Below, in pieces: positions 1 through 47,032 of a DNA stretch of 47,032 bases. The notes beneath the pieces are model-generated. The model did no database searches, had not been told where the DNA came from, and saw only the letters and a program-made list of their open reading frames with translations. Position 1 is the stretch's first letter. Each line of letters begins with the position of its first letter. The translations under genes were made by a program, and so were the position numbers. This stretch comes from Thiotrichaceae bacterium (lineage in GTDB: Bacteria; Pseudomonadota; Gammaproteobacteria; Thiotrichales; Thiotrichaceae), in the NCBI GenBank assembly GCA_026991755.1, contig JALXAX010000144.1, forward strand, positions 1 to 47,032. Direction: 5' to 3'.

Positions 1-137
1 GTCTTCAATGTGCTTTTCGATCTATTTAAACGATGAATAGGTCGATTATAATCCTTTTAATAGATGGTTTTATTCTTATCATTATCTATCTGGGTGGAAA
101 GTCTTATTTAATTTTTCATTTGGTCTTTTATAATATT

Positions 138-180
138 GAAGTCACGGATTCAGGTTATTAATAACTGAATAGGTGACTTC
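138..180. repeat. Inverted-repeat hairpin, family A variant
   Basis: The 17-mer GAAGTCACGGATTCAGG at 138-154 faces an imperfect inverted copy at about 164-180. The outermost 12 bases (TATTGAAGTCAC and its complement) pair perfectly. Here the GAAGTC ends lie on the outside, whereas in the copies at 7906-8067 and 16145-16190 they face inwards. Related sequence also occurs at 10072-10088. Nothing here is coding. Confidence 0.75.
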
Positions 181-200
181 AATACCGATAGTGGGGCACT

Positions 201-357
201 TCCCGTATTCCGCAGGCTTCATACGGGCTACATGTTGAGTCGCCATACCTGCTCTTCGTGAACCTTGACTAATTTGCTTTGGGAAAAGATAGTTCTCCTA
301 TGAGATTCCATAGAAGGGATTAGTGGGTAGCCCGTATGAAGCTTGCGGAATACGGGA
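201..357. repeat. Paired REP-like inverted repeat, family B
   Basis: Two 31-base arms at 201-231 and 327-357 are inverted copies with one mismatch and enclose 95 bases. Each arm is itself a hairpin, because CCCGTAT and ATACGGG flank its centre. A decayed single arm occurs at 21837-21867. This layout resembles paired REP/BIME elements. The rest of 1-453 is AT-rich and shows no gene. Confidence 0.8.
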
Positions 358-453
358 CAGCTTATAACTGACACTTGGCTTATTATAAACTCTTAAAACC
401 AAATTAATTTCTTGTTATTTTAAACGAATGGGCTGATGTAATAATCAGCTTTC

Positions 454-1155
454 TTAAGCTGCAATATTTTTTGCAAGTAACTGATATTTGTTTTTCTTGT
501 CACCACATTTCATCACAAAGTAAGCATTTACTAATGAGCTACAGGCTGCATCTAAACGGTCTTGAGCTTCGCTATGATTACGTGAATACTGTGCAATGAA
601 CTTACAACCCATTTGTTCAGCAGCTTGTGTAAATTTACAAACTGATGCATAGGCTAAGTATTGAGATTCCAGATTCACTAATAGATCCATTCTTAACATA
701 ACAACTCGGTCTACAGAGCACCCTGCCAAAGAAAAAAGCTCATCAAAAACTTCTTTATAGTTGGTAGACATACTCAAATTGCCCGCAATAGCAGGTTGTG
801 AATTAAAGATAATTAACTGGCCTTTATCAACGTAAGGTTGGGCATTTAAGCCAATCATTGCCAGTTTTCGGATCAGGTATTCTGGGCTTTCAGGGCTAAC
901 TAAAATAACGTTCTCACCCTTTTTTAAACCTGCACTGACTGATTTTGCAGCCATTAATATCTCTAAGCTCATATTTGCGGTTTCAATCAAACGAAATGAT
1001 GTTTGAGGTAAGACAGGTTTTGCTAGTAAATGACTACGCTTACGGCTACGAGAACTTGTATTAGCTTTTTTGTTTGCGATAGCTGGGTTTACTAAAGCAG
1101 ATGGGGCAGTATGTGCAGGAAAATTGATAATATTATTTTTATTAGCAGTAGTCAT
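454..1155 (-). CDS. Uncharacterised protein with degenerate RecA/KaiC-like fold
   Basis: This is a 233-residue cytoplasmic protein with no signal peptide. Residues 1-45 are a basic, low-complexity leader containing a SRSRKRS stretch. From about residue 60, alternating strands and helices include VILVSPESPEYLIRKLAMIG and a later LIIFNS strand. This recalls RecA/KaiC-superfamily proteins in which the P-loop is lost, such as the BcsE N-terminus or MEDS-type sensors. No Walker A motif is visible, so ATP use is unlikely. The start is supported by an AGGATAA ribosome-binding site about six bases upstream. It lies downstream of the GH12-like gene on the same strand, separated by 128 bases. The family assignment is an inference from pattern only. 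Function is unknown. Confidence 0.7.
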   Translation of the reverse strand: MTTANKNNIINFPAHTAPSALVNPAIANKKANTSSRSRKRSHLLAKPVLPQTSFRLIETANMSLEILMAAKSVSAGLKKGENVILVSPESPEYLIRKLAMIGLNAQPYVDKGQLIIFNSQPAIAGNLSMSTNYKEVFDELFSLAGCSVDRVVMLRMDLLVNLESQYLAYASVCKFTQAAEQMGCKFIAQYSRNHSEAQDRLDAACSSLVNAYFVMKCGDKKNKYQLLAKNIAA

Positions 1156-1283
1156 TTTATTATCCTAATTCTTATGTTTTTTATTGTTGACTTATGCTGG
1201 ATATTTTAGCAATTCTCCTTATCCTGTCTGCACACCTCGTCCATCAAACAAATACCTCTAATCTACGTATTTACCAATCATCC

Positions 1284-2114
1284 TTAAAATTCAACCGCGA
1301 AAGATTCAACTCTGGTTTTTCCTTTACCAGAAACCAGTTCAGAGCCCAGTTCTATGGATGCTAGATAGTGCTGAGTGTCTATATAGTTATGCTTCGTTGA
1401 ATAGCTGATAAAGGCACTCATATCTATACGGTCTAGTTCAGAATAGGCGTTACTGTTTGATAGTAATTGATTATTTTTCACTCCTGTATATACAAACCCT
1501 AAATAGAGCCAATGATATTCATCACCAGGCACATCTATTGACGGTTCAACATAGACATCGAATTGGTGATTATCAATAAATACCGTATCCACTTTTTTAC
1601 CGGGCATACCTGGCCAGTTTTGCTGAAAGAGGTGTATCGCGAGTTCTACGGTACGAGTGGAAGGCTTTGGTACTGCGCTACTAGTAATCCATGATTCTAA
1701 TAACAAATTATGGCTGCCACTACCCACTTGTTTTGCTTTAAAAGTAACGGTTAGTTTTTTAATATCATCCACTTTTACGGGCAGATGCTGGCTGGTCGAG
1801 TGCTTATTCCATGGTTTGTGGCCGTATAATATAGAAGGGTAAGCTAATACGTTGCCATCATGACCTTGCCACTGCCAATTCCATTCATAGCCTTTATCTT
1901 TTGTTGCTATGCATTGTTTTATACCCTTATAGTCTTGTGCTCCCCATACATTATTAGTCAGCAGGTACTCACCTGTTTTAATCTCAGCCCATGCTTTACA
2001 GCTCTGTTTATCTATAGGTGAATAGCTACAACCTGCTATATTTAAGAAGAAGCTTGTGAGCAATAACGTCATCACAGAAAACAAGCGATGTGGTTTGGTT
2101 TTTGAGCTGCCCAT
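1284..2114 (-). CDS. Putative GH12-like glycoside hydrolase lipoprotein
   Basis: The 276-residue protein begins with a basic leader, a hydrophobic stretch and a lipobox (LNIAGC, Cys29), so it should be a lipid-anchored envelope protein. The mature part resembles glycoside hydrolase family 12, a beta-jelly-roll endoglucanase/xyloglucanase fold. NNVWGAQ lies near residue 54 and AYPSILYGHKPW near 91. TVELAIHLF has a Glu at 157 that fits the nucleophile, and the C-terminal GSELVSGKG has a Glu at 259 that fits the acid/base. Family knowledge says GH12 enzymes cleave beta-1,4-glucans, but the substrate here is unknown. The gene stands alone between the family-D palindrome and the preceding minus-strand gene. 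A non-catalytic ConA-like lectin is the main alternative. Confidence 0.65.
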   Translation of the reverse strand: MGSSKTKPHRLFSVMTLLLTSFFLNIAGCSYSPIDKQSCKAWAEIKTGEYLLTNNVWGAQDYKGIKQCIATKDKGYEWNWQWQGHDGNVLAYPSILYGHKPWNKHSTSQHLPVKVDDIKKLTVTFKAKQVGSGSHNLLLESWITSSAVPKPSTRTVELAIHLFQQNWPGMPGKKVDTVFIDNHQFDVYVEPSIDVPGDEYHWLYLGFVYTGVKNNQLLSNSNAYSELDRIDMSAFISYSTKHNYIDTQHYLASIELGSELVSGKGKTRVESFAVEF

Positions 2115-2253
2115 TGAATGTATGCCTTTTATAGTGATTCATTTAGTCTGACAATTATAAAGAACTTACCCCATCTCACTTAACTATTAAGATAGAAGAG
2201 AGGTATTGGACTATAGAATAGATGTTCACATGTTTAATTTCTTATCTACTGTG

Positions 2254-2281
2254 GTAGAGACGTTGCATGCAACGTCTCTAC
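2254..2281. repeat. Perfect 28-bp palindrome, family D
   Basis: The left half GTAGAGACGTTGCA is followed directly by its exact reverse complement. The palindrome lies between the GH12-like gene and asmA. Similar palindromes are dispersed in other genomes, so it is more likely a mobile or REP-like unit than a dedicated operator. Confidence 0.75.
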
Positions 2282-2407
2282 GGAAATTATTTATGTGAAA
2301 GTCTATATCAGTAACTTTTTAGTTTCTTGATTGAACTACCTACAAGCATTATGATTCTGATAATTAAATAAACACTTTACGCAGTCTATCTGCTATTTGG
2401 GGCAACA

Positions 2408-5248
2408 ATGAAAATCTTTAAAATACTATCCATCGTTATATTCTTAGCCGTTATTTTGATTGCCGCTGGACTGGCATACTTTGTTAACACCTTTGATGCC
2501 AACCTTTATAAAAAGCAAATCATCAGCCTCGTTAATAAGCAAACAGGACGAGAGTTAACGATTGATGGTGATCTTAAGCTGGCCGTTTATCCTGATATTG
2601 CTATCGAAATGGGCAACACCTCACTTTCTAACGCGGCGGGTTTTGCGGGTGATGACTTCGCTACTATTGGTTCGGCTCAAGTTTCTGTAGAGGTGCTTCC
2701 TTTATTAAAGAAGGTGATTAAGGTCGATGAAGTTCGTCTTAATGGGCTAAAGCTTAACTTGCATCGTAAAGCCGATGGCACAACTAACTGGGATGATCTT
2801 GCTAAAGGCTCTGACTCCAAGAAAGGCAAGAAAGAAGAATCAAAGTCAGACAAGCCTGCTAAAGTCGTTGAAGAAATGCTAAACAACCTCTCTGTTGCAG
2901 GTGTCAGTTTAAAAGATGCGGATATTCATTGGCGTGACGATCAATCGGGACAAGATATTCGCCTGTCTCCTGTTAATCTCAAAACTGGTACTTTCAAACC
3001 AGGAAAGCCCTTACCTGTAGACTTATCGTTAGTGATGAAGCAGAAAAACCCTGCTACCACTATTGCCGCAGAAGCTACAACAACGGTGACGCTAAGCAAC
3101 AATAATCAACATTTTTCTCTAGCAAACCTCACCTTAAACAGCACAATTACAGGTGCACAAGTCCCTAATGGTGCGTTGAAGACAAAGCTGAGTGGTGATG
3201 TTTCGGGTAGCCCTGAAAAAATTACCATTCCTAATCTTAGCTTACGGGTTGAGCTGGATGGTGATTTGATCCCTCAGGGTAAAGTTGAGGCGGATATCAA
3301 TGGTAATGTGATTTTTGATGTTAATGCTCAACTTGCCACCATTGGAGGGTTAAAACTTGATGCCAAGGTAAATGGTAAACCTCTCGATGGCGGCAATCTG
3401 CATGCGCTTGTTACGGGTGATACTCGCTTCGATATAGCGGGTCAAAAGCTATCCATCCCTAACTTGGCTGTTGATGCCAATCTAGCAGGTGGTTTTGTAA
3501 AAGGCGGTAGTGCTAGCGCCAAAATCAAGGGTAATACGCAGTTTGATTTAGGCAAACAATTTCTGAATATTTCGGGGCTAAAGCTTGATGCCAATGCTAA
3601 AGGCGAACTATTGCAGGGCGGAAGCGCCAACTCACACCTATCAGGCGACCTAGCCGTAGACTTGGCAAACTCGCACATAAAAATGCCTAGTATCACCATG
3701 AATACACAAGTGGAAGGCGGGCCTGTACCCGGTGGAAAGCTATCACAGCAAGCCCAAGGTAGTGTGGATATGAACTGGGCTAGTCAACAAGGCGGGGTTA
3801 ATCTCTCCAGCTTATTAGTCAAGCTTGCCAATTTAGAGCTAACAGGTAGCCAAATACAGCTACAACCCTTGGCAGAAAAGCCTGCTGTTACAGGTCAGTT
3901 CAAAACCAACACCTTTAACTTAAAAGAAGTACTGAAAACTTTAGGTATTGAAGCACCTGTCACGAGCAATCCTAAAGCACTCTCTCAACTACAGGCTCAA
4001 TTTTCTTTAAAGGCAAATACGGAGAATGCTGATCTTCAAGCCCTAAAAATAAAATTAGATAAAACTTCAATCACCGGGTCATTAGCTGTTAAGAATTTTA
4101 CAGCGCCTAGTATTCAACCTGAGCTAAGTATCGACAGTATTAATGTTGATGACTATCTCGCACCTAGCTCAAAAGGCGGTGCTTCTGCTCAGGCTGCTTC
4201 ATCATCATCTGATAACCAAGAGTTACTACCTTTAGAAACACTACGCACACTTAATATTGAGGGTGGGTTTAAAATTGGCTCGATGATTATTAACAAGCTG
4301 AGCTTAAGTAATGTCAACGCTAGGATTAACGCTAAACAAGGTTTAATCATTATTGACCCTGCCAATGCCAGCTTATATAAAGGCCAATATAAAGGTCGTA
4401 TTACGCTAGATGCAAAGCAAGCTACGCCTACCATGAAGATGCGCCATGAGCTAGTGGGGTTACGTTCTGAAGGGTTGTTATTTGACTTGTTTCAGGATAA
4501 ATATATTTCGGGCGATACGAAGCTGATTACCGAACTTAGCTCGCATGGCAATACGCTAAACGCTTTATTAAGTAACCTAAATGGTACGACCAGCATTGGC
4601 TTTAATGATGGCACGATTAGAGATTCGAACCTTGCAGAAAAAGTATCGTTAGCGGTTAAAGTATTTGAGAAAAAGAAGGTCGAAGGAGATAAGTCTGTTG
4701 TCACCTTTACAGGATTAAGTGGGGATTGGAAAACCACTAATGGCGTGTTTAAAACCGACAACCTCAGTATGCTATCTCCTTACTTTAATATCTCTGGCGC
4801 GGGCACAGCGGATGTTGCCAAACAAGTGTTAGATATGAAATTACGCATTGGCCCAACGGGTGAAAAGGGCAAGAAAGTTTTTGCACCTTTGCATATTTAT
4901 GGCTCTTTTTCTGATCCCAAATTTAAACTTGACCTGAAAGATTTAGTAAAGGCTCTCGCTCAAGCAGACCTTGATAAAGTAAAACAAGAAGCTAAAGAGA
5001 AACTTGAGAAAGCTAAACTAGAAGCTAAACAAAAACTGGACGCCGAAAAACTCAAGCTACAAAACAAACTGGCGGCGGAGAAAGCTGCAAAAGAACAACA
5101 ACTTAAGAAAAAACTAGCAGATACAAAAGCCAATGCACTTAAGAAAATTGAAAATAAAGTAAGTGGAGATGCGACTAAAGCTAAAGCGGATAAAAAGGTT
5201 GATGAGGTAAAGGACAAACTGAAAAACAAATTGAGAGGCTTGTTTTAA
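2408..5248 (+). CDS. asmA: AsmA family inner-membrane-anchored protein
   Basis: This is a 946-residue AsmA-family protein. Residues 5-26 form an N-terminal membrane anchor, followed by the AsmA N-terminal domain with a TGRELTIDGDLKL segment near 46-58. The rest should lie in the periplasm. AsmA-like proteins form long beta-grooves implicated in lipid transport and outer-membrane homeostasis. Residues 240-465 hold about six tandem units of 36-38 residues, starting at 240, 276, 314, 352, 390 and 428. Each follows the pattern xLxLDAxxxG...GGxxxAxxxGxxxFDxxxxxLxIx. The AsmA C-terminal domain spans about 620-850. The tail from about 855 is a lysine/alanine-rich coiled coil. mutY follows eight bases later, so the two are probably co-transcribed. 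Confidence 0.9.
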   Translation: MKIFKILSIVIFLAVILIAAGLAYFVNTFDANLYKKQIISLVNKQTGRELTIDGDLKLAVYPDIAIEMGNTSLSNAAGFAGDDFATIGSAQVSVEVLPLLKKVIKVDEVRLNGLKLNLHRKADGTTNWDDLAKGSDSKKGKKEESKSDKPAKVVEEMLNNLSVAGVSLKDADIHWRDDQSGQDIRLSPVNLKTGTFKPGKPLPVDLSLVMKQKNPATTIAAEATTTVTLSNNNQHFSLANLTLNSTITGAQVPNGALKTKLSGDVSGSPEKITIPNLSLRVELDGDLIPQGKVEADINGNVIFDVNAQLATIGGLKLDAKVNGKPLDGGNLHALVTGDTRFDIAGQKLSIPNLAVDANLAGGFVKGGSASAKIKGNTQFDLGKQFLNISGLKLDANAKGELLQGGSANSHLSGDLAVDLANSHIKMPSITMNTQVEGGPVPGGKLSQQAQGSVDMNWASQQGGVNLSSLLVKLANLELTGSQIQLQPLAEKPAVTGQFKTNTFNLKEVLKTLGIEAPVTSNPKALSQLQAQFSLKANTENADLQALKIKLDKTSITGSLAVKNFTAPSIQPELSIDSINVDDYLAPSSKGGASAQAASSSSDNQELLPLETLRTLNIEGGFKIGSMIINKLSLSNVNARINAKQGLIIIDPANASLYKGQYKGRITLDAKQATPTMKMRHELVGLRSEGLLFDLFQDKYISGDTKLITELSSHGNTLNALLSNLNGTTSIGFNDGTIRDSNLAEKVSLAVKVFEKKKVEGDKSVVTFTGLSGDWKTTNGVFKTDNLSMLSPYFNISGAGTADVAKQVLDMKLRIGPTGEKGKKVFAPLHIYGSFSDPKFKLDLKDLVKALAQADLDKVKQEAKEKLEKAKLEAKQKLDAEKLKLQNKLAAEKAAKEQQLKKKLADTKANALKKIENKVSGDATKAKADKKVDEVKDKLKNKLRGLF

Positions 5249-5256
5249 AATTTAAC

Positions 5257-6354
5257 ATGGACACTAGTTTTTCCAATAAGGTGCTAGCCTGGTTTGATGA
5301 GCACGGACGCAAAAATCTACCTTGGCAACAAAACCCACACGCTTACAACACATGGGTTTCTGAAATCATGTTGCAGCAAACTCAAGTGGCGACCGTTATC
5401 CCCTATTTCGAAAAGTTCATGTCAGCTTTTCCTGATGTCATCACGCTAGCTAATGCAGATCAAGATGAAGTACTTAAACATTGGGCGGGGCTTGGCTACT
5501 ATAGCCGAGCACGTAATCTACATGCCGCTGCCAAACAGGTTCGAGATGAATTTAAGGGTATTGTGCCAGATGATTTAGATGCGCTGATAAGCCTTTCTGG
5601 TATTGGGCGTTCAACCGCAGGTGCTATCTTGAGTTTGGCTTATCAACAACCCCAAGCTATTTTGGATGGCAATGTGAAACGCGTGCTTACTCGCTATCAT
5701 GCCGTTTCAGGCTGGACGGGAAAATCTGCTGTACTTAAAACATTATGGTCGTTGGCCGAGGCGCATTTACCTACTGATCAAACGGGTCAATCTAATCAGC
5801 CAAACCCACCTAGTCCTCCTCTTAGCCAACGCAATGCAGATTATACCCAAGCCATGATGGATCTTGGTGCAACGCTTTGTACACGCACAAAGCCAACCTG
5901 TTTAATTTGTCCTTTACAGGAAGGTTGTAAAGCACTCAAGCAAGGCAATCCGACCGATTATCCAACACCTAAACCCCGTAAGGTTGTTCCTGATAAATAT
6001 GCCACTATGTTATTGCTCATCAACGATGATAATGATGTATTACTGGAAAAACGTCCTTCACCGGGTATTTGGGGTGGATTGTGGAGTTTGCCACAGTTTG
6101 ATGATCAACAAAGTGCAGAAAGCTGGTATGAAAACAAATACAATCATGTATTTAATCACATGGAAGAGCTAGATAGCTTTTCTCATACTTTTAGCCATTT
6201 TCGCTTACATGTTCAACCGATCAAAATAAAGCATTCAATACAAGCTAAAGGGGTTATGGAAGCAGATGACAACCTCTGGTATAACAGTGGCACAGATTTT
6301 AGTGGTGGATTACCCGCCCCAATAAAGAAACTATTTAAAAGGATTCAACTATGA
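5257..6354 (+). CDS. mutY: Adenine DNA glycosylase MutY
   Basis: MutY removes adenine mispaired with 8-oxoguanine in base-excision repair. At 365 residues the protein has the usual family length. The catalytic Glu lies in SEIMLQQTQV, and the helix-hairpin-helix reads LSGIGRSTAGAI. The catalytic Asp lies in ILDGNVKRVL. The 4Fe-4S cluster cysteines are spaced C-x6-C-x2-C-x5-C in the segment from CTRTKPTC to EGC. The C-terminal part, from about residue 245, is the NUDIX-like 8-oxoG recognition domain with GIWGGLWSLP. A Pro/Gln/Asn-rich linker interrupts the glycosylase domain near residue 180. The stop overlaps the yggX start by four bases, implying translational coupling, an arrangement common in gammaproteobacteria. 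Confidence 0.97.
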   Translation: MDTSFSNKVLAWFDEHGRKNLPWQQNPHAYNTWVSEIMLQQTQVATVIPYFEKFMSAFPDVITLANADQDEVLKHWAGLGYYSRARNLHAAAKQVRDEFKGIVPDDLDALISLSGIGRSTAGAILSLAYQQPQAILDGNVKRVLTRYHAVSGWTGKSAVLKTLWSLAEAHLPTDQTGQSNQPNPPSPPLSQRNADYTQAMMDLGATLCTRTKPTCLICPLQEGCKALKQGNPTDYPTPKPRKVVPDKYATMLLLINDDNDVLLEKRPSPGIWGGLWSLPQFDDQQSAESWYENKYNHVFNHMEELDSFSHTFSHFRLHVQPIKIKHSIQAKGVMEADDNLWYNSGTDFSGGLPAPIKKLFKRIQL

Positions 6355-6617
6355 CACGTATGGTTCAATGTATTAAGCTTGGTAAAGAGTCAGAAGGTTT
6401 AGAGCGCCTTACTTACCCTGGTGAGTTAGGTAAGAAGATTTTTGATAATGTATCAAAATCAGCTTGGGGTGACTGGATTAAACAACAAACTATTCTTATG
6501 AATGAGTATCGTTTAACACCTGTAAATCCTAAAGACCGAAAATTTCTTGAAGAAGAAATGGATAAGTTTTTCTTTGGTGAAGGCGCTTCTAAAATTGATA
6601 ATTTCGTGCCTAAATAA
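6351..6617 (+). CDS. yggX: Probable Fe(2+)-trafficking protein YggX
   Basis: This 88-residue protein matches the YggX family along its whole length. The conserved N-terminal cysteine is in MVQCIKLGKE, with GLERLTYPGELG and WGDWIKQQTILMNE following. YggX protects iron-sulfur clusters against oxidation and is commonly encoded after mutY, whose product has such a cluster. The ATGA overlap with mutY indicates one mRNA. A strong hairpin follows four bases after the stop. Confidence 0.96.
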   Translation: MTRMVQCIKLGKESEGLERLTYPGELGKKIFDNVSKSAWGDWIKQQTILMNEYRLTPVNPKDRKFLEEEMDKFFFGEGASKIDNFVPK

Positions 6618-6620
6618 AGG

Positions 6621-6660
6621 TTAAGGAATCTCTGATCAGAGTTAATCAGAGATTCCTTAA
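6621..6660 (+). terminator. Perfect 16-bp stem-loop after yggX
   Basis: TTAAGGAATCTCTGAT at 6621-6636 pairs perfectly with 6645-6660 across an eight-base loop. No T-tract follows, so it may act as an mRNA 3'-end stabiliser or a poor terminator rather than a classical intrinsic terminator. Confidence 0.6.
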
Positions 6661-6839
6661 GGCAAATAGCGCATACCATATAAAACAGGCTGTCCTCCTT
6701 ATTTCAAGACTGATAGCTCACAAAATCGTGCTATCTTGACCTTAATCAGAAAAAACCCCACCGAACTATGGAGAATATAAGTTAGTTCTTATATAATCCG
6801 CCGATATTTTTTTACTGATCCGTTATTCAGGAGTACATA

Positions 6840-7883
6840 GTGTCAACTCATTCTTCACACAAAGATCCCGCTGCAAAAGTAGTACTATTAGTTAGTTTAC
6901 TGCTTATTCTTGCTACTGTTTTTGTTCTTGTTAGTAGTCTTTTCAGTACTATTTCTAAAAATAGCACTAAAGGTGAAATTGACATGGACACTCTGGTTGC
7001 GAATAACGCATCTATGGTCGAAGCAAAAATTAAGCCTATTGGTGAAGTGACTACTTCTGATGCTTCTGGCGCTGTGGCTGCTGGCCCTGCTCGTTCTGGC
7101 GAAGAAGTTTATACGGCTGTTTGTGCAGCTTGTCATGGTACAGGTGCTGCAGGCGCTCCAAAGATTGATGACAAAGCTGCTTGGGCACCTCGTGTGGATA
7201 CTGGTTTTGATGCACTCATGAATACGGCTATTAACGGTAAAGGCGCTATGCCAGCTCGTGGTGGTCAAAATGTACCTGATGCTGAACTAAAAGCTGCTAT
7301 CGCTTATATGACAACTAAAGCAGGTTTCAACCTGGCTATTCCTAAAGATGAGGCTCCCGCAGCAAAAGCAGAAGAGCCCACTAAAGAAGCAACATCAACG
7401 GATGCTAAACCAAAGGCAGAAGCTGAAACTACCACTGACGAGAAAAAAGAAGAAGCTCCAGCAGCAGCTAGCGCGGCTCCTGTTGCGCCTTCTGCACCAG
7501 AAACACCTAAGACGCCAGAGACACCTAAAGCTGAAGAGGCTTCTGCTCCCGTTACAGTAGCAGCACCTGAAGCTGTAGCGACACCTGAAGTTGCAGCAGC
7601 CCCAGTTAGCGAAGAAAAAGCAGCACCCGCAATATCAGGTGAGACAATTTACAAATCTACTTGTTTCGCTTGTCATGGAATGGGCGTAGCAGGTTCTCCA
7701 AAGTTGGGCGATAAGGCAGCTTGGGAGCCACGTATTGCAAAAGGCAATGATGCGCTTTACACATCTGCTATTAAAGGAGTGCAAAGCACAACAGGTGTAA
7801 TGCCTCCTAAAGGCGGAAACTTCAGCTTATCTGATGATGAAGTTAAAGCTGCTGTGGATTACATGGTTGCTAGTGCGAAATAA
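6840..7883 (+). CDS. Membrane-anchored di-haem cytochrome c5-type protein
   Basis: The 347-residue protein starts at GTG 6840, preceded by AGGAG about seven bases upstream. A TATAAT-like -10 box lies at 6792-6797. Residues 13-36 form an uncleaved N-terminal anchor, placing both cytochrome domains in the periplasm. Domain 1 has CAACH at 95-99 and a likely Met ligand in GAMPARGG. Domain 2 has CFACH at 275-279 and GVMPPKGG. The domains share the c5 signature (AAGAPKxDDKAAW and AGSPKLGDKAAW), so they arose by duplication. A linker of about 100 residues rich in Ala, Pro, Glu and Lys separates them and may act as a flexible tether. The probable role is electron transfer between the bc1 complex and terminal oxidase or other periplasmic partners. 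The exact partner is inferred. Confidence 0.92.
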   Translation: MSTHSSHKDPAAKVVLLVSLLLILATVFVLVSSLFSTISKNSTKGEIDMDTLVANNASMVEAKIKPIGEVTTSDASGAVAAGPARSGEEVYTAVCAACHGTGAAGAPKIDDKAAWAPRVDTGFDALMNTAINGKGAMPARGGQNVPDAELKAAIAYMTTKAGFNLAIPKDEAPAAKAEEPTKEATSTDAKPKAEAETTTDEKKEEAPAAASAAPVAPSAPETPKTPETPKAEEASAPVTVAAPEAVATPEVAAAPVSEEKAAPAISGETIYKSTCFACHGMGVAGSPKLGDKAAWEPRIAKGNDALYTSAIKGVQSTTGVMPPKGGNFSLSDDEVKAAVDYMVASAK

Positions 7884-7905
7884 GCAACACCCTACAACCT
7901 TATAA

Positions 7906-8067
7906 CCTGAATCCGTGACTTCACTACGGCACAGGACACAAGCTATTGGTTCATCACAGGTTTAAAAAATACCCGCTTAACAAAGGGTGAAGCTAAGATT
8001 TTTTTAAAATCCCGTGCTAAACCAATAGCTTGCGCCCTGTTATCCGCATTGAAGTCACGGATTCAGG
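7906..8067. mobile_element. 162-bp family A miniature inverted-repeat element
   Basis: CCTGAATCCGTGACTTC at 7906-7922 and its exact inverse at 8051-8067 bound the element. The interior is also largely self-complementary: ACAAGCTATTGGTT near 7938 pairs with AACCAATAGCTTG near 8020. The direct repeat TATAA lies immediately outside both ends (7901-7905 and 8068-8072), as expected of a target-site duplication. It has no coding capacity. Related copies lie at 16145-16190, 138-180 and 10072-10088. Confidence 0.8.
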
Positions 8068-8080
8068 TATAACTCATAAA

Positions 8081-8119
8081 AAAAGGCACCTTAAATTAAA
8101 ATTTATAGGTGCCTTTTTT
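8081..8119. terminator. Bidirectional rho-independent terminator
   Basis: AAAAGGCACCT at 8081-8091 pairs with AGGTGCCTTTT from 8107. An A-run precedes the stem and a T-run follows it. It sits between the convergent cytochrome gene and the small lipoprotein gene and could end both transcripts. Confidence 0.85.
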
Positions 8120-8165
8120 ATTGCTTACGTAGCAAGCAACAGATTAGTTACTTGTTCAGTGGTTC

Positions 8166-8510
8166 TTAATTAGGGTCTTCATAAAAAACATACGAAGTAG
8201 AGTAGTCACTAAATTCAAAGTAAACTTTCTTCTCTCCCTTATCCGCTATACCATTCAAATTTGTATCATAAACACCATAACCATAACGATAAGGACGTGA
8301 CCCACCATCTGAAGTACCCGAAGCAGTAGAAAGTTTATCTATCTCCAAAAACTTCTTTACTAGCTTATCACCTGCATAGACTTCCAAAACACCATTCGTA
8401 CCTGTCCAGTTCTGGATACCACGACCAAACTTATTCTGTGTTTCCTGTGTACATGAGGCTAAGCCCAAAACACTAACGACACCTACTGCGAACATTGCTT
8501 TCTTTAGCAT
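8166..8510 (-). CDS. Small lipoprotein with EF-hand-like loop
   Basis: The 114-residue protein has a short signal ending in the lipobox LASC, so it should be lipid-anchored. No family is recognised. The mature part begins with TQNKFGRGIQNWTG and continues as strand-rich sequence. Near residues 82-93 it has DTNLNGIADKGE, which fits the DxNxNGxxDxGE pattern of an EF-hand or dockerin-type calcium loop. It is followed by YFEFSDYSTSYVF. It lies downstream of mltA on the same strand with a gap of about 70 bases. A ribosome-binding site (AGGAGTG) precedes the ATG. The bidirectional terminator at 8081-8119 lies beyond its 3' end. A role in envelope calcium binding is possible but unproven. Confidence 0.75.
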   Translation of the reverse strand: MLKKAMFAVGVVSVLGLASCTQETQNKFGRGIQNWTGTNGVLEVYAGDKLVKKFLEIDKLSTASGTSDGGSRPYRYGYGVYDTNLNGIADKGEKKVYFEFSDYSTSYVFYEDPN

Positions 8511-8580
8511 TGTTTATCACTCCTTAATAAAATTATGATGCAACTACTTTCAACCTAGGTTCTAACATACTATAGCAAAA

Positions 8581-9783
8581 CTAATAGGGTTTCGCTGAGG
8601 CTGTTTGAAGGACTGATTGGCTTTTATCCAACAATAAATAAGCCCGACGTAAACCTGTAACCTGATTTGCCCAGTTACGCGCCCACTCACCCGTACCCGT
8701 GTAAAAATCAAGTCGTGAGTTGCCTTTAATCGCATTTCCTCTGTCTTGTGGAAACAGCAATCGCCATTCATAATTCAAGATATTACCTTGGTTATCAATT
8801 CGTGGGATTTCAGCTAACAACACTGCACCAAAAGGAATGAAGCTTGTATCTACTGCAACCGTATGACCAGGTATTAACTTCATACCTGATGCCGTCGATG
8901 CCATTTCATTACCTATCGAGAAATAAACATAGCGAGGGTTGGCTGCAAAAACTTCACTAATGGACTCAGGGTGCTGGTGTAACCATGCTGTAATCGCTCG
9001 ACGTGAAAGGTCACCATTAAGATAACCCCTGCTTTGCATATACTTTGCAATACTCTTAAAGTGTTTACCGTTAGAACCTGAATAGCGCAGGACCTTACGA
9101 GCACCATCCTCAAATACCAATACACCCGAACCTTGCATGTGAATATAAAACAAGTCTATTGCATCTCTAACCCATGCAATTTCTAGCCCTCTTCCCTCTA
9201 ATGCACCTTTATTGATATCAGCACGACTAAAAGTTCGTTGATTATCCATCGGATCACGATAAACAGGAAAACGATACTCATAAGAATAGTGTTTTCTCGC
9301 TTCAATTTCTGGTGTGTAGTAACCCGTAAACTTTGTCTTATTGCTGGTGTAATGGGATAAACTCACTAGCTCAAATTGATCTAATAAACTTTGCTGATTA
9401 TCCAACCAACGCAAGACACCATTTGCCGTATTAAGTAATTGACCACTACTAAGGTTTACCCCTTTATCAGCAAAACGTCTGTATCTAGGATATTTCTTTA
9501 GAAACTTAATTTGATTACTCAGACCTTCTCGTGTCGCTTTATTATTGACCACACAAGAGCTATTCATAATCGCTAATTGATTACAATCTACTGATGGTGA
9601 GACAGATGAGGTAAATGACTCTGAATAAAGCCCTTCAGATGAAGTATTCCATGAATCTGTGATTTCGACTTGCTCATAGCGAGACATCTGTTCACCGGCA
9701 TAATCCTTGGGGAGGAATTCTGCATGAATAGAAGTTATCGCCAAGCCAGCCATGAGCATTGCTGCTACATATCGGTTTAACAT
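8581..9783 (-). CDS. mltA: Membrane-bound lytic murein transglycosylase A-like
   Basis: This 400-residue MltA-family protein cleaves peptidoglycan glycan strands to 1,6-anhydro-muropeptides in the periplasm. It has a signal peptide ending near SIHA-EF. Unlike E. coli MltA it has no lipobox, so it may be soluble or differently attached. The MltA barrel includes KFTGYYTPEIEARK and the AWVRDAIDLFYIHMQGSG region. The C-terminal 3D domain has HTVAVDTSFIPFGAVLLAE and FPQDRGNAIKGNSRLDFY, which carries the conserved Asp residues of the active site. It belongs to a minus-strand murein cluster with the genes at 10090-10956 and 11308-12516. Confidence 0.93.
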   Translation of the reverse strand: MLNRYVAAMLMAGLAITSIHAEFLPKDYAGEQMSRYEQVEITDSWNTSSEGLYSESFTSSVSPSVDCNQLAIMNSSCVVNNKATREGLSNQIKFLKKYPRYRRFADKGVNLSSGQLLNTANGVLRWLDNQQSLLDQFELVSLSHYTSNKTKFTGYYTPEIEARKHYSYEYRFPVYRDPMDNQRTFSRADINKGALEGRGLEIAWVRDAIDLFYIHMQGSGVLVFEDGARKVLRYSGSNGKHFKSIAKYMQSRGYLNGDLSRRAITAWLHQHPESISEVFAANPRYVYFSIGNEMASTASGMKLIPGHTVAVDTSFIPFGAVLLAEIPRIDNQGNILNYEWRLLFPQDRGNAIKGNSRLDFYTGTGEWARNWANQVTGLRRAYLLLDKSQSVLQTASAKPY

Positions 9784-9928
9784 TTGACACCCTTATTTTT
9801 ATTATTGATAACCATGACTTTTTTGGGGAAAGTAACGGTTATTTGTTATTGGGATGTTAAGTATGCAGGATTCGTTTTATAAAAACTGGTTGAGCTGATG
9901 AAATGCAATTCTTAAATATTTATAAAGT

Positions 9929-9985
9929 GAGACCTTTGCACGAAAGATATAATGGATAAAGGCTTAACTTTCGTGCAAAGGTCTC
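9929..9985. repeat. 57-bp family C inverted repeat
   Basis: GAGACCTTTGCACGAAAG at 9929-9946 faces its exact inverse at 9968-9985. The pentamer AAAGT directly abuts both ends (9924-9928 and 9986-9990), consistent with a target duplication. It is a short relative of the 213-bp element at 10986-11198. No other feature was seen in 9784-9928. Confidence 0.75.
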
Positions 9986-10003
9986 AAAGTATTTATTCCC
10001 GGC

Positions 10004-10030
10004 AAAAAAATAGGGTGCTAATTGCACCCT
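10004..10030 (-). terminator. Rho-independent terminator of the lysozyme-like lipoprotein gene
   Basis: On the minus strand AGGGTGC and GCACCCT form a seven-base stem with a five-base loop, followed by a run of seven T residues. It lies about 60 bases after the stop of the gene at 10090-10956. Confidence 0.8.
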
Positions 10031-10071
10031 ACTTCCTAAAAGATGATAAACATCAACCTAAATGCCGTAAT

Positions 10072-10088
10072 GAAGTCACAGATTCAGG
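10072..10088. repeat. Solo end of family A element
   Basis: GAAGTCACAGATTCAGG differs by one base from the family A terminus. It is preceded by CCGTAAT, as in the right ends at 8051-8067 and 16172-16190. No partner end was found nearby, so it is probably a remnant. It abuts the stop codon of the next gene. Confidence 0.6.
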
Positions 10089-10089
10089 A

Positions 10090-10956
10090 TTAAAGCCTAC
10101 GGTAAGTATTCACACGGTTACGCCACCCTGCTAACCATCTAGCTTCATTATTTTGCGGTGGTGAATTTCTTACTCTACGAGCTAACACACCATAAGCCGC
10201 ATCGGCAAAATTATTTAATGCCTGTGGTCCAGGCTGGCTGGGGCGCATCGTTTCGAGCACTTGCAACATGCCCCAGTTCTGACCTCGATAGCCACCGCTA
10301 CGATTCAAACCTTCACCTTTAAAATTCACATAATCAATAAGTGGATACCAACCACCTGGCGTATTAGCCAACGCGTTAATGTTTTGCGCAACGAGTTTCT
10401 TTAGCTGAGGAGGTGTTGCTTTAACAAACCTCTGTAGCGCAAACTTGCTTCTCTCAACGATATGTTCAGCCTGTAAACCACGTGTTTGATATAAATAACT
10501 AATGAGTTGCTGTACTTGAGGAGTGTGTTTTACACGTTCCAGCTCTTGCTTTGTATACCAGGGCGCGCCACGAGCCACTGCAAAAGTCACCCACGGAGGA
10601 GGTGGAGCACCACGACTAGTCATATATTCGATCAGCTTGGGAAAACTATTACCAAAGCGTTGTTTTCTTCCTGCGGGATACCACGTGTAGTGTCCAATCC
10701 CCATTGCCGCAAAATCTTCTCCGACATTCCAATGAACGAGCTTATTTCTATCTCCGCCTGCTTCATTGATAAAAATCTTTTCACCAATTCTACGCATTTC
10801 AGCTGCATCAGGTCCCATGGAAATAGTGGGACCAGTACCTGCTTCAGGGATGATCCCTCCTGCTTCAGGGACGGTTTGACCAAACTGATTAAGACTACAA
10901 CCTGAAATGGTGGTTGCAAAAAAAAGGACTAGCCCAACACTCAACACTCTTTTCAT
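10090..10956 (-). CDS. Lysozyme-like lipoprotein of unknown function
   Basis: The chosen start is the ATG at 10956, preceded by AAGGAAG. A start 42 bases further upstream would run into the repeat at 10986. The 288-residue product has a lipobox (TISGC) and should be lipid-anchored. Residues following FINEAGG and MGIGHYTWYP are reminiscent of lysozyme-like hydrolases, with the Glu of NEAGG as a candidate catalytic residue. The C-terminal part has a YVNFKGEG and GQNWGMLQVLE segment typical of an uncharacterised exported family. It is encoded between two lytic transglycosylase genes, which supports a cell-wall role. That role is inference, because no enzyme of this exact family is recognised here. 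Confidence 0.8.
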   Translation of the reverse strand: MKRVLSVGLVLFFATTISGCSLNQFGQTVPEAGGIIPEAGTGPTISMGPDAAEMRRIGEKIFINEAGGDRNKLVHWNVGEDFAAMGIGHYTWYPAGRKQRFGNSFPKLIEYMTSRGAPPPPWVTFAVARGAPWYTKQELERVKHTPQVQQLISYLYQTRGLQAEHIVERSKFALQRFVKATPPQLKKLVAQNINALANTPGGWYPLIDYVNFKGEGLNRSGGYRGQNWGMLQVLETMRPSQPGPQALNNFADAAYGVLARRVRNSPPQNNEARWLAGWRNRVNTYRRL

Positions 10957-10985
10957 ACTACTTCCTTGAATTATTTCCATTATAT

Positions 10986-11198
10986 GAGACCTTTGCATGA
11001 AAGGATGGCGAGAGAAAAATGAGCGTAATTTTCTCTATTTTTGCTAAAAAAGAGGGTAATAGCCGAGCTATTGGCCGAATTTTTAGCAGAAATAGAGGAA
11101 ATTCAAGCCATTTTTTAGTGAGCTTGCCGTTTTATTAAAAACGGTCAACTCAATTATTAAGCTTGCTATATCCGTCATATCTTTCGTGCAAAGGTCTC
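10986..11198. mobile_element. 213-bp family C MITE-like element
   Basis: The left end GAGACCTTTGCATGAAAG (10986-11003) and the right end CTTTCGTGCAAAGGTCTC (11181-11198) are inverted copies with one mismatch. The interior has no open frame. It contains a second pairing between TTTCTCTATTTTTGCTAAAA near 11030 and TTTTAGCAGAAATAGAGGAA near 11081. No clear target duplication was found. The termini resemble those of IS5-type insertion sequences, but no matching active copy is in the window. Confidence 0.75.
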
Positions 11199-11307
11199 TT
11201 AAACTTTTTTACATCTCTTAATGTAGCACTTCGTTACCTATAATGCCTGTTTATATATAAACCATTCTATAAAAACAAATGGCCATTTAGCTAAAAAAAA
11301 CGAAAGA

Positions 11308-12516
11308 CTATCTCAATAAATCAAGAATACTTTCATTAACATAGCCATCTGCGGGGATACCCATATCTTTTTGCCAAGCTCTCAATGCCTGTCGAGTGTT
11401 CGGGCCTATCTTCCCGTCAACACCACCCGTATCATACCCAAGTACAGTCAGCAGAAACTGTAGATCTTTTTTCTCAGTAAAGCTTAGTGTTGCATCTTTA
11501 CGAGGCCACTCTGCAATGAGCTCTTTACCACCACGAATACGATCACCTAAATAGCCTACAGCTAACGCATAAGCATCAGAATTATTATATTGTTTAATGA
11601 CTTGAAAGTTTTTAAAGGTTAAGAATACAGGACCTTTATGTCCTGCAGGCATAAATATTCGTGCATCCTTCTCATCCAGACCATTAAGAGGCCTACCATC
11701 TGCTCGGAGTACGCCATCTTTCGCCCACTCAGCCACAGACAACCACACCGTTGGAGAAGCTAACTCCCAATTAAACTCATCGGGTAATTTAACTTCGATA
11801 CCCCAAGGCTGATTTTCCTTCCAACCGGCTTCTTTCAAATAGTTGGAGGTAGAGGCAAAAACATCGTCCAAGCTATTCCATAAATCTTTACGATCTACAT
11901 TATCAAAATTAACAGCAAATTTTTCGTATGTAGAAGGCATAAACTGGGTATGCCCCATTGCTCCCGCCCAAGAACCTTTTAGTTCTTTCACATCATAGTG
12001 ATCATTTTGGATAATTCTTAGCGCGGCGGCTAACTCTGACTGGAAAAAATCCCTACGCTCACTGGCATATGCCAAGGACGCTAAAGACCTAACGACTTGA
12101 TAACGACCAAAGTTTTTACCATAGCTACTTTCCAGCCCCCATATTGCCACGATATATTCGGGCTGAATGCCATAGGTTTTTTCAATTCGAGCCAACAGCT
12201 CATGATGGCGTGCGAGTAATCTTCGGCCTTTACGAATTCGCTTATTTGAGGCTGCAGTATCAAGGTATTCCCAAACCGATTTACTAAATTCGGGCTGCTT
12301 GGAAATAAATTTTATGACACTAGGATCAAGTTTAATCCCTGCAAAAACATCATTTAAGGTTTTTTTACTGACATTGTTTTCTAATGCATAGTTATAAAAA
12401 TCAGCTTTCCACTGATTAAAACTGACATCACTATGATCGGGGGTTTCAGCAGCAGCTGAAAACCAAAAGAGTACTCCCACAATCCAGTATTTAATGTATT
12501 TTCTTTTTATAAACAC
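11308..12516 (-). CDS. mltB: MltB-family lytic murein transglycosylase with PG-binding domain
   Basis: This 402-residue secreted protein belongs to the MltB/SltB family (GH103), which cleaves glycan strands in the periplasm. A signal peptide covers residues 1-23. The catalytic Glu is residue 129 in AIWGLESSYG, followed by the family motifs SWAGAMGHTQFMPSTY and GGKELIAEWP. Residues 345-402 form a peptidoglycan-binding type 1 domain with GGVDGKIGPNTRQALRAWQ. No lipobox is present, so it resembles the soluble MltB relatives. It lies 72 bases downstream of lptE on the same strand and may be co-transcribed with it. Confidence 0.95.
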   Translation of the reverse strand: MFIKRKYIKYWIVGVLFWFSAAAETPDHSDVSFNQWKADFYNYALENNVSKKTLNDVFAGIKLDPSVIKFISKQPEFSKSVWEYLDTAASNKRIRKGRRLLARHHELLARIEKTYGIQPEYIVAIWGLESSYGKNFGRYQVVRSLASLAYASERRDFFQSELAAALRIIQNDHYDVKELKGSWAGAMGHTQFMPSTYEKFAVNFDNVDRKDLWNSLDDVFASTSNYLKEAGWKENQPWGIEVKLPDEFNWELASPTVWLSVAEWAKDGVLRADGRPLNGLDEKDARIFMPAGHKGPVFLTFKNFQVIKQYNNSDAYALAVGYLGDRIRGGKELIAEWPRKDATLSFTEKKDLQFLLTVLGYDTGGVDGKIGPNTRQALRAWQKDMGIPADGYVNESILDLLR

Positions 12517-12588
12517 AAGACTCTCAACGCTACTTATTTATTCATTTTCTTGTTCTTACAACCAACTATCAATCAGAATTGTAACTAC

Positions 12589-13236
12589 TCAGAATTTAGG
12601 GTTCCCATATTGTAGTCTTAACATCACTTGTCTAGCTGCGTTCTTACGCAGCTCATCTTTAATCAGACGCTCTTCTTCTATTTTACCTAAAACAAATGCA
12701 GAATCGTAAATTTGTATCTTATCAAGATTAATCTTACTAGAGGGTATTAATTCGCGATAAGTTGATTTTATCACCGAGCCAGAGCTAACAGAGGCAGAGC
12801 TAACAGAGGTAGAGTTCACTGGGATAGACTTTACAGATGACTCCGAGGAAGTAGCAGCTGAAGAGCTCGCTGATAAATCAAACCGTAAGAAAATTAAATA
12901 TTCCCGTACTTCACGATTAGGGCCATAACCTGCAACACGCTTACCTTCTTGATAATTGCTCAGCTGGACAATAGCAGTTGCCTGGTTAGGGTCAGATACT
13001 AACTCACTACCCACCTCACGTAATTTGCTTTGTAGGGTTTGACCAAATGCACTCGTTGCAGAAGTGCCTTGTAAATAAATTTTCTTATACACAACAGGCA
13101 AAACCGTACTACCACGAAGATGAAAAGATTCGCCACTACAAGAAGATAATAAAATACCCAACACGAATAGGGGTAACATCACTTTTAATCGAGTAACGGT
13201 CACTTTGTTATATTCACCTGTTGCGAACCTAAACAT
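12589..13236 (-). CDS. lptE: LPS-assembly lipoprotein LptE
   Basis: LptE plugs LptD in the outer membrane and helps insert lipopolysaccharide. The start at 13236 (MFRFATGEY) is chosen because AAAGGAAAA precedes it. A longer frame upstream merely reads through the repeat cluster. An alternative start is the Met at 13179, just before the signal MLPLFVLGILLSSC. The lipobox LSSC gives the lipidated Cys. FHLRGSTVLP and VVYKKIYLQG fit the LptE N-terminus. A Ser/Ala/Val-rich insertion (about residues 145-175) lengthens the protein beyond the usual size and looks low-complexity. Location directly after leuS is the conserved leuS-lptE arrangement, but holA does not follow. Confidence 0.88.
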   Translation of the reverse strand: MFRFATGEYNKVTVTRLKVMLPLFVLGILLSSCSGESFHLRGSTVLPVVYKKIYLQGTSATSAFGQTLQSKLREVGSELVSDPNQATAIVQLSNYQEGKRVAGYGPNREVREYLIFLRFDLSASSSAATSSESSVKSIPVNSTSVSSASVSSGSVIKSTYRELIPSSKINLDKIQIYDSAFVLGKIEEERLIKDELRKNAARQVMLRLQYGNPKF

Positions 13237-13266
13237 GCACTTTTCCTTTATTAGTCGGCCATTCTG

Positions 13267-13443
13267 GGTTGCTCCCTTCGGGCGAGCCAGAAAGCGGCCA
13301 TCCGCGTCGTTGCCCCTTTTGTGAAGGGAACAACCATTCACAGCAAGACGTGTCTAGCAGCTAACCACGTTGTTGCATCTTTTGTGAAGGGAACAACCAT
13401 TCCCTGCAAGATGCGCCTAGCGGCTAACCGCTTCCTGACTCGC
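13267..13443. repeat. 63-bp tandem repeat and partial inverted copy
   Basis: Two direct copies of 63 bases occupy 13318-13380 and 13381-13443. Each begins TTTGTGAAGGGAACAACC and contains CTAGCNGCTAACC. Before them, GGGTTGCTCCCTTC at 13267-13280 is a near-inverse of GAAGGGAACAACC, so the cluster can fold. It lies between leuS and lptE on their shared transcript. The repeats are not CRISPR-like, because no unique spacers exist. Confidence 0.8.
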
Positions 13444-13474
13444 TGTATTTCATCAAACCTAAGTTGATGGAGTA

Positions 13475-16075
<2,601 letters not shown>

Positions 16076-16144
16076 TTACACTCGTTTTACATACTTTTTG
16101 CATAGCTTCCGGCATGGATTTTAGCTTTGCTTGTATTATTTTAG

Positions 16145-16190
16145 CCTGAATCCGTGGCTTCACTGGCCGTAGTGAAGTCACGGATTCAGG
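16145..16190. mobile_element. 46-bp family A element with 5-bp duplication
   Basis: CCTGAATCCGTGGCTTCAC (16145-16163) and GTGAAGTCACGGATTCAGG (16172-16190) are inverted with one mismatch around an eight-base centre. TTTAG directly abuts both ends (16140-16144 and 16191-16195). This is the internally deleted form of the 162-bp element at 7906. It lies upstream of leuS and ctaA. Apart from it, 16070-16394 shows only AT-rich sequence that must carry the divergent leuS and ctaA promoters. Confidence 0.78.
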
Positions 16191-16394
16191 TTTAGGACAG
16201 GTGAGAATAACGGTTATTACCCTGATGTTCCAGCATTAGATATGCCGTTTTCACTACTCCATTCAGCACAATAAACATGTTAATCACTATGGCGTCGATT
16301 CTATAATTTGAGACACAGAATATAAAACTTGAGCTATATCATTTATAACTATGATACAGTCTACGCAGTTCACCCCCAAACACCTCTAAATTTT

Positions 16395-17387
16395 ATGGCT
16401 AACAATATTAATTTTTACTCAAATTTACTCAAATTTGCTGTTCTTTTAGCGCTCATCGTTGTTGTTTTAGGCGCCTATACTCGACTTTCTGATGCAGGCC
16501 TTGGTTGCCCCGATTGGCCTGGTTGCTATGGACATTTAAGCGTTCCTGAACAATTGCATGATTCCAATTTCGAGCGCCCTTTAGAACAGGGTAAAGCTTG
16601 GAAAGAAATGATCCATCGCTATGTGGCTGGCACACTTGGCTTAGTAATATTACTGGTTTTAGCGCTTGTCATTCGACGTAAACCTCGAAATTATCAATCA
16701 GCTATTTTACCAATTCTTTTAGTGCTAACCGTTGTCTTCCAGGCTCTTCTCGGCATGTGGACCGTCACCCTGCTGCTCAGCCCTATTATTGTGTCTGCAC
16801 ATTTAATTGGCGGCTTTACCACGCTTTCGCTTATTTGGTGGCTATTGTTAAACCAAATAAACCCACCGCATGGCTACGGTTACACCACTAATACCCCAAG
16901 AAGTTTAAAGTTCTGGGCATTACTCGGATTGCTATTAGTCATCATGCAGATTTTATTAGGTGGCTGGACAAGCACCAATTATGCAGCGCTTGCCTGTGGG
17001 TCAGATTTTCCAACATGTGCTGGTCAATGGTGGCCCGCCATGAATTTCGCTGAGGGTTTCGCGTTAACTCATGAGAGTGGCACCAACTATGAATTTGGAA
17101 AACTAGAGGCTACTGCACGTACCGCTATCCAAGTCATGCACCGTATTGGGGCACTCGTTGTCTTTATCTATATACTAACTTTGAGTACCAAACTTATTCG
17201 CTCTTCAGCAAACCATCTTAATAGTTTAGGCCTTATCTTATTAGTCTTGTTATTACTTCAAGTCAGCCTTGGCATTATGAATGTAATACTTAGCCTACCC
17301 ATTGGTATTGCCGTTACACATAACCTTATAGCAGCATTGTTACTGCTAACAATCTTAGCTGTTAACCATAGGGCGTGGAAGAGCTAA
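16395..17387 (+). CDS. ctaA: Haem A synthase CtaA/Cox15
   Basis: CtaA oxidises the C8 methyl of haem O to a formyl group, giving haem A for aa3-type oxidases. The ATG at 16395 (MANNINFYSN) is preferred because a more upstream TTG would add an unsupported leader. The 330-residue product has eight predicted membrane segments. Conserved features are GLGCPDWPGCYG and CGSDFPTC, the two cysteine pairs of the periplasmic loops. Haem-ligating histidines appear in MIHRYVAGTLGL, SAHLIGGFTTLSL, MHRIGALVV and VTHNLIAALLL. It is followed by a Sco-like gene and ctaB, forming a haem A and oxidase maturation cluster. The oxidase subunit genes are not in the window. Confidence 0.94.
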   Translation: MANNINFYSNLLKFAVLLALIVVVLGAYTRLSDAGLGCPDWPGCYGHLSVPEQLHDSNFERPLEQGKAWKEMIHRYVAGTLGLVILLVLALVIRRKPRNYQSAILPILLVLTVVFQALLGMWTVTLLLSPIIVSAHLIGGFTTLSLIWWLLLNQINPPHGYGYTTNTPRSLKFWALLGLLLVIMQILLGGWTSTNYAALACGSDFPTCAGQWWPAMNFAEGFALTHESGTNYEFGKLEATARTAIQVMHRIGALVVFIYILTLSTKLIRSSANHLNSLGLILLVLLLLQVSLGIMNVILSLPIGIAVTHNLIAALLLLTILAVNHRAWKS

Positions 17388-17473
17388 CAACGCATCAATT
17401 AAAAAAGATCTACTCGACTAGATCTTTCACATTATTCATCTAAAAACTCTTATTATTGATATTTAAGGAAACT

Positions 17474-18046
17474 ATGGATCAGGGAAAAAAATCACTTCTA
17501 GCGCTAGTTTTTGTTTTTGTAGCGCCTGTCTTACTTGGCTCGTTACTTTTTTTCAATAAAGAAAAATTGGGCATTAATTCAACGGTCAATTACGGAGAGC
17601 TAATTATTCCAGCTAAGCTGACTCAAACAGAAGGTTTAACACACAACGGCAAACCCGCTCTTGCCGAACAGGCTCTTAGTAAACGCTGGACATTACTTTA
17701 TATCGAACCCAATGAATGTGATGCTTTTTGCCAAGACCGATTACTGCTGATAAAAAATGTTAGGTTGTTACTCAATGAAGAAATGAGACGAGTTAGAATC
17801 ACTTTTATCACGCCTCCAGCCAGCACTGAAGCCGCCATACAACAGAAATATTCTGAATTAGTGATTCGGCATATTGATTCTAGTGAGTCTGTTTTCCTCA
17901 AGCAATTCCCTCAACTGGATAAAAGACCTATTTACTTGCTAGACCCGCTTGGCAATATGATGATGCTGTACCCTCAAGAAAAACCCAGTCATAAAGCTAT
18001 GATTAAAGATCTAAAGCGCCTGTTAAAATATTCTCGCGTAGGTTAG
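17474..18046 (+). CDS. Sco-like cytochrome oxidase assembly protein
   Basis: The ATG at 17474 is chosen because AAGGA lies five bases upstream. The 190-residue product has one N-terminal membrane anchor (about residues 6-27) and a thioredoxin-like periplasmic domain. Residues 82-86 read CDAFC, the CxxxC copper motif of Sco/SenC proteins. The segment IYLLDPLGNMMMLY matches their late beta-strand. The N-terminal half is shorter and more divergent than classical Sco1, and the distal copper-ligand His is not obvious. It lies between ctaA and ctaB, where accessory oxidase genes commonly occur. It may deliver copper or reduce the CuA site. Copper binding is inference. Confidence 0.75.
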   Translation: MDQGKKSLLALVFVFVAPVLLGSLLFFNKEKLGINSTVNYGELIIPAKLTQTEGLTHNGKPALAEQALSKRWTLLYIEPNECDAFCQDRLLLIKNVRLLLNEEMRRVRITFITPPASTEAAIQQKYSELVIRHIDSSESVFLKQFPQLDKRPIYLLDPLGNMMMLYPQEKPSHKAMIKDLKRLLKYSRVG

Positions 18047-18063
18047 GGGCTAGGCTAAACATT

Positions 18064-18960
18064 ATGAATAACAAAAAACCCACTATCGCTGATTATTTTT
18101 CCCTGTGTAAAGTTAAAGTGGTTGCACTTATTATGCTCACCGCTGTGGTCGGCATGTTTTTGGCTACAGACGCATTACCCCCGTGGCACCTGGTTATTCT
18201 AGGTTCTATTGGTATTGGTTTTGCTTCTATGTCGGCTGCGGCATTTAATCACATCATTGATCAAAAAATTGATGAAGAAATGAATCGCACAAAAAAACGC
18301 CCTTTACCTGAAGGTAAAATTACCACACCCAAGGCCATCATTTTTGGTGCTTCACTAGGTATTATTGGCATAGGCACGTTGATTGTAGGTGTCAACATGC
18401 TAACCGCAGTACTGACTTTCTTTGCGCTTATTGGTTATGCTGTCTTTTATACGTTGTACTTAAAACGTGCTACTCCACAAAATATTGTTATTGGTGGCGC
18501 TGCGGGTGCGGCTCCTCCGCTACTAGGCTGGACATCGATTACAAACTCAGTTGATGCAGGCGCATTATTATTGTTTTTGATTATTTTTATTTGGACGCCA
18601 CCCCATTTCTGGGCACTAGCTATACATCGCAGAAAAGAATATGCAAAAGTGAATATCCCCATGTTACCCGTCACTCACGGGCACTTATATACACGAGTGC
18701 AAATCTTGCTTTACACTATTCTATTAGTGATTATTTCTATATTCCCTTATTTGGGCGGTATGAGTGGGCTTATTTACTTGGCGGGAGCATTGCTATTAGG
18801 CTTCGGGTTCTTGTATTTTGCAGTACAACTTTTAAGATCGCCCGACGATAAAAGCCTACCTATGCGAACATTCGGCTATTCAATCAATTATCTTATGATA
18901 TTGTTTGTGATTCTTTTGGTAGATCATTATTACTCATTTCATCTAAGCGACTTCATGTAG
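18064..18960 (+). CDS. ctaB: Protohaem IX farnesyltransferase (haem O synthase)
   Basis: This 298-residue UbiA-superfamily membrane enzyme adds a farnesyl chain to haem B, giving haem O, the substrate of CtaA. The prenyl-diphosphate motif reads NHIIDQKIDEEMNRTKKRPL, with the expected aspartates and the following Arg-Pro-Leu. The second motif includes YTLYLKRATPQNIVIGGAAG. PPHFWALAIHRRKEY is a further family signature. About nine membrane segments are expected. It starts 17 bases after the Sco-like gene and should be in the same operon. Confidence 0.96.
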   Translation: MNNKKPTIADYFSLCKVKVVALIMLTAVVGMFLATDALPPWHLVILGSIGIGFASMSAAAFNHIIDQKIDEEMNRTKKRPLPEGKITTPKAIIFGASLGIIGIGTLIVGVNMLTAVLTFFALIGYAVFYTLYLKRATPQNIVIGGAAGAAPPLLGWTSITNSVDAGALLLFLIIFIWTPPHFWALAIHRRKEYAKVNIPMLPVTHGHLYTRVQILLYTILLVIISIFPYLGGMSGLIYLAGALLLGFGFLYFAVQLLRSPDDKSLPMRTFGYSINYLMILFVILLVDHYYSFHLSDFM

Positions 18961-19021
18961 CTACATTTTAATATCTTAAAGCTAATAATAATCAACTACC
19001 TGCAACAACAGGACACACTGT

Positions 19022-19204
19022 ATGGAATTTCTAAAAGTACTCAAAAGCGTCATGTCAGCCATGATTGGCGTACAAAACAAAAAAAACTTACAAGAAGACT
19101 TCTCTAAAAGTAGCCCTATTCCCTTTATTATTGCGGGGATAATTATGACGCTCGTGTTTATTTTTAGTGTGTATTTTGTTGTCCAGTTAGCATTACCTGA
19201 ATAA
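19022..19204 (+). CDS. DUF2970 small membrane protein
   Basis: The 60-residue protein fits the DUF2970 family. It has a short amphipathic N-terminus with SVMSAMIGVQNKKNLQEDF, then SPIPFIIAGII and a single C-terminal membrane helix. Members are often encoded near cytochrome oxidase genes, as here behind ctaB. Function is unknown. The 61-base gap leaves operon membership likely. Confidence 0.85.
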   Translation: MEFLKVLKSVMSAMIGVQNKKNLQEDFSKSSPIPFIIAGIIMTLVFIFSVYFVVQLALPE

Positions 19205-19244
19205 ATCTACCACTTAAGCTCTAGCCAACTAAGCCCTAACTCAG

Positions 19245-19337
19245 TTATACGAATACAACTGAAAAGAAAATAAGCCAAGACCATATAACAATGCCTACTA
19301 TCAAAGCCAAAGGAATGGTATAACCAAAATCAAACAT
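19245..19337 (-). CDS. Candidate 30-residue single-helix membrane protein
   Basis: A short frame starts at the ATG at 19337 and ends at TAA 19245. Its product begins MFDFGYTIPLALIVG and is almost entirely one hydrophobic helix. AAAGG lies about 11 bases upstream of the start, a workable ribosome-binding site. Small one-helix subunits are common in respiratory oxidases, and the haem A genes are adjacent, but the strand is opposite. A chance frame in AT-rich DNA remains possible. Confidence 0.4.
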   Translation of the reverse strand: MFDFGYTIPLALIVGIVIWSWLIFFSVVFV

Positions 19338-19951
19338 ATCTATTTACCTTTCTGATTTGCTGTAAAAAACTTCTTATTGCACATGCCGTTAATCTAATGT
19401 TATGAACGACGAATTTGCCAGAAGCATTGGGTACTAAGCGAGATTAAATAGATAAGCAGCAGACAGCAACCATTTGATTTATTAACTTTTTAAAATATGA
19501 TTCACATCTAAATTAATGTGATTTATTAGTGACGCAGATCAAGTTAATAACAGAAAGTTGTTTCACTTTCTTTATACCAGCCTCTATCAAAGGAATTTAA
19601 AATATATTTAATTATTTCTCGTAGAACTAAGAACCTTAAATTAAATAAAACACAATCAATTAGTTACACAAAAAGAAACATGATTTTCATTAAATTTTAT
19701 CTTATTATCAGCCATGTAAATGGTATTTGGCATTATTATTATATTATAACTTAGTAATATTAAGTTATTGAAATGAAGTTGCAAAGGCCTCCAAAGCAGT
19801 TATACAATCATCCTACAAAGATGATTTATGTCATAACTGATTCTAATATCCAGATCCACATTTGACTTTTAAATCTCTCAGATATAGGCACGTTCCTACA
19901 TAACAATCAAAAGGTTCGGCTTATCCTTATAAACCAAAGGAGTGTGGCTTT
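19338..19951. other. Long AT-rich intergenic region
   Basis: This stretch of about 614 bases has no convincing frame, RNA gene or strong hairpin. It is markedly AT-rich from about 19440 to 19760. It must contain the promoter of the DUF2189 gene, whose ribosome-binding site AAAGGAGTG lies just before 19952. No specific operator could be identified. Confidence 0.6.
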
Positions 19952-20830
19952 ATGGAAACAGCACAAAATACAAATAGTAAAAGTGATGTCAATTACGATT
20001 ACAGTAAAGAACCGATAGAAATCCGAAAGGTTAATGCAATGGCCGCTTTTGGTTGGTTGCGTAGCGGTATTAGAGACCTAACCGTTTCTCCAACTCTCAG
20101 TATAAGCTATGGCCTCGTCTATGCAGTCGTTGGTTTGGTACTCATTGCACTTAGCTGGAACAAACCTATTTATGCGGTAGGAATGGTTACCGTGTTTTAT
20201 ATTTTAGGACCACTCATCGCTGTGGGGCTCTATTGCATGAGCCGACACATAGAAGCAGGCGTTAAACCGTCGTGGGATAGAGAAGGTTGTCGCGCGCTTT
20301 GTTACAACCCTGAAGGCTATATTGGCTTTGCCATCATCATTGGCATGTTAGTGGTTTTCTGGACTATTGTAGCAGCCGTTATCATTGCGATTAACTTTAA
20401 CAACCTAACGATTGCAGGTTCTATAACTGAAACAGTTTCATTGTTAATGGAAAACAAAGCACTATACCCCGTTATCGGCATTCTGTTTTTAGTAGGTTTA
20501 GCCTTTGCTGTACTTTGCTTCATGATCAGCGTTATTTCTATCCCTCTTATGACTCATCGTAAGGTAGATGTAGTAACAGCTATGATTGCCAGCGCCAAGA
20601 CCGTACTTAGAAACCCAATAGCTATGTTCCTTTGGGCCGCTATTATCGTACTCATGATTGGTCTTGGCTTCGCATTTGCCTTTATTGGTGTTGCCGTTAC
20701 TTTACCTATCATTGGACATGCTAGCTGGCACGTATATCGCGAAACTATTGTTGATGATCGCGTGCTAACAGCGGCACCTGATTGTGACGTACCTGTTTTC
20801 CCATTCTTAAAGGGAAAAGTGAAGGTATAA
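19952..20830 (+). CDS. DUF2189 integral membrane protein
   Basis: The 292-residue protein matches the DUF2189 family. It has a hydrophilic N-terminus of about 50 residues, including IEIRKVNAMAAFGWLRSGIRDL, followed by about six membrane segments. Family hallmarks are the SRHIEAG segment after the second helix and PIIGHASWHVYRETI at the end. Such genes often lie near cytochrome oxidase or cytochrome c genes, but their function is unknown. A strong AAAGGAGTG ribosome-binding site precedes the ATG. An intrinsic terminator follows. Confidence 0.88.
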   Translation: METAQNTNSKSDVNYDYSKEPIEIRKVNAMAAFGWLRSGIRDLTVSPTLSISYGLVYAVVGLVLIALSWNKPIYAVGMVTVFYILGPLIAVGLYCMSRHIEAGVKPSWDREGCRALCYNPEGYIGFAIIIGMLVVFWTIVAAVIIAINFNNLTIAGSITETVSLLMENKALYPVIGILFLVGLAFAVLCFMISVISIPLMTHRKVDVVTAMIASAKTVLRNPIAMFLWAAIIVLMIGLGFAFAFIGVAVTLPIIGHASWHVYRETIVDDRVLTAAPDCDVPVFPFLKGKVKV

Positions 20831-20856
20831 CTCACACAGCGACACAACTCTAATAT

Positions 20857-20889
20857 AAGCCTATATCTTAACGGATATAGGCTTTTTCT
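20857..20889 (+). terminator. Rho-independent terminator after the DUF2189 gene
   Basis: AAGCCTATATC at 20857-20867 pairs with GATATAGGCTT at 20874-20884 across a six-base loop. A T-rich tail follows. It ends the DUF2189 transcript. Confidence 0.9.
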
Positions 20890-21005
20890 TTCTGTATTCT
20901 CAACTTAAACCCTTTCACTACAAATCCCTACCAATCAAAGTAAATATCGCCCTACTTTCATCTAATCTGCTACCCTACTCTCATTAGATTTCACGGATTG
21001 TTATT

Positions 21006-21791
21006 ATGCTTATCACTATTTCTCCATCCAAAGGTCAGGACTTTAAAACACCTGCTCCCATTACGGACTTTAGTATTCCAGAACGCCTGGATGAATCATT
21101 GATACTTAATAAAGAAGCGCGAAAATTAGATGTTGAAGACGTACGCGAGCTAATGACGGTTAGCGAGAATATTGCAAAACTCAATGTAGACCGATTTGAA
21201 AGCTTCAGTACACCTTTCACCTTAGAAAATGCCAAACAAGCCTTATTTGCCTTTAAAGGTGACGTCTATACAGGCATCAGTGCTGTGCAGTTCTCAGAAG
21301 ATGACATCATCTATGCTCAAGATCATTTACGCATGCTGTCAGGTTTATATGGAGCATTAAGACCGCTTGATTTGATACAACCTTACCGACTGGAAATGAA
21401 AACCAAGTTAGCCAATCCACGTGGTGATAACTTGTACCAGTTTTGGGATGATCGTATTACTCAAAGTATTAACAAAGCATTAGCTACCCAGCAAGAAAAA
21501 ACACTCATTAATCTAGCTTCTAACGAATATTTTAAAGCGATTAAACCAAAACTATTAGAAGGTCGCTTACTCAATATTAACTTTAAGGAAGAGAAAGACG
21601 GTAAAGCAAGAGTGATCGCTATTTTTGCAAAACGCGCTAGAGGCATGATGACGGACTTCATTATCCGTAACCGTATTGAAAAGTCTGAAGATATTAAGAA
21701 GTTTAATATGGCAGGTTATCAATATTCTGATGAGTTATCAGATGATAAACAGTGGACGTTCGTAAGACCGCAACCAGAAAAGAAAAGTTAA
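21006..21791 (+). CDS. yaaA: Peroxide stress protein YaaA (DUF328)
   Basis: This 261-residue cytoplasmic protein matches the YaaA family across its length. Signatures are ISPSKGQDF at the start, FKGDVYTGI, LRMLSGLYGALRPLDLIQPYRLEM, NLASNEYFKAI and KRARGMMTDFIIRN. In E. coli YaaA lowers free intracellular iron during hydrogen peroxide stress. It is a single-gene unit between a terminator and a decayed family B repeat. Confidence 0.95.
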   Translation: MLITISPSKGQDFKTPAPITDFSIPERLDESLILNKEARKLDVEDVRELMTVSENIAKLNVDRFESFSTPFTLENAKQALFAFKGDVYTGISAVQFSEDDIIYAQDHLRMLSGLYGALRPLDLIQPYRLEMKTKLANPRGDNLYQFWDDRITQSINKALATQQEKTLINLASNEYFKAIKPKLLEGRLLNINFKEEKDGKARVIAIFAKRARGMMTDFIIRNRIEKSEDIKKFNMAGYQYSDELSDDKQWTFVRPQPEKKS

Positions 21792-21836
21792 TACTTTTGT
21801 CAGGTTTGATAGCAAAAGTTCTTAGCTGCATTGCTT

Positions 21837-21867
21837 TCCCGTATTACATTGCGCTTCATATGGGCTA
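21837..21867. repeat. Decayed single arm of family B repeat
   Basis: The 31 bases begin TCCCGTATT and end GGGCTAC, like the arm at 201-231, with several substitutions between. It lies between the convergent yaaA and nadC genes. Confidence 0.6.
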
Positions 21868-21908
21868 CTTATGACTTGTCACGTGTAGGTAGCCCACAGC
21901 TATCAAAC

Positions 21909-22748
21909 TTAACTATCAAATCGCATTGATAGATCAACAGCCTTGATGTCTTTAGTAATTTCACCAATGGAAATATAATCAACCCCCGTCTCTGCGATTT
22001 GCTTCACCGTTGCCAAGGTCACACCACCTGATGCTTCCAACTCAATCTCACTACCATTGCCTGCATTGAGAGCTACCGCTATTTTCATATCATCAAGGCT
22101 AAAGTTATCTAACATAATAATATCAGCTCTCGCTCTACTGGCTTCTTCTAACTCAGTAATATTTTCGGTCTCTACTTCTATTTTAAGATCAGGGTGTAGC
22201 TGCTTTGCTTGTTCCACTGCTTGCGATATCGAACCCGCTGCCATGATATGATTTTCTTTAATTAACACACGATCATAAAGACCGATTCGATGATTACTAC
22301 CACCACCACATAACACCGCATATTTCTGGGCTAATCTAAGCCCTGGGATAGTTTTTCTTGTGTCTAATATTTTTGCGCCTGTACCTTCAACCGCTTTGAC
22401 ATACATTTTTGTAATGGTTGCTGTTGCTGATAACAGTTGCAGAAAATTCAAGCCAACTCGTTCACCGCTAAGCAAGGAGCGTGATGACCCTTGAACACGA
22501 CACAGGATGGCATCTTTATCTACTAAATCACCATCCTTGAAATACCATTGTACGATTACTGAATTATCAATTTGCCGAAAGGTTTCATCTAACCATGCAC
22601 AACCTGCGAGCACTGCGTTGTCACGACATATAATCGTCGCTTTTGAGACTTCATCCAGAGGGATTAAATCAGCGGTTACATCACCCGTTGCAATGTCTTC
22701 TTCTAAAGCAATCTGCACGGACTGGGGAATATTAGGGGGTAGTTTCAT
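21909..22748 (-). CDS. nadC: Nicotinate-nucleotide pyrophosphorylase (QPRTase)
   Basis: NadC converts quinolinate and PRPP to nicotinate mononucleotide in de novo NAD synthesis. The 279-residue length is typical. Conserved motifs are EDIATGDVTADL near the start, LNFLQLLSATAT, ILDTRKTIPGLRLAQKYAVLCGGGSNHR, LIKENHI, EVETENITE, IMLDNF, LEASGGV and YISIGEITKDI. All substrate-binding Arg, Lys and His residues in these motifs are present. It is monocistronic as far as can be seen. Confidence 0.97.
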   Translation of the reverse strand: MKLPPNIPQSVQIALEEDIATGDVTADLIPLDEVSKATIICRDNAVLAGCAWLDETFRQIDNSVIVQWYFKDGDLVDKDAILCRVQGSSRSLLSGERVGLNFLQLLSATATITKMYVKAVEGTGAKILDTRKTIPGLRLAQKYAVLCGGGSNHRIGLYDRVLIKENHIMAAGSISQAVEQAKQLHPDLKIEVETENITELEEASRARADIIMLDNFSLDDMKIAVALNAGNGSEIELEASGGVTLATVKQIAETGVDYISIGEITKDIKAVDLSMRFDS

Positions 22749-22796
22749 TTGTTATTTCTATAATAAGGCTTTTATCAAAGCCTATTTCTTTATCGC

Positions 22797-22831
22797 ATAA
22801 AAAAAGGGAGTGCTCCTAGGAACACTCCCTT
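22797..22831 (-). terminator. Rho-independent terminator of sqr
   Basis: AAGGGAGTG (22804-22812) pairs with CACTCCCTT (22823-22831). On the minus strand the stem is followed by a run of seven T residues. It lies about 50 bases after the sqr stop codon and prevents readthrough into nadC. Confidence 0.88.
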
Positions 22832-22882
22832 CTAGTATAGATCATAAGATCTAATGTAACTACTGGGTTACTATTTAGACTA

Positions 22883-24365
<1,483 letters not shown>

Positions 24366-25601
24366 ATGCAGATATACCTAGTCGGCGGAGCCGTCCGCGA
24401 TAAGTTGCTCAACCTACCCATAAAAGATCACGATTGGGTGGTAACAGGCGCAACACCTGAAAACATGACAGATCTTGGCTATAAACCCGTTGGCAAGGAC
24501 TTCCCTGTATTCTTGCATCCTGAAACAAACGAAGAATATGCGCTAGCACGAACTGAGCGTAAAACAAGCAAGGGCTATCATGGTTTTTCCTTCAACGCAT
24601 CACCCGAAGTGACTTTAAAGGAAGACTTATTACGTCGTGATTTAACCATTAATGCCATCGCTGAAGACGACACAGGAAAAATCTACGATTACCACAACGG
24701 TCAACACGATCTAAAAAATAAAAAACTTCGTCACGTGTCTAATGCCTTTGCTGAAGACCCCGTGCGTATTCTACGTGTTGCACGTTTTGCAGCCCGTTAT
24801 GCCAATTTAGGCTTTACCGTTGCTAATGAAACGCTAAAGTTAATGACAGACATGGTCATTGCAGGTGAAGTTAATGCGTTAGTTGCAGAGCGCGTTTGGC
24901 AAGAGACAGAAAAAGCATTAGGTGAAAGCCGACCCGAAGTTTTTTTTTCCACGCTACGTGAATGCGGCGCGTTAAAGGTTCTATTTCCTGATGTGGATAG
25001 GCTGTTTGGTGTACCTCAACCCGCACAATGGCATCCTGAGATTGATACAGGTATTCACACCATGATGGTGTTACAGCAAGCCACGTTACTTAGTAAAGAC
25101 CCTGAAGTCAGGTTTGCAGCGCTTACTCATGACTTGGGGAAAGGCACCACCCCAGCAGATGTACTTCCCAGTCATCACGGTCACGAAGATCGCGGCTACG
25201 ATTTAGTCATTAAACTCTGTAAACACTACCGCATTCCCAAACGCTTTACTGATTTAGCCAAACTCACTGCTAAATACCACACTCACATCCATATGGCTTT
25301 CGATATCAAAGCGAAGACTGTTTTAAAAGTGTTAACCGCATGTGATATTTATCGAAAGCCTGAGCGCTTTAGCCAGATGTTGCTCGCTTGCAAAGCAGAT
25401 AGCAGAGGTAGAACTGGTTTTGAAGAAAACGCTTATGAACAAGTTGAATTTTATGAGCAAGCAGCGGATATATGTCGTTCTGTCGAAGTAAAAGATATTA
25501 TCGCTGAAGGCATCACAGGCGAGCAAATAAAACAAGAGTTACATAAGCGCAGATTAGCTGTTTTAAAACCTTTTATGGCTATGCAAACAGGGACACGCTA
25601 A
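24366..25601 (+). CDS. cca: Multifunctional CCA-adding tRNA nucleotidyltransferase
   Basis: Cca builds or repairs the 3'-terminal CCA of tRNAs. The 411-residue protein has the class II nucleotidyltransferase head with YLVGGAVRDKLL and metal-binding DHDWVV. RRDLTINAIA and EDPVRILRVARFAARY are further head and neck motifs. Residues from about 225 form an HD domain with LTHDLGKG and HHGHEDRG, as in the multifunctional E. coli enzyme with added phosphatase and phosphodiesterase activity. No canonical Shine-Dalgarno sequence is visible. fetB begins 21 bases downstream. Confidence 0.96.
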   Translation: MQIYLVGGAVRDKLLNLPIKDHDWVVTGATPENMTDLGYKPVGKDFPVFLHPETNEEYALARTERKTSKGYHGFSFNASPEVTLKEDLLRRDLTINAIAEDDTGKIYDYHNGQHDLKNKKLRHVSNAFAEDPVRILRVARFAARYANLGFTVANETLKLMTDMVIAGEVNALVAERVWQETEKALGESRPEVFFSTLRECGALKVLFPDVDRLFGVPQPAQWHPEIDTGIHTMMVLQQATLLSKDPEVRFAALTHDLGKGTTPADVLPSHHGHEDRGYDLVIKLCKHYRIPKRFTDLAKLTAKYHTHIHMAFDIKAKTVLKVLTACDIYRKPERFSQMLLACKADSRGRTGFEENAYEQVEFYEQAADICRSVEVKDIIAEGITGEQIKQELHKRRLAVLKPFMAMQTGTR

Positions 25602-25622
25602 TACACGAATTAATAATACCTC

Positions 25623-26330
25623 ATGATCCAAACCATCCCACTGCCCCACCTTGCCATCGCGTTTATCCCCGCGTTGATAGCTATCGTCATTATGTTTGCA
25701 TGGTCACAAGATTATAAATCAGCGCTGCATGGTGTCATTAGAATGCTCATCCAATTACTTACTATTGGTTATTTTTTGACTTATATTTTCGAGTCTAAAA
25801 ACGCATGGATAATCGTTTTAGTATTATCAGTGATGATAACTGCTTCAAGTTGGATTGCGTTGCGCATGGTCTCGGAAAATCGCTGGCAACTCTTTCAATA
25901 TAGCTTTATCTCTATACTAATAGGTGGTGGTGCTACCTTGCTGTTGGTGACTCAGGGTGTTCTGGAAATAGAGCCATGGTACGAGCCTAAATATATGATT
26001 CCACTAGCAGGCATGATTTTCTCTAATGCCATGAATGGAGTCAGCTTGGCAGCAGAACGATTCTACTCAGAAATTGAACGTGGGTTGGAATATATAGAAG
26101 CTCGTTCCGTCGCCTTTCAAGCATCCTTAATCCCCATAGTGAATTCTTTATTTGCGGTTGGCTTAGTATCTTTACCAGGGATGATGACAGGACAGATTCT
26201 ATCAGGCGTATCACCACTCATTGCCGTACGCTATCAAATAATGGTTATGAGTATGATCTTTGGTGCTTCTACCATCGCCATTGTGTGCTTTTTGCTATTG
26301 ATTAAACGTATTAAACTCACTCAGAGTTAA
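25623..26330 (+). CDS. fetB: UPF0014 / FetB-type membrane permease
   Basis: This 235-residue membrane protein with about six to seven segments belongs to UPF0014, whose E. coli member FetB is the permease of a putative iron exporter. Signatures are IRMLIQLLTIGYFLTYIF, the PLAGMIFSNAMNG motif, and SRPxxFQASLIPIVNSL-like sequence at ARSVAFQASLIPIVNSL followed by LPGMMTGQILSG. FetB normally works with an ATP-binding subunit (FetA), and none is adjacent, so the partner must be elsewhere. It closely follows cca and converges with the next gene, overlapping its 3' end by 14 bases. Confidence 0.88.
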   Translation: MIQTIPLPHLAIAFIPALIAIVIMFAWSQDYKSALHGVIRMLIQLLTIGYFLTYIFESKNAWIIVLVLSVMITASSWIALRMVSENRWQLFQYSFISILIGGGATLLLVTQGVLEIEPWYEPKYMIPLAGMIFSNAMNGVSLAAERFYSEIERGLEYIEARSVAFQASLIPIVNSLFAVGLVSLPGMMTGQILSGVSPLIAVRYQIMVMSMIFGASTIAIVCFLLLIKRIKLTQS

Positions 26331-27165
26331 GTACATAATCAACAATCATCTTGTTAGTGGTAGATGATGTCAGCAGATAAAGCTGCCTTCCTGTATAGCC
26401 TTTAGTTTTTTTGTATTCTGCTAATGCTTTTCTGGTCGACTCACCATCTCCATCAATCACCCCTTCGTAAAAGTCCAGCTCTGCTAGTACAGCTTGTATC
26501 TTCTTATTCGCCTCACGTTTCTTTTCACTAATAGGAAAAGGGTACATAGGATTAATTGAGCGCCCAAACTTAATCACCATGTCACGATTGAGACCCGATA
26601 TAATAGTAAGAATACTCGAATCATGCTCACCTATTTTCGCTTTGAGTTGATCAATTTCTTTCTGTTTACTCTCAACCACAGACTGCAAATCGCTCATACT
26701 ATTTTCTTTATCCCGCAGCGTAGCTTGCAATGTAGTAATTTCTGAATCTTTTGCTGTAATAACTGAGTTGAATTTATCCTTGTCCGATTGAAAGCTATCA
26801 ACCTTTGCTTGTAATGATCCTGCAAGGTCTACTTTATTACCTATATTGACAATAACTTGCGTAGGGTTTTCATCTCTCAATTCTTCGGGAAGATCACTGA
26901 TAAACTTAGCAATCGATGCTCCATTATCAACAGGCTCCTCTTTCTGAATAAAAGCAAGGGAAATTGTCACCGCAGCCACTAACAAACTCAGTAACAAAAT
27001 CTTCTTAACAAAACCATTAATATGCTCAAGCATCACCTCTCTAGGAGGCTTTTTACTTTGTTCTCTGATTAATAAGAAATAGCCAAGTAGCGCAATTAAA
27101 AAACAAAAGCCTGACAGACCAACATTTAATATATCTACAATAGGAAGTTCAGTAAGCTTTGACAT
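26317..27165 (-). CDS. Membrane protein with coiled coil and PG-binding-like end
   Basis: The 282-residue protein is not assigned to a named family. Residues 14-34 and 55-73 are two membrane segments. Residues 115-182 form a heptad-rich coiled coil. Residues 222-257 (AVLAELDFYEGVIDGDGEST onward) resemble a peptidoglycan-binding type 1 motif, with VIDGDGESTRKAL in place of the usual VDGxxGPxTxxAI. This arrangement suggests an envelope-spanning scaffold that senses or grips the cell wall. AAAGGGGATTAG precedes the start. The gene converges with fetB and overlaps it by 14 bases. Function is inference. Confidence 0.75.
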   Translation of the reverse strand: MSKLTELPIVDILNVGLSGFCFLIALLGYFLLIREQSKKPPREVMLEHINGFVKKILLLSLLVAAVTISLAFIQKEEPVDNGASIAKFISDLPEELRDENPTQVIVNIGNKVDLAGSLQAKVDSFQSDKDKFNSVITAKDSEITTLQATLRDKENSMSDLQSVVESKQKEIDQLKAKIGEHDSSILTIISGLNRDMVIKFGRSINPMYPFPISEKKREANKKIQAVLAELDFYEGVIDGDGESTRKALAEYKKTKGYTGRQLYLLTSSTTNKMIVDYVLNSE

Positions 27166-27458
27166 CTAATCCCCTTTTTTGAATTATCCTTGCATCACTC
27201 TAACAATATAGCAGATTGATCACTGATTGAGACCTTTAAACCTAGAATTCTCAGTTAAACGGCTTATAGAGCAACCTCCACTATAACAAAAAGCCATTGA
27301 TCAAAACTTATAAACTATTGTTTAACAAACACTCCTTAAGTTTATCTTAAGGTGATCAGAGTAGACTATATGATTCTTAACTCTTATTTCGGTACGGGCT
27401 TACCGCAAAACCGTTTCAGATCACTCATTAAAAATTTTACTAAACAGAGGATATATTC

Positions 27459-27827
27459 ATGAAAACAACATCTACCTTTTCGGTAGCCGCTCTAGTATTG
27501 GCAGGTTTATTTACAACGGGCTGTAGCCAACAACAAATTTCACAAGAACAACATGAACCAGCAGTGGCAGAATCAAAAGCACCTGCGGCAGATCCAAATA
27601 GCCATACACATCCAGCTCAAACTAACTGTACAAATTCTGTAACACATACACACCCTAACGGTGCTAACAGCCACAGTCACAGGTATAGCTGCCATGGTAT
27701 GAAAAAAGCTCAGACTAACAAATGGTCTCACAGACACCCTGCTATCCCTCATTGTACTGATTCAGTAAATCACACTCACAAATATAGCAACCGTAATCAC
27801 CATCACAAATATACTTGTAGAAAGTAG
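27459..27827 (+). CDS. His/Cys-repeat lipoprotein, probable metal binder
   Basis: The 122-residue protein has a signal with lipobox FTTGC (Cys22), so it should be lipid-anchored. The mature 100 residues hold 16 histidines and four cysteines. They are arranged in two 31-residue units at 48-78 and 90-120, offset by 42 residues. Each unit follows SHxHPAxxxC, then CTxSVxHTH, then HxHxYxC (with His-rich NHHHKYTC in the second). The exact spacing of the cysteine pair (57/78 and 99/120) is conserved between units. Such composition points to binding of zinc, copper, nickel or cobalt. No known family is recognised. AGAGGATA lies upstream of the start. It is monocistronic. Confidence 0.85.
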   Translation: MKTTSTFSVAALVLAGLFTTGCSQQQISQEQHEPAVAESKAPAADPNSHTHPAQTNCTNSVTHTHPNGANSHSHRYSCHGMKKAQTNKWSHRHPAIPHCTDSVNHTHKYSNRNHHHKYTCRK

Positions 27828-27943
27828 AAGTTAGCACTGTCGATTACAGACATAACTCACTATCCCGTTATACACCTGTCATGTATAACGGGATATTCGG
27901 TAAAAATAAAAACAATCACTTCTCATTTTTACTCTTTGGGTGA

Positions 27944-28330
27944 TTCAAGAGAAGAAAAAAGCCTCAGAAACCATCACGAAATCCGCTTTTTTTTCAACCC
28001 AGAAAACAACTCTCCCATACTGCTTTTCAAGCCTTAAATCATCAATTTGTAAAGCAGGCTTATCACAGTGATTGGCAACCTAAATCATGGAACGGTTTCC
28101 ATCGATGGAACTTCCATCCGCTTACCCAATGTCCCGATATTATTGAGTATTTGGCGTTCAAAATGACTCAAGGGCGATGCACGGTGGGAATTGTAAATAC
28201 TTCAGATGAAATTATAGCTTTGATAAAACAAACTACTGAGCACCTTGGCAAGACAATAGAGGTGATAAGGGAAGGGAGAATAACCAAGAAGCCTAAAGAA
28301 AATTTACCACAAAAGAAGCTTAGTAAATAG
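27944..28330 (+). pseudogene. Broken reading frame without a start codon
   Basis: After the TGA at 27941-27943 a frame stays open for 128 codons to TAG 28328-28330. No ATG, GTG or TTG occurs before codon 69. The translation looks like real protein, for example HTAFQALNHQFVKQAYHSDW, then FHRWNFHPLTQCPDIIEYLA, then TVGIVNTSDEIIALIKQ, and a lysine-rich end. It is therefore probably the 3' part of a gene whose 5' part was lost. The family is not recognised. A repeat (28338-28361) follows eight bases after the stop. Sequence 27828-27940 shows no other feature. Confidence 0.5.
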
Positions 28331-28337
28331 TATAACT

Positions 28338-28361
28338 TGTGCAAAAATAAAGACATGCCCC
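28338..28361. repeat. Left arm of inverted repeat, family G
   Basis: GCAAAAATAAAGACATGCCCC here is the near-inverse of GGGGTCAGGTCTTTATTTTTGC at 29184-29206. Together the two arms bracket the two-membrane-helix trefoil gene. The sequence type GGTCAGGTCTTTATTTTTGC is often found beside REP-associated transposase genes, though no such gene is intact here. Confidence 0.6.
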
Positions 28362-28458
28362 ATCCTTTGCCTGAAATTAAACCCAATCATTACCATTTTG
28401 AATGACGGCATAAGCTAATTCTCTCGATCCTCTTCACCAGTCCAAGTTTCATTTATAT

Positions 28459-29043
28459 TTATACAACTCTTAAATACCAAGTAACACTTTTGAGGTCTTT
28501 ATTTATTTGTGTTGCATCAATATTTTTATTTTCATTATTTATATATACAGCACCATCGCCTTTAAAGCGACTGCAAATTCTATACTTATTATTACTGATA
28601 CCCTCAAATTTCCAGTGGCTTTTGTACCAACCTGATTTGATTTCGCCAACATCTATTTGTCCGTGCTGATAGTGAATGTACATATTTTCATATACCGAGC
28701 TTTTTATTCTATAGTAGTCACTTTTCCCTACTTGTTCTAAAGTCCATTGTGAACTACTTGTGTTGGAATCTATTTTAGCAACTTTTAGGTATTCATTATC
28801 GATATAGATAAACTCATTTCTATTTTTTACACTTTCTAACTTAAAGTTTATACCTGATGCTATGTCTAAAGTACCTGCATTATATCGTCTATAGATCTCT
28901 GTTATTGCCAGTACGGTGCTTAGTCCAACTATAATAGGTTCATAGTTACCCTGAGGATCTAAGTACCAGTACGATGATAAAACCAGAACCAATACAACAA
29001 TTGCAATCTTAATAGATAGTATAAATGTGTTGTTAATTTTCAT
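28459..29043 (-). CDS. Two-TM protein with beta-trefoil-like domain
   Basis: The 194-residue protein has two N-terminal membrane segments at about 8-26 and 34-50, separated by YWYLDPQGNYEP. This short hairpin is reminiscent of two-TM modules fused to effector or sensor domains in bacterial conflict proteins. Residues 70-194 contain three repeats of about 40 residues, each ending near a Trp: SSQWTLEQVG, KSHWKFEGI and VTWYLRVV. That pattern fits a ricin-type beta-trefoil. The C-terminal domain should face the cytoplasm or periplasm depending on topology, which is unclear. It stands alone between inverted repeat arms at 28338 and 29184. No function is known. Confidence 0.7.
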   Translation of the reverse strand: MKINNTFILSIKIAIVVLVLVLSSYWYLDPQGNYEPIIVGLSTVLAITEIYRRYNAGTLDIASGINFKLESVKNRNEFIYIDNEYLKVAKIDSNTSSSQWTLEQVGKSDYYRIKSSVYENMYIHYQHGQIDVGEIKSGWYKSHWKFEGISNNKYRICSRFKGDGAVYINNENKNIDATQINKDLKSVTWYLRVV

Positions 29044-29183
29044 ACTGTATTGTACATAAATACAGCTAATTATTGAAAGTTTATTCCAATACTTTTAATT
29101 AATGTAATTAGATTGTAGGCTGTTGTTACCCACGAAATAGGACACATTATTAGTTAGATTTTTCTTTAAAGAAAGTGAAGAAA

Positions 29184-29247
29184 GGGGTCAGGTCTTTATT
29201 TTTGCATTCCGTGCATCATAATACTCCTGGATGTAACGTGGTCGAAA
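29184..29247 (-). repeat. Right arm of family G plus short coding remnant
   Basis: GGGGTCAGGTCTTTATTTTTGC at 29184-29205 is the right arm. On the minus strand a 19-codon open tail reads RPRYIQEYYDARNAKIKT, ending at TGA 29188-29190 inside the repeat. This looks like the last residues of a lost gene. Sequence 29248-29343 holds only the leader of the next gene. Confidence 0.5.
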
Positions 29248-29343
29248 ATCTCATTAAATCATTCTTTATAGAAGGCTTTTACTTTACTCACCTATTCATA
29301 GAGAATTGACTACTTTACCTCCAATATTGGAAATTAGGCAGTT

Positions 29344-30432
29344 ATGAATACTAAACTCCTCTTTCGCACGCTTTTTCTACTCACTAGCACTTTGTTTATC
29401 AACAACAATCTATTAGCAAAAGCCCCCTTGCCCAGCTACACGGCACAGTTCAGTGTATTTAGTAAAAATAATAATCAGATCATTTATCTGAAGAATCAAC
29501 CACAGTCAGAAATCATCAAGATGAGCACGGTAAATGGGAGCATTATAAAAAGAATTCCCTTTGACCCCAAAGCCTCCAACCCAGCATTAATCCCATTTGC
29601 AGCCACCCCCGATGGTTTTAAGCTATTAGCTTTCAGCCCAGAAGGCATTGCTGTTATCCATAACGGCACTGGCAAAACATTAAGAACATTGCCCTACCCC
29701 GCAAGAAGCGCGCCCTATACATACTATGCTCGATCAATACATCGAGAACTTTTTATACAAAGTGATGATGGCGTACTGCTTTCTATACCTAACCCTGATA
29801 ATCAACACATTGATCTAATCCATACAGGGTCAGGAAAGCTGTTACACAAGATTGACCTATTAAACAATGAAGCCGGCATTACTGACCCCGTGCTAAAAGG
29901 CATCGCCTTTAATAAGAAAAGAAATTTGATTGCTTACGAGGTTAGCTCAAGGCGCAATGGAAAAACCACATTACAGATTTATGATCTTTATAAAAAGCAG
30001 AATATATTCAATATCATCATTGAACAGCCACACAGTAATGCCGATACATTACGCTTTAGCAAAGACCAGAAATGGATACTGCTAAATAACATTAACGGGA
30101 AAGATATAAAGCTCGTAGATATCAGCAACTCGTTAGTTAAAAGCTTACCTTTTCAATACAGTAGCTTTGCTAGTTTTATTGCTAGCTCTGATAATATTGT
30201 GGTCGTTCAGCCTTATGAACAAAGCTATTCGGTTTGGAATATTCGGACAGAGAAAAAGGTAACTAAGCCCCTTCCCAGTCAACAATATGGCTGGAAAGTT
30301 ACACAAAGTGCAGATGGATCACGATTGGCTTTGCCTTATCAATCTGCGAACTTTCATGATGTGGATAAACTATTAATCATTAATGCCAAGAGCGGAAACG
30401 TACTACGTCAACTTAAGGGGCAGCTCTATTAA
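29344..30432 (+). CDS. Exported WD40/YVTN-type beta-propeller-like protein
   Basis: The 362-residue protein has a signal peptide (residues 1-25, cut near NNLLA-KA). The rest is strand-rich with repeated blade-like motifs: FAATPDGFKLLAFSPEGIAV, TGKTLRTLPYP, TGSGKLLHKIDLL, LRFSKDQKWILLNN, YSVWNIRTEKKV and QSADGSRLALPYQ. These are typical of six- or seven-bladed propellers. It carries no catalytic signature, so a binding or scaffolding role in the periplasm is likely. Family assignment is by repeat pattern only. The gene is isolated. Confidence 0.75.
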   Translation: MNTKLLFRTLFLLTSTLFINNNLLAKAPLPSYTAQFSVFSKNNNQIIYLKNQPQSEIIKMSTVNGSIIKRIPFDPKASNPALIPFAATPDGFKLLAFSPEGIAVIHNGTGKTLRTLPYPARSAPYTYYARSIHRELFIQSDDGVLLSIPNPDNQHIDLIHTGSGKLLHKIDLLNNEAGITDPVLKGIAFNKKRNLIAYEVSSRRNGKTTLQIYDLYKKQNIFNIIIEQPHSNADTLRFSKDQKWILLNNINGKDIKLVDISNSLVKSLPFQYSSFASFIASSDNIVVVQPYEQSYSVWNIRTEKKVTKPLPSQQYGWKVTQSADGSRLALPYQSANFHDVDKLLIINAKSGNVLRQLKGQLY

Positions 30433-30525
30433 AGTCAGGGCTAACTCTTTAAAATTCACTTAATTTAATATTTATGTGAATCATTGCAGTGATTTGCCGT
30501 GCCCAACATGAGTGTTACATCGTTT

Positions 30526-30551
30526 GTTGGGCTTCCTAGCGTCAGCCCAAC
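30526..30551. repeat. Hairpin repeat, family E
   Basis: GTTGGGCT (30526-30533) pairs with AGCCCAAC (30544-30551) across a ten-base loop, followed by CTACGG. It lies between the convergent propeller and trxC genes. No T-tract follows, so it looks like a dispersed repeat rather than a terminator. Confidence 0.6.
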
Positions 30552-30610
30552 CTACGGATTGTATTATATATTTACAAGTATGGCTGAGACAGCTATGTAA
30601 TCAGGACAAT

Positions 30611-31042
30611 TTATAAATGGCTCTGTACCCACTGGCTAATCTGCACCGCGCTCATCGCGCCCGCTTGTTGCGCAACCTCTTTACCGTTCTTGTAAAGAAT
30701 CATCGTTGGAATACTGCGAATACCAAACTGCGCAGCTGTTTGCTGATTATTTTCAGTATCCAGCTTGGCAAAACGAACCCTCGGCTCTAGCTGCTCTGCT
30801 GCTTTTTTAAATTCAGGTGCCATCATTTTGCAAGGGCCACACCATGATGCCCAGAAATCTACCACTACGGGGATATCATTTTTTGAAATGTGTTTACTAA
30901 ACGTTTGATCGGTTAATTCCACAGGCGCTCCTACAAACAAAGCTTGTTTACACTTACCGCATTTAGGATGATCTTTTAATCGTTCAGTAGGGATACGATT
31001 AGTAGCTGAACAATGGGGACAGATAATATGTGATGTTGACAT
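30611..31042 (-). CDS. trxC: Thioredoxin 2 (TrxC)
   Basis: TrxC is a cytoplasmic disulfide reductase. The start at 31042 (MSTSHIICPHC) is chosen because AGAGGTG precedes it. A longer frame adds an unsupported 23-residue leader. The 143-residue product has an N-terminal zinc ribbon, with CPHC near residue 8 and CGKC near residue 29. The active site is WASWCGPCKMM, and the cis-proline is in IRSIPTMILY. The zinc ribbon distinguishes TrxC from TrxA. The gene is divergent from glyA. Confidence 0.96.
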   Translation of the reverse strand: MSTSHIICPHCSATNRIPTERLKDHPKCGKCKQALFVGAPVELTDQTFSKHISKNDIPVVVDFWASWCGPCKMMAPEFKKAAEQLEPRVRFAKLDTENNQQTAAQFGIRSIPTMILYKNGKEVAQQAGAMSAVQISQWVQSHL

Positions 31043-31204
31043 GATATTTTCACCTCTTAGTTTAGATATAACGAGCCAAGTACTCATGAGATAACCCCAT
31101 AGGTTATTCACAACGTCTCACTATACGAATAACAGAAGAATGCGGTATGATTACGCCCTTTTCAAGTTACAACCGTTTTATCTATTACAAACAGAGAGGC
31201 TCAA

Positions 31205-32458
31205 ATGTTTTCTAAAGACATGCAATTAGCAGGTTACGATGATGAATTATTCAAAGCAATGGAAGAAGAGGCGCAACGCCAAGAAGACCATATTGAATTA
31301 ATCGCCTCAGAAAACTACGCAAGCCCTCGTGTAATGGAAGCTCAAGGCTCTGTTTTGACCAACAAATATGCCGAAGGCTACCCTGCTAAGCGTTACTACG
31401 GTGGTTGTGAGTATGTAGACGTTGCTGAGCAATTAGCGATTGATCGTGTTAAAGAATTGTTTGATGCTGATTACGCCAATGTACAGCCTCATTCTGGCTC
31501 ACAAGCAAATGCTGCGGTTTATCTTGCCTTATTAAACGCGGGCGATACCGTACTCGGTATGAGCTTGTCAGACGGTGGTCATTTGACTCACGGATCACAC
31601 GTTAGCTTTTCAGGTAAAACTTATAACGCGGTTCAGTATGGTCTTAATGCTGAAACAGGCGAGATTGATTATGAGCAGGTTGAGCTACTAGCCCTTGAGC
31701 ATAAACCCAAGATGATTGTGGCAGGCTTTTCTGCTTATTCTCGTATTGCAGATTGGCAACGTTTCCGTGATATTGCGGATAAAGTCGGCGCTTACCTAAT
31801 GGTTGATATGGCTCACGTAGCAGGTTTAGTGGCTGCGGGTGAATATCCTAGCCCTGTGGCGATTGCAGATGTGACCACCTCAACAACTCACAAAACATTA
31901 CGTGGGCCTCGTGGAGGCATCATTCTTGCGAAAGCTAACGAAGAAATCGAGAAAAAGCTTAATTCAGCTATTTTCCCTGGTATTCAGGGTGGCCCTTTAA
32001 TGCATGTGATCGCTGCAAAAGCCGTTTCATTTAAAGAAGCAATGGAACCTGAATACAAAGAATATCAAAAGCAAGTAGTCGTTAATGCGCGTGCAATGGC
32101 GAACACCATGATCGAACGGGGCTATGACGTTATCTCTAACGGCACCGATAACCACCTGTTCTTAGTAAGCTTTATCAAACAGGGCATGACAGGAAAAGCG
32201 GTTGATGCAGCACTCACCAAAGCACACATCACGGTTAATAAAAACTCAGTGCCTAATGACCCACAATCTCCATTTGTCACCAGCGGTATCCGCGTCGGCA
32301 CGCCTGCTATCACCACTCGTGGCTTTAATGAGCAAGATGCAACCAACCTAGCTAGCTGGATTTGTGATATTCTCGACGATCTAGAAAACGAATCAACCAT
32401 TGATGCAGTGAGGGAGAAAGTACAGGAAATTTGTAAACGGTTACCTGTATATAGCTAA
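31205..32458 (+). CDS. glyA: Serine hydroxymethyltransferase
   Basis: GlyA interconverts serine and glycine with tetrahydrofolate, supplying one-carbon units. The 417-residue length is standard. Landmarks are [41 protein letters not shown], the PLP-binding Lys in [14 protein letters not shown], and AGHTH-like residues in [24 protein letters not shown]-like sequence precedes the ATG. nrdR follows after 14 bases, so it heads a long operon through nusB. Confidence 0.98.
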
Positions 32459-32472
32459 CTGAGGAAAAGGCT

Positions 32473-32931
32473 ATGCACTGTCCATTTTGTGGAGATAAAA
32501 CAACGCGGGTCGTTGACTCGCGTTTTGCCAGTGATGGCGACCAGGTAAGACGCAGGCGTGAATGCCAAGGCTGCAACGAACGTTTTACGACTTATGAAAC
32601 GGCAAATTTTAATATGCCGACGGTTTTAAAATCTAACGATATACGCCAAAGTTTTAGCGAACACAAGCTTCGTGACGGCATGATGCGCGCGCTAAAAAAA
32701 CGCCCTGTCACTGCTGAGCAAATGGAATCTGCCATTATCCGCATCAAGAAAAGCATCCTCTCTACGGGTGAAAGCGAAGTGCAATCTGATCATATCGGAG
32801 CGCATGTGATGCAAGAACTTCGCTCGCTGGACGATGTAGCCTACATCCGCTTTGCTTCTGTTTATAATAGCTTTAATACCATTACTGAATTTCAGAATGT
32901 GATTGAGCAGATGGAAAAAAGTAGTGGCTAG
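32473..32931 (+). CDS. nrdR: Transcriptional repressor NrdR
   Basis: NrdR is an ATP/dATP-sensing repressor of ribonucleotide reductase genes. The 152-residue protein has an N-terminal zinc ribbon (MHCPFCGDKTTRVVDSR and RECQGCNERFTTYE). The ATP-cone follows, with MRALKKRPVTAEQMESAI and DDVAYIRFASVYNSF. NrdR between glyA and ribD is a common gammaproteobacterial arrangement. Its end overlaps the preferred ribD start by eight bases. Confidence 0.97.
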   Translation: MHCPFCGDKTTRVVDSRFASDGDQVRRRRECQGCNERFTTYETANFNMPTVLKSNDIRQSFSEHKLRDGMMRALKKRPVTAEQMESAIIRIKKSILSTGESEVQSDHIGAHVMQELRSLDDVAYIRFASVYNSFNTITEFQNVIEQMEKSSG

Positions 32932-34069
32932 GACGCTGTCCACCTTCACACGCCAAGACTCCAAAGCGATGGCTCGCGCCATCCAACTCGCCAAGAAAGG
33001 GCTTTATACCACCCACCCTAACCCTAGAGTCGGCTGTGTCATTACTAAAAATGATGTCATTATTGCTGAAGGCTGGCACGTTAAAACAGGCGAGCCTCAT
33101 GCTGAAATCAATGCACTCAAGCAACTGACTCCAGAACAAGCTCAAGGTGCAACGGCTTATGTGACACTAGAGCCTTGCTTCCACACAGGTAGAACACCAC
33201 CCTGCTCCCAAGCACTTATTAAAGCAGGTATTGCACAAGTAGTCGTTGCCATGCAAGACCCTAACCCACTGGTAGCAGGACAAGGCTTACAACAATTACG
33301 CAAAGCGGGTATTGATACCGCTTCGGGCTTAATGGAAGCCGAGGCTAAAGCGCTAAACCCTGGTTTTATTAAACGCATGGAGCAAAGTTTACCTTGGGTT
33401 TCAGTCAAATTAGCCATGAGTCTAGATGGTAGAACGGCAATGGCATCGGGCGAGAGTAAATGGATCACATCACCCGAAGCTCGTAGAGATGTGCAGTTTT
33501 TACGAGCTAAAGCTTCAGCTATTTTAACAGGGCAAGGCACTGTTTTAGCGGATGATCCATCGTTAAATGTGAGACTAAACGCTGATGAGTTAGCGATTGA
33601 TGGAGAAGTTCGTCAACCTGTTCGCGTTGTTCTAGACCCCGAACTGAAAATGTCAGCTGATTCGCTCATGCTCAGTTTGGAAGGCCAAACGCTGATCTTA
33701 ACAACCCATGCTGATCCTTTGAAAACAAAGGCTTTACAGGATAAAGGAGCTGAGGTTATCACTCTCCAATCACCCTCACCTTCAATAATATCTTTAAGGG
33801 AAGCCTTACAAACCCTAGCTCAAAAAGAGATCAACGAAATCCACGTAGAAGCAGGTGCAACGCTGTGTGGTGCGCTAATTGCTGAAGGCTTGGTGGATGA
33901 GTTAATCATCTATATGGCACCTCATTTAATGGGCGCTAACGCACGGGGTTTACTTAATATCCCCGAACTTGAGCAAATGAAAGACAGGATTGATCTGCAC
34001 ATTCAAGATATACGTGCAATTGGCTCTGATTGGCGTATCATTGCACGTCCTAAAAACGTTAGTCAGTAG
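32924..34069 (+). CDS. ribD: Bifunctional pyrimidine deaminase/reductase RibD
   Basis: RibD carries out the second and third steps of riboflavin synthesis. The GTG at 32924 is preferred because it gives the usual short leader before AMARAIQLAKKG. A TTG at 32903 and an ATG at 32969 are alternatives. The N-terminal deaminase has GEPHAEINAL and PCFHTGRTPPC, with the zinc-binding His and Cys residues. The C-terminal reductase begins near VKLAMSLDGRTAM and includes ILTGQGTVLADDPSLNVR. It is translationally coupled to nrdR by overlap and precedes a repeat-filled gap before ribE. Confidence 0.95.
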   Translation: MARTLSTFTRQDSKAMARAIQLAKKGLYTTHPNPRVGCVITKNDVIIAEGWHVKTGEPHAEINALKQLTPEQAQGATAYVTLEPCFHTGRTPPCSQALIKAGIAQVVVAMQDPNPLVAGQGLQQLRKAGIDTASGLMEAEAKALNPGFIKRMEQSLPWVSVKLAMSLDGRTAMASGESKWITSPEARRDVQFLRAKASAILTGQGTVLADDPSLNVRLNADELAIDGEVRQPVRVVLDPELKMSADSLMLSLEGQTLILTTHADPLKTKALQDKGAEVITLQSPSPSIISLREALQTLAQKEINEIHVEAGATLCGALIAEGLVDELIIYMAPHLMGANARGLLNIPELEQMKDRIDLHIQDIRAIGSDWRIIARPKNVSQ

Positions 34070-34108
34070 ACCTAGCAACCCTAATTAGTTAGCACGCAAA
34101 AATTAAGT

Positions 34109-34215
34109 CCCCTCTCCCCTAAGTAGGGGAGAGGGTTAGGGTGAGGGGTATGATGAATCAAGTATTTAGCTTACATTTTACCCCTCCCTCCCCCACCAGG
34201 TGGGGGGAAGTTTAA
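34109..34215. repeat. GC-rich inverted-repeat cluster, family F
   Basis: CCCTCTCCCCT near 34110 pairs with AGGGGAGAGGG at 34125-34135. A second stem forms between GAGGGGTA (34143-34150) and TACCCCTC (34179-34186). A third lies in the CCCCCACC...GGTGGGGG stretch near 34190-34207. The type is a widespread dispersed repeat. It sits inside the rib operon between ribD and ribE and may act on mRNA stability. No FMN riboswitch signature is present. Confidence 0.75.
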
Positions 34216-34267
34216 TCTACTACAACTTTTTAGCTACATTAAAATTAAACCCACGCAACCCAAGATT

Positions 34268-34921
34268 ATGTTTACTGGAATCATCGAAGCCATCGGCACA
34301 TTACAAAAGATCCAACCGCAAGGTGGCGATATGCGCCTGACCATAAACACGGGCAAGCTGGATATGTCGGATGTAGCTTTGGGCGATAGTGTTGCTGTCA
34401 ATGGGGTGTGCCTAACCGCCATCGCACTTGAAGCGCAAAGCTTTACCGCTGATGTATCCAATGAAACTTTGTCTTTAACATCTCTGGGTAAGTTATCAGT
34501 AGGCTCTGAAGCTAATCTGGAAAAAGCACTGACATTACAGACTCGTTTAGGCGGTCATCTGGTCAGTGGCCATGTCGATGGTTTAGGTAAAGTCGTTAAG
34601 ATTTATGATGATGGGCGATCAGTACGCTTCCATATCCAAGCCCCCGATGAGCTAGCAAAGTACATCGCTGATAAAGGTTCTATTTGCGTGGATGGCGTAA
34701 GCTTAACCGTTAACAAAATTGAAGGTTCGGTGTTTGAATTAAACATCGTTCCTCACACCATCGCAGAAACCATCATCAAACACTATTCCACATCCACATT
34801 GGTAAATCTTGAAGTGGATGTCATAGCTCGCTATCTTGAGCGGCTACTTACAGGAACTACTGCCACAGAAAACGAGGGAATCACCCAAGCGTTTCTAGCA
34901 GAGAATGGATTTATAAAATAA
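34268..34921 (+). CDS. ribE: Riboflavin synthase alpha chain
   Basis: RibE dismutates two molecules of 6,7-dimethyl-8-ribityllumazine to riboflavin. The 217-residue protein has the diagnostic MFTGIIEAIG start and two lumazine-binding repeats. The first has LGDSVAVNGVCLTA and the second has GSICVDGVSLTVNKIE. LGGHLVSGHVDGLG is the inter-repeat motif. Its stop shares one base with the ribBA start. Confidence 0.97.
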   Translation: MFTGIIEAIGTLQKIQPQGGDMRLTINTGKLDMSDVALGDSVAVNGVCLTAIALEAQSFTADVSNETLSLTSLGKLSVGSEANLEKALTLQTRLGGHLVSGHVDGLGKVVKIYDDGRSVRFHIQAPDELAKYIADKGSICVDGVSLTVNKIEGSVFELNIVPHTIAETIIKHYSTSTLVNLEVDVIARYLERLLTGTTATENEGITQAFLAENGFIK

Positions 34922-36039
34922 TGAACACACAATTTAATACCATCGAAGAAATCCTCGAAGAAATGGCGCTAGGTAAAATGGTCGTTATCGTTGATGATGA
35001 AGACCGCGAAAATGAAGGCGATCTGCTAATGGCAGCCTCTCAAGTCAAGCCCGAAGACATCAACTTTATGGCAACATATGGACGTGGCTTAGTCTGTATG
35101 CCGATCACTCAAGAGCGTTGTAAGCAACTCGATTTACCCTTAATGGTGCATCAAAATGATGAGAAGTTTAGTACTAACTTTACCATTTCAATCGAAGCCT
35201 CAGAAGGCGTAACCACGGGCATCTCGGCTTATGATCGTGCTTTAACGGTGCGTAACGCAGTTGCCCCTGATGCAACACCTGCAAGTATTGTTCAACCAGG
35301 CCATATCTTTCCACTGATGGCTAAACACGGCGGTGTTCTAACGCGCGCTGGGCATACTGAAGCAGGCTGTGATTTAGCACGACTGGCTGGTTTTGAACCC
35401 GCTGCCGTTATCGTCGAGATTTTAAATGAAGACGGCACTATGGCACGTCGTGATGACCTGTTTAAATTCGCCAAACAGCATGATTTAAAGATTGGTACGA
35501 TTGAAGACTTAATCCGCTACCGTGTTGAAAACGAAAGAACCGTTAGCCAAATTCAAAAAAACATCGTCAACACACATTTTGGTGAATTCACTATTGCCGC
35601 TTACCGTGACAATAGTGATAAAGACATTCACTTAGCACTCATCAAAGGTGATATTAACCCCGATGAACCTACCCTGGTTCGTGTGCATGTAGAAAACGAA
35701 TTATGCGACATGCTATCACTACAAGAAAGCGCCTGTGGCTGGCCTTTACGTGATACTATGAAACGCATCTCTGAGGAAGGCAAAGGGGTTATCGTTATTT
35801 TGCGCACACCCGATTGCAGTGCGGAAGATTTGCTAGACAAGCTATCCCAACTTCATGATAGCGCTGACGATTCACCCGATAACAGTAATGCCTCAGGAAA
35901 AGAATTACGCACCTTCGGAATTGGCGCGCAGATTCTGGCAGATTTAAACGTAAAGAAAATGTTGGTGATGAGTGCACCTAAGAAATTCCACGGACTAGCG
36001 GGCTTCGGGCTTGAAATTGTAGATTATGTACAAGGCTAA
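34921..36039 (+). CDS. ribBA: DHBP synthase with degenerate GTP cyclohydrolase II domain
   Basis: The N-terminal 205 residues are 3,4-dihydroxy-2-butanone-4-phosphate synthase, with intact acidic metal-binding VDDEDRENEGDL, GRGLVCMPIT and RAGHTEAGCDLARLAG. The C-terminal half (about 206-372) is homologous to GTP cyclohydrolase II. It lacks the zinc-binding cysteine cluster, because NELCDMLSLQESACGWPL replaces the usual Cys-x10-Cys-x-Cys segment. So it probably makes DHBP only, as in the RibBX-type proteins of many gammaproteobacteria, and a separate RibA is needed elsewhere. It is coupled to ribE by a one-base overlap. Confidence 0.93.
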   Translation: MNTQFNTIEEILEEMALGKMVVIVDDEDRENEGDLLMAASQVKPEDINFMATYGRGLVCMPITQERCKQLDLPLMVHQNDEKFSTNFTISIEASEGVTTGISAYDRALTVRNAVAPDATPASIVQPGHIFPLMAKHGGVLTRAGHTEAGCDLARLAGFEPAAVIVEILNEDGTMARRDDLFKFAKQHDLKIGTIEDLIRYRVENERTVSQIQKNIVNTHFGEFTIAAYRDNSDKDIHLALIKGDINPDEPTLVRVHVENELCDMLSLQESACGWPLRDTMKRISEEGKGVIVILRTPDCSAEDLLDKLSQLHDSADDSPDNSNASGKELRTFGIGAQILADLNVKKMLVMSAPKKFHGLAGFGLEIVDYVQG

Positions 36040-36132
36040 TAAGTAAGGCTACTCCACCCTCCTCTTGTTTAAAGGAGGAGCTAAACAAGCAGATTCAGAT
36101 TCAATAAGCAAAGAGAACAAAAGGATAAATCA

Positions 36133-36612
36133 ATGTTGCAAGACGTAAAAATAATTGAAGGTAATTTCACTTCTGGTGAAGCTAAATACGGTATAGCTGT
36201 CGCAAGATTCAACGAATTTATTGTTGAAAACCTATTAACAGGTGCAGTGGACTCTTTAGTACGTCATGGTGTTGATAAATCTTCCATTGAAGTAGCCCGC
36301 GTTCCTGGCGCTTATGAATTACCTCTTATAGTGCAACAAATGGCTAAGAGCGGAAAATACGATGCTATTATTGCATTAGGTGCAGTGATTCGTGGTAGCA
36401 CCCCCCACTTTGATTATGTAGCAGGCGAATCTGCCAAAGGTTTAGCTACCGTTGGTATGAACTACTCCCTACCCGTAGTAAACGGCATTATCACCACAGA
36501 TACTATTGAACAAGCCATTGAACGCGCTGGCACAAAAGCAGGCAACAAAGGCGCTGAAGCTGGCCTTGTCGCTATCGAAATGGTATCACTACTTGAGCAG
36601 TATTCTAGCTAA
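36133..36612 (+). CDS. ribH: 6,7-dimethyl-8-ribityllumazine synthase
   Basis: RibH condenses DHBP with the ribitylamino-pyrimidine from the RibD branch. The 159-residue protein has [20 protein letters not shown], the VPGAYELPL motif, and [20 protein letters not shown] with the catalytic His. AAAAGGATAA precedes the ATG. It follows ribBA after 93 bases. Confidence 0.97.
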
Positions 36613-36685
36613 GAAGCTAGCTAAAACCTAGCTAAGCAACGCTAGAAACACCCAAAATACTCTGCAAACCAGAATAGACCCCATT

Positions 36686-37141
36686 ATGGCAAAAATCACT
36701 CCCAAGCAAGAGCATATCTCACGCCGTCGTGTAGCTCGTAAATTGTCATTAATGGCAATGTATCAATGGCATCTGAATGATGATGACTACGACAGCATCT
36801 ATGCCTATTATCTAGAAGAAAAAGATATGGCGAGTGACTTACGCAAATCTGATGTAGGCTATTTTCGAGCACTTACCGAGTCATCCATCAACTTAAACGA
36901 AAAGCTTGATGAACAAATTAAGCCCTTCGTTGATAGACCCATAGAACAAATTGGCCCCATGGAACACTCGGTGCTTTTACTCGGCACTACAGAGCTTAAT
37001 AACCACCTGGACGTAGGCTATAAAACAGTGGTAAATGAATGGGTAAACTTATGTAAAAAGTTTGGTCCTGAAGGCTCTTATAAGTTTATCAATGGCGTGC
37101 TTGATAAGCTGGCTGTAGAAATCCGTAAGGATGAGGCTTAG
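36686..37141 (+). CDS. nusB: Transcription antitermination factor NusB
   Basis: NusB acts with NusE in rRNA transcription antitermination. The 151-residue protein has the N-terminal RRRVARKLSLMAMYQW and the C-terminal FGPEGSYKFINGVLDKLA. It closes the conserved glyA-nrdR-rib-nusB run. The downstream thiL/pgpA genes usual in this synteny are absent, and accessory DNA begins within about 20 bases. Confidence 0.95.
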   Translation: MAKITPKQEHISRRRVARKLSLMAMYQWHLNDDDYDSIYAYYLEEKDMASDLRKSDVGYFRALTESSINLNEKLDEQIKPFVDRPIEQIGPMEHSVLLLGTTELNNHLDVGYKTVVNEWVNLCKKFGPEGSYKFINGVLDKLAVEIRKDEA

Positions 37142-37159
37142 CTAATTAGCTAAGCTTAA

Positions 37160-37250
37160 GGAGACAAAAAAGCATCCACATCAGGCTTGCCACAATTGAA
37201 GGACTTTAGCTCATTCTTTTTTTATCAAGTAATTCAACAGTGTATAAAAT
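37160..37250 (-). pseudogene. 5' remnant of a GNAT (TacT-type) toxin
   Basis: On the minus strand, in two frames split near an A7 run, residues read YTVELLDKK and then NELKSFNCGKPDVDAFLS. This is the N-terminus of GNAT acetyltransferase toxins (FxCGxxxxDxFL). The frame ends abruptly near nusB, so most of the toxin is missing. It follows the DUF1778 antitoxin remnant in the expected order. Confidence 0.6.
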
Positions 37251-37253
37251 AAT

Positions 37254-37531
37254 TCACACCTTGAAACCATTTTTATCAAGGCTCTTAGCTACATCAAGTA
37301 GCTTTTGAATTGGTGCTTTTGTGCTTTTACAAACCTCCATAAAGCGATTAACTTGAATACTACTCAGATTAATCTGGGTTTCACCCTGTAAAACTTTTGG
37401 CGCATCTTTTAATATCAAACGCGTTAGATATTCAGTAACGGTGCAACCTAAAAGAGTGTTGCAGCTCGCTCTGCAAGCTGTTTGGTTTGTTCATTTACCC
37501 GCATATCAATACATGTTGCTAACATTGCCAT
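37254..37531 (-). pseudogene. Frameshifted DUF1778 (TacA-type) antitoxin
   Basis: The ATG at 37531 begins MAMLATCIDMRVNEQTKQLA and stops early at TAG near codon 28. Adding one base restores the frame through TVTEYLTRLILKDAPKVLQ and a C-terminus of IQKLLDVAKSLDKNG, ending at TGA 37254-37256. The full length (92 codons) and domain fit DUF1778 ribbon-helix-helix antitoxins, which pair with GNAT toxins. The pair is decayed. Confidence 0.7.
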
Positions 37532-37675
37532 TTATTACCTCTACCTGACTTATATTTAGTCGCCCCTGAATAACTATTCAAGCAACTGATAATATAGGAA
37601 TAACTTCCCAATAAAGGTGAAGATTTTGACCAGAAATAGTATAATCAAGCTTTATTATCGGTCGAAGTGTTCACT

Positions 37676-38950
37676 ATGTTGACTCCTAGCTCCCCTCATC
37701 ACCAAACCAACCTATTTGGCTCAGACCTGCTGCTCCAGCTTGATCCCAGCGATCCCCTTCTCAAATTGTCAGAAACCATTCCATGGGAATTATTTGATGA
37801 GCAGTTTGCCAAGCACTACTGCAAAGATAACGGAGCTGCTACACGGGCGAGCAGCACTCGAAAATAATGTCAATATAGACACCACCGTACAAGAGAAAAA
37901 CATCACCTACCCCACCGACTCTAAACTCGCCATTAAAATCATAAACCGTCTGAACAAGCTAGCTAAGAAAGAAGGGATTCAACAACACCGTACCTACCTC
38001 AAAGAAGTGAAGCACTGCCGTCTGGCTATTCGGAACTTTCGTCATCCTAAGAAACGCATCAAGGCTAGAAAAGCACTGAAATGTTTACGCACCATCGCGG
38101 GTATTCTTATCCGTGAACTGAGAAGAAAGCTCTCAGCGTACGATCTGTTCGAGGTTCACCAAAGAGACTTTCTATTCTATGAGCGTGTACTAGCACAGCG
38201 TCTCAAAGATAAGCATAAGATCTATTCACTGCATGAGCCTCATGTTTACTGTATGGTCAAAGGAAAAGATCATGTGCCCTACGAATATGGCAATAAAGTC
38301 TCTATCGCCAGTACCGCGAAGAGCAATAGTATTGTCGGTGCGGTCAGTCATGAGAAAAACATCCATGACAGCCATACATTACCCGAAGTACTGGAACATA
38401 TTGATCAGAGCCGAGGAATGAAAGCCAAGCAAGCCACCTGTGTTAGAGGGTATCGAGGCAAAAACAACGTTAATGGTACCGACATCGTGCTACCCAAGCC
38501 TCCCTTGAAGCGGGACAATCGCTATCAGCGTGATAAAAAGCGCAAACAGTGTCGAAGGCGAGCTGCCATAGAGCCGATCATAGGTCATTTGAAATCAGAC
38601 TTTCGATTATCCAGAAACTTCCTTAAGGAACCTCTTGTATCTGATCAAGTCATGATTCGTTTTTCTGAGGCTAGAATCCGCCAGCTTTTCGCTATAAAAG
38701 TGACCAATAGCTACGGCTATTGCTAACTTTTCTATCAAAAACCTGACAAATTCTATCTGCTGAAGCTTCTAGGTTTCGCTAAAGCTCAGCTAAGTCTCAG
38801 AAATTCCGATCAGACTTAATCAGCTTAAGGGAACTGCAGGGGATGAAATCAACCTTCTGATGGCTGCAGCTGCCTGGAATTTAAAGAAATGGCTGGTGGC
38901 CTTTTTTTCACTGTTATTTTTAGGGAAACAGAGTGAATATTGGGCATCTC
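37676..38950 (+). pseudogene. Decayed IS5-family transposase
   Basis: The N-terminal segment starts at ATG 37676 with HHQTNLFGSDLLLQLDP and KHYCKDNG. It then breaks at about 37835, where roughly 80 codons typical of the family are missing. The next frame carries NIDTTVQEKNITYPTDSKL, the GNKVSIAST region and RRRAAIEPIIGHLKSDFRLS, which match the DDE transposase core. It is interrupted at 38629. The C-terminus, GDEINLLMAAAAWNLKKW, resumes in another frame at 38831. Removal of exactly 202 bases restores the frame. The normal stop is lost at the vapC junction. No clear terminal inverted repeats were found. Inactive as a transposase. Confidence 0.85.
38629..38830. mobile_element. 202-bp insertion within the transposase remnant
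   Basis: The insert is bounded by the heptamer CTTAAGG at 38622-38628 and 38824-38830, as expected of a target duplication. Internal inverted sequence links CTGATCAAGTC at 38641 with GACTTAATCAG near 38813-38823, and TTTCTGAG near 38666 with CTCAGAAA near 38796. This suggests a MITE-like unit nested in the IS. No coding capacity was found. Confidence 0.7.
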
Positions 38951-38969
38951 AAGCATTGGATCAAGCTAA

Positions 38970-39368
38970 TTATTCAACCCAATTCTCTACATTCAACTCA
39001 GGCACACGACCAAATTCTCGCATATTATTAGTCACCAAAATGGCATTGATACTCCGCGCATGGGCAGCAATCAAGGTGTCATTATTACCAATAGGTGTAC
39101 CCTGCCGTTTTAGATAAGAGCGGATTTGTCCGTAATGTCTGGCGGCTTCTTCATTCCAGGGTTCGATAAGCAGCCTTCTGGTAAACATATTCAGTTGTAC
39201 CCAGCGCTCCTTTCTTTTTAAAGCTTCACCGTTTTCTATTCCATAACAGAGTTCACCGTAGGTAATTGAAGAGATACAAAGCTCTTTAATGGCTTTGAAC
39301 TTGTGACGTAGTTTATCTGAATGATTTTTTAGGACAAAGCTACAGGTATCGGTATCCAGCATGTACAT
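38970..39368 (-). CDS. vapC: VapC-type PIN-domain ribonuclease toxin
   Basis: The 132-residue toxin has the PIN signature. The first acidic residue is in MLDTDTCSFVL, the second in ITYGELCYGIE, then GNNDTLIAAHARS and TNNMREF. VapC toxins cleave tRNA or rRNA. The start shares a base with the vapB stop, so the two are coupled. The transposase remnant ends just after the toxin stop. The toxin looks intact. Confidence 0.93.
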   Translation of the reverse strand: MYMLDTDTCSFVLKNHSDKLRHKFKAIKELCISSITYGELCYGIENGEALKRKERWVQLNMFTRRLLIEPWNEEAARHYGQIRSYLKRQGTPIGNNDTLIAAHARSINAILVTNNMREFGRVPELNVENWVE

Positions 39369-39601
39369 TAATAAAAATCTCTTTCCTGTGGTGGTGTATC
39401 TTCCCTGTCTTTCAGGAAATCATCATCAAAGGCAGAGGGTGTATTAAAGAAGTCATCCCAGCTAGGTTTTTTGGGTGAAATAACAATGTCATCACCTTGT
39501 TTAGTAATATAGACCTCACTGACATCAAAGCGATATTCTTTTGGGATGCGTACTGCTTGACTACGACCATTCATAAATATTTTAGCGACTTGTGTACTCA
39601 T
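39368..39601 (-). CDS. vapB: VapB-type AbrB-fold antitoxin
   Basis: The 77-residue antitoxin has an AbrB/SpoVT DNA-binding domain (MSTQVAKIFMNGRSQAVRIP and VYITKQGDDIVISPK). The acidic C-terminus (AFDDDFLKDREDTPPQERDFY region) binds the toxin. AGGAGGTTATT precedes the start. With vapC it forms an autoregulated pair. Confidence 0.93.
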   Translation of the reverse strand: MSTQVAKIFMNGRSQAVRIPKEYRFDVSEVYITKQGDDIVISPKKPSWDDFFNTPSAFDDDFLKDREDTPPQERDFY

Positions 39602-39669
39602 AATAACCTCCTGATGCGACTATTTGTAATATACCAATAAGTCTATTATAGGCTTATTGTGGGCAAATA

Positions 39670-39697
39670 AAAGCCCCACATAAATATGCAGGGCTTT
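39670..39697 (-). terminator. Hairpin after the SNF2 remnant
   Basis: AAAGCCC and GGGCTTT form a seven-base stem around a loop of about 14 bases, with TATTTG following on the minus strand. It lies just after the remnant's stop and probably was its terminator. Confidence 0.55.
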
Positions 39698-39708
39698 ACT
39701 TGGTGATA

Positions 39709-40005
39709 CTAAGCAATCAACTGCTTTGCTAAAGCAACTTCAATACTATCACCTGACTGGGTTGAGAACATCCAGACCTGTATCGGGCATATCGCCTGAT
39801 GTGGATTGACTTACCGCTATTTTCTCTGCCATTAAGCTCAAACAAGTCGTTTGTGCTGTTTTGGCATAACCTAGAAAATAGACGTCAACATCAAGGGTTT
39901 GACCGATACGCCATGAACGTCTTGAGGCTTGTTGAATCGTATAGACATTATAGCCCGATTGCATGAATACTAGCGTTGGAAACTCATTTAGAAATACAAG
40001 TGTTG
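39709..40005 (-). pseudogene. 3' remnant of a SNF2-family helicase
   Basis: The minus-strand frame reads FMQSGYNVYTIQQASRRSWRI and then GQTLDVDVYF. This contains helicase motif VI (QASRRSWRIGQ) of SNF2-type ATPases. It continues to LMAEKIAVSQSTSGDMPD and then frameshifts near 39772. The alternate frame gives FSTQSGDSIEVALAKQLIA, the expected C-terminus, to TAG 39709-39711. Everything N-terminal of motif VI is missing. It lies beside radC, as part of an island gene cluster. Confidence 0.75.
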
Positions 40006-40019
40006 AGGGTTTTATAAAC

Positions 40020-40520
40020 CTAAATCAGGCCGTGTTCTGCAAATGAAGTGACTGCATCAGGGCTGACGATAAAATGATCCAGCACACGAATATCAACCTG
40101 AGCCAAAGCATCTTTTAAACGCTTGGTAATTCTCTGATCGGAATCGCTTGGATCTGTTACCCCTGAAGGGTGATTATGAGCAAAAATGATAGCGGCCGCA
40201 TTGCACTTTAGAGCCTTCTGAAGCACGACTCTGGGATAAACCGAAGCCCCATCAATCGTACCAAAGAACAACTCTTCAGGCTTGATAATACGGTGGCGGT
40301 TATCCAGAAACAAAGCGACAAACACTTCACTTTCACGATGACCTATCCATTGCTGCAAATAGCGTTTGGTATGATCAGGCGAGGTAATTTCATCGCCTCG
40401 TTGAAAACTCTGTATAGCAATAAACGAAGCCATCTCTAAAATATCTCTGGCAGAAACTACTTTGGGAACACGATAGTTACCAGTTGTTTCATTGAGGATA
40501 AAATGGGATTGATGCTGCAT
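40020..40520 (-). CDS. radC: RadC-family JAB/MPN-domain protein
   Basis: The start at 40520 (MQHQSHFILNE) is chosen because AAGGAG precedes it. A longer frame would pass through the hairpin-rich leader. The 166-residue protein has the RadC metalloprotease-like fold. The metal motif is HNHPSGVTDPSDSD, and VLDHFIVS follows. Short RadC proteins without the N-terminal helix-hairpin-helix are typical of integrated islands. Their function is unclear, and a role in DNA repair is not established. Confidence 0.93.
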   Translation of the reverse strand: MQHQSHFILNETTGNYRVPKVVSARDILEMASFIAIQSFQRGDEITSPDHTKRYLQQWIGHRESEVFVALFLDNRHRIIKPEELFFGTIDGASVYPRVVLQKALKCNAAAIIFAHNHPSGVTDPSDSDQRITKRLKDALAQVDIRVLDHFIVSPDAVTSFAEHGLI

Positions 40521-40552
40521 GGGTGATCTCCTTGAATTTAAAAGACAGGGAA

Positions 40553-40650
40553 ACCACCTATGACGTATCGAGGGGATTCCCCGATAGGGTGGATTATGCA
40601 CATGAGATACTTAAAGTATCCGAACTCGTAGATTATGTGCTGGCGAGTTC
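40553..40650. repeat. Structured leader of radC
   Basis: CCACCTAT (40554-40561) pairs imperfectly with ATAGGGTGG (40584-40592). Inside it, TCGAGGGGA pairs with TTCCCCGA (40568-40584). A second stem joins GAACTCG (40622-40628) and CGAGTTC (40644-40650). This lies in the 5' leader of radC and opposite the antitoxin gene. The remaining bases to 40783 show nothing else. Confidence 0.55.
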
Positions 40651-40783
40651 TTTGTAATCAGTCTCAAGTATAGCAAATCAAGGGAGTTAAATAGAAGGCT
40701 ATTTTATCTGGTTCGGTATGCGATAAAAGAATGCCAACTTAATGTCTGCTATACTCATTACACATAAACAACTTCTTACCATT

Positions 40784-41041
40784 ATGAGCGTACAAACACT
40801 AGAAGCTACATCCATATCAGAAATTATTGAAAAGCTGAAGGAGCTTAAAATCCCTTCCAGTTCACGTATTCGTGTCTCTATTGAAGATAAATCAAATCGT
40901 CCCGTTTCTGGTAATAAGAAGATGAATTCATTTCTGCAAAAAGTTCAGCAAACGGGTGGGCTTAAAGGATGCAGTGACACTATACGTTCAGATGCCAAAG
41001 AGTTTCGTGATAACTTCGATTTTGCACATGATCAGAACTAA
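40784..41041 (+). CDS. Putative antitoxin paired with PIN toxin
   Basis: The start at 40784 (MSVQTLEATSISEIIEKLKE) is preferred over an upstream ATG at 40742. The 85-residue product has an N-terminal segment resembling small DNA-binding or Phd-like antitoxins, then a disordered acidic tail (SDAKEFRDNFDFAHDQN). No specific antitoxin family is recognised. The PIN gene follows 11 bases later on the same strand, so antitoxin function is inferred from position and composition. Confidence 0.75.
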   Translation: MSVQTLEATSISEIIEKLKELKIPSSSRIRVSIEDKSNRPVSGNKKMNSFLQKVQQTGGLKGCSDTIRSDAKEFRDNFDFAHDQN

Positions 41042-41052
41042 CGTAACCCGTT

Positions 41053-41508
41053 ATGAAATATATCTTTGATCTTGATACGCTCACCTACCTTTCTGATCCA
41101 GACTCTCCCTTTTTTGAAATAACTAGTAAAAAAGCATCACAACTTACACCGTCAGATGTGCCTTGTATTTCTATCTTGACCCTATATGAACTTCAATACA
41201 GTCTGAGCAATACAAGCGATAGCAATATAAGAGAAAAAATCAGAGAGTTAATTAACTGGTTGAACGAGGATTTTGAGATTCTGCCGCTTAGCTTTTCTGG
41301 TGCCGAGTATTACGGACAGTTAAAACAGGGGTTTAGACAAAAAACTGGGATCAACAGAACAGCCATTAAAAAACATAATATTGATCTTATCCTAGCTTCT
41401 ACAGCACTTGAACATGATTGTATACTGGTTGCAATGGATGGTATCTACAGTAATCACTTAGTTAAAATAAATCCGAATTTTAAAACTCAGAACTGGACAG
41501 TTGACTAG
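41053..41508 (+). CDS. PIN-domain toxin (VapC-like)
   Basis: The 151-residue protein is a PIN nuclease. Acidic residues lie in IFDLDTLTYLSD, the LTLYELQYSLSN segment, HNIDLILASTALEHD and VAMDGIYSNH. The overall layout matches VapC. The preceding gene is its likely antitoxin. The final acidic site deviates from the usual TNNxRDF, reading AMDGIYS instead. Confidence 0.85.
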   Translation: MKYIFDLDTLTYLSDPDSPFFEITSKKASQLTPSDVPCISILTLYELQYSLSNTSDSNIREKIRELINWLNEDFEILPLSFSGAEYYGQLKQGFRQKTGINRTAIKKHNIDLILASTALEHDCILVAMDGIYSNHLVKINPNFKTQNWTVD

Positions 41509-41509
41509 A

Positions 41510-41920
41510 TCACCCCACCAAAATCCGAGGCCAACGCTCATGCACAGCATCCTCAATTTCAGGTTCAACGGTCACCACATATACTCGCTGCTCATGGTTA
41601 TCTCTGGCAATTAACCCCTGAATCCATTTGCCCTTGGTAATATCAAACCAGTGGCTTGTGCCTTCCACATCTTTTTCCATAAATTGAGAAACCTGGAGCT
41701 TCACAGGGACAGGGAAATACCGATCCCAGCGACCTGCATAGATAGAATCCAGTCTTGCCCAACCTCCTAGCGGTAATGCGCCTTGTTGGTTCTTACGTCT
41801 GCCCCAAGGAATCAATTGAATCTCTCCCTTCTTATTTTTTACAGGCAAAACGGCCTTAGGGTTAGGAAAGTAAAACCGATTTTCTTCACCTTTATGAATG
41901 TAAAATACGCCCCCACACAT
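41510..41920 (-). CDS. SRAP/YedK-like protein with N-terminal MCGG
   Basis: The start at 41920 is chosen because the product begins MCGGVFYIHKGE and GAGGTGAT lies just upstream. Removal of Met would expose Cys2, the catalytic residue in SRAP (YedK/HMCES) proteins, which crosslink abasic sites. The 136-residue protein is shorter than typical SRAP domains. It has PNPKAVLPVKNKKGEIQLIP, WGRRKNQQGALPLGGWARLD, VPVKLQVSQFMEKD and a VYVVTVEPEIEDAVHERWPR end. Conserved WGRR and GGWARLDS segments recall the family, but the usual catalytic Glu and His are hard to place. It lies downstream of the recombinase operon, which suggests a role in island DNA metabolism. Family membership is tentative. Confidence 0.65.
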   Translation of the reverse strand: MCGGVFYIHKGEENRFYFPNPKAVLPVKNKKGEIQLIPWGRRKNQQGALPLGGWARLDSIYAGRWDRYFPVPVKLQVSQFMEKDVEGTSHWFDITKGKWIQGLIARDNHEQRVYVVTVEPEIEDAVHERWPRILVG

Positions 41921-42091
41921 ACCATCACCTCTAGTTTCTAGTTGTTGTATTAATCTTTCTTTTGCTCGGCTTGTGGCAAAATAGTTTGTCGGTGTCCATC
42001 GGGTTTCCATGCAGGTTTTGTGTACCTACAATTCAGATGTGTCAAATTAACCCTATAAGCTTTGCACAAACCATTTTTCATAAACAAATAA

Positions 42092-43567
42092 CTACTCATT
42101 ATTCATTGCCTGCTTTGCATCTATTAAAATTTTTGACAGTCTTTCTGTTACTTGATCAATTACCTGTGCTGCTGTTAAAGATGGATTTACGTTCAACTCA
42201 TGTCGCAAGTCAAGCAACTCAGAATACAAATCATCCGTTGCATGAAGTCTTTTCAGGGCGCGATCTACATTGCCCCAGATATCCAGTTCATTCCAGGCAA
42301 GGTCAATGTAGTGCCACAGACTATCAACAGATCCATGCCCTGTTTTAGTGGCAACTCGTTTGAGTATTGAACGATAGTCGCTATCCGTCATCATTTGCCT
42401 GGATTTTTCATGGTTGCTGATAAATGCCTTTAAATGGGCTATGACTTCATAGGTAATAAACCGATGCCGAAACATGGACAGACAGGCTTTTGTCTCTTTG
42501 TAGCCAGCAACTTTGACTAGCCGATTAAAATCTTTCTTGATGGAGTTATTTTCAATGACTGTTCCCGTTCGTGTCAGAAAAAGCTGTTGAACATCCTGAT
42601 ACCTCTTATCTTGCTGTTTGAGAAAGATGACAAATTTATCACGAGCCAGAAGATAGCGTTTAACCGTTCCCGCACCTTTTAAAGTAATAGGGAAAGCTCG
42701 TTTGGGTGCAATAAATTTGCGTCTTTTTCGGGTAGGTATAATCAGGGTTTTGGTTTTCAGAATATTGACATGATCTGCTAATGAGATGGAGGTCATTTCA
42801 GATAGCCTGAGACCTGTTCTTTTCATAATCCATACCATAAAGCGTCTACGCGCCCTGATATATTCCAGCTCAGCTTTAAGAAGATCTCTGTTTCCGTCAT
42901 ACCGCCTAAGCGTAGCTTCTTTAACATTATCCAGTCGTGAAAGCTGTTCAATTGCTCTTTCAATATCCTCAATAACCGTTATTGGTAGCACACCTTTAGG
43001 CTCGGTGCTTTCAGAGGGTGGCATGGAAGCATGATAAAAATAGTTTTTTCGGCTATGTCTGTTGAAGACTTCCTTTACCCTGATTTGTGGTGACTGTTCA
43101 GACGTACTAATTAGTGGCGTATGAGCAGGTAGTAAAAGATGTTTTTGATACCAGAAAAGGAATGTAATGGTTTTACCCAGTATTCTGCGAACGGTATTAT
43201 TATTCCTTGCCCATTCTGTTGCATGATAGCGTGATAATTCAGTTTGAAGCTGATATGAAAACGTCCATAAACAAGCATCCGTTAATGCCTCAAAGGCTGT
43301 TTCATGATGACCACAAAAACGGACAATATGGCTCAGTTCAGAAGCATAAGTCATGGCAGAATTGCCAGTAGATTCCTGAGCTTTCTGCATCAGGTAGATA
43401 TTCACGGCGATACATGGCTTACCATTAGGCCAGAAAATAAAAGGCAGTGAGGGTAGTATCAGATGTTTAACATGCTGTCTGTTAGACCCTGGAATGACAT
43501 AATGAGGAATCGCTACCTCTTTATAGCGGATATAAAGTTGTGGCTGGGGACGGTTCATGACTGTCAT
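42092..43567 (-). CDS. Tyrosine recombinase/integrase, 491 residues
   Basis: The protein has the catalytic core of tyrosine recombinases: Arg254 in MKRTGLRLSEM, Lys-rich strand TRKRRKFIAPKRAFP, Arg367 in SMFRHRF, His411 in TGHGSVDSLW and Tyr420 in WHYIDLAW. The first His of the box II HxxR is replaced by Ser (position 364). The N-terminal half is probably the arm/core-binding domain. Residues 420-491 form a C-terminal extension. It is the last gene of the overlapping operon. Its ATGA start overlaps the preceding stop by four bases. Confidence 0.92.
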   Translation of the reverse strand: MTVMNRPQPQLYIRYKEVAIPHYVIPGSNRQHVKHLILPSLPFIFWPNGKPCIAVNIYLMQKAQESTGNSAMTYASELSHIVRFCGHHETAFEALTDACLWTFSYQLQTELSRYHATEWARNNNTVRRILGKTITFLFWYQKHLLLPAHTPLISTSEQSPQIRVKEVFNRHSRKNYFYHASMPPSESTEPKGVLPITVIEDIERAIEQLSRLDNVKEATLRRYDGNRDLLKAELEYIRARRRFMVWIMKRTGLRLSEMTSISLADHVNILKTKTLIIPTRKRRKFIAPKRAFPITLKGAGTVKRYLLARDKFVIFLKQQDKRYQDVQQLFLTRTGTVIENNSIKKDFNRLVKVAGYKETKACLSMFRHRFITYEVIAHLKAFISNHEKSRQMMTDSDYRSILKRVATKTGHGSVDSLWHYIDLAWNELDIWGNVDRALKRLHATDDLYSELLDLRHELNVNPSLTAAQVIDQVTERLSKILIDAKQAMNNE

Positions 43568-44136
43568 CTGTCCGTACCTCCCTTGACGACGTGTATTTCT
43601 ACCGTATTGCTTTGCAGATCAAAACTCATCAAATGACCATAAAGAGCACGATGATCTTCCAGTAAATTGTGCAGCCTCTGCTGTGTCCTATCCTCTAACA
43701 AGGCATTTTCGAGCAAAAACCTGATTTTACAAAACAGATCCCTATATGCCTGTGATTGAAGTGCGTTGGTCAGTGCTGTTTCCCGTAATCTCAATTGAAG
43801 CAAAGCCACTTTATCTTTAGAGCGCTTTTCAATAGCCGCATGAGAACGACCTGTTTTTTTGCTTTTAACCCTCCTTGCCAGTTTTAAACGCAGCGAGTCC
43901 AATAATTCCCATCCATCATCGGGTCTGGCTTCTTTCATGAGGGCAAGGCTAGCGGCTGCTTTCAATGTGTTTAGCGTCATAGCCTCAAAATGATCTTTAA
44001 CAGCAAGCTGGGCAAATTTTCTCTGGTTCTTTAGTGCAGCTATAAAATCATCAGAAAGTTGATCATCATCATTATCAAGAGCTGCCAGAAGATAGCAATA
44101 ACGGGCATAGGCATTATCAATATTTTGCTGTCTCAT
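43564..44136 (-). CDS. Small companion protein of recombinase operon
   Basis: The 190-residue protein is helical and strongly basic in residues 85-115 (KLARRVKSKKTGRSHAAIEK). It is free of recognisable domains. It is encoded between two large recombinases with four-base overlaps at both ends, so it must be made with them. In Tn554 and GInt-type elements a small non-recombinase protein accompanies the recombinases and is needed for transposition or excision. That role is inferred here. Confidence 0.7.
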   Translation of the reverse strand: MRQQNIDNAYARYCYLLAALDNDDDQLSDDFIAALKNQRKFAQLAVKDHFEAMTLNTLKAAASLALMKEARPDDGWELLDSLRLKLARRVKSKKTGRSHAAIEKRSKDKVALLQLRLRETALTNALQSQAYRDLFCKIRFLLENALLEDRTQQRLHNLLEDHRALYGHLMSFDLQSNTVEIHVVKGGTDR

Positions 44137-46337
44137 GTAGTCTCCCTGAGTACAAAAGCAATATTCAGCCCGATATTATCCCTGCCATTTTCAGCCAGAA
44201 TAGAATATGGCTCAAGATGGAAGCCATTCTCTTGGCGAAGTGTGTTGATATAGTTGATCCATTCACTTTCAGGGATAACATCCAGTGAGTTGACAGAGAA
44301 ATGCTGGCAGACCTTTTTATACAATAAATCAAGACCTTCTTCATTACACGAGTCATTATTATCGGCTCCAGACTCGCGTTGTAAACGCAATAAGCGATCC
44401 ACGGAATACTCTGCTTCAATGGCAGGTAACTCCTTGCTAGGAAAATTTGCTTCAATATAAGCCCAGAGATGACGGGCATTGGTATGACCTGCTATCCATC
44501 GGGCGGCATCCAGCACATCAAATCGCCCCGACCAGAAAAACAGGAGCAAGAACCATTTCCGCATTTCATGAATACGTACATACCATCGACGACCTGCCGT
44601 GTCAGGTTCCAGTCCAACATAATCACAAAAGGTATCCAGTGCATGATTAAGCCTGAATTTTCCTGTTACAGGTTTGTCTAGTCGAGTATTGGGAAGATAG
44701 AATAAATTATTCTTTAACTTGCGTTTTTCATCATAAATATCAGCCAGTCCCGAACCGAGTTGTTGTAATAGCTTGATAGCTTTTGCAGTGATAACGGGAA
44801 TGGGTCTTTCACAGCTCTGATATGCTTCGCCATAGTTACTTTTGCCAAGGGTAAAATGCAGGTAATAACCACCATGACCTCTGCGTAAGCAGTTTCTTTT
44901 TAGATGCAATATCTCATCTTCACGGGAAGGCTTGAGCATTGCCATACAAATAACGCAGGCTCCTACCAGAACTTGCAGGGCTTCATACAGGGTAAGGTGG
45001 TTTCCAAGGTCACCAGATCTGCGGAATGAAGAAGGCGGTAAAGTATATTTCTGGATACCTAAAGCTTCAGCGATGGGGATATTTTGTGTACCCACACTGA
45101 CACTTAACGAAGGTAATAAAGCATTAAATGCATCGGATGCCAGGTCATGGGCAGAGGGCTTACAAGTCCTTTTCTTTTTATCCAGTTGATTAACGACAGT
45201 AGCCATCTTTAGCACGGCATCAATGATGGTTTCACCGTATAAATGCACAAATCCTATCGCATGATTCAAATAGGCAAGCCCTGTATTAACAGGCATAAAG
45301 GGATGATGCTGGGCGGGGCGGGTTATTTTCAACGCCAGTTGCCGGGCAGTTCCTAAAGAAAAAGATTGAGATTCAGGAAAATAGACGGGTAGATGTTGTC
45401 GGGCTTTAAAGAAACGACGCAAATTTGCATGGGCATCGTTGATCACACCTTCCGATGCTTTTTGCTGAATGGTTTCTGCAAAGGTCAATGTCTTGTGAGA
45501 AGGGAATTCTGTTGTTACCGAAGCAGAATGAATGAGCACTTGTGTATGGAAATGGGCTTCAAACTGCCTGAAAAATGCCATTGCCCTGGATGATCGAAAA
45601 ACACCGCTGGATAGATGAACCCGTGCGGCAATGTCTTCTCTGTTTAGTGTGTAAATGGCCTCTCCATGTTGCTTTCTTTCCACCATCATACCCTGACTTT
45701 CAAGCCAGTCATGGATAGTAATAGCAACAGTGTGAGGTATTGAATAAGGCTGTGTAAGCAGGTTTTCAGGGCAGCATGTGCCATAAGCTTTTTTGTAACA
45801 GGTCTCAAGAAAAAGCTGGGGTACATGAAGCGCACAAAACCAGCCACCCTGAGCCAATAGAGCAAATAGCTGGTTTAATCCTGTCTGGTCAAGCAAGGCG
45901 AAGGCCTGTTTTTTAGGAGCATACTGGTGACGCTGCAGTACCATCCATGCAGCAAGCTGCATTGTCCACAGGGTTGTTGAATACCAGGTAACAGGAGCCA
46001 GTCTGGGCATCAACAACCCTTGTCTGAGCAAAAAAGAAGCCTTCTTCAGTACTTGCAATAACAAGTGGTTATCTGAGTCAGTCAAACAACTGGCATCAGG
46101 CAATGGATGATTCCAGTACACGGCACGGGTGAAATGCCATTGCCCTGCGATTAGTTCTTCTCGTCCCCGATTGCTGGTATGCCAGATATCAGACTCAAAG
46201 GGAGTGAGTAGCCACAGAGCTTCATACCGCCCTGCAAAAGAGGTTACAGAGTGCTCTGAATGTCTTAAAATCTGATGGATCAGATCTGAATCCTGTTGCT
46301 CCCGTGAGATAACATCCTGTTTAGCCAATAAAGTCAT
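44133..46337 (-). CDS. Large divergent tyrosine recombinase, 734 residues
   Basis: The C-terminal third carries a tyrosine recombinase core. Arg472 lies in KPSREDEILHL, with His590 and Arg593 in RIHEMRKWF, His618 in IAGHTNARHL and Tyr627 in LWAYIEANFP. The N-terminal 400 residues show no known domain and include HxLARG-like and Trp-rich segments. Residues 635-734 form a charged C-terminal extension. Size and multi-gene context match large recombinases of Tn554 (TnpB) and GInt islands. It starts one base inside the upstream stop and overlaps the downstream gene by four bases. Confidence 0.88.
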   Translation of the reverse strand: MTLLAKQDVISREQQDSDLIHQILRHSEHSVTSFAGRYEALWLLTPFESDIWHTSNRGREELIAGQWHFTRAVYWNHPLPDASCLTDSDNHLLLQVLKKASFLLRQGLLMPRLAPVTWYSTTLWTMQLAAWMVLQRHQYAPKKQAFALLDQTGLNQLFALLAQGGWFCALHVPQLFLETCYKKAYGTCCPENLLTQPYSIPHTVAITIHDWLESQGMMVERKQHGEAIYTLNREDIAARVHLSSGVFRSSRAMAFFRQFEAHFHTQVLIHSASVTTEFPSHKTLTFAETIQQKASEGVINDAHANLRRFFKARQHLPVYFPESQSFSLGTARQLALKITRPAQHHPFMPVNTGLAYLNHAIGFVHLYGETIIDAVLKMATVVNQLDKKKRTCKPSAHDLASDAFNALLPSLSVSVGTQNIPIAEALGIQKYTLPPSSFRRSGDLGNHLTLYEALQVLVGACVICMAMLKPSREDEILHLKRNCLRRGHGGYYLHFTLGKSNYGEAYQSCERPIPVITAKAIKLLQQLGSGLADIYDEKRKLKNNLFYLPNTRLDKPVTGKFRLNHALDTFCDYVGLEPDTAGRRWYVRIHEMRKWFLLLFFWSGRFDVLDAARWIAGHTNARHLWAYIEANFPSKELPAIEAEYSVDRLLRLQRESGADNNDSCNEEGLDLLYKKVCQHFSVNSLDVIPESEWINYINTLRQENGFHLEPYSILAENGRDNIGLNIAFVLRETT

Positions 46338-46951
46338 CAGACTTCTCCCCAGCTTTTAGACAAGGTAAATTGTTTGAAGCAGGCTGTGTATGTTGCCTGC
46401 TGTTTCAGCGCTAAAGAATGGGTGCTTTTTAATGATTCAATAGCTAGTATTTCGCGCATAAGAAGCGAGTGTTTATCAGTCTCACAGGCATGTTTTATCA
46501 GGGTGGATAGTTCAATCAAAGATTGCACCTGAAATTTTATATCCTTGGTTTGACAAGAATAGTCATGCTGGGAAGCCCATTTAGAAAAGGCATATAAAAG
46601 CCCTAGAGAATGCTCTGAAAGTCTGAGATGCAATACACTATCAGTCATATTGACTTCATTTTCTGGTGCATGATTAAAACGGCTCAGACGATAATGAATT
46701 TCACTGGCAACAGGGCTAGAACCCGCAGGATAATCTAACAACAACTGAGTAATAAAGCAGGTTAAATCTGCCAGACTGGTGAAATCAGAAATGTGTAGCA
46801 AATAATCTTCATCATGGGTGGAAAGAACAATAAGTAGCTGCTGAAAACGACGTACCAAACGGGTATTCCAGGCATAAAGCAGAGCAGGAGGAATGTAATG
46901 TTCAAGGGCTACACGCTGGGAGTTACCTAGGGCAATCGCATTAAAATAATA
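46337..46951 (-). pseudogene. C-terminal part of a third tyrosine recombinase
   Basis: The frame opens after TGA 46952-46954 without an upstream ATG, and the first usable start is a TTG at 46858. Before that TTG the translation still reads ALGNSQRVALEHYIP then ALLYAWNTRLVRRFQ. This matches the end of a recombinase domain, with the candidate nucleophilic Tyr in LEHYIPP. So the gene is 5'-truncated or interrupted by the in-frame TGA. The rest is a helical extension. Its TGA overlaps the ATG of the 734-residue recombinase by one base. Translation from TTG 46858 would give a 173-residue protein lacking the catalytic residues. Confidence 0.6.
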
Positions 46952-47032
46952 TCAACTATCAAGCACTTGACTTTTCTCTCCAAAAAGAACCTTTAGTAAG
47001 TAGGTTTTATCCCAGCCAGCCTTAAGTCGCTT
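46952..47032 (-). other. Partial reading frame running off the window
   Basis: From the window edge the minus-strand frame reads KRLKAGWDKTYLLKVLFGEK and ends at the TGA 46952-46954, in the same frame as the recombinase tail. It may be the end of a different gene joined by recombination, or an upstream part of the same recombinase interrupted by a nonsense codon. The 26 residues are too few to identify. Confidence 0.4.

Follow-up and report, generated by a model that had tools for sequence, protein, structure and literature searches.

A four-gene tyrosine-recombinase operon inserted in umuC of a Thiotrichaceae bacterium, with relatives in hrpB and other genes

The operon and its genes

The window analysed here, 47,032 nucleotides from Thiotrichaceae bacterium (GCA_026991755.1), is the entire contig C144 of a draft genome in 207 contigs (G000). 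The features at issue, with the evidence for each in brackets, are as follows.

46927–47032, no strand assigned: end of an IS, in a copy inserted in gene A, the opposite end of which lies on contig C47 of the same genome (L115) from 7209 (repeat at other contig ends, junction sequences)
46337–46926, minus: C-terminal part of gene A, a predicted tyrosine-recombinase-fold protein with a putative Tfp/GinC-like role (two-piece homolog match, AF2 model of the L031 homolog)
44133–46337, minus: gene B, large catalytic tyrosine recombinase, 734 aa, R472 K499 H590 R593 H618 Y627 (ORF, alignment)
43564–44136, minus: gene s, small basic helical protein, 190 aa, pI 9.2 (ORF, AF2 model, kept between B and i)
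42092–43567, minus: gene i, tyrosine recombinase, 491 aa, R254 K281 S364 R367 H411 Y420, ortholog-like to IntA of SEs (Pfam PF00589, hhalign to SE IntA 98.4%)
42016–42060, minus: right end of the element; a TGTCAAA motif lies about 24 bp inward from it (end comparison)
42008–42015, minus: attR core CCTGCATG, the left copy of which on C47 is CCCGCATT; a 7–8 bp imperfect direct repeat at the insertion site (junction sequences)
41950–42015, minus: 3′ fragment of umuC, encoding WKPDGHRQTILPQAEQKKD up to the stop codon and parted by the element from its gene on C47 (flank join in frame, intact gene in G022)
41510–41920, minus: umuC neighbour gene (MCGGVFY..., SRAP/HMCES-like start), host flank, also the neighbour of umuC in the empty-site relative (G022 comparison, flank join)

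In the list of open reading frames the genes share one strand and overlap by 1 (B/A), 4 (s/B) and 4 (i/s) bases; these overlaps and the sizes of B, i and s are as given in a preliminary description made from the sequence alone. The catalytic residues that it assigned to B and i also lie where claimed and are conserved among relatives: in the alignments, R472, E475, K499, H590, R593 and Y627 of B are invariant in 68 of 68 relatives and H618 is present in 67, while R254, K281, R367 and Y420 of i are invariant in all 63 and H411 is present in 59. Both proteins carry complete catalytic sets. The Ser that had been noticed in place of the first box II His of i is present at position 364 and is a mark of the clade to which the window copy belongs (15 of 63 members); because the whole clade carries Ser, it is not read as a defect, and the idea that it denotes a dead enzyme was dropped.

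The gene upstream of B had been described as the tail of a third recombinase, with the tract reaching to 46951. The coding tail ends at 46926, since 46927–47032 belong to an IS. Its product, A, retains one Arg and the Tyr in 63 of 63 members and has neither the box I Arg nor the first box II His, so that the kinship holds for the fold rather than for the full active site. A was modelled on its closest full relative (L031; AF2, mean pLDDT 80.6): the top three PDB matches in Foldseek are tyrosine recombinases, and VIA Z is 7.0–12.5 for the recombinase and topoisomerase IB rows and at most 4.0 for the remaining rows. On this model, A is predicted to have a tyrosine-recombinase fold. The model of s (AF2, pLDDT 88.8) shows a small helical domain at the N terminus and then one long helix, and a structure search of the PDB with it gave no match. 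Searches of PHROGs and PADLOC supplied no name for A, B, s or i.

Gene A spans C47 into the window and is interrupted by the IS, as is concluded from three features. The L031 homolog matches two pieces of the genome, residues 20–532 on C47, where the N-terminal part of the gene occupies about 5640–7208, and residues 528–728 in the window. C47 terminates in the other end of such an IS, whose terminal inverted repeat is CTAGGGCAATCGCA. Both contigs carry the 8-bp target duplication GTAACTCC (window 46919–46926; C47 7201–7208). From the IS ends, the target duplication and the complementary gene halves, C47 and C144 are probably adjacent. The genome is a draft of 207 contigs and both pieces of A stop at contig ends, as they would if the split were an assembly artefact instead of a genuine insertion; the duplication and the matching inverted IS ends on both sides, together with the multicopy nature of the IS end, whose 106 bases recur at several other contig ends, make such an artefact very unlikely. 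The window copy has lost A to the IS and is probably immobile.

Insertion in umuC and the empty site

Both ends of the element were located and show that it interrupts umuC at its 3′ end, between the codons for NVIAPA and WKP. At the left junction, on C47, umuC reads to ...NVIAPA and then switches to FGRRPTFDF; at the right junction, at window position 42015 and 77 bases beyond the stop of i on the minus strand, the sequence reads TGGAAACCCGATGGACACC, the umuC tail that is absent from C47. When the flanks are joined, an uninterrupted UmuC frame ending ...NVIAPAWKPDGHRQTILPQAEQKKD is restored. The preliminary description had proposed a search of related genomes for an empty site, and one was found: a relative of the same family (G022) has an intact umuC ending ...NVIAPAWKPTGHRQTIEKTGGRE, followed directly by a homolog of the window gene at 41510–41920, and this umuC is the empty-site allele.

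Without the IS the element measures about 7.3 kb, running on C47 from 4819 and in the window down to 42016. The direct repeat at its ends agrees at 7 of 8 bp (CCYGCAT). Its terminal inverted repeat is weak, with 11 of 18 matches, a score equalled in 440 of 5000 shuffles and not significant alone. The only cargo, between the left end and A, is a degenerate BrnTA pair, made up of a gene for the BrnA antitoxin and a decayed BrnT. A radC gene at 40020–40601 had been considered as replacement-gene cargo, an idea prompted by a Cellvibrio relative inserted in radC (L040), and was rejected: it lies outside the element, the right end of which is at 42015.

Several further genes were noted around the two flanks. 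The window radC is a second, short RadC gene beside a full-length radC on contig C134. Adjoining the element are the remnant of an IS5-like transposase and two genes for PIN-domain toxins (37716–38726, 38970–39368 and 41053–41508), which suggests an insertion-prone region. On C47 (L115), upstream of lexA-umuC, positions 610–2620 encode a protein matching LmuA/ABC-3C CTD1 in PADLOC and an HNH endonuclease; the two may be a defence pair.

Recurrence of the gene order

A scan of bacterial genomes gave 130 relatives of B, of which 80 were taken for locus analysis. Of 88 loci from Gamma- and Betaproteobacteria, 79 have all four genes on one strand in the order A-B-s-i; the remaining nine are merely incomplete, being cut or without a recognisable gene. 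The position of the small protein between the two complete recombinases, which the preliminary description had singled out, is therefore not a chance layout, and the recurrence of the order at other sites that it had proposed to check extends over two proteobacterial classes. Searches of plasmids with tblastn found the four-gene set in Providencia, Pseudomonas and Acinetobacter. Viral contigs, searched with single proteins, gave no match.

In the trees of the four proteins (support 0.99 for i, 1.0 for B, 0.995 for A and 0.89 for s) the window copy groups with copies in Rhodoferax, Nitrosomonadales, Pseudogulbenkiania, Burkholderia, Photobacterium, Cellvibrio and some Pseudomonas, and this is the same clade that carries Ser at the first box II position of i. 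A set on the Pseudomonas plasmid pPUV-7 (L018) matches the family profiles for B (99.9%) and i (99.8%) in hhalign, and appears to be a distant branch with the same order. For clade-1 elements in other target genes, an automatic right-end search within the fetched flanks returned none. On a Providencia plasmid (L011) the module is immediately preceded by a class A beta-lactamase gene (1367–2230), which was also seen in loci from marine bacteria (L052–L054).

Sister elements in hrpB

All 13 Pseudomonas genomes tested have hrpB interrupted near codon 136 by elements of this family, the C-terminal part of the gene preceding A and the N-terminal part lying past the other end of the element. Where both ends are on one contig the elements measure about 34 to 80 kb. 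Their ends are inverted repeats, arranged as hrpB-spacer-TTGCCATTTGCA...TGCAAATGGCAA-AACGTG-hrpB, with an inner TGTCAA motif at both ends; the left spacers differ among elements and the right spacers are almost constant. Of the arrangement known from SEs, inverted-repeat termini beside 6-bp spacers, the signs are clear in the 13 hrpB elements and weak in the window copy. An intact second hrpB is present in all 13 genomes, mostly sharing a contig with the right-hand hrpB fragment and in several cases close beside it. The replacement hrpB downstream of i (L110, 13626–16175; also L103 and L108) is altered at the insertion core, for instance CGTACGAAGATGG for CTGCGCAGGTGG, which might protect it from re-insertion. 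hrpB has been mentioned as a site of islands in P. aeruginosa (PMC8373256).

The window copy by itself, small, disrupted by an IS and with only a degenerate toxin-antitoxin pair as cargo, could pass for a fixed host locus or a domesticated recombinase set that does not move. Against such a locus stand the precise umuC junctions with their empty allele, the interruption of hrpB in the 13 genomes, and the distribution of the module, which turned up only in the genome of the window, and in none of the other 94 relatives, when 95 relatives and about 370 genomes from the class were searched; a fixed host locus is hardly credible. Rather, the window operon is very probably part of a site-specific integrative element, belonging to a four-component tyrosine-recombinase family, A-B-s-i, that is related in kind to SEs and GInts.

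Relationship to SEs, GInts and other systems

The reference for SEs (strand-biased circularizing integrative elements, of which SE-6283, SE-6945 and SE-PaeBT2436 are named examples) was SE-PaeBT2436 on pHNAH8I-1 (L025), reached via a protein accession in PMC10214605; no SE reference was found in pAQU1 or in the first part of pSEA1. Two further SE sets (L028, L030) were included, and the Paraburkholderia set L029 was the sole GInt-like set compared. SEs share with the present family two catalytic tyrosine recombinases, a recombinase-fold protein without the full catalytic set and a small protein, encoded in an overlapping operon; inverted-repeat ends beside short spacers, as seen most clearly in the hrpB elements; and site-specific insertion into genes, including umuC-type targets, sometimes with a replacement target gene, such as the bcp carried by SE-6283 (PMC9345347). 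The order differs, being IntA-Tfp-IntB-Srap in SEs and A-B-s-i in the window and the 79 loci, so that the family starts with the fold protein whereas SEs start with an ordinary integrase, and i alone has a clear relationship to its SE counterpart. GInts likewise have a four-gene operon (ginABCD) at one end of the island and three integrase-type proteins, one of them without the first Arg (GinC; here A). They differ in that ginD is last, whereas in the family s is third and the small integrase i last. The insertion sites of GInts have imperfect direct repeats of 10–17 nt at attL/attR, and a possible counterpart in the window copy agrees at 7 of 8 bp.

With profiles of more than 60 members, hhalign linked i to IntA at 98.4% and gave 3.7% for B and IntB, 1.9% for A and Tfp and 1.4% for s and Srap; against the GInt-like L029 the values were 20% for i, 59% for B (a weak match to the third L029 gene), 1.4% for A and 1.8% for s. 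A and s thus have no profile match to any SE or L029 protein. Homologs of Tfp and Srap are the proteins that served for the discovery of SEs (PMC10214605). Because only i matches IntA, B is weak and A and s match nothing, the family is filed in neither group, even though it resembles both in its apparent working.

The family could instead be a divergent SE or GInt whose first gene was shifted to the last place in the operon, and hence an ordinary member of a described group. The identical four kinds of parts, the strong match of i to IntA and the similar layout of the ends would fit such an origin, as would the use of umuC/rulB as a target by SE-like integron-like elements (PMC4542609). The large profiles, however, connect neither A with Tfp, B with IntB nor s with Srap, whereas the Paraburkholderia GInt-like set, by contrast, matches SEs gene by gene (89–99.9%). 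Moreover, the trees of i and B place SEs and GInts together on one well-supported side (0.997 and 0.985), and both systems occur side by side in one locus of Serratia marcescens (L048, 6613–19550), where a complete SE module comes straight after the A-B-s-i module. We regard ordinary membership of a described group as unlikely, and lean towards a third, unnamed class beside SEs and GInts in Gamma- and Betaproteobacteria, distinguished by the fixed A-B-s-i order, by A, B and s families of its own, by insertion in hrpB, umuC, radC and other genes and, often, by its own repair copy of the target gene. This agrees with the suggestion in the preliminary description of a possible uncharacterised subtype akin to Tn554, RIT and GInt islands, as the order recurs and the profiles separate it from SEs and the GInt-like set.

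Two observations on SE-type sets were made in passing. In Pseudomonas gessardii (L096) an SE/GInt-like set on the opposite strand adjoins the A-B-s-i module. SEs have been reported only within Gammaproteobacteria, with none outside (PMC10214605); the L028 set is a complete SE core operon (4749–10104) on a plasmid of Burkholderia dolosa, a betaproteobacterium.

The integron-like elements ILE-FH1 and ILE-FH4 also have three recombinase-like genes and a small gene inserted in a umuC homolog, rulB, which is a target of integron-like elements with the SE/GInt plan, and ILE-FH4 carries a second RulB-like gene (PMC4542609); their order and sizes are those of SEs and GInts (xerD 385, int/rec 525 and int/rec 535, with 138 aa last). 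Tn554, set apart here by its description, has the three genes TnpA-TnpB-TnpC with the small one last and has no counterpart of A. RIT elements resemble the family in having several tyrosine recombinases per operon; these are three recombinases of 315–410 aa, all with the catalytic Tyr and with no small protein (PMC10214605, Table 1), whereas the family combines two large proteins, each of about 730 aa, with a fourth, small gene that is conserved. No NCBIfam match to the Gamma-Mobile-Trio (GmtX/Y/Z) was found in the window or in Providencia, Photobacterium and Vibrio members, although NCBIfam may have no Gmt models. The literature searched, mostly without subscription papers and hence weak evidence of absence, contained no description of the A-B-s-i family.

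Possible mechanism and significance

From experiments on SEs and GInts (PMC10214605, PMC5385486), we infer by analogy how an A-B-s-i element might move. B and i would be the two cleaving enzymes. A, bearing the fold without the full chemistry, may act as a partner that binds the ends or serves the architecture of the complex, like Tfp and GinC, and s may be a small accessory or orientation factor, like Srap, GinD and TnpC. Translational coupling would hold the four products in ratio. Together they would recombine both ends to form a circle containing a short spacer from one flank, which would then insert into a conserved target gene; a repaired copy of that gene is carried by many elements.

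If this reading is right, A-B-s-i would enlarge the small group of known elements that depend on three recombinase-like proteins plus a helper, and its independent gene order would offer a test of which parts are required for copy-out-like movement. The family is large and mostly unannotated, with A, s and often B labelled 'hypothetical protein', and it reaches clinical plasmids of Providencia (with the beta-lactamase gene just upstream), Pseudomonas and Acinetobacter. For the hrpB islands, at a site already known in P. aeruginosa, it provides a defined end structure and a replacement-gene strategy.
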